DNA of 64,000 nt from the NCBI GenBank assembly GCA_949358305.1, contig OX442314.1:34157608-34221607 (forward strand), read 5' to 3'. Position 1 is the stretch's first letter. Every line of letters begins with the position of its first letter. The DNA comes from Strigamia acuminata. Lineage: Eukaryota > Arthropoda > Chilopoda > Geophilomorpha > Linotaeniidae. The position numbers and the translations under genes are program-made. Below, one piece after another: positions 1 through 64,000 of this stretch. The notes below the pieces were generated by a model, which was given only the letters and a program-made list of their open reading frames with translations, did not search any database and was not told where the DNA came from.

Positions 1-2
1 GG

Positions 3-665
3 GATATAGCCCAACGACGACTGCAACCTGACGTTGCGGAAGTCATGCGTCAAATGGGCGTATTAACCTTGTCGCAAGCCATTGTTAGGGGACAGCAAGC
101 AGATAGCGAGCTGCAACTACGATCTCTCCATAAAAAAAATTTCGACTTGCACGGGGTTAAGCGAGGCCAAATGCCGGTTCCCCAGCATGCAGCTCAGACT
201 AAGCAAGAAGCCGCCATGAAGAGACCGGTTGAGACGGTTAAGAACTCGACTCGACATTTTTTCACGCGCAATAAGGTTGCGGCCGTGATGGAAGTCTTGG
301 GTGAATTAGAGGAAGGTGGCATGTTTGATGATGACAATCAAAGCGTAATGGCACAGACAGTCCGTAGTATCATGGCTGCGAAAACTGCGCCTATTGTTGG
401 AACAGAGCCACCGGTAGAGACTGGAGAACCTCATGTCTGCAGTCAAAATAACTCCTTCGCTCAGGGCTCCGGCCCACCTAAGGACATTAAGTTGCCGCCC
501 GGAGCGGAGTGGGCCAAAAACAGGCGCGATCGGTGGTATATGCGTGACATTAAATTGAACGCTCCGCTATGCCCGCACTGTTACAAACCCTGGGTCGTTC
601 CGGGAAACGAGAGAGGGCCCCCACTGAAGTCCGACGCCAAAGTGGTGGACCCAAAGAAGAAGTAG
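3..665 (+). CDS. Element 0 Gag, C-terminal part (partial at window edge)
   Basis: The frame is open from the first bases of the window to the TAG at 663-665, so the gag start lies upstream. The visible part is hydrophilic and ends with a CPHC motif (about 570-580) and a lysine run. It overlaps the protease frame (569 onward), which lies in the -1 frame relative to gag, the usual retroelement arrangement. I do not see a canonical slippery heptamer in the correct phase in the overlap; GGGCCCC is present near 615 but out of phase. Assignment as Gag is by position upstream of protease rather than by a recognised domain. Confidence 0.5.
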   Translation, partial: DIAQRRLQPDVAEVMRQMGVLTLSQAIVRGQQADSELQLRSLHKKNFDLHGVKRGQMPVPQHAAQTKQEAAMKRPVETVKNSTRHFFTRNKVAAVMEVLGELEEGGMFDDDNQSVMAQTVRSIMAAKTAPIVGTEPPVETGEPHVCSQNNSFAQGSGPPKDIKLPPGAEWAKNRRDRWYMRDIKLNAPLCPHCYKPWVVPGNERGPPLKSDAKVVDPKKK

Positions 666-1057
666 GTTTAACACCTAAAGCTGTGTCGGAACCGCCGGAA
701 GTGGAGCGCGTGTTGCCACCAAAATCTGTGTTGACCGCGCCTAATACTGACCCAGTACTTCCGAAATTGACTTCATTCGTGATGATTTCTCCTAAAGAGA
801 AAGATGTGTCCGAGGAGCCAAAAATTGAGATCGGGATTGGAGAAAGAGTACGACGTGATTCCCAATACGTGAAGATCGTCTGGAATGACATCCAATTTAT
901 TGCGCAGTTTGACTCTGGTGCACAGACCTGCATCATGGCGCAAGACCTGTATGAAAAGCTGCATGAGAAGATGGGGGTGGAAATGGTTGTGCTGCACGAG
1001 ACCATTCGCGTTGCCAATAATCAATTAGTTGAGGTTTTGGGTAGCGTGGAAATAACC
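569..1057 (+). pseudogene. Element 0 Pol N-terminus: aspartic protease, first half, cut by element 1
   Basis: The frame contains the retropepsin active-site motif FDSGAQ at about 907-924, preceded by a beta-strand-like stretch. It is interrupted at 1057, where element 1 begins. The second protease motif (LLGRDF) is found on the far side of element 1 at about 14625-14645 in a compatible frame. The two halves therefore belonged to one protease before the insertion. The ORF reads on into the inserted LTR only by chance. Confidence 0.8.
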
Positions 1058-2075
1058 TGTTGTGACCCGACTGGACCGGGGTCAACGAAGAGTTTCTCTC
1101 GTGACCTCGTTTCGGGTGTAAGGGGAGCCGCAAGCGCGTCTCCCTTCCCTCAGTGCATTGACATCTAGTCAATGGACAGGCGTCTGCCCTGAGGGAGTGG
1201 GGATGGCTCGTCCACCCCACCATTGGGTGATTCCGGTCACCTGTCGACCCCGCTTTGTGCAAAGGAATGTGCCTTGCACTGAGCGGGCAGAACCAACACA
1301 ACCATCAAACGAGAAACACACGTAAAATCCGTCGTCCTACAAGATCAGGCCCAAGTAAAAATACTGGGATTGACCGAGGACAAAGGACAATTTACCGTGA
1401 GTACGTTTGGTCAGTGTCAAACTCCGCAGAGTAACCTGCGAGATAAGATTACCACACTATTTTAGCACACCAGCTAGAAATAGTAAAAACCACTCCAGTT
1501 TAGCGAGTTGTGCAGACAAACGGTCGCACAAGCCTAAACTGCAGTAAAACCACGACGAGCGTTCCCGCCGCTGTGTGACCGCCGGGAACCAGAAGAGTCC
1601 GCCGCTGTGTGATCGCCGGACACCACACAAAAACCTAGACAACAGCCCGAAGTAAGTCTTTTAACTAAGCATTCACTCGCGCCCGACCAGCGTGAGCCCG
1701 AAGGACCAGCCAGAGACGAGCCGAGGACGCCATATTGCCACGCCGGCCCAAGACGACATCACGTTGCCACAACGAGGACGCCATCTTGGACACGCACAAG
1801 ACAACAGACGACCTCGCCGATTCCAGCCAGCTTTCATCTTACCTTTGCCTTTCCATTTCCCATCACCCATTCCGATTTACCTTTTACTTACCCTTTATAT
1901 ATATATATATAAGATATATCTGTATATTGCCCCGCAGAATAAATCTATATTATATTTTACCTTTTATATCTGTGTAATCATTTCTTTGGGTAAACCGCTT
2001 GAGTAAAGCGGTAGTGAGTTAGTCGAATTAAGTAATCAACCCACGAGTTAGCGACGGTTAGAGTTGAGCGCGACA
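1058..2075 (+). repeat. 5' LTR of element 1
   Basis: The LTR begins TGTTGTGACC and ends GCGCGACA. The same sequence recurs at 13540-14557. It contains a TATA run, an AATAAA signal, and a short internal duplication of a CCGCCGCTGTGTGA motif (about 1566 and 1600). Confidence 0.95.
1895..1943 (+). promoter_or_regulatory. TATA run and polyadenylation signal in the element 1 LTR
   Basis: An alternating TATATA run at 1895-1912 is followed closely by AATAAA at 1938-1943. This fits a compact U3/R boundary, with transcription starting near 1925-1940. The 3' LTR has the same sites at 14377-14425. The start site itself is inferred. Confidence 0.55.
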
Positions 2076-2077
2076 CG

Positions 2078-2096
2078 TGGGGGCCTGTCCGGGATC
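2078..2096 (+). other. Primer binding site of element 1
   Basis: Two bases after the LTR the sequence TGGGGGCCTGTCCGGGATC begins. Its complement ends in CCA and contains a T-arm-like GATCCCGG, as expected for the 3' end of a tRNA. I cannot name the tRNA with confidence. Confidence 0.6.
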
Positions 2097-2147
2097 AAGT
2101 TGAATAACTGATTCTAACCTGTGATTACATCATACCCAAAGCAAGAA

Positions 2148-5100
2148 ATGGCAGATAATACCCGAGTAACAGATTCCGACTCCGACGCAAACAAGAGAGC
2201 CGGCAGTCGTAAAGGCGCCGACTATCACTTGCGATCTGGAGGTCCCTTACCCAAAGCCTCAGCGCACGAAGCGAGGCAAAAACGGCGTAAGCCTAAACCC
2301 GATCGTAGAAGCGCATCAGAGGCATCGCACCCGTCTCGCACCGAGACGAGGCAGCGATTGGACGAGACAGAGCGGGGTGAAGAGCAATCTCACTCCAAAC
2401 TGCCGCGTTCTAACCGTGACGACGAGACGAGCGGAAACGAGGTTTTATCCCGTAACCAATCGCCTCGTCTAACGCACGACACCGAGGTGGGCAGTCCGAA
2501 AGCAGCGTCTCCGATACAAAAGACGGCCTCAAATACGACCGCTAATTCGGCACTAGACACGCCAATTACGCACAGTCGACCAGCCTCGGTAGTGTCTGAA
2601 GGGCACAAGTCCAACTCGTCCTCTGTCAAGCGTGTTTCGAGCCAGCCTTACAGCGTCTCGGGCACCTTGATTGATGCGATGCAGTTGGCACAAGCGGAGG
2701 GAGTGAGATACACCCTTCCGACGGGGAAGATTACCGTGTACGAAACGTTACAAATCGTACGTGCAGCTTTAAAAGCGCACAGTGTATCCCCACAAATCAC
2801 CATTGTTGAAGGTGCACACGCTCAACAATTGGTTGATTCCGCTCAATTTGAAGCGGATGCAGAGAACGAGGCTCGACAAGCCATTCGCGAGAGACGGAGG
2901 AAGCTGGCGGAAAGAGAAGCGCAAGCTCTCGAGTACGGCAGAACCCAGCCCAATCCGACTACTCCCGAGGAGGTAGAAATAGTTGACCGAGCCCTGAGAG
3001 CACATCGATATGCTTTCCACTCGCAACAAGAAGCAGAGCGAGCATTTATGGCCAGATTGCGACGAGATGACCCAAAATCCGTTCGCAAACCAGAGATCAG
3101 TTCATCCGAGCTGTCCGACGAGAGCCTAGAGGGAGACCCAAAGCGCACGCCGAAGGCCAAACCCAAACCCCAGCCGGAGAGGGCAACACCAGCTACTCCG
3201 CGCAAGAGAGATGCGTCGGCCAGAGAACAACAAACTCGGCCCCGCATGCAAGCTCTCGATTCAGCCACAAATAATGCGATAACGCGGTTAATCAACGCTA
3301 ATAATGCTAGACGAAATGAAGAGCAAGCTCTCACAAGCCAACAGCATGATGATCCGCAAGGGACTGAGTGGCAACAACCAGTGCCCATCCTTAAAGACGA
3401 CGAGTCGTCAAGGAGACAATCGCATGATCGCACCTCTTCGCGAGAAGAAGGCAAACGCGATGAAAGACCGAAATATTATCGCTACGGAAATAGTGATTCG
3501 TCGTCAGATGGACTGGAGTCAAACGCACCCAGTCATCACGATTCGGAGAGAGGTTCTGGAGAAAGACGAAGGGAAAGAGAACGCGATGAACGCAGGGAAA
3601 GGGAACGTGACGACCGTCGTAGGGGCCGGAAAGAGTCAAACTCTTCACGGCGCAACCCGCCACGCCGCTCACCGTCTCCCGACCCCAGCTCCGACCCCTC
3701 ATCCAACGACGACAGACGAAAGGATAAATCAAGTAATCGCCGGAAGAGATCCAACTCTCCGCGCGATAGAGAGAAACGACGTCGATCGGAAAATAGCGAC
3801 CACCGACGGGAGGAGTTTCAGGACCCTCCCCGACAAAGCGCGTTTACCGATTCGACGGGTCGGCAGTATACGATGGGAGAGCTTGGAAGAGCACTACTTG
3901 GCTCGTTAAAAGCCGAGGGAATCGATCTGAGCAAACGAAACGATCGTAATCGTAGCACTGGTGACCGCGTAAAGAAAAAATACGCTGTCTCCCGACGTGA
4001 CACCATGAGTGTTACCGGGAATATTAGGTGGCAATTTTATATTCAGAACCGTTTCGACGGGTCATGGAAAGCGGGAGATCGCTTCCTTGACGAAGTAATT
4101 CGAATTAAGACTGCCACTAAAGCCACCGTAGGAGACATGCTCACCCACGGTATTGTCGAGCTAATGACAGGCTCGGCACGTGAGTGGTACCAAGGATTGA
4201 AAGGCGTCAATTGGGACGACTTTTTAATGAGATTCGACCTACGCTACGGCGAGACACCCGAAGAGGTGAGCCGAAAGATGCGAGGTCTTCGCCAGATGCC
4301 TGGTGAAACCATAATGGATTACGACATTCGCGCCAGATTGTTGTTCGAAAAGGCCCCGATGGAATTTCATGCCACGGGATTCAACCTTTTCTTTCTCGGC
4401 GGTTTGTCGGAGTACTCGCAACGGGTGCTACTTGAAGAAAGGGCACCGACAGGAGGCAGCTACGAGGAGATGAGCGCCTTCCTGTTTGAGAACACGATAG
4501 ATATCGAGAAGAGATATTATTCCGCTTTACCAGAAGCGGAGAAAGCAGCAACCGCTAAACGTCTCAAGTTGAGTGCGGAAAGATATGGGGCGACAGATAA
4601 AATTATGCGCCCTACTGAATATCTTAGCGGTATAATGGAGCTGGCAGAAGCTAGCGTTGGTTTACAAATAAAAAATAAACTGACATCCACGCTGCCTTCC
4701 AACCCTTTGGCCGCCCCTAAAAAGGCACCGACAGCGTCAGCCATGCAAGCGACACTGGAGGAGGTCAAGGAGGGGGAGGAAGCCGGACAAGATGCCGGAA
4801 AATCAGACGAAAAAGAAGAAAAAGACGATTATTCGACGGACGAAGAAATACGAAACTATCGCGATACCTTATCAACGGGTTGCGATGAGGAAGGACCGCT
4901 AGTACATCTCATCCATCGAGATAGAGCGGTAGAAGAATTTCGCGCCAGGTTAAAACCAAATGCCGGCCGAATTCCGAAGTATTTTCGGAAAAATTACACG
5001 CCACCGTCGAAAGCAGACCCTGAAAAGAAAAAATCGACTGAAGCCCCAAGAGACAAATCAAATATTCGTTGTTTCAAGTGTAACCAACCGGGTCACTATT

Positions 5101-5231
5101 CCAATGAGTGCCCAAGAACAGCGAAAGAAGACGCTAAATTTGACGCAATAATGAAGCAGATGGCAGAGATTAAACTCGCCATGGCAAAAAACGAGTCAAA
5201 AAACGAGTCAGCGCAGGCGGCGAAGAAATAA
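2148..5231 (+). CDS. gag: Element 1 Gag polyprotein (about 1027 aa)
   Basis: The first in-frame ATG is at 2148. The N-terminal half is charged and disordered, with SR/RE-rich repeats around residues 430-590, unusually long for a Gypsy Gag. A retrotransposon gag domain lies at about residues 620-780, with the typical pattern of conserved tryptophans (REWYQG, NWDDF) followed by RLLFEKAP. A CCHC zinc knuckle CxxCxxxGHxxxxC is at about residue 974 (5069-5110). The frame ends at 5229-5231. It overlaps the pol frame by 58 nt, where two slippery heptamers sit, so Pol is probably made as a -1 frameshift fusion. Confidence 0.9.
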   Translation: MADNTRVTDSDSDANKRAGSRKGADYHLRSGGPLPKASAHEARQKRRKPKPDRRSASEASHPSRTETRQRLDETERGEEQSHSKLPRSNRDDETSGNEVLSRNQSPRLTHDTEVGSPKAASPIQKTASNTTANSALDTPITHSRPASVVSEGHKSNSSSVKRVSSQPYSVSGTLIDAMQLAQAEGVRYTLPTGKITVYETLQIVRAALKAHSVSPQITIVEGAHAQQLVDSAQFEADAENEARQAIRERRRKLAEREAQALEYGRTQPNPTTPEEVEIVDRALRAHRYAFHSQQEAERAFMARLRRDDPKSVRKPEISSSELSDESLEGDPKRTPKAKPKPQPERATPATPRKRDASAREQQTRPRMQALDSATNNAITRLINANNARRNEEQALTSQQHDDPQGTEWQQPVPILKDDESSRRQSHDRTSSREEGKRDERPKYYRYGNSDSSSDGLESNAPSHHDSERGSGERRRERERDERRERERDDRRRGRKESNSSRRNPPRRSPSPDPSSDPSSNDDRRKDKSSNRRKRSNSPRDREKRRRSENSDHRREEFQDPPRQSAFTDSTGRQYTMGELGRALLGSLKAEGIDLSKRNDRNRSTGDRVKKKYAVSRRDTMSVTGNIRWQFYIQNRFDGSWKAGDRFLDEVIRIKTATKATVGDMLTHGIVELMTGSAREWYQGLKGVNWDDFLMRFDLRYGETPEEVSRKMRGLRQMPGETIMDYDIRARLLFEKAPMEFHATGFNLFFLGGLSEYSQRVLLEERAPTGGSYEEMSAFLFENTIDIEKRYYSALPEAEKAATAKRLKLSAERYGATDKIMRPTEYLSGIMELAEASVGLQIKNKLTSTLPSNPLAAPKKAPTASAMQATLEEVKEGEEAGQDAGKSDEKEEKDDYSTDEEIRNYRDTLSTGCDEEGPLVHLIHRDRAVEEFRARLKPNAGRIPKYFRKNYTPPSKADPEKKKSTEAPRDKSNIRCFKCNQPGHYSNECPRTAKEDAKFDAIMKQMAEIKLAMAKNESKNESAQAAKK

Positions 5232-5249
5232 CTTCTCGACCGTCTGCGC
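5186..5249 (+). promoter_or_regulatory. -1 programmed ribosomal frameshift signal between gag and pol of element 1
   Basis: Two copies of the slippery heptamer A AAA AAC occur in the correct gag phase, at 5186-5192 and 5198-5204. The second is followed by a 6-nt spacer (5205-5210). A 10-bp stem then pairs 5211-5220 (GCGCAGGCGG) with 5240-5249 (CCGTCTGCGC), with one G-U pair and a 19-nt loop. The loop can form an inner GAAG/CTTC helix. The pol frame is the -1 frame and has no stop from 5174 onward, so a slip at either site enters pol directly. Confidence 0.8.
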
Positions 5250-5254
5250 CATTC

Positions 5255-8200
5255 ATGAAGAAGAAGGGGTTTAACAAAGGGTTCGATAAGCCGCCACCAG
5301 TCAAAGAAATGGGTAGTGACATAGCTAACGCCCAAATTCAAGACAGGGCCAACAACGCTTTGCAGGTAATTAGCGCAAACGCTGAGGCTGAGGCGGAAGA
5401 ACCGAACCTACTGCTTGAAGAATTACCTCAAGTAGTCGAAGACACAGAAGAATTTCGTGTTTTCATGTGCAACGTGGCGGTCGAATACACCAACCGCCTA
5501 TGCATGTTGCCCATGACAATAGAACGTGAAAAAATTATGGGACTGCTAGACTCGGGAGCAGATCGCTCGTTCGTTTCCGAAGACATAGTAGCATCATTGG
5601 GTCTCACCGATAAGATAAAAGGCGTTAATAAAAATATACGTCTAAAAACCGCCAACGGAATGGCGCGTCCAAAAGGAGTTATATTATTGACCATGGAGTG
5701 GCTCGGAGGGGTAGAACAGCACCCTTTCCTGGTCCTGCCCACATGCGACAGAATTTTTCTGTTGGGCTTAGACCTCATGGCGTCAATGGAAATACAACCA
5801 AATCCAATAACGAAATCTTGGAATTATATCAGAAATGATAAGGAAAGACCCGCAATTGTCGTGCCACCAGCTCTTGTAAAAGAAGCGGCCGACAAGACAC
5901 AGTGGGACAAAGGCCTAAAGAAATTCGTTCAAGACTACGATTTTAAAGCATTCGTAACAGAATTGCAACGGGACAATGTAGTGGAAACGCTTGTCGCCGA
6001 CGCCGCTTTAGAATTAAACGAAGCGGCAGCCCTACGAAGGGTCCTACTTAAATATGAGGGGATCCTGTCGAAAAAATCGGGCCGAACGAATAGGGCTATT
6101 CACGAAATTAAATTGACGGATAATAAACCTATACGAGTTGCGTATAAGGGAATGAACCCGCAAAAACGTGAAATAGTGCAAAAAATGTGCCAAGAAATGC
6201 TAGACAGTGGCATTGTCTCCGAGGCCCAGGGAGAATACGCGACGCGAGTTGTGCTCGTGATGCGCCCGGGCTCGGACCCACGCCTATGCATTGATTACCG
6301 CCCATTAAACGCGGTGACAGAAATAGATCCCATACAGATGCCGTCTATCGAATCCATTTTGAGAGAGCTTAGCCCCTTTTCTTGGGTTACGACGATGGAT
6401 CTGTCGAAGGGATACTGGCAAGTTGAGATGAGGCCAGAGGATAAGTTAAAAACAGCATTTTACTCGCCAATTGGACGGTTGATGTTCAACGTCATGCCAT
6501 TTGGTTTAGTGAATGCTCCCAGTACCTTTCAGAGACTAATCGAAAGCGTATTGGGTGATATCCTGCATCAGTTTGTGTGGGCATACCTAGATGACATAGT
6601 TATTGCCTCTAAAACATTCGAAGAGCACATTGAGCACATCGACCAAGTGCTCACCCGGCTGGCAAAAGCTGGGTTACACGTGCATCCGGGCAAAAGCAAG
6701 TTCTGTCGAAAGGAGCTTGCCTTCCTGGGTTATCGCATTGGAGTCAATGGTTTAGCTATTGGCCCCGAAAAAATCGATGCGATTAATCGTTTCCCACCAC
6801 CCGAGGACGTTAAAGGTGTCCAACGGTTTATGGGAATGATAAACTTCTTCGGCAGGTTGCTACCGGGTCTAGCTGAAGTGGCAGCCCCAGTTACCGACCT
6901 CCTGAAGAATGAAAACGAATTTGTATGGTCAAATGAGTGCAACATCGCATTTAATGCAATAAAGAGGATGCTGACGGAAGTCGGCGTAATGCCTCTACCC
7001 GACTTAAACCGGCCGTTCATATTACACACGGACGCCAGCAGAGTTGGGTTAGGAGCGGCGTTGCTCCAAACACACGTGCGCGACGGAGTCGAACAAGACC
7101 TGCCGTGCATGTTTATAAGTCGCAAACTCCAAGGCGCTGAAAAGAATTACAATGCCACCGAGTTGGAGTGTTTGGCCGTTGTGTGGGCCATAAGGAAATT
7201 CAGAGATTATCTCGAATATACCAAATTTGTGGTCCACACAGATCATCAAGCGTTACAATGGCTGATGAAATTAAAAGAGCCAGCCGGTCGACTAGCCAGA
7301 TGGCAGTTAGAACTGATGGCATGCGACTTGACCATTCAATACAAGCCCGGCAAATATAACGTCGTGGCTGACGCTCTGTCACGGGCACCAGTGTCAGATC
7401 CAATCGACGCTGACGATGATGGCGAGGATGACTCCCGCATCATTTATTGCCCTACGAGTTGTCACCGTTGGGATTTAAGGAAGATGAATGAAATTCCCAC
7501 CGCGTCTCCGGCAGATGTAAAATTCTGTGGATTTTGGACGCGGTTATACCAACCAGCTGCTGACAATTACCCAAATGCAAGGAAGGAATTTAAGCTAGAG
7601 CGGAGAATAAATGACCCGCTTCTAAGCGCCTTCCACGCTCATGTCGGCGAGCAGATGCAAAGCAGTCCCCCGACAAGGGAGGAAATAATTGTGCAACAAA
7701 AATTAGACAAGAAATGTCAGGACAGAGCTAGATTCGTACTGACAGGAAAATATCCGCCCAATCTAACCAGAAGGCAGAAGCGTCGTTATGCACACGAATC
7801 CATAGATTACCTATTGGATGACGGCCTTTTAGTGAAACATCACCCAAATCACCAAGATGACTTGAGTGAATCGGACACCGCAGTAAAGGTAGTAATACCT
7901 GCTTCCTTAATCGGTCGCGTGCTGTGGTTGTTACACGGGCACCCGCTTGCGAGCCATGCGGGAGTAAGCAGAACACTCTATCGTGCTACACAGCTTTTTC
8001 ACTGGACAGGGATGAAAAAAGATATTGCTCTTTTTGTCCACCAATGTCAGCGATGTCAAGCGTGCAAGCCGAGGAGTAAATCACCATTCGAAACTATTTT
8101 CTTAGGGCCTTACGCGCCTTTTGATTGTTTAAGTGTCGATGTGATGGGCCCAAAACCCGTTACGGGAAATAAAAATGCGTACATTATCGTTATAATGGAC

Positions 8201-9325
8201 GTGGCAACTCGTTGGCCCGAGTTGTACGCCGTCGCTAGACCTTCAGCAGAGAAAATCGTTGAATGTATCTACGACGTGGCGTTACGTTACGGATTTCCAC
8301 GTAAAATTATATCCGATAACGGACCCCAATTTATCTCGAAAATTTGGGGTAAGTTTTGTGAGAAATTCGGGATTGTGGCGTCACATACTTCGACCTACAA
8401 TCCCAGAACAAATCCCGTTGAGCGACTCAACAGGGACATTAAATATGCACTAAGCATATTCACTGACATCCACAATAGGTGGGATGAATACTTGAGGGAG
8501 ATCGCGTTCAGCATACGAACAACAGTCTCGAGGACGAGAGATTTTTCTCCGGCCTACCTCAACTTCGCCCGAGAGCTACGAGTGCCTTGGGACCCACGAG
8601 TGGCAGAGTCGGTAAATGTGGTGGACCCAGAGAAACCACATGAGTATGTATATAAATTGGAGCAAACAATTTCGAGCACATACAAACATATGATGGCGCA
8701 CATTTTTAACATGCGCGACCGCATTTTACAAGATAAAAGCGGTGGAAAATTTGTGAATTTCGAGAACAATGATTTAGTGTGGAAGGACACACACATCCTC
8801 TCAAATGCAGCGAGAGGAATCACCGCCAGCTTGGCCGACAAGAGAGATGGTCCGTATGTGATCATCGGCAAGCATGGCGGTAACGCGTATAAATTACGCA
8901 AGCTCGAGGACAACACCGAGCATAAGTCGATACAAGTACGAGAGTTAACTCCGTACATTCCGGAATTCCCGCAAGAAATGTGGGCCAAAGGCCAAGTCAA
9001 GTCTAAAACTGACGGCCAAATCGTCGATATGTTCGCTGGCGAGTCGGAAAAAGCACCGCCAAGTGACAACGAGGAGTATTTCGACGCCCCTTCACCTCCG
9101 GTAAACGAGATAGTTGAATCCGTTCCGGATCCAATTTTGGTCGGGGGGGAAACAGGAGAAACTCCTGAAACAAACACAAAAAACACGGATAAAAAAGAAA
9201 ACAATAATGAGGAGGTACAGACACAAAAAACAACAAAAAATATCGTACCTGCCTCGATCCGTAACCTGCGACCAAAAAGAGATAATCCGTTCATAAAAGG
9301 CGGAAAGGTCGTAGGAAAGAAGTAA
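5255..9325 (+). CDS. pol: Element 1 Pol: protease, RT, RNase H, integrase
   Basis: The frame is open from 5174, so translation probably enters by -1 frameshift; the first ATG is at 5255. Numbering from that ATG, the protease motif LLDSGAD is near residue 99 and RT YLDD at 444-447. RNase H begins with HTDAS (Asp at 593), followed by LECLA, HTDH and VADALSR. The integrase has a zinc module (HGHPLASHAG then CQRCQAC) near residues 893-933. Its catalytic residues are Asp962, Asp1021 and Glu1056, which gives the D,D(35)E spacing. The C-terminus has a GPYVI-type module and a charged tail. All catalytic residues are present and the frame is intact, so this copy may be able to transpose. Confidence 0.93.
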   Translation: MKKKGFNKGFDKPPPVKEMGSDIANAQIQDRANNALQVISANAEAEAEEPNLLLEELPQVVEDTEEFRVFMCNVAVEYTNRLCMLPMTIEREKIMGLLDSGADRSFVSEDIVASLGLTDKIKGVNKNIRLKTANGMARPKGVILLTMEWLGGVEQHPFLVLPTCDRIFLLGLDLMASMEIQPNPITKSWNYIRNDKERPAIVVPPALVKEAADKTQWDKGLKKFVQDYDFKAFVTELQRDNVVETLVADAALELNEAAALRRVLLKYEGILSKKSGRTNRAIHEIKLTDNKPIRVAYKGMNPQKREIVQKMCQEMLDSGIVSEAQGEYATRVVLVMRPGSDPRLCIDYRPLNAVTEIDPIQMPSIESILRELSPFSWVTTMDLSKGYWQVEMRPEDKLKTAFYSPIGRLMFNVMPFGLVNAPSTFQRLIESVLGDILHQFVWAYLDDIVIASKTFEEHIEHIDQVLTRLAKAGLHVHPGKSKFCRKELAFLGYRIGVNGLAIGPEKIDAINRFPPPEDVKGVQRFMGMINFFGRLLPGLAEVAAPVTDLLKNENEFVWSNECNIAFNAIKRMLTEVGVMPLPDLNRPFILHTDASRVGLGAALLQTHVRDGVEQDLPCMFISRKLQGAEKNYNATELECLAVVWAIRKFRDYLEYTKFVVHTDHQALQWLMKLKEPAGRLARWQLELMACDLTIQYKPGKYNVVADALSRAPVSDPIDADDDGEDDSRIIYCPTSCHRWDLRKMNEIPTASPADVKFCGFWTRLYQPAADNYPNARKEFKLERRINDPLLSAFHAHVGEQMQSSPPTREEIIVQQKLDKKCQDRARFVLTGKYPPNLTRRQKRRYAHESIDYLLDDGLLVKHHPNHQDDLSESDTAVKVVIPASLIGRVLWLLHGHPLASHAGVSRTLYRATQLFHWTGMKKDIALFVHQCQRCQACKPRSKSPFETIFLGPYAPFDCLSVDVMGPKPVTGNKNAYIIVIMDVATRWPELYAVARPSAEKIVECIYDVALRYGFPRKIISDNGPQFISKIWGKFCEKFGIVASHTSTYNPRTNPVERLNRDIKYALSIFTDIHNRWDEYLREIAFSIRTTVSRTRDFSPAYLNFARELRVPWDPRVAESVNVVDPEKPHEYVYKLEQTISSTYKHMMAHIFNMRDRILQDKSGGKFVNFENNDLVWKDTHILSNAARGITASLADKRDGPYVIIGKHGGNAYKLRKLEDNTEHKSIQVRELTPYIPEFPQEMWAKGQVKSKTDGQIVDMFAGESEKAPPSDNEEYFDAPSPPVNEIVESVPDPILVGGETGETPETNTKNTDKKENNNEEVQTQKTTKNIVPASIRNLRPKRDNPFIKGGKVVGKK

Positions 9326-9466
9326 AATAAATTACGAGTCGATGGCGGCACTAAAAATAAATGTAATCGACCGATAGTGCAAGCCATCACGTCGCAGAAA
9401 ATTTCGCTAAGTCCAACAAAGCGGATATCGGTCGAATTCGCGTCACGAGATGGCGTGGAAACGCGG

Positions 9467-9581
9467 GACCCGTAGCAAAATTATCGGCACGGGTCGGATA
9501 CCGCGTGCAAAAGACCCCGTAGCAGCAATCGCGCACGGGAGTGAGAACAAAGGAGACCCGTAGCGTAACATGCGCACGGGT
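9467..9581 (+). repeat. Three consecutive CCCGT/ACGGG stem-loops downstream of pol in element 1
   Basis: Three degenerate units of about 44 bp each carry a CCCGT arm and an ACGGG arm. Hairpin 1 pairs GACCCGT (9467-9473) with ACGGGTC (9489-9495). Hairpin 2 pairs CCCGT (9516-9520) with ACGGG (9535-9539). Hairpin 3 pairs ACCCGT (9556-9561) with ACGGGT (9576-9581). Each right arm is followed or preceded by GCGC or similar. Loops are about 14-15 nt. They lie between pol and the third ORF. An RNA role such as export or processing is only a guess. Confidence 0.6.
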
Positions 9582-9801
9582 AGGTGCGCACTAGTCTCAA
9601 ACACCCGGGTTCTGGAGTATATTACCCAGAATCCATCGCGATTACCTCGTGTTCACACAGACTTCCGCTTTTCACAGCTGATCGCTGCATTCGTGCGTGA
9701 TCCTCGTTTTTAACGTTTTACCGAGTTTTTCACCGAGTTTTTGAGATAGTTTTATCATCCTTTTTAAATCGTGATTGAGATTTTTGTGCGCGCTCCTCGC
9801 C

Positions 9802-9891
9802 ATGGACGAGGAAGAGAACGACGTGCTGGCCATCGAGCACGAGGACGAGGAAAACTGGGACCGCGATGTAAACCAAGTCCAGCCCGATCAG
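9802..9891 (+). CDS. Putative short first coding exon of the element 1 third ORF (30 codons, acidic)
   Basis: An ATG in a good Kozak context (CGCCATGG) opens a very acidic 37-codon frame ending at 9915. After 30 codons it meets a splice-donor-like CAG/GTAGAA (GT at 9892). Joining this in phase 0 to the acceptor just before 10738 keeps the frame open into the large third ORF. This is inferred from sequence signals alone; no transcript data are available. Confidence 0.45.
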
Positions 9892-10737
9892 GTAGAAGTC
9901 GGCATCGGCACATGAGAACTAGTTCCGTGCTGCTGAAGAAGAAATTTTGTTGACTAATACCTGACATGAGTGCTTTGCACTCGAAATAGCGTATAATTAA
10001 TTATTAACCGCGATCGCTCACACGATCGTATTTTTTTCCTTGTTAATTTGTTTTCGAGGTGCGAGCGCAGACTTCACGTCGCCTCGCGTCTCGAAAATTC
10101 CTCATGACTTGAGTCACGAGCGAGACAATGGGCTCGAGCCATAGATAATTTTATGACAAGGGGAGAATATTCTGTAAAAGAATATTTTTTCTCCACAAGT
10201 AATTTGACGCATCAAATTGATGCAACTTAACATTCGTACGATGAATTTTTCGGTGTGTTGGATAAATTTAATCTGACTTTAACTTTTTTAAAAATTAGAC
10301 AAAGTCCGACTTCGGAATAATTCTTTATTAGGTTTATTTATTTAATAACATTTCGACAAGCACATTTATTGTGCGATTTTAGTAATAATTTACACCCGAC
10401 GAATTCTTTTTACGAATGACTGATAATTATTAATTTAATTATTAGTAATGTTCTAATTAATGTTAGAATTAATTTGAAGTAAAATCTGATGATAAGAATC
10501 CAGATTAAAGGCTCGATTCCGTCTCGCTGTGCGTTTTGGACATGAGACAGATTTTTCACGTGATGACTTCTCTTTTTCTATCCGACGAGGGACAATTCGT
10601 CCTACGTTTGCACCGATAGACAGGAATCGGTCTCGACGGACGGCTGCACGTACTGGCAACGTCCCTCGAAACCAACCATTTATCTACGTATTTAAATATT
10701 AACTTTTTATTAATTGTTTATTTCTCCATCCTTCCAG
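9892..10737 (+). other. Putative intron upstream of the element 1 third ORF
   Basis: The 846-bp stretch is AT-rich, unlike the GC-rich flanking coding sequence. It begins with GTAGAA and ends with a pyrimidine-rich tract TTTCTCCATCCTTCCAG directly abutting the ATG at 10738. No coding frame of note lies inside. It may allow a spliced subgenomic RNA for the third ORF, as retroviruses do for env. Confidence 0.5.
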
Positions 10738-12219
10738 ATGGCACTACGTAAAACATGGGGACCATTAGACCCCGCTTGCATCACTCGTGGCGGGATATTT
10801 CGAGGCGCGCTGCCCGATTTTTACCGACGATGTTTCGGCGAAGACGCCGACCCTTGGCGCCTGCGAATACTACATTCCCGATGCATCGCCCGACGTTGGG
10901 TACGAGACTGCACGCTCCTGGATACGTTCCCGGAGGGAATGCGCGAAGGCATCGCCACAGAGTTAGCTCGTGACGATGACCCGAAATCGCCGATTTTCCA
11001 CCCCGGATTGTCAAGTCAGTACACTGGCAACCCGGCGGAGGAACACGTGCTGCATGCGTGGCGAGCAGCCGAGACAGAAGAGGCCCGTGAGGCCATCTAC
11101 CAGCATTATAGACAACAGCTGGTGGATACCGCTACGGCAGTGGCCGAGCGCATCCTCCAAAACGAGGGGATGACCGCGGATGATATTCATCTGTGGTTTG
11201 AGAGGCTGCGATTGGGAGAGAGTACGCCCCAGTGGAGACCTCGGATGGGAATTTTAACGTCCCAAGCCGAGATGTGGCAGCTCCACCACCTGGGGATTTT
11301 GGGGCCCAAAAGCAGCTACCCGCGGAAGCGCAAGCGCTCCAAAGGCGCCGGGAACAGCCAGTCGCGTTCCCCGGTGACAGCCAAGAAGCAGCGTGTCACT
11401 CAAAACACGACTGAAGGCAACGAAGCTGGGCCATCCACTAGTACGGTGCGTGACCCTTCGCAGTATTCCCGACCGCGAATTTTCGTAAACCGTCAGATTA
11501 AAGACGGTAAGGAGTGCAAGGAGGTTTGGATGTCTGGTGACGAAGAGCGAGTCTCTCGTCCCAGCACTTCTAGACGTCCGCTGACTCATCGCGAGCAGCG
11601 GAAAAAAGATCGCAAGGAGCGATACTTCGCGAGGTGCGAAGCTCGGGGCCGTCCCATCCCCGAACCCGCCTACATCTCCAAGAGAGCGGGTCGACGAAGT
11701 GGTAGCCAGTCAGGTGAGCGACACGTCCCAGCGGCAGATACGCGGGACCTTCGCGAGATTCTGACTCAGATGAAGCGGACGAAACTGACACGTTTCGATC
11801 CCGCGATGAAACACGCCAGGAAGATGGGTGTTGTCACCGACGGAAAGGTGACCCCACACGAGGTGGCAAGGTGGCTCGCAGACTACATAAATTCGCGACC
11901 GCGACCCGATGGCATGCCAACCGCCATCGTGCAGCCTTCGAGCTCCGAACAACATCTCCCGGCGCCCCAAGTCGCAATGACTGGGGTGCAGACGACGGAG
12001 ACGCCACCACCGCCGACGCAGCCGCCACCACCGCTGCCGACGCCGACGCTGCCGACCAAGACGCAGCCGCCTCCGGACCTGCCGCCACCGTCGTTGTTGA
12101 ATTCGAGCGATCCGCCGGATTTACCCACCGACCGCTCAGTCCCTCTCCCCGTTGGACAGAGCATTATGCAGGAATGTCGAGCCAATTTGACCGACATTTA
12201 CAGGCCGAGCCGACCCTGA
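10738..12219 (+). CDS. Element 1 third ORF, N-terminal part (493 aa, function unknown)
   Basis: This GC-rich frame starts at an ATG placed exactly after a splice-acceptor-like CAG. The product begins with a Trp/Arg/Cys-rich region, has a basic KRKR stretch near residue 200, and a proline-rich tail near residues 430-480. It has no signal peptide, transmembrane segment or furin site, so it is not an envelope protein. The frame ends at an isolated TGA (12217-12219), and the same frame resumes immediately. I do not recognise a domain. Confidence 0.65.
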   Translation: MALRKTWGPLDPACITRGGIFRGALPDFYRRCFGEDADPWRLRILHSRCIARRWVRDCTLLDTFPEGMREGIATELARDDDPKSPIFHPGLSSQYTGNPAEEHVLHAWRAAETEEAREAIYQHYRQQLVDTATAVAERILQNEGMTADDIHLWFERLRLGESTPQWRPRMGILTSQAEMWQLHHLGILGPKSSYPRKRKRSKGAGNSQSRSPVTAKKQRVTQNTTEGNEAGPSTSTVRDPSQYSRPRIFVNRQIKDGKECKEVWMSGDEERVSRPSTSRRPLTHREQRKKDRKERYFARCEARGRPIPEPAYISKRAGRRSGSQSGERHVPAADTRDLREILTQMKRTKLTRFDPAMKHARKMGVVTDGKVTPHEVARWLADYINSRPRPDGMPTAIVQPSSSEQHLPAPQVAMTGVQTTETPPPPTQPPPPLPTPTLPTKTQPPPDLPPPSLLNSSDPPDLPTDRSVPLPVGQSIMQECRANLTDIYRPSRP

Positions 12220-13503
12220 CCCGGTTCCTCGGCCCTGTTCTTCGAGAGGCGAGACGAAGAAGCGCGACTCGCGAGAGAAGCCGCCAACCCGACTATCTCC
12301 GAGCTCTCAGCGTTTCGCTTCGTGATGGAAGACCCAAGAGTCTCCGCGCCCGCCTTGCGAGGTGTGGATCAGGCCCAGCGATATTTCATCGAATGGGCAA
12401 CGGCGATGATGAGTAAGCTCTCGTGCGCCTTCACTGCGGATTCAGAGCGAGCGAATCCAGTGAATCGTCGCAGCCTACAGCTATCATTGACCAAGGTCAT
12501 GATGCAGCTGCTAACCCCAGCACTCTTCGGAGAAGGGCGTCAGGCGATGGCCGCATGGTCTGTCGTGGACAGAGAGGGTGTACAGGTTCCCCGTGCACTC
12601 CTCGCAGAGTGGAGCTCCATTCTGCCCGACCCTGTGTTGACTCGGTACGAGCTAACCAGGGATGTGGTAAACCCCGAATTTGAGGGGTACAAGTTGCGAA
12701 GCACGGCGTTTCGTTACACCTCCGCCACCTGGACAGCGGCGCCTACCCAACAACTGCGCGCCTTGACCATCCAGACGGAAGAATCGGCAGAGGATGTAGA
12801 AATGGTGATCTCGCCGACGAGCGGAGTTCCGATTCCGCCACCGATGCCTGCGGAGATATCCCCGCAAGGACCCGCCCTGTTCGAAGTGGCGGGTAAACCA
12901 AAGCGCTTGCTGTGCCGAACGCCACCCGTCAGGTCCGTCGAGCAAACGAAGCCGACACCGCCCGGGACCTCACCGGCCCGAGCGGCGACAACGACGCAAG
13001 CCGCTATTCCCGCGGCCACCCAGAAGCCGAAGCCGGCACCGCCTCCGCCAGACTATTACGGGCGAATCATCGAAGAGTTTCCCCATCTCTCGATGACGAC
13101 GGCGACCAGGAGGTTTATCCTCGCGCAGCGGGACAAAGGCAAATCAGTCTTCATCTGGCTTCACAACCAGATCCGGAAGACTAGAGACCTCATCTTCCAC
13201 CAGAGGTTGCTGAGAGCCCACCGTGTGCCAGTGACGCCAGCGGAAGCCAATGCCATCCGGCATACGAACACCGGCTTCTCCGCCTACATCCCGAGCGTTT
13301 GGTTACACGAGAGGACGCGTGCCCCGCATGAGCCAGTTGACGGCCATGCATTATGCTTCATTACGGAGCATGAGGACCCCCGAGATCGGTCCTCGGCGTT
13401 AGTAGGCGATCTACCCGCGCCACCCGGCACTCAACCGCCTGTCCCTGGAGTGAGTTACGCCCAGGTGACGGACTCAGTGTCGGGTCCCCCAGGAAAGAAG
13501 TGA
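12220..13503 (+). CDS. Element 1 third ORF, C-terminal part after an in-frame TGA
   Basis: The frame is the same as that of the preceding ORF and is open for 427 codons to the TGA at 13501-13503. The first 35 codons after the stop read as normal charged protein sequence, which suggests the two parts are one gene broken by a single stop or joined by readthrough. The first ATG in this part is at 12325. The part has a helical region (residues about 40-140 from the stop), a Pro/Ala linker and a PPDY motif at about 13045-13056. A PPxY motif is the type that binds WW-domain ubiquitin ligases in retroviral budding. Function is unknown. Confidence 0.65.
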   Translation, partial: PGSSALFFERRDEEARLAREAANPTISELSAFRFVMEDPRVSAPALRGVDQAQRYFIEWATAMMSKLSCAFTADSERANPVNRRSLQLSLTKVMMQLLTPALFGEGRQAMAAWSVVDREGVQVPRALLAEWSSILPDPVLTRYELTRDVVNPEFEGYKLRSTAFRYTSATWTAAPTQQLRALTIQTEESAEDVEMVISPTSGVPIPPPMPAEISPQGPALFEVAGKPKRLLCRTPPVRSVEQTKPTPPGTSPARAATTTQAAIPAATQKPKPAPPPPDYYGRIIEEFPHLSMTTATRRFILAQRDKGKSVFIWLHNQIRKTRDLIFHQRLLRAHRVPVTPAEANAIRHTNTGFSAYIPSVWLHERTRAPHEPVDGHALCFITEHEDPRDRSSALVGDLPAPPGTQPPVPGVSYAQVTDSVSGPPGKK

Positions 13504-13523
13504 TCGCTCAGCCCCACGGTCTG

Positions 13524-13539
13524 AGCTCGGAGGGGGAAG
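13524..13539 (+). other. Polypurine tract of element 1
   Basis: The purine-rich GAGCTCGGAGGGGGAAG stretch lies immediately before the 3' LTR, as needed for plus-strand priming. Confidence 0.8.
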
Positions 13540-14557
13540 TGTTGTGACCCGACTGGACCGGGGTCAACGAAGAGTTTCTCTCGTGACCTCGTTTCGGGTG
13601 TAAGGGGAGCCGCAAGCGCGTCTCCCTTCCCTCAGTGCATTGACATCTAGTCAATGGACAGGCGTCTGCCCTGAGGGAGTGGGGATGGCTCGTCCACCCC
13701 ACCATTGGGTGATTCCGGTCACCTGTCGACCCCGCTTTGTGCAAAGGAATGTGCCTTGCACTGAGCGGGCAGAACCAACACAACCATCAAACGAGAAACA
13801 CACGTAAAATCCGTCGTCCTACAAGATCAGGCCCAAGTAAAAATACTGGGATTGACCGAGGACAAAGGACAATTTACCGTGAGTACGTTTGGTCAGTGTC
13901 AAACTCCGCAGAGTAACCTGCGAGATAAGATTACCACACTATTTTAGCACACCAGCTAGAAATAGTAAAAACCACTCCAGTTTAGCGAGTTGTGCAGACA
14001 AACGGTCGCACAAGCCTAAACTGCAGTAAAACCACGACGAGCGTTCCCGCCGCTGTGTGACCGCCGGGAACCAGAAGAGTCCGCCGCTGTGTGATCGCCG
14101 GACACCACACAAAAACCTAGACAACAGCCCGAAGTAAGTCTTTTAACTAAGCATTCACTCGCGCCCGACCAGCGTGAGCCCGAAGGACCAGCCAGAGACG
14201 AGCCGAGGACGCCATATTGCCACGCCGGCCCAAGACGACATCACGTTGCCACAACGAGGACGCCATCTTGGACACGCACAAGACAACAGACGACCTCGCC
14301 GATTCCAGCCAGCTTTCATCTTACCTTTGCCTTTCCATTTCCCATCACCCATTCCGATTTACCTTTTACTTACCCTTTATATATATATATATAAGATATA
14401 TCTGTATATTGCCCCGCAGAATAAATCTATATTATATTTTACCTTTTATATCTGTGTAATCATTTCTTTGGGTAAACCGCTTGAGTAAAGCGGTAGTGAG
14501 TTAGTCGAATTAAGTAATCAACCCACGAGTTAGCGACGGTTAGAGTTGAGCGCGACA
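13540..14557 (+). repeat. 3' LTR of element 1
   Basis: It is identical in length, and as far as I could read in sequence, to 1058-2075. It is followed by the AACC target duplication at 14558-14561. Confidence 0.95.
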
Positions 14558-14561
14558 AACC

Positions 14562-17252
14562 GTGCGTGCTCCTCAAACCCTGATTTCTTTTGTGTGCTTG
14601 GTAATAGAGGACTCATCAGCGAACTTGCTGCTCGGACGAGATTTCTGTCGAGCGGTTGGGTTATGTACGGACCATGGACTTAATTGCTGGTTCATAAGAG
14701 GTTCGGAGGAGCGGCGTAGTTTCATGACTATGAGACAGGCGCTGGCCTCCGACCCAGTACTTTTGTTGCCACTAATCCCCGCCGCCCCTAAGATGGCAGT
14801 TCCTGCCCCGATTAGTGATGTAAATTGTGTTTTGTTGAATCATCGCACATTGCCCGCCGAAACTTTTGAGTTACCGCATGACGATGCGCCATTCAGAGTT
14901 AAGGTGGTGGTTTCGCGTAAGACCGCGGAAAATAGGAGTTGGACATTTCTTTGGTCACCTCCGCGACGCGAAAAGTCGCGCAGAACTAAATTCCGCGATA
15001 CGACACGTGTCTACCGGAGGCCCATGTGTTTTAGCCAGCTCCGACGTTCTAAACGGGTGCGCAGGGCTCGGAAGAGATTGTCGCAGTCTGCGGAGTCGTC
15101 CGTTCCGTCAGTTCCTCCCGATTCAGTTATTTCGGATGTGGAAGGGAAAGTTGGTTCCACTGGTGGACAGTTTTCTCCTACGACCAATTTTGTTGAATAT
15201 CTGCCTTGTCCTGATCCGACTAAGTTGGACTGGATTTATGGGCAGTTATCAAATCAATTATCACCAAAACGCATCACTCATTTGATTGACGCGTTAAAAC
15301 CCGTTTCGAACATCTTCAGAGAAGAAATTGGGTTGTGTAATAACACTCTTTTTGAGGTTGATCTTAAACCTGACTTTAGGCCAATACACGTGCCTGTTAG
15401 GCCGGTAAATCCAGCTAAAAAGCTTATAATTGATCAATACATCGATCAAAAGCTGGCGCAGGGTATTATTCGTCGCTCGAAGAGTGACTGTGCCGTGGCC
15501 CCTGTTGTCGTGCCTAAGAAAGATGGCAGATGGAGGTGCGCCATGGACTTTCGCCCTATCAATGCGCAAACGATGCCTGACGTGTATCCCCTCCCAGATA
15601 TTGATAACATCTTTTCATATTTGGGCGGGGCTAAGTGGTTCTCCATAATAGATGGACGTGAAGCGTTTCATCAGATCGGCGTTAGGCCAGGAGATGAACG
15701 TTTTCTCGCTTTTATCACGCATCGCGGACTCTACGAGTATGTCCGCATGCCTTTTGGACCAATAAATGGCCCCGCAACACTGCAACGCGCTATGAATCTT
15801 ACGCTTGCGGAATTTCTTTACAAATGCGTCTTTGTTTACATCGACGACATTATTGTCTTTAGCAAAACATTTGAAGAACATGTTGAACATCTGAAGCAAG
15901 TTTTGACACTTCTTGACGCGGCAGGATTTACGATGAATGCCGGCAAGACTGAGTTATGTAAGCGTAGCCTTGAGGTGTTGGGTCATATTGTTGAAGAAGG
16001 AAAGATTCGTCCTAATCCGAAAAAGACCAGCGCGATCCAATTATTTCCCGCGCCAACTAATGTAAAAGAGTTGCAGCGCTTTAAGGGCATGATTGGTTAC
16101 TATTCTTCGTTTTTTCCGGGGTACTCGAAGACTTGTGAAGTTTTCAGGCCCTTGATGAAGAAGAACGCGCCATGGAATTGGACGGATGGCTGTCAAGCAG
16201 CGTTCGAGTATCTGCGGGACCAAGTTGCAACATCAACTTTGCAGCGGAGGTTTCCTGACTGGACGAAGCCGTATATTCTGCAGACAGACGCGAGCTACTC
16301 AGGCTTGGGTGCTGCGTTGATGCAATTGGATAATAATGGCATTCGTGTGCCAATTGCATTTGCTTCGCGCGCTTTAAATAGTGCGGAAAAGAATTATAAC
16401 GTTACGGAGATCGAGTGTCTAGCTGCTGTTTGGGCGGTTAAGCGTTTCCGCAGTTACTTAGAACTTATGGATTTTTACCTTGAGAGCGATCACAAGTGTT
16501 TAAAATGGCTTTTTGCTCAGCGCGAACCAAAGGGCAGATTGGCTCGATGGATTCTGTCGATGTCGGACTTTCGGTTTACATTTTTGCATTGCAGTGGCAC
16601 AACATCTTTGAAGTTTTCGCCGTATATGATGATCGTTGGACAGGAAGCGCGCTATCCGGGCGACCTCGACAGTGATACCGACGACGGAGATCCTCTCCCG
16701 CCGGAGGAGGCGAGGTATTTACATCGTTACATGCTACGCGTCGGAGCCGAGGCGCGGAAGAACCTGGAGATCGCAAACCTGCGGGACAAGCGATGGTACG
16801 ACCGGAAGCGACGGCCCCACGACTTCAAACCTGGCGACTGGGTGACACTGAAAAGCAGAATCTTGTCGTCAGCGGACAAGCAGGTCTCAGCAGGATTTCA
16901 GCAGCGAACGGAGGGTATTTATATAATACACCGGATCATCGGGCCGAACACCGTGCTGTTAATGAAGGAAGATGGCAGCGTAACGCAGCCATATCACATC
17001 GTCGACTTACGACATTGGTACAGCGAGCCTGATGACAGCGCGAAGACGCCAGCGGATGTTTTGGATCCTCCGGAAGTGCTGACCGCCGCTGGAAGTGAGC
17101 GCGTCCCCAGTTTCATCTCTAAAGCGGACATGGACGACATTCATCACCGAGTTGACAAATTTAGCGCGGAATCACGTGAAATTTGCATGAATTTCTATGC
17201 CGGGAACAGAGTTCGGCTGAAAGATTGTGAACACGGAGAAAGTTCGTCATGA
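14562..17252 (+). pseudogene. pol: Element 0 Pol continued: protease end, RT, RNase H, integrase C-terminus (integrase core missing)
   Basis: The frame continues the protease cut at 1057, with LLGRDF near its start. RT carries YIDD at about 15838-15850. RNase H starts with TDAS (about 16285) and has ECLAAVWA and SDHKCLKWL. At about 16610 the RNase H tail jumps straight to FSPYMMIVGQ, which matches the end of the integrase core. The final RNase H motif (ADALSR type), the integrase zinc module and all catalytic D,D,E residues are absent. The integrase C-terminal module (WVTLKSR, IIGPNTVLL) remains. The deletion is in frame. The copy could not integrate without an enzyme from elsewhere. Confidence 0.85.
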
Positions 17253-18608
17253 ACACCTTCTTTTTTCTGCTTTTAAAGTGTTTTTCGTGTTTATTAATTT
17301 ATTTCTTAGCATTGGTTGCATTTTTAGCTGAGTTTTGGTGTTTGTAGAATTTGTTTACATTGGAATGAGTGTGTTGTTGTGTTTTTTCGTGTATTTTTAC
17401 TAATCTCTAGTTTTTGATTATTTATTACTAATTGTGGATTTTTTGTCGACATTTCGGAAGGAGATGCGGAGTTAAAACTCTTTTCTTTTCCGTTTGAGAT
17501 GGAGACGCGACCTGTTGTTGATTTATTTTGATTTTTGTGAGCGTTTGGTGTTGGTTTTCATGCTCGTTGTTGGTTGCGCGTGTGTGGTCTAGTTTACGAC
17601 AGATGGCGCCGGAGTGTCTGGTGTCAGCTGACCAATGACCTCACTTTTCAATCAGTGTCTGGCAGCCATATTGTATTCGCGACTTAACACAGTGCGCCTC
17701 GTGTCTTCGCGTCTCCGATATTTTCAACGCGAACCAAGCCACAACTGAGCGTGGAAGTCCGCCAAAGCGCGTTTAATACGTTTGTAACATTAATTGTGAG
17801 TATTATTGTGGTTTTCACTGAAAAATTGTAAATTTTGACCTACTCGAGCAACATGTGTTTTTTCATAAGTGCAATGTTTTAGGGTTAAATTTTCCCCGAA
17901 CGCGTACCGAAGTGTTAGAGTTGCCTTTTTGTTAATCTCTTGTCGGTATATCGCGTTAGTATTGTTTAGAATGCTTCGTTATTAATTGTCAAGGCGTATC
18001 TAATTGTTAGGAAAATTTAGTATTTTTGTTTAGTTTCACTTTTCAAAGTGCAAGATGGCGACGCATCGTCTTGAAAATTTTCCATCAGGTCATGTGATGT
18101 CCGCCATCTTTGGTGGAGTACCCGTATGCGTGTAAATGGACTTACCCGATTTTTTGAGCTCATGTATTTTGAAGTGATAAGTCTGCATGCGACTGCTATT
18201 TTCTGTTCGCGTGTCGCTCATTAATTGAGTTTAATTGTTACGATGAACTTTATACATTTGTGCGAAGACTTTGTATTGTTATTGGACTTTTTGATTAATG
18301 TTTTTTCTGTTATTTTTAATTTTTGTTTTGGGTTACTGCGCATTGGTATTTCGCTCATTTTGATCGTAATCCCATTTCACGCGCTTTGTTTCTTAATTTT
18401 TATAACATCAGTGATTTTTAATTGCGAATACCTTTTTTGGCTAAGTTACGAGTTGTTACTCGAATTGTATCGCTTAATTTTTCACAACCCGCGTTATTAG
18501 CGGATTAGTTTTGTATTTTTTGTTTACTCTTGCTCGAGTGGCGTATTTTTTGTTGTTTGATTCTTTTATTAATTTTGTGCTTCGATTTTGTGACAAATTT
18601 AGATTGTG
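17253..18608 (+). other. Element 0 spacer between pol and third ORF, with splice-like signals
   Basis: This 1.35-kb T-rich stretch has no convincing gene. A donor-like ATT/GTGAGT (GT at 17796) and an acceptor-like AAATTTAG ending at 18602 flank an AT-rich segment. The acceptor lies 6 bp upstream of the ATG of the third ORF. The layout matches that seen in element 1 (9892-10737). Confidence 0.4.
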
Positions 18609-19243
18609 ATGACTGGACGTGGAAATGGATCTCGACCTCCGTCTCGGGGCGGGAGAAATGGAAAGAATAAGACGAGTGTTGAGACGCGCCGCCAGCGACA
18701 GGCGCGTGAGCGTTATGTTTGTCCCTACCCTGTGCCGCGATTGTTCGAGACGGGGCCCATCCTGATGCCGAATTATCACCCTGACCACCCTATGTGTCGC
18801 GCCTTCCCGAATCGCGAGCTTTGCCCTGTGTGTTCGGGGTGGGGTCATCTCCATCGAGGCGCGGACGAGTGCTTCGCGTGCGAGGGATTTGGAAATTTGC
18901 GTCAATCTCAATTCAAAATATGGATGCGACGTATGCAGGCCCTTTGCTTGGGACAAACGATGGCGGATGGGAGAGACATTTCGTTTTACGTCCTGCCCGA
19001 TACTTTCCAGCCGCTTTTGGGGGCCGCGTCCGACTGCAATCGCTTCATTATTCAACATGAGGCCCATTGGCGCAATACCATCCAGAGAGCCGCCACCATG
19101 GGAGTGCGCCCGCACAATTGGCAGTATCCTCCTTTGGGATGTTTAGTTGTGGCACCAGGCACGGTGACCCCCGAGTTGCCTTCATATTTTCGTCAGTGGG
19201 CCCCTATGGTCCGAGGACAGTCCAATCGTGTGCCGCCGATAAC
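18609..19243 (+). pseudogene. Element 0 third ORF, N-terminal part with a CxxC cysteine motif, cut by element 2
   Basis: The frame opens at the ATG at 18609 with a Gly/Arg-rich basic N-terminus. At residues about 75-100 lies CPVCSGWG followed by CFACEGFG, two CxxCxGxG repeats like those of DnaJ-type zinc fingers. The frame is interrupted at 19243 by element 2 and resumes at 32386 in phase. The third ORF of element 4 has the same CPVCxG...CxxCxG pattern. Function is unknown; RNA or protein binding through zinc is an inference. Confidence 0.65.
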
Positions 19244-19723
19244 TGTAGCAGAGTAGGGCGCAGAATATCGGTGAATTATCACCGGGAAGCGTGGAAAATG
19301 GGGCCGTGCTGCGCGCACAGACGTAGGCGATACGACGCGTATCGTAAGCGAGACGGCGCGTGGCTTATGGCCACTTATAGCGCACTAAACTAGCACACAA
19401 AGTGCTTTAAAGCAAAGGCAATGATAACAAAATATAAAACACTTTACTAAAATAAGAATACATTACATAAATGGTGTGAAAAACAATCAAGCAGCACACA
19501 GCCGTGTGCTGCGCCATCTTGGATTTGGATAACAGTGATGGTGGCACTCTGGTGCCAGAAATTAGTATTAATAAAGGATAAATCATTGGATTGAAGAACA
19601 AATCATATCAAAACAAGACAAGAGTATGGAATTACATACGAGACATCGCTAAACTAACAATAATATCGAAATCAAAAGTATATAAATAAATACATCGACA
19701 AAAGCATGGTCTTTAGACCAACA
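19244..19723 (-). repeat. 3' LTR of element 2
   Basis: On the plus strand it begins TGTAGCAG and ends ACCAACA. A purine-rich tract (minus strand TTCGAAGAGGGGATT, 19724-19738) adjoins it as the polypurine tract. Confidence 0.92.
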
Positions 19724-19932
19724 AATCCCCTCTTCGATGGAAATATTTATCAGGGGACGAGATGAACGTATACTGGAATTACAGTTGATCATTGGCGAGA
19801 AAAGAAAATAATAAATTCGAATCATCGAGCCGGGTACTGTCGTGGTTATCACTTAACTAAGCTCGGAATTCCCACAGAAACTCGATGATCCTCGAAATCG
19901 GGTGAAACTAAATCAGGAATGTCACGATAAAG

Positions 19933-22900
19933 TTATGCTCGGAAGATCTTCGAAATGAGTGACCGCAAACGTTCGGATGAGAGCCATTTCGTAAAAATGT
20001 CTGCGATATTCACTTCGGATGCAACTTTTCGAAGATCGAAGACTCCTGTCGTATACCACTCCCTGAGCCAATGATACTTCACGCGAATGTGTCGAGTCTT
20101 CGCGTTCTCAATGTCGTTAGACGTGAATTGGATAGCGGCCAGGGCATCGGAGTAAACAACAGGTCGAGCTAATCGATTGAGAATCGGGAAATCGGTGTAC
20201 ACGGAGTCCAACCAGAAAAGCTCCTTTACACACTCTACTAGGGCGATAAATTCAGCTTCCATAGTAGAGCATGCAACGGTCGACTGTTTTCGACAGGACC
20301 AGCCGATAGGGACGTTACCGATGTACACGATGTGTCCTCCGAAACTCAATGAGGTTTCCGGGTCGCTCGCCCACGATGCGTCGGTGAAAGCCGATAACTG
20401 ACTCGATGTGCAGCCAGATAACTCGATGCAAAGGTCTGCAGTATTTGCCACGTACTGCAGAACCTGGAGAAGAGCGCGGATGTGGGTTTGGTTGTAGCAC
20501 GTGTTATACTGTGCTAGAGCGATGACGGAGTACAAGATGTCGGGGCGAGTCCTCGATGCCAAAAACAATAGAGAGCCGATTACCGATCGATAGGGAAAAT
20601 CTTCTAATTTCTCTGTTGACCCACGAACGAGTGTTGTTCCCGGGGTCACTGGCACCTTGACTCGATTGTTAGTTGATGTCCCAAACTTCTTTACAATTTT
20701 AGCGATGTAAGCACGTTGTGTAATAAACGTGCGTCCGGCGTCGCGGATGAACTCGACGCCTAGGAGCTTCGTGATCGGGCCGAGATTTACGATATCGAAT
20801 TTCGAACTGATGAGTCGAATCAGCTGTGTGAAAACACTGTCGGATGCATAGAATACAACGATGTCATCCACGTAAACCAGCATGACGGCGGTGTTGCCGA
20901 GTACGTAGACACAATTGCATGCCGGCATCTTTCGAAATCCGAGGGCCCGAAGAGTTTCATCGAGTTTTTCGAACCATTGCCTGCCGGATTGGTGGAGCCC
21001 ATATAGCGACTTGAGGAGAAGCCACACGTTGTTCGGGTCGGAGCATGTGGCACCTGCGGGGATTCGCATGTAGACTTTATGCTTGAGCTCCCCATACAGG
21101 TACGCACATTTCACATCGAGATGGGCGTCCTTCCAACCGCGGAGTACGACGAGAAGGCAGAAAAATAGACGAATTAACACGAAGTTCACGACCGGGCTAA
21201 ATACTTCATCGAAATCTACGCCGAGGGTTTGGTAAAAACCTTGCGCTACTAAGCGTGCTCGGTATCGAGTGACGGTTCCGGTTGCATCGGTCTTCAGCTT
21301 AAAGATCCACTTGCAGCCGAGTATTGTCGTGTCCGGTGGTCGGGGAACTTCGGTGTAAATCTCCCGCTCTTTGAAAGTGTCCAGTTCCTCTTGGATGGCT
21401 TCCCGCCACTTCGGAGCGTCGTTGAATTTCGGAATTTCGGCGAATGAAGCCGGTTCGGTTCGGCATAAATGAGCCGCATGACGAACGCCCGGAAGAACTG
21501 GTAACTTGTGCTCGAGATTACCGAAGAAAAATAGCCCGGGGTCGTAATCGATGTTATTTAACATACAATATTCTTCGATATCATTGTATGATCGCAATCG
21601 GATTTTCGGAGTCGGAAAATAATAGACATCGATTAAGATTTTTCCGGGTTTTTGATCCTTTCTCAGATGTTCCTCGCGTACCCATTCACGGCACTCGCTA
21701 TCTCCACCGACGAATCGCCACTTATGAGTGGTGTGGCGCGCAGTCGCCGGTGAACTTGGATCGGGGTCGAAAATTTGCAACCCTTGCGTAGCGTGATCGT
21801 CGACGCGCTGTTGACGACGGGTTGTAATGAACCTTGGAGTCGGCACCGGTGTTTCGCGAGGAAGTGGACGTGTTGGCGAGCGCTGAGGTGATGGCGGAGC
21901 AGATGTACGAGGAGTTGTTGGAGGCGATTGTCGAGCCGATTGTTCCGCTGATGCGTCAACGTGTTCGGATGTTTCCGGATAAATCGACAATTCGTCCATC
22001 TCTCGGATATCATGGTCCGTATCATGTTCCTCTTCATACGAAAGGTGATGAGATTGTCGAATGGACGCAGAACCCGGAGGCAACGTCACGCACAAATCCA
22101 GCAATTCCCTTTCCGGAGTTGTCGGTGGCGGAATGTGGATGTGCGGATATGCGGGAGGCGTGTGCATCGAAGCGGATGCCGTTGACACGTGTTGACTATT
22201 GCCATTGTCGGTATCATTCGCGGAATGTTCGGACGCCTCAGAGTCGGATCCCTTCGGCCACTGTTGATAATGGAGGTTATCATCGAATGTCACTGTTTGT
22301 TGTCCGGGACCAGTAAACGATTGTTGCGGCTGCTGCGTCGAAATTTTTATGGATTTCCGATACGACTGCCGCTCATCGACCTTGACGTGAATAGATTCGT
22401 AGACCTTATTGTCCGTCGGATTCCAAATCCTGTATCCACGGGTCCCTGTGGCGTAGCCGACTAAATACCCCTCCCAGGCCCGCGGATCCAGTTTCTTGCG
22501 GCCTGGCGCAGTGTAGTGCACCCAGCACTTTGAACCGACTTTTCGTAGATGACGTAACGAAAGGGCTCTCTGTCGCCAAAGGATGTACGGGACCTGATTG
22601 TTAAGTCGAGAATGAGGGCACCTGTTCTTGATATACGCGAACGTAACCGCGAGCTCGGCCCAGAGCGCTTCCGGCAACTTGGTTTCGGATAAGACTGCAC
22701 GAAAGTTGTCAGCCATTGTCCGGTTTATGCGCTCGGCCGTGCCATTCATCTGTGGCGATGATGGATTCGTTCGCTGACCCTGAATGCCTTTGTCTTGAAG
22801 GTAGCGGAGAAATTCATTCGATAAAAACTCGCCACCCCGATCCGTACGGATAGCCTTGACTTTCGCGTCCTGTATCCGCTCCACCCGTGCAACAAAATCC

Positions 22901-24187
22901 TTAAAAGTTGCGAAAACTTGTGATTTCTGCGCTAGCGGTATGATCCAGCAATAGCGAGTAGCGTCGTCGATGACGGTAAGGACGAAACGCGCTCCTCCAA
23001 ACGATGGGGTAGGGGCGGGCCCCCAAATATCCATGTGGAGAAGGTCCAAAGGCTTTGTTGTCGAGGGGTTCGGATCGGGCTTGTGAGAAGCTCTAGTCGA
23101 TTTGGCGATCCGACAATCGTTGCAGGCCAATTCCCTGTTGACTTCCCCTGGTTGCATTCCGTAGACTTGGTCGTTTGCGGCCAACAACTTCATTCCATTG
23201 GTGTGAAGGTGGCCGAGACGGCTGTGCCACAAACCAGTGGCATCCTTGACCGAAGCCGGATTGGCAATGACTTTCGTTTTCGGCTGGGACGGATTGCCGA
23301 GGGGGGGAAAGGAATTTGCATTGGGAATTGCAGTAGGAGTCGCCGTCGGGATTGACTGTAGGGCACTCGCATAGGAAGGAGGGGTGGTCAAATTGTTGTG
23401 GATTTGAGTAGGGACAGAAGGAGGAATCGGATTGGCTGGAATGGGAGCTTGTTGGACGGGAATTTGCTTCACGGGTTCAACTAGCGGCATTTCAATCCGA
23501 AAATCCGTAATTTCTCTTTGCTGTCCTTTTCCCTTTTTCGGTTTGGGAATTTTAATAAAATCCTCTTCTGTTGTCACGTACATTTGCGGCGGTAGCGTTG
23601 GAGTCGGTTGTACAGTGGGAGAAACCGTTGTCGCAAATGTCGGATTCGTACACAAACCGTCCACATAATAAAGACCTCCTCTCTCCTTTGCACGGATAAG
23701 AGGGCTGCGAATGTCCGATTGGTAAACATGAATCTCACTGTTGAAAACATGAATATGGTGTCGAGCTTTATCAATTTTCGAAACCGAAATCAAGTTGGCC
23801 TCGAAATTCGGCGCGTAGAGAACATTGGTCAAATTCACGGTGCAGCGGGTCTTGTCGATGGCCATTAGCAAACGAACCGTTCCTTTTCCCGTCACTTGGG
23901 ACTTGCCCTGTCCCAATTCGATATCAAATGGAATGACATCGGTGAATTCAACAAATCCAGCTCGCACGTGAGATACATGGTCTGTTGCGCCGCAATCCAG
24001 TATCCACTCATTCGATTGCATGAAATGGGCTACTGGACGTTGGACAACTTGCGGCGCGTTGACGAAAAATGTCCCCTCTCGGTGTGGATGCGAGCTTTCT
24101 CGGGGACGCGCGTTGTTGGCCTTCGCGGCAGCGTTCTTGTTGCGCCTGCGACTTTTGCTCCGAGAATTACGTTGGAGTGAAACCGTA
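19933..24187 (-). CDS. pol: Element 2 Gag-Pol, Pol portion: protease, integrase, RT, RNase H
   Basis: Domain order protease, integrase, RT, RNase H is diagnostic of Copia. The protease motif is WILDCGATDHV near 24000. The GAG-pre-integrase segment has WHSRLGHLH. The integrase has HMDIWGPAP, RTDRGGEF and a downstream NGTAERIN. RT carries YVDDIVVF at about 20860-20885. RNase H has FTDASWAS, STMEAEF, SDALAAI and KTRHIRVKYHWLR. All catalytic residues are present. Upstream of the protease the frame is open to the edge of element 3 at 24192 and is in phase with the gag part at 30109-30905. The two therefore formed one polyprotein of about 1680 residues. Confidence 0.92.
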
Positions 24188-24192
24188 GGTTG

Positions 24193-24500
24193 TGTTAGGC
24201 TTTTATGTACACTTGTGTCGTATCATCAAGCGGTGATACGCTTTGTATTTATTATATTTGTTTATTTGCGCGCTGTATTATTTGTAAGACTAGCTGCTGT
24301 GTTTGTTTACATGCAGCTTATGTATTTTGCCCAAAGGGGGCGCTGTTTATGTTCTTTCTGGCCACATGACTGGATAATAAAACTCACTTGCTTTTCTGCT
24401 TTCAACACATAAAGATGTCGCTTATTTATTCTCACAAAAGGTGTTTTTCACACCACTGCATTTATACACAATATGTGTAAGTTTGCACTACAAATTAACA
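24193..24500 (+). repeat. 5' LTR of element 3
   Basis: It begins TGTTAGGC and ends AATTAACA and recurs at 29801-30108. An ATAATAAAAC polyadenylation-like signal lies near 24375. Confidence 0.95.
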
Positions 24501-24501
24501 A

Positions 24502-24513
24502 GGTTATGGGCCC
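24502..24513 (+). other. Primer binding site of element 3: internal part of initiator tRNA-Met
   Basis: GGTTATGGGCCC follows the LTR. It is complementary to the anticodon-loop region of metazoan initiator tRNA-Met (GGGCCCATAACC), not to its 3' end. Drosophila copia uses the same half-tRNA primer, which is established knowledge. Confidence 0.8.
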
Positions 24514-25303
24514 CAATAACGATGAAAAACATCTGGAGCAACTTTGGGAAGTCAGCTGCCATTTGGAGGTCACCAAGGCGATTCATCTTTATTTATCCAA
24601 GATGGCGGCGCCCATGGGAGAAGAAGCAAGTCTGTGTTAGTGCCACTAAATTCGAGACAAGGAAGCAACAAGCAGTCACCAAACCACACAGGAACAATAA
24701 GGGTTCGAAACAAACAGTAAAACTTTTGTTTAAACTATTTCTCTTTTCGTTTTGGGGAAATTTGTCCCCATATTGCGAGGCGCAATACGTGTCGTTAACG
24801 TCGCGGGAATTTCGGTGGAGAAACGTATCCAATACGTCGGCGACTGTTCCAGTCAACCACACGTGAAGTGTGAACCGAAATTGTCGAGGAACGGCGTGAA
24901 CAAAGACGGACGGCGTGAACAAAGACGAATTTCAAACGACGGAAAACGAGCGAACGAGTTACGAGGAGAAAACAACGTTTACGAACAATACCAGTGTACG
25001 AGAACGACACCAAGACGGTACTTCTCGCCAACCACACGTGAAGTGTGAACGAGAAAGGAAAAACGGCGCACAACTACTGGAAAGACGCCATTTTTCATGA
25101 ACATTTATTTCGAATTTTTGATTATTTTCGATATTATTGAATTATTAGTTTAGTGTGTGATAGGATATATACTAACATAATTCTAAGAGCGAACTAACAT
25201 CGCAACACTGCACCCCGTTGCGATTACCAGTAGTTGAAAGTGTTTTTGAGAGAATTAGTGTGTGTTTGTGGAATTTTTCGAGCGGTGGACATTGAATTTC
25301 ATA

Positions 25304-28300
25304 ATGGATTCGGACAAATTAGAGCGCAAAATCACATTGCTAAACAGACTTAATTACGACAGCTGGAAACAGCAGATCAAGGTGCTTTTGATGCACCATG
25401 GATGTTGGGCGTTTGCGGAAGGAACCGAGGAGGCTTTGGCACCAGGAGCATCTTGGCGGGACCGCTCGGACTTCAAGTTGCGACAAGGAAGGGCGTTCAG
25501 CCTGATTTACTACTCGATAGAGGAGCAGTATCATGAATTGCTCAGCGGGGTCGACGATGCCAAGAAGGCTTGGAACACATTGAAAGCCAACTTCGAACCA
25601 GTTTCAAGAGCGCGGATAATTCGTTTGCTGGACGAATTTTTTAGCCTGAAGTACGATCCAGCGACGGAAACGATTGGGGTCTTCGCCGCGAAGATACGAA
25701 ACGCAGCAAAGAAATTGGCGGACGTCAAACACAAATTGGAGGATCTATACCAGGCTTTTCAATTAATTAGATATCTCCCCCAAGAATACCAGTCGATTGT
25801 TCAAGCGATTTACAGATGGGAAGACATCAATTTCACCTTGGAGAAGGTGGAAATCGAATTGGTCGCCGAGGAAGGCAGACTCGCGCAACAAAGGCGAGAT
25901 ACAGGGCAAGGATCGATCACAGACGCGTTTAGCACTGGATCAGGCTCGACAACTACTAAAAGCGGCGACAATTCAACAAAAACTCAACAAAAGAACAGCA
26001 ATCAGAACAATAAGGCGAATTACACGGGACAGAAAGGGGGAAGATCGAATTGGAGAGGCGGAAGAAACACGAACTTTAGAGGAAACAGCACCGGGTCAAC
26101 GGGACGGGGGCCGTGTTTCCGTTGTAACCAACCCGGACATTGGGCCAAGGATTGCACTGTGCAATTACAATTGGCACCAAACACCAACATGAAGACAAAC
26201 ACGGTCGAGGAACTTGACACGAATATGTTGGACGTGGGATTTCTTACGGAATTGAGCGAAGAGGAGATTTCGCAATGCAGTGCAGCCAGCAATTGCTGGA
26301 TCTACGACACCGGCGCCACTGGACACTTCTGCAAGGAGAGAAGTCAATTCCACAATTTTAGAGAAATGACCGGAACTATTAGCCAAGCGGACAAGAAAAC
26401 CCTCATCCAAATACAAGGAGTTGGTGATGTGTGCATAATGTGTCTAGTTGGGAACGACACAATCCCAATTACGCTCAAGAAGGTCTATTATGCGCCAGAT
26501 TTACGTAGGAATTTGATGTCGGGGCCGTGCATCGACGAAGCAAGATGCAGAGTCGCTATCGGGGCGGGTTTGGTAAAAATTTACGATCCGCAATGGAAAA
26601 GGCAGTTAATGGAAGGAGTGAAGAGAGACAGACTGTATTACATCAGGATTAGCGACCAAAAACCCGATTTGGACAAGTTAAAGGCGAAGGAATCGAACAA
26701 AGCGAACGTCGGCCAGCAGAAAAATGAAGAACCATCGAACACAAGCAAGAAAAGGTCAAATCCAGAAGAGGCTAGACTCTGGCACGAGCGATTAGGGCAT
26801 ATTCATTTTCCAAGTGTTCAGGACATGAGCAAACGCGAGGCCGTGGTCGGATTACCTTTTTTGGACGTGCCCATTACACAATGCGACGTTTGTGATTTGG
26901 CAAAGAAGAAAGCAGTTTCCCACAAGTCCATACCAGGCATTAGATCAAAGGAACCACTTCAACTTCTGCACATGGACGTATGCGGAGCTTTTAGCACGGA
27001 AACGCTTTCGGGAAATAAGTACTTTCTCACAATAACAGACGACTACTCACGATACTCTACCGTCTATTTGATGAAGAGAAAGGACGAAGTATTTGATTTA
27101 TTTCGGAAACATGCGAAGAGAATCGAGCGGCTTCTAGGAAAGTCAATTCTTGCTATTCGCACTGACAACGGAATGGAGTTTTGTTCCAACAAGTTTGGAC
27201 AATATCTCGAGGAACAAGGGATTGCGCACGAGAGGACCAATGCGTACACACCAGTCCAAAACGGAGTTTCGGAGAGACTCAACCAAACTTTGGCCAATGG
27301 GATGCGGGCTCTCATTTATGATGCGCAATTGGAGCACAGATTCTGGGGCGAAGCCATCCTCACGTTCAACTACCTGAGAAACAGAATTGCAAAGCTCAAC
27401 TCGGAGAAGACGCCGATGGAACTCTACTATGGTCGGAAACCATCTTTGCGACACTTGAGAAAATTCGGAAGTCTCTGCTTCGTGCAGAAAAGAATACGAG
27501 ACAGCAAAATTGACAACAAAGGAATACATGGAATTATGCTCGGATACTCAAGGATTACAAAGGGCTATAGAATTTGGTTGCCAGACTTTTCTAAAGTCAT
27601 CGAAACAAGTGACGTGAAATTTGTGGAAAGCAAGCGCGGAGTTGAAGGCGTGCTGGGCCTTCCTGAAAAATACACCACGTTCATTGACAACTTAAATGAT
27701 AATTTGGATAACGACAACGAGCGTCAATATTATTCTGACGAAGATGTAAGGCCACCATTACCTCCGCCGCAACCAATTAAAAAGAAAGAAGAAGAAGAGT
27801 TGCCTCAAGTCAAATTGAAGTTCAGGTTGCCAGAAGAAAAGCTTCGACCAAAACCAGGAGCTGAAGCAGGAGTAAAATTGCAGGGCATATTACCACAACC
27901 TGGGCAAACACCTTTGAATCCAGTACGGACAATACCACCACTTGTTTGGAAAAGGACCGAAAAGACAAGGCCAACTGGACAAAAGGACTTCGAGTACACG
28001 ATTGAGGGGCACGATAAGCCAAAATTACGGTCTATACCGGAAGTGAGACGTTATTGTGCGGATCACAATCTTCGAATCCCCGAACACCTTTTCGAAGATA
28101 AGAGGAAGAAGAAGCATTCCGGATCAAATGTGACACAAGATGATCTCGACTTGAGCATTTTTGATGAATTAACTCTTGATTTCGAAGCCAACCATCTTGA
28201 AGTCAACATACCCACACGTTTTGAACAAATAGCCAATCTACCGGAAAAGGACGAGTGGAATCAAGCAATGTGTGAAGAAATCCACACTATGCACGAGCGT

Positions 28301-29782
28301 GAAGTTTGGGAGTTGGTTCCGCCACCATCCGACACAAAAATCATAGGATGCAAGTGGATATATACTGTCAAACAGGACGATAAGGGAGAAATAGCGCGTT
28401 ATAAAGCCAGACTCGTGGCGCAGGGCTTTTCACAAGTCTACGGCGAGTCCTACGAGGAAACATTCTCACCTGTCGTGGACTTTTCGATCGTGCGCTTTAT
28501 GTTCACGCTACTCGTCTGCATGCTTGGTTGGGCATATATTCAGGCCGACGTCAAGTGCGCATACTTATATGCGAAACTGCACAAGACAGTTTATATGCGA
28601 CAGCCCAAAGGATTTGTTCATCACGGCAAGGAAAATTACGTTTGCAAATTGCTACGAGCAATTTACGGGCTGCATCAGTCTGGAAGAGAGTGGGGCATCG
28701 AACTTGAAGAGACTTTATTAAAACTTGGTCTCCAACACGTAGACTGGTGTAACTGCGTTTACAAGTTCAAGAACATCGCGTATTTGATCGTCTACGTCGA
28801 CGATATTGTAGTTTTCGGCAAACGCCATGAAGACGCGATGGATGTCCTTAATATGATCAAGACGCAATTTGATCTCGTAATTTTGGGACAAACCAAGAAG
28901 CTGCTAGGAGTTGAGTTCTACGCACATCAACAACAAATGATCTTGCACCAAAGGTCATACATCAACAAGGTGTTGCTGAGATTCCAGAACCATCTCGAAT
29001 CAGTGAAGATCAGGTCGCAGCCAATGATCAAGTCTACTGTACTTACTAAGAAACAATGTCCAGCTACAATTGAGGATTTTAAACTAATGGAGAAAATCTC
29101 GTACAGAAGTTTACTTGGATCGTTAGCCTTCATAGCATCAAGAACCAGACCTGACATGACTTATGCAGTGAACATCTTAAGTCAATTCCAATCCAATCCT
29201 GGTTGGGAACATTGGCTAGTATTGTTGGACCTATTAAGCTATTTAAGGACGACAAAAGGCTTTGGATTGATGTTATTTCCAAACAGTCGAATAGAGGTTA
29301 TTGGATACAGCGATTCCGACTATGCCAATAACCGTGACGACCGAATTTCCGTTGGTGGAACTCTCATAACATTGGGAAATTCACCAATCTTCTGGAGGAC
29401 ATTCAAACAGCGGAATGTGACATTGTCTACCATGGAAGCGGAATATGTAGCTCTCACAGAAACAGTCAAAGACTACATTTGGATCGTGAGAGTGTTATAC
29501 GAAATTGTCCCTGATTTGGCAAATCGTTTTTACCACCGAGTATTGTGTGACAATATCTCCACGGTTGACTTTACGAAGTCCAACATCGAAAACAGAAAAA
29601 CCAAACATATCGATGTTAGGTATCACTTCATACGAGAATTAGTTAAAAGGGACAATCTTCAAGTAATCCATGTGGGGACAAAGTCAAATTACGCCGACAT
29701 CTTCACCAAGTCTGTTGATAAGACGGACTTAATTCAATTTTGCAATCGCTTTTTGATTAATCTAGATGTTCTGAGCGCATGA
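25304..29782 (+). CDS. gag-pol: Element 3 Gag-Pol polyprotein (about 1492 aa)
   Basis: The ATG at 25304 starts a typical Copia Gag (NYDSWKQQ motif). The frame is also open to an upstream non-ATG position. A CCHC knuckle CFRCNQPGHWAKDC lies at about 26115-26157. The protease motif is IYDTGATGHF near 26300. WHERLGHIHF precedes the integrase, which has HMDVCGAF, RTDNGMEF and NGVSERLNQ. RT has YVDDIVVF at about 28795. RNase H has YSDSDYANN, STMEAEYVAL, CDNISTV and KTKHIDVRYHFIRE. There are no frameshifts or stops, and every catalytic residue is present. The 800-bp leader before it has no other gene. Confidence 0.94.
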   Translation: MDSDKLERKITLLNRLNYDSWKQQIKVLLMHHGCWAFAEGTEEALAPGASWRDRSDFKLRQGRAFSLIYYSIEEQYHELLSGVDDAKKAWNTLKANFEPVSRARIIRLLDEFFSLKYDPATETIGVFAAKIRNAAKKLADVKHKLEDLYQAFQLIRYLPQEYQSIVQAIYRWEDINFTLEKVEIELVAEEGRLAQQRRDTGQGSITDAFSTGSGSTTTKSGDNSTKTQQKNSNQNNKANYTGQKGGRSNWRGGRNTNFRGNSTGSTGRGPCFRCNQPGHWAKDCTVQLQLAPNTNMKTNTVEELDTNMLDVGFLTELSEEEISQCSAASNCWIYDTGATGHFCKERSQFHNFREMTGTISQADKKTLIQIQGVGDVCIMCLVGNDTIPITLKKVYYAPDLRRNLMSGPCIDEARCRVAIGAGLVKIYDPQWKRQLMEGVKRDRLYYIRISDQKPDLDKLKAKESNKANVGQQKNEEPSNTSKKRSNPEEARLWHERLGHIHFPSVQDMSKREAVVGLPFLDVPITQCDVCDLAKKKAVSHKSIPGIRSKEPLQLLHMDVCGAFSTETLSGNKYFLTITDDYSRYSTVYLMKRKDEVFDLFRKHAKRIERLLGKSILAIRTDNGMEFCSNKFGQYLEEQGIAHERTNAYTPVQNGVSERLNQTLANGMRALIYDAQLEHRFWGEAILTFNYLRNRIAKLNSEKTPMELYYGRKPSLRHLRKFGSLCFVQKRIRDSKIDNKGIHGIMLGYSRITKGYRIWLPDFSKVIETSDVKFVESKRGVEGVLGLPEKYTTFIDNLNDNLDNDNERQYYSDEDVRPPLPPPQPIKKKEEEELPQVKLKFRLPEEKLRPKPGAEAGVKLQGILPQPGQTPLNPVRTIPPLVWKRTEKTRPTGQKDFEYTIEGHDKPKLRSIPEVRRYCADHNLRIPEHLFEDKRKKKHSGSNVTQDDLDLSIFDELTLDFEANHLEVNIPTRFEQIANLPEKDEWNQAMCEEIHTMHEREVWELVPPPSDTKIIGCKWIYTVKQDDKGEIARYKARLVAQGFSQVYGESYEETFSPVVDFSIVRFMFTLLVCMLGWAYIQADVKCAYLYAKLHKTVYMRQPKGFVHHGKENYVCKLLRAIYGLHQSGREWGIELEETLLKLGLQHVDWCNCVYKFKNIAYLIVYVDDIVVFGKRHEDAMDVLNMIKTQFDLVILGQTKKLLGVEFYAHQQQMILHQRSYINKVLLRFQNHLESVKIRSQPMIKSTVLTKKQCPATIEDFKLMEKISYRSLLGSLAFIASRTRPDMTYAVNILSQFQSNPGWEHWLVLLDLLSYLRTTKGFGLMLFPNSRIEVIGYSDSDYANNRDDRISVGGTLITLGNSPIFWRTFKQRNVTLSTMEAEYVALTETVKDYIWIVRVLYEIVPDLANRFYHRVLCDNISTVDFTKSNIENRKTKHIDVRYHFIRELVKRDNLQVIHVGTKSNYADIFTKSVDKTDLIQFCNRFLINLDVLSA

Positions 29783-29785
29783 TAA

Positions 29786-29800
29786 TACGAGGGGGCCGAA
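29786..29800 (+). other. Polypurine tract of element 3
   Basis: TACGAGGGGGCCGAA lies directly before the 3' LTR. Confidence 0.75.
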
Positions 29801-30108
29801 TGTTAGGCTTTTATGTACACTTGTGTCGTATCATCAAGCGGTGATACGCTTTGTATTTATTATATTTGTTTATTTGCGCGCTGTATTATTTGTAAGACTA
29901 GCTGCTGTGTTTGTTTACATGCAGCTTATGTATTTTGCCCAAAGGGGGCGCTGTTTATGTTCTTTCTGGCCACATGACTGGATAATAAAACTCACTTGCT
30001 TTTCTGCTTTCAACACATAAAGATGTCGCTTATTTATTCTCACAAAAGGTGTTTTTCACACCACTGCATTTATACACAATATGTGTAAGTTTGCACTACA
30101 AATTAACA
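29801..30108 (+). repeat. 3' LTR of element 3
   Basis: It is identical as read to 24193-24500 and is followed by the GGTTG duplication. Confidence 0.95.
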
Positions 30109-30905
30109 GGTTGGCCCTGTTGTTGACGGGGCGGACGTGGGCATCGGTTCGCGTAATGTCCGAGCTGATCACAATTAAAACATTTCACTGTCGAGATATC
30201 ACGAGGCCCGGATTTATTACGCTGACGAGATTGTCCCTTCGAAGCATGGGCCGACGTGTTAGAGGTTCCGAGTAACCCAATTGACTTGAGTCTCATGTGT
30301 TCGGAAATTAGCTGCTCGGCGACATCCTTCGGCGTAAATTGAGGATCCGGCCAGTGGTATATGGCGAATGTTGCCTGAGCATATTCGGGCGGCAGACACT
30401 TTAAATACTGGTATGCGTGGTGAACCGGACTGATGACTTCATTGACGTCGCTTAATTGGCGCACGTAATTGTCCACGCGGGCAATGAAATCTGGCATATC
30501 TTCGCTAGGTTGGAGTTGGAGGCTGAGGAACTCCCAGCGCATCGCCGCTTGACGGGCTCTAGAGCTGGGCGCGTAGGTTTTCGCCAACTTGTCCCACGCC
30601 TCCTTTGGCGTGTTACAGGTTTCCAAAACAGTACGCTTGGCGGGGCTCACATGGAGGTAAATGAGGCCTAGCGCCTTGTCCCTCTTTATGTTGAAGCGAT
30701 CAAGTTCTTTAGCCGTCAGGGTGGCAATGTGTTCTGCCTCTTTGTCCTCCGTTATGTGGCGCCAAAGACCTTCAGATTTCAGGAGAAACTGCATCGACAA
30801 TCGCCATTGTTCGTAATTGTCGACACCAAGAACCGTAATTAAATTGTTCGGATTCCCTGATTTGTGCATTTTGAATCGCTGGACGAGACACGACGCGGAG
30901 AACAC
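30109..30905 (-). CDS. gag: Element 2 Gag-Pol, Gag portion, cut by element 3
   Basis: The frame starts at 30905; a second ATG at 30869 is closer to the usual Copia Gag start. It carries the NYEQWRLSM motif and an internal UBN2-like region. A CCHC knuckle CFNCDQLGHYANRC lies near 30150-30190. It breaks at 30109 after a Gln/Pro-rich stretch, where element 3 was inserted. It continues in the same phase at 24187. The apparent stop is inside element 3. Confidence 0.9.
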
Positions 30906-31880
30906 AAAGGCTCAGAGAGTGGCACAAAATCGGAGCACAATTCACTATTCGGAGCACTGCACTGCACGGTTCCCTCGGTGTTCGAGGCGAAAAACCACAA
31001 ATTGGGCAATTCCTTCTGAAGGAATCAAATAACCTCCGGTTGCCAGTCTGAAAGGGTCCGATCGGCTTCCTGGAGCCGCGGGAAACCTCACTTGTACCGC
31101 GACAAGCACAACCGGAGAATACGTGTAAGCGTGATCGGACTCGATCGAAGAGCAAACACGATTCTAAAGGAACCCCCAAAAGCCTTAAATTTATCTTAAA
31201 GTTAACAATGGTATTTCGAAAAGGAGAAATAGATGAATCGATCGCGGTTGCGATCCTCGCGCAAATGAAGGCGCGGCTCGGCTTTCTCGAAAAGCCGGAG
31301 AAAACGCAATTCGGACGTGAATGTCCGAATTCTTCTCGAAAAATCGAAAATTCGAAAATTCGAGGCTCTTCGTCCTCTTGAAAAATTCGGTGATAACCGC
31401 CGTTCACCGGGGAACTAAGCGGCGAACAATCGAGTGTTCGATTCTCGTTGCAACCGCCGCACTTCGCTAAGCGGTGTCGAAAATCAAAAATGCGGCAAAA
31501 TCTGAAAATAAATAATATTCGCCTCGAAATCCGCGAATCCCGCGTGGTTTCGGACGAAATTAATTGAGGAATCGCTGGAAAAACAGCCCTGGCTGCTACA
31601 CAGCGTCGAAAAATCGAAAAATCTGCAAATAACAATTTTTGCTTTAAAATTCGCGAATCCCGCGGAATTTTAAGCAAAATTAACGTCGAAAATGACGGAA
31701 TGTGCAGTATGCACGATGCTAAACGTCGACAGGGCGTCTCAGGCGATGTGCGAGACGTGAAGCAGACGAAAATCGGCCGGAACGCAGTTGAAATCTGAAA
31801 ATATAAAGTTTCGTCGCACAAATCGCGAATTTCGCGAAAAATACACCGAAAATTAATCAGAAAATAGTTGTGTTTGACCA
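30906..31880 (-). other. Element 2 leader with degenerate repeats
   Basis: This 975-bp stretch lies between primer site and gag. About 31470-31860 contains three diverged copies of a roughly 120-bp unit. Each has AAAATCTG(A/C)AAAT and a GCGAATCCCGCG-like palindromic core followed by an (A)AAATTAA stretch. A long minus-strand frame runs through it (31887 to 30772), but its composition looks like chance and it overlaps gag. Confidence 0.5.
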
Positions 31881-31881
31881 C

Positions 31882-31911
31882 AACCATCCTCTGCTACCAA
31901 TGTAGCAGAGT
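31882..31911 (-). other. Primer binding site of element 2 (3' end of initiator tRNA-Met) with flanking hairpin
   Basis: On the minus strand TGGTAGCAGAGGATGGTT (31899-31882) is complementary to the last 18 nt of initiator tRNA-Met, CCA included. The LTR end next to it reads CTCTGCTAC, which forms a perfect 9-bp inverted repeat with GTAGCAGAG of the primer site, with a 4-nt loop. Confidence 0.85.
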
Positions 31912-32380
31912 AGGGCGCAGAATATCGGTGAATTGTCACCGGGAAGCGTGGAAAATGGGGCCGTGCTGCGCGCACGGACGTAGGCGATACGACGCGTATC
32001 GTAAGCGAGACGGCGCGTGGCTTATGGCCACTTATAGCGCACTAAACTAGCACACAAAGTGCTTTAAAGCAAAGGCAATGATAACAAAATATAAAACACT
32101 TTACTAAAATAAGAATACATTACATAAATGGTGTGAAAAACAATCAAGCAGCACACAGCCGTGTGCTGCGCCATCTTGGATTTGGATAACAGTGATGGTG
32201 GCACTCTGGTGCCAGAAATTAGTATTAATAAAGGATAAATCATTGGATTGAAGAACAAATCATATCAAAACAAGACAAGAGTATGGAATTACATACGAGA
32301 CATCGCTAAACTAACAATAATATCGAAATCAAAAGTATATAAATAAATACATCGACAAAAGCATGGTCTTTAGACCAACA
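31901..32380 (-). repeat. 5' LTR of element 2
   Basis: It pairs with 19244-19723 at a constant offset of 12657. The target duplication ATAAC follows at 32381-32385. Confidence 0.92.
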
Positions 32381-32385
32381 ATAAC

Positions 32386-33625
32386 ATCGCGTCTCCATTC
32401 TCAGGCGCATCAGCGGCGGGATAACCCACGAGCTCCTGTTGTGGTTGGGCGTGCGCGTTTGGCTGCTGAGGGCGAACGTTTGCGACGAATTGGCGAGCGG
32501 AACGCCCATTTGCTGGAGGATATCGTCCAGCTGCAGGGGCTCCAGCGTCGGGTCCAGGATGGATTTGTAGCCGCAAGAGCGGCGCCTGATTTGCCTGCTG
32601 CCGTTGCTGTGTTGTCGGAGCGATTGGCGCCGAGTTCGTCTCAGTTTTTCAACATCGCTTCTGGAGTAATGGTCCCCCAATGTCGACCAGTGCCTACATT
32701 ACAACGCGTGCTGGAGGTTCCACCGGCCCAGGTGAGCGAGATAGTGGATGATTTGCCGGAGGTTTATGTAGTTCCACCGCCAATTGATGAAGCGGCCTTA
32801 TCAACCGCGCTGCTGCCAGTTGGGCAACCTACCTGTGACATGGACGAGATAGCGACCCCTTTTGGTGTGAACCTGCGACGGGATTGGGCCGAGACTGACA
32901 TGGAGTGGCTGATTCGATGCCACGACGAGGCGACGCGCCGTCGCGAAGCCGCTTTTCCGGGAGGAATGGTTCCTCGTTCTTCGTCCTCCCAATTGGAGCA
33001 GTCGCTGGATTATGTTGGGGAGCTGCCCAATTTGCGCGTTTGTTTGACTGACGCCGGACGAGGTGTCGAGTTTTTATCAGAGTCGTCGGATGATGAGGAG
33101 GACGATGATGCGTGCCCGCGACGACAGCTTTTGCCTGTTTTCACTGGTCGTCCAGTCCAGCATGACCTGCCGTTTCCAACTCAACCCGAGGATTTAACAG
33201 CCGCAGTTAAGAAGGTGATTGATTTGCAGCATCGGAAGCGAGATTTTATTACGGTTCGTGAGCTCGAGCTGTATTTCGAGACGATTATGGCACGTGCGAC
33301 CTTCGACTCGCTTTTCCCCATGGGTGCCCTTGAATGGGAAGGTCCATCGCGATGGCGCACGGACACTTATTTGGAGGCCGATGCTTCGCGTTGGAGAGAG
33401 TTTTTCTACTTGGTGGTGAAGAAAGAACTTGGATTGCCGGAGAACGTTGCGGCAATAGTTCATTTGCTCGGGGAAGGCCACATTCGCGTGTTGCAGCAAT
33501 TGATCGCGGACACTTTGACCGAATTCCGCCCACGTTCTGAGCAGCAGCTGGGCGATGTCGTTACTTATCGCGTCCTTACACTCATGAAGGAGCTTGTGAC
33601 AGCTGTCACCGGCTATGAGTTTTAA
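32386..33625 (+). pseudogene. Element 0 third ORF, C-terminal part
   Basis: The frame continues that of 18609-19243 after element 2 and runs about 413 codons to a TAA. It has an Arg-rich start, a PPPID stretch, an acidic DDEEDDD patch near 33090, and a predicted helical C-terminal third with several conserved Trp. It has no membrane segments. Total length with the first part is about 625 residues. I do not recognise the family. Its position matches the third ORFs of elements 1 and 4. Confidence 0.6.
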
Positions 33626-34203
33626 GGCGCGTTCAGTTAAGTGAAAGTGACTTTTTTCCGAAATTGACTTTTCTGTGTGATTAACGTGACTTTTTTCCGC
33701 GTAATCGAACGCGAAGTTTAGTGCTTTTGATGCGGATATTTTGTTTGAACTTTTTGCCTGATTGTGAAATTTTTATTTGTGCCTTTTGATCGCGTGTAAA
33801 TTTTTGAAGTGTGAGATTTGATTCGCTTGTGTTGTTGAGTCCACGCGAAGTTTCGCGCCTCACCCTTGCGTTTTTGATTTTTTGTTTTCCTTTCGCGATC
33901 TTAAGATTTTGTTATTATAGTGTATATTTTCTTTTTTGTAGTGTTCCCGAGCGTCGCGATCTTAGTTAAGTGATTTATGCACCATGTGCATCTGTGCCTG
34001 GCGCTTAGGCTAGTAATGTTTTATTTTGTGTTTTCGGCGCTTAACGCCTGTGTGTATTGTTGAGTCTACGCGACAGTCTTCGCGCCTCATAATGTTTGTT
34101 TCATTTTAATCATTCCAATTGTCATTTGATTTTTTCGTATCGTATTTTTATTTCTTTTTTGCAGATCTAAATAGAGAATAAAAACACTCTGGTCCGAGGG
34201 GCG
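33626..34203 (+). other. Element 0 3' untranslated region
   Basis: This T-rich stretch has repeated GTGACTTTTTTCCG (about 33645 and 33685) and repeated TGTTGAGTC(C/T)ACGCGA (about 33833 and 34058). No gene is seen. The last bases, CCGAGGGGCG, are a possible polypurine tract. Confidence 0.5.
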
Positions 34204-35204
34204 TGTCACGGCCCGGCATTAACGCGTAATGTAACTTTAACCTATTGTTGTGTTTGTGCGCGTTTTCCGTGAGTTCCTAGCTATGATTTGTTATCATTGT
34301 TTTGTTAAAACTCTCAATAAATCCTAAATCTAATATAATTTGAGTTTTGTCCTACCTTCATTTCCTATTCATGTTTATCCCTTGACTTGGTCTGGTGTGG
34401 CTCAATTTAGTCACATCAGACTGGTCTATGTTGAGTATTTCCCACTGTTACCCCTCCTAATTTCGTTTAGTTCATCCTATCTAATTTAAATGTTTAGTCA
34501 CTCGCGACTGACTCATCGCGATGATTATTCACGAGCGCGCCTGATTGGCTTACGCGTGCTTGACTCATGGTTTTCCCCTCGTTTTCTGTGATGGACTTGG
34601 CCCAAGTTCACTTCTGAGCTGTTTCAGCCAAGTCTGATCAGAAGGCGTAAGACCATGAGCTATCGTAAGTGCCTTAACTGGCCGTTGTGCATTTGGCGAC
34701 TTTTCCTGTGTTAATTCGCAGTAACTCCATGCAAGTTAACTCTGCGTGTTTGAGGACTTACATCATCATATCGCGTGTCTAAATTCCGCGTGTCATCTTT
34801 GTTTCCTTTCCTTTCGATGTTCTTTTGTGTTTTATGCCGCTGATACGTGCCGAAGGACTAGAAGTTAGATTCAAGTAGCTAATGAGTTGTTTATTTCGTC
34901 TTTTGCGCGCGATTAGTGCGCGCTTGCTCGGTCTGGCCGCTCCGCCATTAGGGGTCCCTGCCAGATTAGCCTAAGCCACGTTAGCGTTGTTAAGTCCGCA
35001 CGTGAGCATTATTTCTTCCACTTTTAAGACTCCAACAAACTCGGTAACAATTCGTAACATGATCGAATAGGGGGTTAAGCTTGCCGCCACACTTCAGGCT
35101 GCTTAACGCTGCCGGGCCCTTATTCGGGACCAGGCTCTCTTGTATCGTAACTGGCGCGCCTTTCAAACGCGGTTTCAAAGACCAGAAACAACCGGTTCAT
35201 GACA
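34204..35204 (+). repeat. Putative 3' LTR of element 0
   Basis: The start TGTCACGG follows a purine-rich tract and the end CATGACA forms a TGTCA/TGACA inverted terminal pair. The length, about 1001 bp, is close to the 1018 bp of element 1. AATAAA lies near 34315. The partner LTR is outside the window, so the ends are inferred. Confidence 0.5.
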
Positions 35205-36962
35205 ATAGTTTAAGTTTTATACAAACGTTGACGACACTGAGTTGGTAGAACTTTAATCTGGAAAATAAATAAATAAATAAATAATAAATAATATAAATGG
35301 TGTTTCGGACAACGTTTGTTATTCTAGTCAAACTGGTTCTCATACGATAGCGCTAGATATCAGCTCACAATATGTATCTTTGGCTGTAAGAAAATAAGAA
35401 AACAAAAAAAATAAAAATTCGTTCTCTATTTATATTCTAACAAATTTTATTCCGTGTTTACATGAGTCAAATTTTCATCAGTATTAGTGCCATTACAACA
35501 TATGAAATGGTATGATAGTCATTTTCATTGCAAATTCCAAAAACATACATACTGTGATACTCATGCAAATTCATAGAAACTTGCAGAAATCTATGTAGAC
35601 CCGAAAATTCTAATGTTTCCACGTAAATCTCAGAACGAGACTGGGCCTCGTCATCAATTGGGAAATTTTGCAGCTTTATTTTATGTAAAAATTAAAAATA
35701 ATGTAACACCTCATTTCAACAAACGTATTGAACATAATTATGCATTTACTTACGTTTTGACGTAGACGTTTCGCCGGGAAATATTTATGACAGTGGATAG
35801 TCTAAACCCTCCATCCGAGTTTCGTGGCAGCCATGTTGAATTTGGGTGGAAAAACGAAAACCCGGAATAAACGACTGCAACCGTGGTTTTTGTTTTTGCG
35901 GTTTTTGCTGCTTGTTTACGCTGTTGTTAATGTCCACTCTGTTTATAGAAACACCAAAATCGTAAAAAGAGAAGCTTTGAACGCGGCTAACATAATTTTT
36001 TGTACAAAACCAATTAGATGTGCCAATGAAAGTTTGAATCCACTACAATCCTCATTCCACCTTATCACATTTTCCTCGACCAGGACACGAAGTTAAGCAG
36101 GCGCAAGGACTTGTATTAATTTGGCCAAAGATACCTACGATCAGCTGCTTTGAACGGTTGCAAAGATAAATAATCCCAGTTGTTTTTATTCCAACAAAGC
36201 ACGAGTTTGTTTTGTGTGTATTTTCTCTTTATTTGCTATGATGTAAAGTACATGAAGTTAATTTACAGTCAAAACTAGAAAAATAATGACGATGCTAATT
36301 TAATACACAAAAAGTAACAAAGATGAAGACCAAACCAAATAATTACGAGTAAAATTGAACTGACTAGCAAACTACAGCAGAGAATGTGAGTTCGATGTGC
36401 AGAGAAAGAAGTGATCCCAAAATAACAATAAATATTTGTAAATTGAATCTTATTTTTTCTAACATGTGCAACTAATTTAATACCTACACACAATTTTAAA
36501 TTTAGTAGATACAATACATAACTGTCAAGTAATATTGAAATATCTTTCAATTTGTGTTTTAGAGGTACCGACACTTTATTCAGGTGCACATGGGTGTATT
36601 AGATGCTGATGATACTTTTGGCTATCAAATAATACTAGTATTACGACTACTGAACCAATCCAAATTTCACAAGCAAATGATCCAATAACTTTATCTAACT
36701 TTAGTTAATTGGTAAATGCATTCATGCATGTGTAAAGGTTGTACAGAGATAAACCTGAAGTAAAAATATGAACGGAATATTTGGAATGCACCTTAGTACT
36801 AAACGCTAACACTATTAGATTGCTGATATTTTGCATGCAATATATATTGGACTCTGAGCCCAACAATGCAACATAGTATACATAGAACAGAAGGCATGTA
36901 CAATAAATGGTAATTATTATTTGGTTTTAATTATGCATGGCTTTATAATGTCAACATAGCAA
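35205..36962. other. Non-coding interval between the retroelement stack and gene A
   Basis: AT-rich DNA with an (AAAT)n run at about 35260-35290. A 90-codon plus-strand frame at 35824-36096 has a hydrophobic segment but no supporting context. From about 36280 to 36960 it is homologous to 43140-43656 downstream of gene B, so it is 3' flank of the gene duplication. A CGAAGTTAAGCAG stretch near 36088 resembles the core of 5S rRNA. Confidence 0.5.
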
Positions 36963-39900
36963 TTAGAATTTTTTCTTTAATTTTAGTAACTGAAAAAACA
37001 ACGTGTGCAAGAGTTCAGGAATTGCAAGAATTGAAAGACCAAGCATTAGTGCAAAACAATTTCCAATATCGCAGCATAGTGCAACTTCATTATAGGATAA
37101 TATTTGTGTAATCTCTTCGATTATGTTATTTGTTGGAATTATGGCGAGAAGTCTGAGTGTCCATGCTTCAGGATGCTGAAAGTAGACAAAGGTGTCGAAC
37201 ACCGATTCTTCGCAAGGTTGGTGACATCCACAATCTTTCCTTAATTCAACTTTTAAGGAACTGTTCATAAACAATGCCAATGATGTTAGGGCATCTTTAG
37301 CATTGGTACAATTATCCTTGTTTATGTTGTCCATAAAAGGTAACCTGGAAATATTAAACAAGAAAATGCATGAAGCACGTTTTAACATATTTTACTATGC
37401 TGCATTTGCAAATGTACGCAGAATAACCAGTAAATCTTTTACATTCTTTTTACAACTCACTTGCACTGGATGATGTTAAATATCTTTTTGTGGTAACAAT
37501 CATCTTGGCACCTTTTATATTTGTCGGGATCGAGGCAAGGGTGCATACGCAAGTTCAATCGAATGTTCTAAATTAGAATAATTGATTAATATTTTATTTT
37601 TAATTTCTAATTATTTAGGCGCGTGCTTTAAGCATTCTGAATGTAAGCGCGGTAAGTGTGTCTCGTTTAATATTTCTTCTACTTCTGAGAATTGATGGTA
37701 ATTTTTCTTCACCTTTTTTAAAGTATATCTAGAAACAGAAATTATTTTTTACAACAATTTTTGCTGGCATCATATGTACAAAATTGATACATTACTTCAT
37801 ACATATCCGGATTGCAGGTTTTATCGTTGTTTGATAACAAACTGAAATATATCGCTGAGGCAGTCCCTGCATATCTCACTGGAGCTGAGAAAAATTAAGA
37901 CCATTTAATTTTAAATAATTCACTAAAATTTGAAACTGTTGTACCGATATCAAATTCGAAGCATGTTCCAGAGTGCATAAGTTTTTTGTGCCAAGATAAG
38001 CCAGTTTTCACGCTAGTTATCTGAAAGATATTTACAAACAAGAAGTTTTTAGGTAAAATTAAGAATTGGGAAAATTGCTCTACTTCTCCTATTATAAATT
38101 ATTTTGTTGTAACGATCTTTTGATATTACAAAATTTTAATAAAACAAATCGGAAATGTAACAGGAAATGAAAATTTACTTTGTTATTCCGAACATTTCCA
38201 GTTAAAAATGGCCTTTTCGGCACCGATTGTGAATGAGACAGTGTCGATGAAAAAAATTCAAAAATTAGTAAAAGACACTATAGAATTGTAAAGGATTTAT
38301 CCATTTATAACCTTTTACCAAAACGTTTTGAAAACCGACCCACTGGTCCTGTATGAAATGAAAAAATAATTCATTCGTTTGTGATGATTTGTCGGTAATA
38401 TAATTATTATCATACTTGGCAACGAATACACAAATACACGGCGCTTGCCAAAAAAGTAATTTTAATAACCATCCAGCTGAACTATACTCTGGCTCATCAT
38501 TAGAGGGTACCCAGTTCCTATTGGCCGAGACTGTTTACTCCTAACTGTTGCCTTTATACTACCACTAGAAAAAGCATTTTGTTTTAATTTTGTGATTATT
38601 ATAATGATTAAAATAATATCATTTTAATTGTATTTTATAATAAAATGATTTTCCAATTTATAAAATACAGTTTTATGCTGTTTTTAGTTTAATACACATG
38701 TCTGTTTAGTTTATTGATTGCTTTGCCTGGAAAGCACAAAATTTTGAATTTTGCCAGTTATCTAGGCAATTGATTGCAAAGTCTGTACACCTATTATGCT
38801 TCTGGTATCTTGGCCTACTTTAATGTGTACCTACAACAGTGAAATGGCTCGGCCAATAGGAACTGGGTACCCTCTAATGATGAGCCAGAATATAGAAAAT
38901 GATTTTAACTAAAATTTACTTTCTTTGCCATTTCCATATTAGCAGTATTCACAGAAGGGGTTTGCAGTCTCCATACTTTTTCTATTGATGGATTTTTTCC
39001 TCGGAACGACATATTCATTAAATTGATAAAATTGATCTTGCATTCATTCATGCCCACATCTTTGGCGTATTTTCTCCTGTAGGAAATCATCAAGGGTCCA
39101 TCCATGCATGCAATTATATTAGGCAAATACAATGTGTTGTTTTCTTGAATAATTACTACAAATCTTGTTGGTTCACTTAGGTAAAGTGATATTCTCTCCT
39201 TGCTCACATAGAATGCTAGTAGGACAGAAATAAATATAAGAATCAAATAGAACAAGCGAAGCAGGACAGGTTTTTCTTTTAGTTGCAATATCTCTTTCTG
39301 TGAATCTGCATTTTTTTTCTGAATTGCCAAATACATTTGATTGGTTATTGTTTTCTTGATGTTAACTTCAAGTTGATTAGGTCTGATATACTTGTACAAA
39401 AGGAGTAGAACGAGCTGTGCAATCTCAATTATAGAGAGAAGAGAAAATCCGACGGAGAATCCCAAATTGCCCCCAAAATCTATCAGCAAATTAGATATTG
39501 AGTAAATGTAGACTTCTGTCATTCTGATAAATGTGTCTTCTAAGATTTTAATGCGTAGGCCTAAAAATTCTTTTCCATTTGGAACATCTTCAAAACCTAA
39601 CAGAGATTAATTATTTTGTTTATTATGCATGAACATGGTTTATATTTGCTTAACGATCATCGGTGTGTACTATAAGGAAATAAACATTGCTTTGACAAGG
39701 TCTCAAGCAGCCACATTCTAATGATGCTAATGTAGATATTTCACGAATGTAGGCGTCTTCATGCACCTTAGCCACAATTTGTTTGTCCAGTTCTAAACTG
39801 CAATCTGGCAGATTTTTGTCTTTCATGTAGGGCAACCTATTTTAAAAGTCTGTTAAGTAACATACAATATTCAATGGTTTGCTTTGTATAGCAAATTTTG

Positions 39901-41913
39901 ACCTGCATTTTGGATGATCTAATCGAGTTTGTTTTGCCACACATTCTTCATGACATTGCATTTGTTTTCTCTGTTTTGGCTCGCAAAAAGGACTTCTTGT
40001 CGGTAAAAATTGATACTACCAATAAGAAATCTAGTATTACTATTCCTAATATTAGTTGGAAACAATAAAGCTGAAATATTTTGAGGAGAATGTAGTGGTT
40101 TGTTTAGTTTTGATTAATTTGATTATTGTCACTAGTCAGCGCTAGTGGTCTGTACTGTTGTAATTGGTTCATGATATATCAAGAGTGATTTAAATGGTGA
40201 CCAAGTGAAATAAACTATAGCAGTTAGTGTGTATCAACGTTTAATGCAGTTTTTATTGTCACAATATCAAAGGATATTCAACAGTGGCATAGTTAAAATT
40301 TAAATCATTTGAAATATTTCAATTCATGTAAACAGTGTGAGATTCGACACTATCAATTTTTAGTTTTGTAGATAAGGCCTAACCCCGGAGCTTAGCTGCG
40401 GCCAGGCACAGCCCAAACCAGTAGGTGCTGGGGTTGGCAAACTAGGGTGACATCAAACTGCTTAGGATAGACCAGAACTGCTCTTACTTGTGGAATAAAT
40501 TATTTTGGTCAGGAAAACTTTGGCAACAGTATGTATGCCTGTTTAGGTGTAGTCGCCTAAAAATTTCGTGTGTGAAAAGGTGTCGCAAGTGGAAAAAGTT
40601 TAAGAAGGTCTGCAATGTGCAACATTGGTTGTTTCACGTACTTGTCGAAAAAGATATTGTATTTCAGTCTGTATTCCCACTTTCATTGCTAGGGCATATT
40701 GATATGGCAAGACACTATCTTTAATGGATCCCTGAAATCAAAATTGGAGTTTATACTGAAATTAAAATAATTTGAAAAGAAGATTCTTACACCAAGAAAT
40801 GGTTGGTCACATGATCCATTTTTTTTAAACAAAGACTGAAATGCCATATTTTGGGCTAATTTGATATCTGAATAAAAATTGAGAAAATTGTAATTAGGAA
40901 TAGAAATAAAGCATTGCTTTCCTCCAACCAGGTCTAATGATCAGTATATTTCCAATTATGGTATTTTTATATTCGAATGAAATAGTCGTTTCTTCTTTTT
41001 TATAAATTCCATTTGCCATTGTAGTTTCATGCAGTACAGTCTTGCCCTGAAATAAATATAATGCGATCATTCATTGTCATTGTATTGTTTGTTTATATAA
41101 TTTATCTGGGAACGAGATGGGCAGAGCCACCCCTTGAATAACAAAAGAAAAATTACGTGCATAACAATGCTGACAGCTAACAATGCAATTAAAATATTTA
41201 AATAATGGGCTTCATGAAGGCAAATGAAAGTTGTATAACTGGTTCATAATATCCTGATTTCCGCTTCCGTTTTCGTTTGCTCCCAAAACTGTCAACACTA
41301 TTCGAATCCGCACCCTTGATTACCCCTAAATACAAATTCTGGAGATGGTCTGAGAGGTGGCCCGTAAACTGGAATTGTTCCACACACAGTAATGATATGA
41401 AGCTTATATAGATTAAAGGCATACCTGTTTAATTTTGAAGTGTTGGAAATTTTTGGAAATGTTGGATTGCGACCATAATTGTGTATAGTTTTCCACTTTC
41501 AATTTCTCCTGTATGATCCCTTTCGTTGCAATGGGACAAGCTAAGCTTTTTGTAAGACTACTCATGGGCAAGTCATCAATCTGCTCCCAGTACCGAGACA
41601 ATAATTGGGTATCCAGACCGTACAGAAGAAATTCAAATGGCTCCTTTTCTGCAATTGGCACATAATCGATCTCAACTTTGAAATGTCCATGAAAGTAGTA
41701 TTGAATTCTTTCAATCGTTTGATAACAACAGACGGTGAAACAAACAACCAAACCAACCAACCAAACTGTTCGAATTGCAGGGCTGTTTTTCTGATTGAAA
41801 GCATTGTCGATAAATTTTAAACTATCATTGTCAGATATAGAAGTGTGCATTTCTTGCCTCACGAAATGGCGAATAAGCCTACGACGTAAACGCAAACCTT
41901 CTAACTCCTTCAT
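36963..41913 (-). CDS. Gene A: two-module DEG/ENaC-family cation channel subunit (multi-exon)
   Basis: Minus-strand exons with GT-AG borders in compatible phases are 41913-41425, 41046-40929, 40867-40791, 40731-40642, 40015-39903, 39836-39655, 39596-38920, 38020-37945, 37884-37796, about 37728-37690 (end unresolved), about 37568-37460 and 37344-36963. Module 1 has TM1 (RTVWLVGLVVCF), a Cys-rich ectodomain (CHEEC, CGCLRPC) and TM2 with DFGGNLGFSVGFS. A linker of about 41 residues leads to a second TM1 (RLFYLILIFISVLL). Module 2 has another ectodomain (CLDPDKYKRCQDDC, CGCHQPCEES) and TM2 DIGNCFALMLGLS, then a short basic tail. G-x-S selectivity-filter motifs occur in both TM2 segments (GFS and GLS). 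The product is about 830 residues. Known family members have one module. Confidence 0.85.
38485..38892. mobile_element. MITE-like element with TIRs and TA duplication in a gene A intron
   Basis: Perfect 41-bp inverted repeats lie at 38489-38529 and 38848-38888, extended outward imperfectly to TATACT/AGAATA. TA flanks both ends (38483-38484, 38893-38894). Gene B lacks the 408-bp element at the matching place (near 47020), which gives an empty site. There is no coding capacity. TA duplication suggests mobilisation by a Tc1/mariner-type transposase. Confidence 0.85.
38920..39596 (-). CDS. Gene A fusion exon: TM2 of module 1, linker, TM1 of module 2
   Basis: One uninterrupted 677-nt exon, bounded by GTTAG at its start and AAA/GTAAAT at its end, contains the pore helix of the first module. 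It then has a charged, Lys/Gln-rich linker, the first membrane helix of the second module and the start of its ectodomain. Because TM2 ends and TM1 begins in the cytosol, no extra helix is needed. The linker therefore joins two channel modules with correct topology. Gene B has the same arrangement in 47049-47684. Confidence 0.9.
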
Positions 41914-42224
41914 TTTGGGTAGTGTCTTTACATGCTGTGACGATTAATTAGGCTTGAGTTGTCCTATTGGATATTCTGATGCAAAAATATACCTGTCCCC
42001 AGAAAAGATTTCAGAAATCTGTATAAGAATTAAGAAGCAGCAGAAATTAAGGGAAAAAAATTATAAATAATCAAAAATTTAAAAGGAAATGACAGCATTT
42101 TTTAAAAGAATTGTGAATTGTACCAGAAAATGTCAGTTTGTTTCCAAATTGATAATATAAGAAGAATTGCCATATTTAAAAAATCATCATTTAAATACCG
42201 TTATTTGTGTGTAAAACACTGTAG

Positions 42225-42590
42225 TTTAACTCGAGAAGTCGTACCTGTCGGTGTTGACAGTCTTATATCAGAATGGATTATGATGGTAACTGACCACCTG
42301 TAATTTTTTCGTCAACATAAGAGACTAATTATTTGTGTGGAATATCACGAACATACACAACTATAAATTTTTCATCTAAATTGATTTTGCTTTTTATACA
42401 GTATACTGTTAGTTGTGTATTTAAAACACTGGCAGGTGTTGAGAGTCCCAGCAGAATGGATTATGCTGATAATTGACCACCTGTAAATTTTTCGTCAACA
42501 TAAGACTAATTATTTTTGTGGAATATCACGAACGTAACATACAACTATAAATTTTTCATCTAAATTGATTTTGCTTTTTATATACAAGTT
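42225..42590. repeat. Tandem duplication of a 183-bp unit upstream of gene A
   Basis: Two diverged copies share GAATGGATTATG, ACCACCTGTAA, TTTTTCGTCAACATAAG, GGAATATCACGAAC and CTAAATTGATTTTGC in order. GAATGGATTA occurs at 42271 and GAATGGA at 42454. Each copy also has GTGTTGA and AAAACACT segments. Confidence 0.75.
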
Positions 42591-43411
42591 GTGTTTATGT
42601 GGATAGAAATTACTGTTTTGCAGTAAAAATGTTATATACAAAACATGCAAATTATGACTCATTCTATTTGAATTAAGAAATTATTTCTCCAAGTCTCGAG
42701 TGTTTATACACCGTATGTTAACAAACATTAAAATTCGATATTTTATTGATTAAGTATACACCTTGTTATACGTGCAATTACAAACTCGGTTTCACTTTTT
42801 GTTATGTTTACAGTTAATTCAAATTCAAATTTCAAATTTAAATTTTCATCAAACTTAACTTGGCACAAACCATGAATTATACTATCTTGGAACAAACAAG
42901 TAACAACAACTGTGAGTGAATTTAAACACCAAAAAGTAATTGCGCGATTGTTTGATTAAATAGCAAAGATCTTTATTGTGTGCGCGCCGTTGTCCCTGAC
43001 AACTGTCTGTGTACAAAAAATAGCTGAATAAATAAACAGCTTATATAATGACGATGGTAATTAACTTAAGATGACTACGATAAGTTGGATAGTACTAATT
43101 TGATGGTGCTCTACAACTTTCTGATTAAAAATTTTCTTCTAACCTGATTGGTTAAACCAAATAATTACTAGTGAACTATGGCAGAGAATATGAGTTCGAT
43201 GTGCAGAGAAAGAAGTAAACACAATATAACACTAAATATTTCTAAAATTGAATCTTTCTTTTTAACATGTGCAACTAATTTAAAACCTACACACAATTTT
43301 AAATTTAGTAGGTACATTACTGTCCATAGATGTTATTAGATGCTGATGATACTTTTGACTATCAAATAATACTAGTATTATGACTAGCTGAACCAATCCA
43401 AAGCGTACAAA

Positions 43412-43441
43412 CCCCCCCCCCCCAAAAAAAAAAAAAAAAAA
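43412..43441. repeat. C12-A18 homopolymer junction
   Basis: A run of 12 C is directly followed by 18 A in the 3' flank of gene B. The matching place near gene A lacks it. It may be a slippage hotspot or an assembly artefact. Confidence 0.7.
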
Positions 43442-45569
43442 CATCTAATACCTTTATCTAACTTTAGTTTATTGGTAAATGCATTCGTGCATGAGTAAAA
43501 GTTATGCAGAGATAAACCTGAAGTAAAAGTGTGAACGGAATTTTTGAATGCACCTAGATATACATAGAACATAGAAAGCATGGACAGTAAATGGTAATTA
43601 TTATTTGATTTTAATGATGCATGGCTTTAAATGTCAACATGGGAATGTAAATGCGGTTAGAATTTTTTCTTTAATTTTAGAAACTGAAAAAACAAATTGT
43701 GCAAGAGTTCAGGAATTGCAAGAATGGATAGACCAAGCATTAGTGCAAAACAATTTCCAATATCGCAGCATAGTGCAACTTCATTATAGGATAATATTTG
43801 TGTAATCTTTTCGATTATGTTATTCGTTGGAATTAAGGCGAGAAGTCTGAGTGTCCATGCTTCAGGATGCTGAAAGTAGACAAAGGTGTCGAACACCGAT
43901 TCTTCACAAGGTTGGTGACATCCACAATCTTTCTTTAATTCAACTTTTAAGGAACTGTTCATGAACAATGCCAATGATGTTAGGGCATCTTTAGCATTGG
44001 TGCAATTATCCTTGTTTATGTTGTCCATAAAAGGTAACCTGGAAATATTAAACAAGAAAATGCATGAAGCACATTGTAACATATTTTACTATGCTGCATT
44101 TGCAAATCTACGCAGAACAACCAGTAAATCTTTTCCATTGTTTTTACAACTCACTTGCACTGGATGATATTATATATCTTTTTGTGGTAACAATCATCCT
44201 GGCATCTTTTATACTTGTCGGGGTCGAGGCAAGGTTGCAAACGCAAGTTCAATCGAATGTTCTAAATTAGAATAATTGATTAATATTTTAATTTTAATTT
44301 CTAATTATTTAGGCGCGTGCTTTTAGCATTCTGAACGTAAGCACGGTGAGTGTGTCTCGTTTAATATTTCTTCTACTTCTGAGAATTGATGGTAATTTTA
44401 CTTCACCTTTTTTAAAATATATCTGAAAATAGAAATTATTTTTTACAACACTATTTATTGGCATCACATGTACAGAAATGCATGATTATATATGTCATTT
44501 AGCGCATTTTATGTACAAAACTGATACATTACTTCATACATTTCCGGATTGCAGGTTTTATCTTTATTGGATAAAAAACTGAAAAATATCGCTGAGGAAG
44601 TCCCTGCATACATCACTGGAGCTGAGAAAAATTAAGATCATTTAATTTTAAATAGTTCACTAAAATTTGAAACCATAGTACTGATATCAAATTCGAAGCA
44701 CATTCCAGAGTGCATAGGTTTTTTGTGCCAAGATAAACCAGTTTTTACGCTAGTTATCTGAAAAACATTTATAAACATGAAGTTTTTAAATAAAATAAAC
44801 AATTTTGAAAATCGCCATACTTCTCCCATGATAAATTATTTCGTTGTAACGAACTTTTGTTATTACAAAATTTCAATAAAACGAATCGGGAATGTAATAG
44901 GAAATGAAAATTTACTTTGTTATTCTGAACATTTCCTGTTAAAAATGGTTTTTTCAGCACCAATTGTCAATAAGACAATTAGTAAAAGCGTTACAAAGAC
45001 AAGCACGCAGTTGACGGCGCTCACCAAAAAAGTACCGTGGTTGTGAGATTTTGCGTTACATCTCGCTTCGTGTTTTCTCATCTTTTCACGTGGACCACGA
45101 TATGTATCGGTACAATACATGAAGATTTTTTTCGTTTAATTCTAATTATGTAGACCAGGCTTACATATTATTAGAAATAAACGAAAAAATCTTCTTTTTA
45201 TTCGTATCGTATAGATTTCTGAAATAAAATAAATTGTTGTAAAACTTAATATAAAATTTAATCAATTGGAGAAAAAACGAGAAAATTGTTTTCTCGCGTT
45301 TTCACATGGAGCGCAAGCTGTAACGCAAAATCCCTGTATTGGTACAGTACCGAGACCGCGGTACGTTTTTGACAGGCACCGTGTACCACGTGCTCGTACA
45401 GCGTTACACTTAAAGGTTACCGCCCAAAACACTGCTCAACAATACGAAATACGCTCTCCCGTCTGGACAGTTTGTTAGTCCGGACAATTTTCTGTAGGGC
45501 GACACACTGCAATTTGTTTATTCACTTACATAGGCCAGGGCTTCTTAAACTGTTTGATTTGTGTACATA

Positions 45570-46768
45570 AGGTGCGACTCAAAAAATTAGAAACACGTGA
45601 AATTTGTTTGTTTTGAAATGATCTCGTCATTTTAAGGTTTTCTAACCTATTCCAATCGTTTTTTCACATCAAAATAAGCAAGAAACCTTATTTTTAACAT
45701 GGAAACTTTTATTTTTCTCTCGTAATCAACTAAAATGACAAAACACCCTGGTTCAAAAAATTATGAACAGTTGGTTAACAATGATTTATGACAATGTAGG
45801 CAATGATTTAGTACCATTTAATACCAAATAAAGTTACCCTGCCTTAGGATAACTATGTACACCCTGTCTAACATTGGATTAATTAGAGATTTTAATGTTG
45901 CAATAACATGGTCTGCGACGCATTTTCCATTTGACTGTAAATAAAAATCAGTCTGCTCAAAAAATTGCTAATGAATTGAGTGTAAATGTATAAAATACCA
46001 CATTTACTTGAGTTTTGAAGAAGAATGACAATAGTAAGTAGATGAAAAAGAAGGCAAAACCACTCCTAAAAAAGAAGCACAAAGAAGACAGATTTTCGTG
46101 GGCCAAAAAATATCAAACCTGGGATGCAGAATGGAGAAAAATAATTTTCTGTGATGAAAAAAGTTCAACCTTAATGACCCAGATGGCAATAAATACTATT
46201 GGCATAATTTAAATAAAGAAGAGGAGTATTTTTCAAAGGTGGAGGAATTGTGATGATATGGAGTGGTTTTATTTTTAAGGAAAAAACATCTTTAGCCTTA
46301 ATTTCTAGAAGAATGCATGCAAATGCATATTAGGACATGCTAAAGAAACATTTCCGTCCCTACAAAACTAGACTCGAAGGCAGAAAAGCCACCTTATTTA
46401 CAGTCAAATGGAAAATGCGTCGCAGACCATGTTATTGCCACATTAAAATCTCTAATTAATTCCATGTTAGACAGGGTGTACATAGTTATCCTAAGGCAGG
46501 GTAACTTTATTTGGTATTAAATGGTACTAAATCATTGCCTACATTGTCATAAATCATTGTTAACCAACTGTTCATAATTTTTTGAACCAGGGTGTTTTTT
46601 CATTTTAGTTGATTACGAGAGAAAAATAAAAGTTTCCATGTTAAAAATAAGGTTTCTTGCTTATTTTGATGTGAAAAAACGATTGGAATAGGTTAGAAAA
46701 CCATAAAATGACGAGATCATTTCAAAACAAACAAATTTCACGTGTTTCTAATTTTTTGAGTCGCACCT
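45570..46768. mobile_element. Tc1-like DNA transposon with 375-bp terminal inverted repeats and a decayed transposase
   Basis: Inverted repeats at 45570-45944 and 46394-46768 match over their full length. They begin AGGTGCGACTC and are flanked by TA on both sides (45568-45569, 46769-46770). The 449-bp centre, on the plus strand, has remnants of a Tc1-family transposase. It shows WAKKYQ, a FCDEK motif and, in a shifted frame, PDGNKYYWHNL. A one-base loss in the A run after the DEK motif and several stops break it. It lies in a gene B intron. Confidence 0.85.
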
Positions 46769-47048
46769 TACCTGTATACCCTGCATTATGAAAAATGTTT
46801 GATTTCTATAGTCCTATAAGCTTATGTGGGGTCGCATGAAATTTTTTTTGGGTGAAAAGGGGTATAAAGTGAAAAAAGTTTTTAGAAGCCCTGATGAAGA
46901 CGCCCTGTTACTACACTTTCAATTTTTTGATATAGTTTGGGTTATGTCAAATAACTCAGATAAAAATGATCCTTCAATGCAGTATTAGACTGTTTAACTT
47001 TGAATAACCAGCCAGCTGAACAAGAAAATGATTTGATCTAAAATTTAC

Positions 47049-47684
47049 TCTTTTAGCCATATCCATGTTAGCAGTGTCCACAGCAGGGGTCTGCAGTCTC
47101 CATACATCCTCTACTGATGCATTTTTTCCTCGTAGAGACACATTCATCAAATCGATAAAATTGATCTTGCATTCATTCATACCCACATCTTTGGCGTATT
47201 TTCTCCTGTAGTGTATCATCAAATATCCATCCATGCATGCAATTATATTAGGCAAAAACAACGTGTTATTTTCTTGAATAATTACTACAAATCTGGTGGG
47301 TTCACTTAGGTAAAGTGATATTCTCTCCTTGCTCACATAGAATGCTAGTAGGACAGAAATAAATATAAGAATCAAATAGAACAAGCGATGCAGGAGAGAT
47401 TTTTCTTTCAGTTGCAATATCTCTTTCTGTGAATCTACAATTGCATTTTTTTTCTGAATTGCGAAATGTATTTGATCGGTAATGGTTTTCTTGATGTTAA
47501 CTTCAAGTTGACTAGGTGTGATATATTTATACAAAAGAAGCAGAACGAGCTGTGCAATCTCAATTATAGAGAGAAGAGAAAATCCCACGGAGAATCCCAA
47601 ATTGCCCCCAAAATCTATCAGCAAGTTAGAAATTGGGTAAATGTAGACTTCTGTCATTCTGATAAATGTGTCTTCCAACACTTT
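47049..47684 (-). CDS. Gene B fusion exon, main part (TM2, linker, TM1 of second module)
   Basis: It corresponds to gene A 38920-39575, with DFGGNLGFSVGFS followed by the linker and RLFYLILIFISVLL. It keeps the donor AAAAGA/GTAAAT. Its upstream 50 nt lie 12.6 kb away at 60248-60297 because of the TIR insertion. Sequence conservation with gene A suggests the fused protein was functional until recently. Confidence 0.85.
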
Positions 47685-47824
47685 AGAGGTTTTGCGATTT
47701 CACTTTTTATAAGTATAACTTATAACTTATAACTTATAGATTTATGACCTATAAGTTATAAGTTATAAGTTATACGTTATAAGTTCATTCATTTTGCGAT
47801 TGAACTTTTTTGGAACATATAACT

Positions 47825-48421
47825 TGTGACCGTCAGGCTACCTGGGTGACCTGCGGCACTGCCACACACCACCATACGGCCCCAAAGGTCAACCCCTCTG
47901 TGGGTGATTGACCTAGCCCGGGGAGGAGGGAGTGGAGTGGTGTGGTGAGGAGGGAGTGGAGTGTGTAAGGAGAGTTGAGTGTTGGACACGGCCTGAGAAG
48001 GACGTGTCTGCAGCGGCTCCCAGAGAGGAGAAGTAGTCATCGAGAGGGACGAGAAGTGTCCCAGGTTGAACCCCACACTCCTCACCATTCACCACGTTGA
48101 TCCTCAGTGCTATGGCGGAGTCCGTAGTGCAGCCTCCATGAGCGGATACGCGGGTCGCAGGTAAGCGCGACATGAATGTTAAGTCGAACCGACCACGTCA
48201 CACATTGGACTTCTGCCCAGTGTGTGACGGGTCGGTTGCCGGTGCGGCGCGCCTTCGTGGCGCCCCTGCAACGGGTAGCGGGATTCCCCATACCCCTAGA
48301 CAACGACAATAAAGGCCAACCAACCAATATTGTGGGAATCTTGTTATTATTACGTGATGTATGCGTCCCTACCCAGTGTTATTAGTCCCCTAGTTACATT
48401 GGCGAGACCATACCAGTCACA
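47825..48421 (+). repeat. 5' LTR of element 4
   Basis: It matches 58889-59485 at a constant offset of 11064. AATAAA lies near 48309. A minus-strand ORF that recurs in both copies is only LTR sequence. Confidence 0.92.
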
Positions 48422-48423
48422 AT

Positions 48424-48452
48424 TGAGGGCCCCGTCCGAGATTTGAACTTGG
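48424..48452 (+). other. Putative extended primer binding site of element 4
   Basis: TGAGGGCCCCGTCCGAG followed by ATTTGAACTTGG lies 2 bp after the LTR. Its complement contains GTTCAAATCTCGG, a canonical tRNA T-arm, followed by an acceptor-like strand. Complementarity would thus extend through the T-arm. The expected TGG (for CCA) reads TGA. Confidence 0.45.
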
Positions 48453-51373
48453 AAAGTTTTTTTTTGATCCGCCATTTTGTTTTGCCTTGTGCTCAACCCT
48501 TTGTTTCATTGTGGTTAGCTTTTTGTCTCAATTTTATCGTTGTCACGTATTGTTTTACTATTTGTTTCAGGTTTTGTTGCATTTTGCTGTATTTTTTTGG
48601 CGGGGGTCAATTGTATTGTTTTCCATTTTTCCTTGTTTTGGACTTGGGTTAATTGCTTTTTTATGACCGGAATTGAAGGGGTGTTCTGTTTACCACTTTG
48701 GGTCCTGGTGGGTTTAGTTGTGGGAGGCGGGGTGCTTTTTCATTTGAAGGTTGTTAAATTGTATTTTTCTCAGTGCTGGTGTGGTTGGGGCTCTGAAATT
48801 AATTTTTTCAGACGCACTGCAACCAACCAAAACATTGTGATATGTGTTTCTCTAATTGGCTTTGGGAGATTTGCTCACCCCTCGGTCAGTCACAGGGATG
48901 CATGTCACGGTGTCTTATCTTTTGTGTTTTTCTCCCCTTGTACTGACTTGACCTCGCAGTGCTTTTGTCTTTATTTTTCAATTGCACTGTGTGTCTATTT
49001 TGGTGCCGGGTTGGGAAACATTTGTTTTTCTTCTGCCACATTTTTTTCCTTGGTTTGAGCTGGGTATTGCTCAGACTTTTGGGAGATTTGTGCAATTTTC
49101 TTTTGTTTTATGGTAATTTTTCTTTTTGTTGGTCTGGCTGGAATTTGTTTGACTTGTTTTTTTTTGTGTTCTGATTGAGGTCCGCTTTGCAATGACAGTA
49201 GCCAACCAACACATTGGTCTAATACCATTCTTTATTTTTTTTTGTAGGTATGTTTTGTTTATGTGTTTGGTTTTGGCTTGGGTCGACCTGGATGTTTCCT
49301 TTAATCATCTTGGGGCGACAATGGCCAACCAGCACATGAGCTTGATACCATTTTTTTATTATTTTATAATTTTTCGTTTCTTGGTGTGCAACCTATAGAG
49401 GGAGGAACCAGTTGGGGGTGCTCAGTTTTTGTGGTTTGGGGTGTTGGAATAGATCTGTTTCATCATCTCAAGGGCAATTGAGAGTGGCTGTTGAGTGTCT
49501 TAGAGGGTCGGCACCACACCGGACAATTGGTGGATTTGGTTCTTTGATTCCTCTCTCAGGGTCGGGCGATTTGGTGCCTTTTCCGAGTGTGTTTTTTTTG
49601 GCGGGAAGCGTGGTTGTGGTGTTGTTGTGGTGGGCGGGCATGCTGCTGGGTGCAGTATATCCCAGTTCAGCCCTGTGCCTCGCCCGGACGATGATAAACT
49701 AATGCGGTATATTTAGGGGAGCTCTGTTCATTACTGGCCAGAGGTACATTCCTGGTTTCAGCGGTTTGAGTAATCTTTTGAATCACAGGCGCACGTACTT
49801 CCTTGGAGCACACGGAGACTGGGTTTCCAACCCTGTCCCGGGCACTGGTGGAAGCAGTTTGGCATGATTTTGGCTTTTTTGTGTTTTTGTGGCCACTTAT
49901 GGCACATTTTTGTCAATTTCGCTGCCATTCTGTCGAAATTGGGTCTCGGATAGCGGGGAAGGCGGCCCTTGCAGGGGACTGCTTGGGTGTCGAGCCTAAC
50001 GGTGTTTGCTCTCGGACCGCGCGTGGGATGTTTGCAAACACGAATTGGGTGGCTAACGGCTTTGAAAAGAGACCGTGAATCCAGCCCAACATCTTTTTTA
50101 TCTTTGTTTTCAATGTGCTGTGTGTAGATCATTTTGTGATACACGCCACATTTTTCTCCTAACCTTTCTCTTATACTATTTCTACTCTATTTTCATATCC
50201 GGATTGGATTGGGAATGTGACACTCCTGGGGTGTGGACCTAACACATCCTGGCGTTGGACCGTGTTCAACAGTACTCTGCCCGGTCTAATCCAGATTCAG
50301 TCGCCGATTTCTCTTCACTCTTTGTCTGAGGTGACTGAGTCGATTTTTGCCTCATCAGGGTTATCGCGACCTTGATGGTGTTTTGGGTGTGAATTTGGTG
50401 CTTGAGCTAGCTATGCCAAAGGAAGCCTAAAATACGCGATTTTAGCGTTTTCAGCAGGGGTTAAAACTGGTGGCAGACGTATACACCAGCGCAAAGGAAA
50501 ACGTACGACCTTAGCATCGAAGCTGTGGGGCGCGATGAGAAAATGCCACGAAAAATCGATATACGCAGTTTTTTCTACTTGGTTCTGGCGCGAATAATTT
50601 AGAACACGAAGGGAAAGACGAACCGTGCATTGTGTTTGTTAGTTTGGGAGTGTCAGTAAACTTCCAGTCGCCCATTTCTATCTTCTGGGGCGTGGATAAA
50701 TGCCGGAAAGGTGTTCGCTAATTTTTTATTTTTTGGGGCGTGGATTAAAAATACCAAAAAGTGTTCGCTAATTTTTTATTTTGGGGCGTGGATTAAAAAT
50801 ACCAAAGTTTAACCGCTAATTTTATATTTTGGGGCGCAGAGAAGAGCCAAAATTTGTTGTTATTTTTATTGTTGTTCAGTAATTAAAACTATCTTGTAAT
50901 AATTTATTATGTTTTATTCGTTATAGTACATTTTAAATCAGTGACAGATTTGCATGACGCGGTCAGGGTGTTGAACCATTGACCCCGCGGTTCTTCTGTT
51001 CAATCGACTTTTAACCCTAAGAGCGTGAACTCTGATGAAAGAACAGGATGACACCCCTGGTGCATACCTTTTGTCTTCACCAGATGCTTCATTGCCAAAT
51101 TACTAAAACTAGCCTGGTAGATCTTTGAAGCACCGTTAAGGCGCCCGAAGGTCCAACACATGGCCGGTGGTTGGACATTCCATCTGAAGGGGAACTGGAA
51201 CCTTTTTGCAAATTACGGTTGACCTAGTTGTGGGCGGCAGTGATTGGTTAAGGTGACCCTGAAGTTTGTTTGTTTATAGGAAGTGGAGAAGTTTTCGAAT
51301 AATTCCCCACTCCTAGCTTGTGCGTGGTCTTGATCACACTCACGAGATACCACTGACAAGAATCGGAAAAAGA
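48453..51373 (+). other. Element 4 leader without recognisable gag
   Basis: About 2.9 kb of T/G-rich sequence separates primer site and pol. Frames here are hydrophobic by composition and lack gag motifs or a zinc knuckle. A motif CCAACCA(A/G)CACAT...ATACCATT recurs at about 49200 and 49325. About 50685-50835 has four diverged copies of a 60-bp unit, with GGGGCGTGGAT and GTTCGCTAATTTT. An acceptor-like TTTGTTTATAG precedes the pol start at about 51280. Confidence 0.55.
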
Positions 51374-54139
51374 ATGGCAAGCACGGAACTTGACCCGGCT
51401 TGGGCCAGAGAACTGGCCATTCTGTGCGATGTTTATCCATGCGAGATGAAGACGCAGGATGACGTCGTGAGAATCATTAAAAAATATCAACGCGACAGGC
51501 GGCAGGCAGTGCTTGGCGCCGCCGCTGCCCGTAGCAGCGCGCGTTGGTCCAACTTTGCAGCGAAGCGGGCGCGTAAAGCAGCTGCTCGCGCTCAGAAGGA
51601 AGTTACCGAAATGGTGGAAGCTTGGGCAAGATCCACCGTTTCACTCCGGAACAATTTTTCAAAACGCATCTTTGAATTGTCCAGGAGAGCGGCTGTTGCT
51701 CAAGCCGTTGCTCAGGACGACTCGGATGTCGAGGGTGAGCAGGAAGATGCGCCAGATTTGATCGCGGGGAACGACGTGGTTGACCCCGCCGAACTCTACG
51801 ACCGGATCTCGCCCTTCCAAGCTCTAAGAACGACTGAAGCAGACAAAGGCGTCGTAACAGACGGCTCGTCGCCCGGTCAAGTTTGTTTTGTCGGCTTAGC
51901 CGTTGGTGCGGTCTGGGATACTGTGAACGTGGCCGGACTGGGGAAGGATCTGCCTCTCCTGTTCGTTGACATTCATTTTTCCGACCGCAGCGCGGTGGCA
52001 CTCATGGATTCTGGTGCTTCTGGGCAGTACATGAGTAGTGTCGCGGCCGAGGAATACGGACTAACAGCCTCGATTGAACCCTGCGATGATTTTGTTAGGG
52101 TTATGACGGGCGGTAGAGTCACCAGTCCCGTCGGGACGGTGAACGTGCATGTCAGCTGGCAGACGGGGGCTGATTGGTTACGGTTTGCAGTGCTACCTTC
52201 CGCGTCTAACTTCATCCTTCTCGGGTGCAGTTGGCTCGGCGAGAATGGCATTGTAATTCGCATCGCCCGGAATGATTGGTATCATATCGACAATCCGGGA
52301 GTGACGTTTCCTTTCGCCCCTCAGCCTGATCAGCTAGACGAAAAAGGCGCGGATGTTGACAAGTGGGCAAGGGTCACGCTGGAACACGGCGTTGATGCGG
52401 CCGCACTGTCGATGTCATCCAATCAATTGAATCTATTGGAAGCCTGTAAAATAGAAGACATGCGGAAAGTGAGACTGACTCGTGTTCTCGACGAGTTTGG
52501 ACACACCTTCAGCGAGACGGGGGGTTGTCATCCAACGGTAGAGTTGTTAATTCCCACGGGTGATACGCCGCCTTTCTCGTGCAAAGTCAAACACACATGC
52601 CCAGCGGAGGCGAGAGCTCTCCGCCGTTTAGTGCGTAATGCGCTGAAAAGGGGCGAAATAGAAGAAAGCGTCAGTGTTTATAGGAGCCAGCCAGTCGTAA
52701 GTATGTTACCTGATGGAACCTTTGATGCTTGTATAGATTTCAGACAGCTGAATGCTATCACGGAGAGGGATGGGTATCAAGTCCCGTCGATCCCCATGAT
52801 TTTGGCTTGTCTGGAGGGGAGTATATTTTTCTCGACGTTAGATCTGGCGATGGGGTGTTTCCAATTACGGATTGCGCCGCTCGACAGACCTAAAACAGCA
52901 TTTTATACACCCCTTGGTACTTTTCAATTTGTGAAGTTACCTTACGGTTTGTTGAATACTCCTATGGCGTTTCAACGACTGATGGACAAAGTACTCGGCG
53001 AAGCGAAGTTTAAGTGGGCATTGCCCTACCTGGACTCGATCGTCGTGTTCAGTAAGACATTCGAAGAACATTTAACGCACTTATCAGATGTACTAGGCAG
53101 GTTGAACAAGCATTGTTTGACCGCCAGCCCGTCTGGTTCGTGTATTTTATCGACCTCTTGGGATTTTCTGGGCTATTCGATGACTCGGTACGGTTTCCGA
53201 CCGAACGAACGCCGCGTTCAGGCGATTGTGAATTATCCACAACCGAGGAATGTCGCTCAGCTGCGACGTTTCCTTGGCATGTTCGGCGGGGACACACCGG
53301 CGATCGAGGGTCTCGAACATCTCTCGACTCCACTGGAAGCGCTGCTTAATGACGGCACTGCGTGGAATTGGTCTAATGAGTGTCAGGGTGTGTTCCAGCT
53401 CTTCAAGGATCATCTTGCGCGTGGGAGCGTGCTTCCTATGCCTGAGTTCAACAGAACTTTTGTCATCCAGGCTGCCGCAAGTAGAGTTGGGCTCGGAGCA
53501 GTCCTCACACAGATGGATCATCAAGGAGTCAAAAGGCCCGTTGCCTACGCGAGTCGTGCGCTGCAAGGCGCCGAGACAGCGTTCGGCCTGTCAGAGTTGG
53601 AATGTCTGGCGGTTCTGCAGGCAGTCGCTTCCTTTCGACCATTCATCGCGTACTCGAAGTTCGTCATCGAAACAGGTTGTATGGCGTTGCTCTGGCTCTT
53701 GTCATCGACGAGCGCGTCAGGTCGCCTGGTGCGATGGGCGATGCAACTGCAACAGGTGAGATTTTCGATTAAGTTTAACAAGCGTGCGGACAGCAGGATC
53801 GCGGTCGCTCTTTCAAAGGTTGGCCTAGATGACGTGGAAACGACATCGGCGGCTACGCCCGAGGAAGAAGCTGCAATCATGCTGGCCCACACGCTCGTTA
53901 CGGAGAGTCTCGCTGGTACGATCATGTCTTACGACGAGGTTAGACAAGTCCAGCGAGATGACCCGGACTGTAGCGCTGTCATGAAGTGGTTAGATGAAGG
54001 GCAAAGAGACGACCATCTTTTGTCCCAACTCCCACCATCCATGGCGCAATACAAACCGGATTTCGTGTTCGGTGGGTACGGAGAATTGTGCATAAATACC
54101 CCGTTCTCACCCGACACGCCGCTAAGTGTTGGCCTTTAA
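51374..54139 (+). CDS. pol: Element 4 Pol: protease, catalytically altered RT and RNase H, no integrase
   Basis: The ATG is at 51374 and the frame is 921 residues. A helical, Ala/Arg-rich N-terminal region precedes the protease motif ALMDSGAS (Asp near residue 211). RT keeps the motif A aspartate (STLDLAMG), but the YxDD box is YLDS at 53027-53038. In RNase H the first aspartate is lost (QAAAS instead of HTDAS, about 53468), and TDH is ETGC (about 53670). The ADALS-type motif is AVALS (about 53800); the glutamate in ELECLA remains. The frame stops just before where an integrase zinc module would begin. Purifying selection on an enzyme would not allow these changes, yet the frame has stayed open. 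Confidence 0.85.
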   Translation: MASTELDPAWARELAILCDVYPCEMKTQDDVVRIIKKYQRDRRQAVLGAAAARSSARWSNFAAKRARKAAARAQKEVTEMVEAWARSTVSLRNNFSKRIFELSRRAAVAQAVAQDDSDVEGEQEDAPDLIAGNDVVDPAELYDRISPFQALRTTEADKGVVTDGSSPGQVCFVGLAVGAVWDTVNVAGLGKDLPLLFVDIHFSDRSAVALMDSGASGQYMSSVAAEEYGLTASIEPCDDFVRVMTGGRVTSPVGTVNVHVSWQTGADWLRFAVLPSASNFILLGCSWLGENGIVIRIARNDWYHIDNPGVTFPFAPQPDQLDEKGADVDKWARVTLEHGVDAAALSMSSNQLNLLEACKIEDMRKVRLTRVLDEFGHTFSETGGCHPTVELLIPTGDTPPFSCKVKHTCPAEARALRRLVRNALKRGEIEESVSVYRSQPVVSMLPDGTFDACIDFRQLNAITERDGYQVPSIPMILACLEGSIFFSTLDLAMGCFQLRIAPLDRPKTAFYTPLGTFQFVKLPYGLLNTPMAFQRLMDKVLGEAKFKWALPYLDSIVVFSKTFEEHLTHLSDVLGRLNKHCLTASPSGSCILSTSWDFLGYSMTRYGFRPNERRVQAIVNYPQPRNVAQLRRFLGMFGGDTPAIEGLEHLSTPLEALLNDGTAWNWSNECQGVFQLFKDHLARGSVLPMPEFNRTFVIQAAASRVGLGAVLTQMDHQGVKRPVAYASRALQGAETAFGLSELECLAVLQAVASFRPFIAYSKFVIETGCMALLWLLSSTSASGRLVRWAMQLQQVRFSIKFNKRADSRIAVALSKVGLDDVETTSAATPEEEAAIMLAHTLVTESLAGTIMSYDEVRQVQRDDPDCSAVMKWLDEGQRDDHLLSQLPPSMAQYKPDFVFGGYGELCINTPFSPDTPLSVGL

Positions 54140-54176
54140 TCTTAAATAAGGTGAGTTGAAGCAGTTTTCAATGTTT

Positions 54177-55717
54177 TGTAACACTAGCACAAATTGTGCC
54201 GCCATCTTTAATATCATGGAAAAACATGTGAGAACAAATGATACATGGTTTGAGGTTATTTCACCTCACAAACTATAAGAAGGACAAATCACTATTGTAT
54301 TCAATTTGATTTGTCCTGTACAATGTTTAAACATAAACAACTTAAAACAGAACAAGTTCTTAATGCAAAATGCTCATAAGAGCAGACGACAATTAGACAA
54401 ATCATTATATAAAGGTAAATCAGTTGTGGTAACGAAACACGCATTAGATAAAAAGCAATAACAACTGATCTGCAATTCCGGGACATAATACAATGATAAA
54501 CTAATCGCGGGACAATCGTGCTAATCCGGAAACGCACGAAGTAATCTCTCCATCGTAAATCGGAACTGACTGTGACAACACTTGTCCCTAAACTTTACAT
54601 ATCAATACCCCCTCTGGACAACTGTGTCACATGTCAAAGATGTGTCCACACAATTCAGTCAAACGTGGTCGGGCTAACCACTTGGTTAATAAATCGGCCA
54701 CGTTCAGTCTTCCAGAAACGTGCCGGATGTCGAAGACCTTGCTTTCATACAGATCGCGTAAATAATGAAAGCGAACCTCGATGTGTTTGTTCGCTTTATT
54801 TTCTACGCGGTTCTTGCTATATTGTATCGCCGCTGTGCTATCAGCCAAGACACAGGGCTGCAAATTCCCAAAGTAGTCGAACATTACCGACATGTTGAAG
54901 AGCCTCTTAAGCCATATCAGTTCCCTGACGCCATCAACGATGGCCACAAACTCTGACTCCATCACGGATAACGTGGTCATCTTCTGCTTTCTACACGACC
55001 ACGAGACCGGAACACCGCCCAGGAAAACCACATGACCTCCGAAACTCCTTCGTTGGTCTACATCCGTAGCGTATGACGCATCGGTAAATACCGTTAGCAA
55101 AGCGCTTTTGCATCTCGAGAGATCAATACAATAATCCTCAGTACTTTTCAGGTACCTGAGTACCTGCAATAACATATTAACATGTCTCTGAGAATGTCGC
55201 TCGTTGTATTGGGAGAGCACAATGGTGGAAAATAGTATGTCTGGTCTGGTTCGCGACGCCAAGAACAGAAGACTACCAACCAGCGATCTATAGGGGAACA
55301 CGGTGTCAAGTTGTTCATCCTTCTTCACCCCCATTATCATAGTACCTACAGCTCCAGGTAACTGAACTTTATGCGACCCATCGATTTTGAAATAGTTGCA
55401 TAATCTCTCGATATATTTGCGCTGATGCACTAAGATCTTGCCATTCACACGCGTAAATTCTATGCCTAGTAAATGGGTCACTGGCCCAAGGTTTACCATT
55501 TGGAAATGGTCTGCTATCCAGGACAGGACATCTTTCTCGATCTTTTCGTTGCGTGAAAAGATGACTAAATCATCGACATACACGACTAAAACTACATCTC
55601 TGTCCATACAATAAACACAGTTAAAACCAGGGACCGGTTTGAATCCTATGTGCAACAGTCTGTCGTGCAACTTTTCGAACCACATACGGCCCGACTGATG
55701 CAGGCCGTATAAAGTTT
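54177..55717 (-). mobile_element. Truncated Copia retrotransposon fragment (RT/RNase H end plus probable 3' LTR)
   Basis: On the minus strand, a frame from about 55717 to 54627 encodes the end of RT and the full RNase H. A polypurine tract (CCAGAGGGGG, about 54608-54617) follows. Next comes a possible LTR at about 54177-54604, with plus-strand ends TGTAACAC and ACATATCA. The 5' part is cut off at about 55717 within the LYGLHQSGR motif. No target duplication can be seen because one end is missing. Confidence 0.65.
54627..55685 (-). pseudogene. Copia Pol fragment: RT C-terminus and RNase H
   Basis: The frame reads LYGLHQSGR just upstream of the first ATG, then YVDDLVIF (RT catalytic box). RNase H motifs FTDASYAT, SVMESEF, LADSTAAI and KHIEVRFHYLRD follow, ending with NVADLLTKW. 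The motifs are intact and the frame is open, so the fragment is fairly young. It lacks gag, protease and integrase. Confidence 0.85.
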
Positions 55718-55847
55718 TGTCCCCATTATTTCCTCAATTCTCATTCTTTACTCTACGCTATTTTTCAATTGTTCTTTTTCAATCCCATGCGTTTTTCAGT
55801 GGTTTTGACGGCTTTATTAATTGGTTTATTTTCTGTTTATTCTTTAG

Positions 55848-58172
55848 AAATCAGGAGATTCTGGTGATGATGGTTCGGACCAGTGGCGCATCTGTCCCGT
55901 TTGCCTCGGCGAACGGTGTCAGGTTGCGGCCAACGGCTGGGAGTCCCCTTGCGGGAATTGTTTGGGACACGGATTAGTCCACTTCTCCGTGCCCAGACAA
56001 AGATGGTTCGTGCGACATTTGTCGAGGCAGGGTGGAGATCGCCATCACACCCGCCCGACAACAACGTGGATGCAGGTGGATTCCTGGGAGTCCAGGACAC
56101 AGACCCTGGTGAGGAACGGTTTCGCGCTCCTCCCGCGTTGGCTGACGGTCGAGGCGGTGAGGATTCGGGACCAGCTGACTGCCCCGTCGAGTATCCCACA
56201 ACCAGCGCGCCAGGTTCAGGCTGGACGAGCAGCGTCTGCAGAGGCGCCAGCCCAGCCGAGCCCGAAGCGCCAAAGGCAGGAGCCACCGCCCTCCACTTGG
56301 ACGGAGGAGATGACCGTGCGGCATGCGGCCGCGATGGTGGATTGGCGTGCCACTCACCCCAAAGCCACGCCGTTCCAGGTGGAGTGCGAAGAGAAGCGTC
56401 TGCGTCGCCGCTTCAAGGAGGTGGCGAGAAGGGCGCGTGCCGACGCCATACGGGCGAAGGCACTGGAAGAGGCCGAAGCTGCCGCCGTGCCGGCAGTGGC
56501 CCAATTGGTCAGGGAACCTGGGGACAGCGAACAAGCCACACAGGCTGTGTCCGTTGCTCTGGGTCGCCCTGACAACGTCAACGAGCTGCCAACTGGGGAG
56601 TCCAGAGACGAGGAGCAGGCTGTCGCAGCTATGCCCCCCGCTTCGGACCTCCCCGTGGGTTCCGACGAGCCGGTGATCGGAGCTTGCTCGGAGGAAGCGA
56701 TTGCTTGCACGTCGTTTGCTCTCGGCCTTCCGGTCGACTCGTTCGACGGAACTGGCGGCCTTTCACACCGTACCTGGGGTAGCCTCATGTCGTTGGCAGG
56801 ACGGTCGGCTCAGCCCACGCCACGAGATCAGTGCTCGGTCCCCCAGGAGATGCAAGGCGCTTGCGCGGAGCAGCCGATGGAGCAGTGCGAGTCGTCTGCC
56901 TCGGTGAACGAAGAGTTCCAGATGGCCGTTTCGGAGGACGACGTGCTGGAGCTGTCAGTCTTGGAGGGCTTGTCTCTCGAGGCGCAACTTCTGCAACTCG
57001 CCGACCCCGAGACGGTCGACATGGAACCAGAAACGGCGACGGGGAGTGAGGAACCTGCCCAGGTACCACGCCCCCCTGAGCGGCGAGAAGGAGCGGAGTT
57101 CCTCGAGCCCGTAGCGGGCCCGACACCGCTCGAGATCGCCGAATTGCCACCCGGAGCTCCAGTTGTTTGTGCTGAGCTGCTCATACGGGGTGTTCCCCGT
57201 CTGGAGCACGCGCACGAGCAGACGTTGGCGCTCTGGGTTGCCGAGGCGAAGCGCTGGAGGGAGCTCCACCTGCGCTTCGAGGATGCCAGGGGAAGTGACA
57301 TCCGAATGACCCGAGCGGTGGCACTGATACGGCAGAGAATGTGGATTATTCTCAACATCCCCTCTGTCGCGTCAGCGGCAGCAAGGAGGCTCAGGTGGTT
57401 TGAGACGGTCCGGATCGTCGCGTGGACGGTCGGGTCGGCAATGAACGCCTGGTACCTCCATCTGCCATCACCGTTCGCGGTTCAAGAATGGACGCTAGAA
57501 GAGACTGTCGGGGCGGATTTCGCCGACATCGACCCGTCGGTCTGTCGCGGCTACGTGGAGACGCTGGCGAGTCTGCCCAAACTGGTGGACAACCATGGCC
57601 ATCAGCGGGTGTTCAGGCCGGCATCCCACGAGCCCGCCCCGATCGAGATGCCTCCGGAGCTGGCAGCACTATCGCCACCACCCCCACCTACTTACGAGGA
57701 GGTGATCGTCAAGCGGGTGCATAGGCGGAAGGCCTACAAGGACAACTTCAGCGCCGAAGTTTGGGACCCGGTGGAGGCCGAGTACGATGAGCACAAGAAG
57801 GAGGTGGAACGCGAGCGGAAGAAGAAGGGTAAGGGGAAGAAGTCCCGCAAGGCCGCACCCGGTTCCACTCCAGCGAAGGGCGAGAAGGGAGCGCGCTGCG
57901 CACCACTCCCGCCAGTGCCAACGGCTGCTGTGCCAACGGTGGAGAAGGTTCGATCGCATCCTTCCCCATCGAGGTCAGCAGCTGAAACGGAGGACAGGCG
58001 ACTGATGCCACCACCGCCATCCATACGGTCCGTGCTGGAGGCAGCGAGAACTTCTCCAGCCCCAGCAAGGCCCGCACGAGAGATCGCACCGGAGGTCGCG
58101 ACTGCGTCTGAAGAGGAGCCCCATGGCCCCTCTCAACCGCAACCGCCGTCCGAGGACGCGCCGGAGCCGTGA
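55848..58172 (+). CDS. Element 4 third ORF (about 774 codons), with cysteine motif and PPxY
   Basis: The frame is open from the putative splice acceptor at 55847; the first in-frame ATG is only at about 56311, so the start codon probably comes from an upstream exon. At about 55890-55965 lies CPVCLGERC followed by CGNCLGHG, the CxxCxG...CxxCxGxG pattern also seen in element 0. A long acidic, Ala/Glu-rich middle and a helical domain (about 57150-57600) follow. A PPPPPTYEEV stretch (PPTY) lies at about 57675-57700, then a basic KKKGKGKK tail. There are no membrane segments. It may be a structural protein, since no gag is seen in this element, but that is a guess. Confidence 0.65.
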   Translation, partial: KSGDSGDDGSDQWRICPVCLGERCQVAANGWESPCGNCLGHGLVHFSVPRQRWFVRHLSRQGGDRHHTRPTTTWMQVDSWESRTQTLVRNGFALLPRWLTVEAVRIRDQLTAPSSIPQPARQVQAGRAASAEAPAQPSPKRQRQEPPPSTWTEEMTVRHAAAMVDWRATHPKATPFQVECEEKRLRRRFKEVARRARADAIRAKALEEAEAAAVPAVAQLVREPGDSEQATQAVSVALGRPDNVNELPTGESRDEEQAVAAMPPASDLPVGSDEPVIGACSEEAIACTSFALGLPVDSFDGTGGLSHRTWGSLMSLAGRSAQPTPRDQCSVPQEMQGACAEQPMEQCESSASVNEEFQMAVSEDDVLELSVLEGLSLEAQLLQLADPETVDMEPETATGSEEPAQVPRPPERREGAEFLEPVAGPTPLEIAELPPGAPVVCAELLIRGVPRLEHAHEQTLALWVAEAKRWRELHLRFEDARGSDIRMTRAVALIRQRMWIILNIPSVASAAARRLRWFETVRIVAWTVGSAMNAWYLHLPSPFAVQEWTLEETVGADFADIDPSVCRGYVETLASLPKLVDNHGHQRVFRPASHEPAPIEMPPELAALSPPPPPTYEEVIVKRVHRRKAYKDNFSAEVWDPVEAEYDEHKKEVERERKKKGKGKKSRKAAPGSTPAKGEKGARCAPLPPVPTAAVPTVEKVRSHPSPSRSAAETEDRRLMPPPPSIRSVLEAARTSPAPARPAREIAPEVATASEEEPHGPSQPQPPSEDAPEP

Positions 58173-58888
58173 AAAGCCCGGATCGTCGGCCTTAGACGCC
58201 GGAATTGTACAAACGACGGACCTTTGGTCCCGATAATATTTCTCCCCTAAACAGGATTCCATGAGATGCCTGTCCCAAGACATGGACGCCGAGCCAGTGC
58301 GAGTGACGAGACGGTGACGCCGCGCCACGCGCTCAGATGCCCGACGAAAGATGACGTCGGAGGTTTCCAATGTTCCCGGAACCTCCCAACCGTGGGTCTT
58401 GGTCAGATCCCGGTTGATGTACATAGTTATTTATGTTTTTCTTTCTTTTTCTCGTTTGTTTAACGTAATTGTTTTAAAACATTCTTGAGAGGCTTGACCA
58501 ACCTCTCCCATCCTTGTTTTACCTTTTAATTTAGTTTGTTTGTTATTGTTTTGTGTCAATATTTTTCTTTTGTTTTATTTTATGGTTTGCTCCCGGGCTT
58601 GTTACGTTCAGGCCCGGTGAATTATTATTTACATTGTAATATCGTCAATAGTCTGTTTTATTTTCGGCCAATCTAGGGTTGGGTGTTTTCCGTTGCCCAA
58701 CGTTGCTCGAACATCGTGGACCGACGGTGCGGTGATCCTTCGGACAACCGGCACCGGGGGTCAGCGCCGGTAGCCCGACAGTGTGTGGTCTTTGACCGAC
58801 ACTATTGCCGTGCTTGCCTCGACTTGCGTGTCCCCGTTGGTGTTGTGTGTGGCCCCTTGGAACCTACCTTTTTCGAGGGGGGGGGAGA
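58173..58888 (+). other. Element 4 3' untranslated region and polypurine tract
   Basis: About 700 bp hold no convincing gene. The last 16 bases (58873-58888), CGAGGGGGGGGGAGA and neighbours, form the polypurine tract beside the LTR. Confidence 0.7.
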
Positions 58889-59485
58889 TGTGACCGTCAG
58901 GCCACCTGGGTGACCTGCGGCACTGCCACACACCACCATACGGCCCCAAAGGTCAACCCCTCTGTGGGTGATTGACCTAGCCCGGGGAGGAGGGAGTGGA
59001 GTGGTGTGGTGAGGAGGGAGTGGAGTGTGTAAGGAGAGTTGAGTGTTGGACACGGCCTGAGAAGGACGTGTCTGCAGCGGCTCCCAGAGAGGAGAAGTAG
59101 TCATCGAGAGGGACGAGAAGTGTCCCAGGTTGAACCCCACACTCCTCACCATTCACCACGTTGATCCTCAGTGCTATGGCGGAGTCCGTAGTGCAGCCTC
59201 CATGAGCGGATACGCGGGTCGCAGGTAAGCGCGACATGAATGTTAAGTCGAACCGACCACGTCACACATTGGACTTCTGCCCAGTGTGTGACGGATCGGT
59301 TGCCGGTGCGGCGCGCCTTCGTGGCGCCCCTGCAACGGGTAGCGGGATTCCCCATACCCCTAGACAACGACAATAAAGGCCAACCAACCAATATTGTGGG
59401 AATCTTGTTATTATTACGTGATGTATGCGTCCCTACCCAGTGTTATTAGTCCCCTAGTTACATTGGCGAGACCATACCAGTCACA
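58889..59485 (+). repeat. 3' LTR of element 4
   Basis: It pairs with 47825-48421, with differences seen at the T/C in CAGG(C/T)(T/C)ACC near the start and at GACGG(G/A)TCGG. The AACT duplication follows at 59486-59489. Confidence 0.92.
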
Positions 59486-59637
59486 AACTTTTACATATAA
59501 AAACTAAAAGTGATATCTGTTAAAGTGTTCTTAAATTTTTATACCTTTTCTTTTCTTTTATTTATTCATTTATTTATTTTTATTTCTTATGAAAATTATT
59601 GTGTGTGTGTTTGTGTGTTTTTTCTACCTCCCTGCAC

Positions 59638-60020
59638 GCCTCGTCAAAGCTTTGTTTAGCCGCATTTGTGCGATTGAATGCGGCCGAACATCGCCCGCCT
59701 TCGACCGTACAAATGCGGGCGATGTTCGGCCGCATTCGATTGCACAAATGCGGGCGATGTTCGGCCGCATTCGATTGCACAAATGCGGGCGATGTTCGGC
59801 CGCATTCGATTGCACAAATGCGGGCGATGTTCGGCCGCATTCGATTGCACAAATGCGGGCGATGTTCGGCCACATTCGATTGCACAAATACGGGCGATGT
59901 TCAGTCGCATTTGAGCGATCGAATGCAGCCGAACATCGCCCGCATTTGTGTGATCGAATGCGGGCGATGTTCGGCCACATTCAATCGCAATAATGCGTCC
60001 AAACATCGCTTTGACGAGGC
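59638..60020. repeat. Foldback block: 61-bp inverted repeats around a 35-bp minisatellite
   Basis: Inverted arms at 59638-59698 and 59960-60020 start and end with GCCTCGTCAAAGC and its complement. Between them are five near-identical 35-bp units beginning AAATGCGGGCGATGTTCGG (59711, 59746, 59781, 59816, 59851) and diverged sixth and inverted copies. The units themselves resemble the arms. All six frames stay open because 35-mers shift phase, so the apparent proteins are not genes. Confidence 0.85.
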
Positions 60021-61126
60021 CACACACGAGGCGATCTATCGCTAAAAAAAATGGCGCCTTGTTTTGGCCAATTATTGACCAATGCGCATGCGCGCCCTAT
60101 ACGTACTGCACGTATAGGGCAACGTATAGGGCAACGAATAGTTAAAATCTATACGTTCATTTTTCAATTTTTCAAACGTATAACTTATACTTTTTACTTA
60201 TAAGTTATAAGTTATAAGTTTGAAAAAAGTCCAATCGCAAAACCTCTTTTAATGCGTACGCTTAAAAATTCTTTACCATCTGGAATATCTTCAAAACCTA
60301 ACAGAGATGAATTATTTTGTTTATTATGCATGAACTTGGTTTATATTAGCTTAACGATCATTGGCGTTTATTATAAGGAGATAAGCATTGTTTTGACAAG
60401 GTCTCAAACAAGCACATTCTACCGGTACTGATGCTATTGTAGATATTTCACGAATGAAGGAGTCATCGTGCACCTTAGCCACAATTGATTTGTTTAGTTC
60501 TAAACTGCAATCTGGCAGATTTTTGTCTTTCATGTAGAGCAACCTAATTTAAAAACCTGTTAAGTAACACAATATTCAATGGTTTACTTTATATAACAAA
60601 TTTTGACCTGCATTCTGGATGATCTGATCGAGTTTGTTTTGCCACACATTCTTCATGACATTGCAGTTGTTTTTTCTGGTTTGGCTCACAAAAAGGACTT
60701 CTTGTAGGTAAAAATTGATACTACCAATAAGAAATGTAGTATTACTATTGCTAATCTCAAGTGGAAACAATAAAATTGAAATATTAGATACGTCGCTACA
60801 TAAACGCGAAGCCACAATATTCAAAACAAACTTAAAAATAACAATAGTGCCTTTCCTTTCTTAAAGCACACTCACATTACTGTGGGTTGCTACCCCATCT
60901 GGGGTTGCTAAATGAATACACGGCCACAAAAATTTTGGCAACAGTATGTATGCCAGTATAGGTGAACAACTCCTTGGGCACTGCGGGGCCCACCACTTCC
61001 GGGGCCCGATTTGCTAATCTAAGTGCACAAGGACATAAAAGCTGCACCAAGTGCCTCAAGGTGCTGGAGCGATCAGCACGCAGTGGCAGCTGTTCACAAG
61101 AAGCTGCAAGTGGAAAAAGCTTAAGG

Positions 61127-62552
61127 TGTGACTGCTTGGCCACCCACGGTTACCTGCGTCACTCCATACACCGCCCAGTGGCCCTAAGGTCTGTGGTGGT
61201 CTCACTTTATTTCGTAAATGTATTAAATAAAAATCACCACTTAAAAAGATATTGTGTATTATTTTATTTCACAATAATCTGGCCTGTGCCAGACTCAGTC
61301 ATGTGACTTGGGAGTGAAAACTCCCCAACCGCATTTCACCCAAAATTGGCTCAGGCTAACAGTTAATTAACCTTTTTGGTGCAACAGAATCCTTTGTCGC
61401 ACCAAACTGAGCTAATTGCGCAGATTTACTGCGCAACTCAGAAGTGTGCCAAGCTCGAAATCCCAATTTTGGCACACTCTTGAATGCACACTGAAACACA
61501 ACACACCTTGTCACTGCTAGGCCCAAAACTGCTAGTATTGAGGCTGTAGTTTACTTCTGCCCCAATGTTTGTCAGCCAGTATTGACCGTGTTAGTTCGTG
61601 TGTTTTGAGACTCTGCTTGCTTTGCGCCAATTTTGCAAAGCCAGCATCCATTTGCGTTCGCGTGTACCAGCCGCCGCTGCAACCGCCGAGAAGAGAAGAC
61701 GCTCGCCGTGAACCATCGCCGTCGCTGGAGCCACCGTTGACTTGTCCGGAGTTCCCGCCACCGCCATCGGACGTGTGAGTAACTTGAAGAAGACGACGAA
61801 GCCATTTTAGTGTTTCGCGCGTAACAACCGTTACGCGCTCATTTCTTTTGTTTCCGCGACAAACTCGCTTTCACATTGTAAATCCCTTTTCATTATTTAG
61901 CTCATATTTATTCATCGATTAAAGTATTGTTCATTTGATTTAAACATACTTCTTCTTTATTTTAAAACCCCTAGACAACACTTAGCCACATCTGATTGTA
62001 AGTCACCTGCGAGTTTGACTTAGCTTAGCTTTAAATTTGGTTAAGTTTTAGTTAAAGATTCCCGGATCGCAAAAGGTCATCCTCCTTTGCAGGGTAGATT
62101 GACCCAGTATCGGAAAGGAGGAAGATAGATGGAGCTGAGAGAGCAGACAGAGAGTTGAGACTGTAAGGTGTGCAGACATGTGCGACGAAGGTCCTGAAGC
62201 CAGCAAGAGCAACCATTCCCGGTGCTGACTCTGCTCTCCTCACCATTCACCACTGTGACGCTCAGTAGCATGGCGATGGGCCTGCTGCAGCCTCCATGAG
62301 CAGCTACATGGGTCGTATGGGTAAGTAAGACGGAATGTTGGTGTGTAACCTGTGTGTGACGGGTCAGTTGCTGGTGTAGCGTGCTTTATGGCACAGCCAC
62401 ACTTGGGTAGATGGGAGACTCCGACCCCTAGAGAACGGATTAAAGACCAAAACCTAAAAATCCGGAGTCCCCATCTCATTCTTTATGCGAGTATACATCC
62501 AACCCACAGTATTATCGGAAAGTTTATTATCGGAAAGACCATACCAGTCACA
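61127..62552. mobile_element. Solo LTR (1426 bp) related to element 4, in a gene B intron
   Basis: It starts TGTGACTGC and ends CCAGTCACA, with AAGG duplicated on both sides (61123-61126, 62553-62556). Gene A has the empty site near 40603. Segments match the element 4 LTR: TACCTGCG, TCCTCACCATTCACCAC, GCAGCCTCCATGAG, GTGACGGGTC and GACCATACCAGTCACA. The extra length over 597 bp lies in the middle. No internal region remains, consistent with LTR-LTR recombination. Confidence 0.8.
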
Positions 62553-63075
62553 AAGGTCTGCAGTATGCAACATTGGTTGTTTCACCTACTTTTCGAAAAA
62601 GAAATTGTACTTCATTCTGCATTCCCACTTTCATTGCTTGGGCATATCGATACGGCATGACACTGTCTTTGATGGATGTCTGAATTCAAAATACAGGTTT
62701 ATACTGAGATTAAAATAATTTGAAAAGAAGATTCTTACACCAAGAAATGGTTGGTCACATGATCCATTTTTTTTAAATAAACACTGAAATGCCATATTTT
62801 GGGCTAGTTTGATATCTAAATGAAAATTGAGAAAATTTTAATTAGAAATGGAAATAAAACATTGATTTCCTCCAACCAGGTTTGATGATCAGTATATTTC
62901 CAAAAACGGTATTTTCATATTTGAATGAAATAGTAGTGTCTTCCTTTTTATAAATTCCATTTGCCATTGAAGTTTCATGCAGTACAGTCTTGCCCTGAAA
63001 TAAATATGACGCGATCATTGATTGTCAACAATTATACTAGTACCAATCGTTTATTATTCAACAAGGTTGAATTCC

Positions 63076-63211
63076 AGTTTATGGGCCACCTCTCAGATCG
63101 TTTTCAAAATTTGGATTCAGGAGTAGTCAAGGGTGGGGAATCGAATGGTGTTGACCCTTGACTACCCCTAAATCCAAATTTTGGAGATGATCTGAGAGGT
63201 GGCCCATAAGT
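63076..63211. repeat. Long palindrome in intron 1 of gene B
   Basis: Arms of about 58 bp (63076-63133 and 63154-63211) pair with few mismatches around a 20-bp loop. The arms include GGGCCACCTCTCAGATC and AGTAGTCAAGGG. Gene A at about 41300-41380 keeps the loop side and only one arm. It is probably a foldback transposon remnant. Confidence 0.7.
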
Positions 63212-64000
63212 TGTAACTGCTCCACACCTAGTAATAATAATATAGATTAAAGGGATACCTGTTTAACTTTGAAGTGTTGGAAATTCTTCGAAATGTTAGA
63301 ATGCGACCATAATTGGGTATAGTTTTCCACTTTCAATTTCTCTTTTATGATCCCTTTCACTGCAAGGGGACAAGCTAAGCTTTTTGTAAAACTACTCATG
63401 GGCAAGTCATCAATCTCCTTCCAGTACGCAGACAATAATTGGGTATCCAGACCGTACAGAAGGAATTCAAACGGCTCCTTTTCTGCAATTGGAACAAACT
63501 CAATCTCAACTTTGAAATGTCCATGAATATAGTATTGAATTCTTTCAATTGTTTGAAAACAACAGACGCTGAAACAAACAATTAAACCAACCAACCAAAC
63601 TGTTCGAATTGCACGGCTGTTTTTCTTATTGAAAGCATTGTCGATAAATTTCAAACTATCATTGTCAGATATAGAAGTTTGCATTTCTTGTCTCACAAAA
63701 TGGCGAATAAGCCTACGACGTAAACGCAAACCTTCTAACTCTTTCATTTTAGTGGTGTCTTTTTATGCTGTGACGATTAATTAAGCATCTAAGCTAATCA
63801 ATTAAGCTTGAGTTTTCCTCTTGAATATTCTGATCCAAAAATATACCCGTCACCACAGAAGGTTAAGACAATCTGTATAAGGAGCAGCAGAAATTAAGAG
63901 AAAAAAATTTCAAATAATCAAAAATTTAAAAGGAAACGTCAGTGTGTTTTAAAGGAATTGTGAATTGTAATAAGAAATGTCAGTTTGTTTCAAAATTGAT

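Follow-up and report, generated by a model that had tools for sequence, protein, structure and literature searches.

A centipede gene predicted to encode two DEG/ENaC channel modules in a single polypeptide

In the 64,000-nucleotide stretch of the Strigamia acuminata genome analysed here (the window), a gene on the minus strand, running from an ATG at 41913 to a stop codon at 36963, comprises 12-13 exons and specifies a chain of 833-843 residues with two DEG/ENaC modules. We conclude from the reading frame that it very probably encodes a natural tandem, that is, a covalently joined pair of DEG/ENaC protomers translated as one chain. DEG/ENaC channels are normally cation-conducting trimers of separate single-module subunits, and no natural tandem of this kind was found described in the literature searched. 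The initial annotation had proposed two complete channel modules per polypeptide, and the gene model bears this out: each module is a DEG/ENaC sequence with a thumb and with predicted TM1 and TM2 helices; exon 7 (Table 1) reads unbroken, in a single open frame, from the first TM2 (GFSVGFS) through a linker into the next TM1; and the downstream exons supply a second ectodomain and a second pore helix, the stop codon following the second TM2 (LMLGLS). The linker, put at 41 residues in that annotation, is better given as 41-46, according to the helix boundaries chosen. A second gene of the same family, which we call copy 2, occupies the other part of Table 1.

Table 1. Features of the two predicted tandem DEG/ENaC genes in the window
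Feature	Position	Strand	Basis or remark
Exon 1: start codon, N-terminus, module 1 TM1, first ectodomain strand	41425..41913	-	phase 0, donor gtatgc
Exon 2: module 1 ectodomain	40929..41046	-	84.6% identical exon in L029
Exon 3: module 1 ectodomain	40791..40867	-	gene model, L029 comparison
Exon 4: module 1 ectodomain	40642..40731	-	gene model, L029 comparison
Exon 5: module 1 thumb, first cysteines	39903..40015	-	model, L029, cysteine alignment
Exon 6: module 1 thumb (LPYM... CGCLRPC)	39655..39836	-	model, L029, cysteine alignment
Exon 7: module 1 TM2 (GFS filter), basic linker, module 2 TM1 and first ectodomain strand	38920..39596	-	one frame
Exon 8, optional, 30 nt	38319..38348	-	only in window copy; skipping keeps frame
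Exon 9: module 2 ectodomain (SGTCFEFDI)	37945..38020	-	gene model, L029 comparison
Exon 10: module 2 ectodomain	37796..37884	-	gene model, L029 comparison
Exon 11: module 2 ectodomain, then GC donor (GCACGC)	37627..37728	-	gene model
Exon 12: module 2 thumb, first cysteines	37461..37567	-	model, L029, cysteine alignment
Exon 13: module 2 thumb, TM2 (GLS filter), stop codon	36963..37344	-	model, Pfam, filter alignment
Copy 2 exon 1	63259..63747	-	89% identical protein
Copy 2, counterparts of exons 2-4 within stretch (putative splice sites)	62554..62997	-	sequence match
Copy 2 exons 5 (60607-60720) and 6 (60354-60545)	60354..60720	-	sequence match
Copy 2 exon 7, 5' piece	60248..60295	-	sequence match
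Nested transposon insertion, 12.5 kb, splitting copy 2 exon 7	47685..60247	.	inverted ends and LTRs
Copy 2 exon 7, 3' piece (TM2-linker-TM1, frame open)	47049..47684	-	sequence match
Copy 2, counterparts of exons 9-13 and stop	43657..44775	-	sequence match

Against the Pfam ASC profile the whole chain gives an E-value of 7e-38 and, scored singly, modules 1 and 2 reach 82.7 and 58.5 bits, the curated cut-off being 23.6. Residues 31-88, from exon 1, align with the N-terminus and TM1 of ASIC1. Both the window gene and its intact full-length relative at locus L029 (830 residues, 82% identical, dN/dS 0.39 over all) have eight thumb cysteines per module at near-equal spacing, and the junction of exons 5 and 6 in module 1 is homologous, in both position and phase, with that of exons 12 and 13 in module 2. 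The filter in the module 1 TM2 has the form GxS in all 46 distinct copies compared, with F, L, M, V or A as the middle residue, and that of module 2 is GLS in all 11 module-2 rows compared. In module 2 the GG pair ahead of the filter has lost its second glycine, so that this module may have a different role in the pore. The HG gating motif, common but not defining in DEG/ENaC proteins N-terminal of TM1, was not seen by eye in exon 1 or in the linker, and inspection of the N-termini of the genome's single-module proteins did not reveal it in that position either. Sequence and Pfam profile both agree with two transmembrane helices flanking one large ectodomain in each module. An AlphaFold2 model of exon 7 has TM2 broken at GFS, a helical linker and a long TM1 helix, at low global confidence (pTM 0.37), and the exon 13 model has the module 2 TM2 as one unbroken helix (pTM 0.30); the two models together show three of the four helices at these pTM values. 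A Foldseek search with the exon-7 model returned no match (best E 1.9).

Matches to the TM2-linker-TM1 exon, each spanning both helices, occur at no fewer than 428 distinct places in the genome, a lower bound because only 150 of 1099 to 1492 candidates were scored per search; these are exon matches rather than proven genes, and a few small contigs may represent second haplotypes. Rows that did not span both helices were removed from each search (1/150, 24/148, 8/150 and 0/150), L034 and L049 were counted once as a single locus, and copy 2 lies outside the 46 copies. Since the loci were found with exon-7 queries, the presence of both helices in each is partly due to selection by the query; the tests of frame, stops and selection are free of this effect. 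The search tables record a stop inside the match at 10 of the at least 428 places, and all 42 exon-7 members match ASC (E up to 0.1). Throughout the 46 copies the linker frame has no stop in 2003 codons, compared with 96 and 119 in the other two frames, and the net charge of the linker ranges from +1 to +13 (median +8). Exon 7 is under purifying selection; two close pairs, however, give dN/dS values approaching 1 for the linker (0.82 and 0.98, with about three synonymous changes each). The number and divergence of the loci rule out an assembly artefact. On the mitochondrial contig, ARAGORN with bacterial settings found no tRNA.

Could the two modules nevertheless be released as two separate single-module proteins, either through cutting of the chain by processing or through transcripts beginning or terminating within the linker? 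In favour of this, 32 of the 46 linkers contain some methionine, but no Met column is common to more than 13 of them and no in-frame stop interrupts the linkers. The single-module genes of the same genome, found at five other loci (L002, L003, L005, L007 and L008), have their stop codon directly behind TM2; at L007 and L008 several hundred bases separate it from the following TM1 exon, which has a Met of its own. We therefore regard two separate products as highly improbable, and retain the joined chain. TM1, TM2-linker-TM1 and TM2-stop exons follow one another in order at five loci, and a counterpart of exon 1 is present in L029, L031, L032 and L033. Chains with three or more modules were not seen, the second TM2 exon ending in a stop in all five loci that show the three exon types. 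In trees, modules 1 and 2 form largely separate lineages, and a single old fusion behind the tandem family is not rejected. The tree row nearest to the Scolopendra channel BRTNaC1 (99/93) is L006, in which the TM2 exon ends in a stop.

Splicing of the window gene raises a different question. Intron 11 (37568-37626) has a weak GC donor, and its retention would bring in an in-frame stop ahead of the module 2 thumb and TM2, so that this donor could truncate module 2 and leave the copy splice-compromised. A decaying window copy (36963-41913) with a truncated product, though belonging to a real family, would fit this weak donor with a stop just behind it, the weak donor of exon 2 (gttgga, compared with gttaaa in L029), the stop in exon 5 of L030 and the disruption of the neighbouring copy 2 by transposons. 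We consider such decay unlikely, since each of the 13 modelled exons is open, intron 11 is shared with L029, where the GC donor is ideal (GCAAGT; L032 and L033 have GT at the same place), and the 210 exon 7 codons in common with copy 2 show a dN/dS of 0.24. Copy 2 lies on the same strand, from 43547 to the window end, with DNA 86-90% identical over the longer pieces; an exon 8 counterpart was not found in its stretch 43657..44775. The outer element of the insertion has inverted ends (47685-47764 and 60175-60247) and encloses an LTR retrotransposon (47825-59486) whose 598-base LTRs are 99.67% identical.

The closest relatives of known structure are single-module centipede channels that resemble both modules of the tandem. 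The best PDB match of module 1 is BRTNaC1, the broad-range thermal receptor 1 from Scolopendra (entries including 8ymr; 5e-12), which is also among the best for module 2, and that of module 2 (residues 462-833) is PDPNaC1 of Scolopendra subspinipes mutilans (9jf7; 3e-15). The BRTNaC1 chain in the PDB has 431 residues and one module, compared with two in the tandem chain. ASIC1, FaNaC1 and Pickpocket 26, which are likewise single-module subunits, align with the tandem modules in their TM1, thumb or TM2 regions, the matches being weaker. PDPNaC1 is described as a nine-exon, 421-residue homotrimeric channel of antennal sensory neurons (PMC12714832), again with one module where the tandem has two. 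The rule of one module per polypeptide, as in BRTNaC1 and PDPNaC1, would not hold for the window gene, which by its predicted coding sequence has two in one open frame. A search of a 5.8-billion protein collection with the full-length protein gave no match at E <=0.001 among the 7999 candidates scored, those with the most words in common, which we attribute to poor animal coverage of that collection and do not take as a sign of rarity.

How does a two-module chain fit a three-fold pore? An ordinary DEG/ENaC subunit has its N- and C-termini in the cytoplasm, so that an inner linker can join TM2 to the next TM1 with the topology unchanged. In two-pore-domain K+ channels, too, an ancient internal fusion has given each chain two pore modules, but there two chains together make up a fourfold pore, whereas the two modules of the tandem do not divide a trimer evenly. 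The overall explanation to which we lean, by a small degree, is that the tandem chain is a sensory channel subunit that forms a 2+1 trimer with a single-module partner. Each tandem chain would supply two adjacent protomers of a trimeric cation channel, the third would be a single-module DEG/ENaC encoded in the same genome, and the varied ectodomains would sense chemical or other external cues. The single-module genes in this genome are possible partners. The 2+1 assembly in itself we advance tentatively, as somewhat short of an even chance.

The tandem may, on the other hand, be self-sufficient, with three chains (six modules) forming two trimers, a double-barrelled channel, or with a trimer built from one module of each chain and the other module outside the pore. 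Filters and cysteine sets are kept in both modules; the trees place the two modules in largely separate lineages, which would follow if like modules assembled with like; and the glycine pair missing from module 2 suggests that the modules may not be interchangeable. An engineered concatenated cASIC1 dimer, in contrast, is reported to assemble with the monomer (PMC8341984), and we judge self-sufficiency possible but the less probable course. That construct has two protomers per chain, like the tandem, but is man-made, whereas the tandem evolved and has been kept in hundreds of places.

For the 2+1 channel that we favour, the sensory part of the proposal is the more probable one. The exon-7 places, at least 428 in number and many of them clustered (for example at 3.7-4.3 Mb on C6 and 27.3-28.6 Mb on C1), form the kind of pattern seen in sensory receptor repertoires, and a sensory role for the family seems reasonably likely. 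A broader and more speculative version, which we think doubtful, is that the main sensory DEG/ENaC repertoire of centipedes arose from one old fusion, with hundreds of varied tandems sharing a single-module partner in 2+1 trimers and the two linked modules setting specificity. Such an arrangement would resemble that of insects, in which variable odorant receptors work together with one common co-receptor.

The Strigamia maritima genome paper, in its main text, describes expanded GR and IR chemoreceptors and does not name DEG/ENaC genes. The tandem family may constitute an additional set of sensory receptors in centipedes, and its chains, with their fixed order and neighbour, would be evolved constructs for probing how DEG/ENaC trimers assemble.

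The tandem DEG/ENaC gene of the window reads as 13 exons with consistent phases from ATG to stop, with GC-AG borders at intron 11 and GT-AG borders at all the others. Exon 7 carries, in order, the last part of the ectodomain of module 1, a TM2 with the motif GFSVGFS, a basic linker and the TM1 of module 2. The junctions between exons 5 and 6 (C R/LPYM) and between exons 12 and 13 (C K/LPFM) agree in place and phase, implying that modules 1 and 2 are duplicates of each other. Exon 8, of only 30 nt and found in the window gene alone, can be skipped in frame, so that the predicted chain has 833 or 843 residues.

Each module, taken alone, passes the Pfam profile ASC of the DEG/ENaC family (82.7 bits for module 1 and 58.5 bits for module 2; cut-off 23.6), and the proposal of the initial annotation that one polypeptide holds two complete channel modules is borne out at the level of DNA, where the chain architecture is well supported. 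For module 2 (residues 462-833), searches of the PDB yield two single-module channels of the centipede Scolopendra, PDPNaC1 (3e-15, across the length of the module) and BRTNaC1 (about 9e-15), and module 1 alone matches BRTNaC1 (5e-12), FaNaC1 (7e-7) and ASIC1 (0.004). Eight thumb cysteines occur in each module, with near-equal spacing, in both the window gene and the related locus L029. Peculiar to module 2 is a replacement of the second glycine in the GG pair that precedes the filter (G-N or A-N in 10 rows, G-S in locus L036). Judged by sequence, both modules of the window gene are DEG/ENaC. An AlphaFold2 model of exon 7 built with 42 sequences (mean pLDDT 70.5, pTM 0.37) predicts four helices, at 33-47, 52-70, 73-94 and 110-140; a break at GFS separates the first two, the third belongs to the linker, and the last is a long one. 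A Foldseek search with this model returned no match. The model of exon 13, from 19 sequences (pLDDT 66.9, pTM 0.30), makes the TM2 of module 2 a single unbroken helix (86-124), from which the expected filter break is absent.

Features of the window
Feature	Position	Strand	Remark
Tandem DEG/ENaC gene	41913 (ATG) to 36963 (stop)	-	13 exons
Exon 7 (TM2-linker-TM1)	38920-39596	-	
Intron 11	37568-37626	-	GC-AG
Copy 2, second tandem DEG/ENaC gene	43547-64000	-	86-90% identical DNA over longer pieces
Split of exon 7 in copy 2	47684/60248	-	
Direct repeats	36363-36517 / 43167-43320		flank gene copies
Direct repeats	42250-42398 / 42435-42582		flank gene copies
LTR retrotransposon stretches	2118-9322, 14550-17249, 19936-24222, 25259-29779, 30096-30911		long open frames
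Long open frame	32321-33625	+	
Long open frame	30772-31893	-	

The genome searched comprises 237,517,015 bases in 157 contigs, the first of which starts with (CCTAA)n, the telomere repeat of arthropod type. The ASC profile scored at least 93 matches among 2094 candidates, the exon 7 protein at least 150 places (the best 150 of 1099 candidates), and three further queries from distant branches at least 148 to at least 150 matches each. Merging the four exon 7-type searches, and taking in only rows that span both helices, gives at least 428 distinct places on 14 contigs, many of them clustered, as at C6 3.7-4.3 Mb and C1 27.3-28.6 Mb; the match tables place a stop inside the match at 10 of these. 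Forty-six distinct copies were read, the window gene among them, and the unbroken exon claimed by the initial annotation is confirmed: TM2, linker and TM1 lie in one open frame in 46/46. All 46 also have a G-x-S filter, 47-73 residues from TM1, and a basic linker (net charge +1 to +13), as expected for a cytoplasmic segment. One main rival explanation is that the modules are made as separate products rather than as one chain. Across the 46 linkers, stops number 0/2003 codons in the coding frame, compared with 96/1957 and 119/1957 in the other two frames, and no column with Met is common to more than 13 copies. At the level of DNA, a natural tandem DEG/ENaC architecture is confirmed, its diagnostic exon occurring at 428 places or more in a single animal genome, an observation stronger than the sequence of the window by itself could tell.

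The order TM1 exon, TM2-linker-TM1 exon, stop-bearing TM2 exon was followed in both window copies and at L029-L040, twelve loci spanning 9-10 kb each. It is complete in the window gene, L029, L033, L034 (whose start codon is outside the stretch read) and L040, and is present in copy 2, insertion aside. The remaining eight loci show parts of it, the stretch read being too short in most; exon 5 of L030 contains a stop and exon 1 was not found there, and at L032 the last exon was not found. A third module is seen in none of these 12 loci or two copies. L029 (C1, 11.96 Mb) is intact; its predicted chain lacks exon 8, has 830 residues and is 82% identical to the window gene. Between these two genes, the overall dN/dS is 0.39 (module 1, 0.46; linker, 0.67; module 2, 0.30); exon 7 compared with six relatives gives 0.22-0.43 for the whole exon and 0.16-0.98 for the linker alone, a value that is noisy in close pairs, where synonymous changes are few.

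Ordinary single-module genes share this genome, since at L002, L003, L005, L007 and L008 a TM1 exon is followed by a TM2 exon with a stop no more than 8 residues past the profile match; at L002, L007 and L008 another TM1 exon comes after it. At L001, L004 and L006, where the first exon is out of view, the TM2 exon seen also carries a stop. The TM2 region of L006 groups with the Scolopendra thermal receptor BRTNaC1 (99/93), and this gene is a candidate for its counterpart.

The intron 11 donor is GCACGC in the window gene and copy 2, GCACAG in L030 and GCAAGT in L029, where every other intron is GT-AG; L032 and L033 have a GT donor at this position. By sequence, the GC-AG form is common to one branch of the family, with an ideal donor in L029 and a weak one in the window copies. 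Retention of intron 11 would make the fourth codon a stop, ending module 2 before its thumb and TM2. In copy 2, a 12.5 kb insertion of nested transposons interrupts exon 7; its outer element has inverted ends and encloses an LTR retrotransposon (LTRs 99.67% identical) that has a reverse transcriptase-RNase H frame and which we take to be gypsy-type. The flanking direct repeats may have aided tandem duplication of the gene copies. Other LTR retrotransposon stretches in the window include copia-type elements, the rest being presumably gypsy-type, and the two further long open frames had no Pfam match at E up to 0.001. The mitochondrial contig (15,068 bases) has a segment in two copies, L047:8304-8513 and L048:2286-2495, with an identical 70-residue frame, perhaps duplicated control regions, beside a rearranged gene order.

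How did the fusion arise? Of the 29 rows in a tree built on the thumb-TM2 region, the 11 from module 2 group together (94/90). Those from module 1 do not (4% of 200 bootstrap trees unite them), but constraining them to a single group is not rejected (p-AU 0.32). On this tree 3 changes are required for the three labels, against a minimum possible of 2; of the 8 own-genome rows labelled single, that status is shown for 5. The 34-row tree of the TM1 region unites module 1 (92/96), and it also unites module 2 save for L036, which sits among the singles (6% of bootstrap trees join all of module 2). On the simplest reading, the fusion would have happened once, long ago, and the family would have expanded afterwards. 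In the thumb-TM2 tree, some distances within module 2 exceed that from L006 to BRTNaC1, so that, assuming similar rates, the fusion may be older than the divergence of the two centipede orders concerned.

A full-text search of open-licence literature for two or tandem ASC domains in one protein gave only a paper on the unrelated inflammasome protein ASC. Among the titles and abstract openings listed for open-licence papers on expansions and centipede channels, none describes tandem DEG/ENaC proteins, and an annotated, unpublished entry may exist. ENaC, degenerin, pickpocket, ppk and sodium channel are absent from the main text of the S. maritima genome paper, where the functions in which duplicates specific to the lineage are enriched nevertheless include sodium transport, and likewise from a later myriapod genome paper.

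Finally, how might such chains assemble? PDPNaC1 is described as a homotrimer located in antennal sensory neurons (PMC12714832), and an engineered joined cASIC1 dimer as assembling together with a monomer (PMC8341984). The other main rival explanation is a self-sufficient tandem chain, forming two trimers or keeping one of its modules out of the pore. Given the single-module genes of this genome, a trimer would be completed most simply by one tandem chain together with one single-module subunit. A sensory receptor role for the family would fit its clusters, its number and its variety of sequence.
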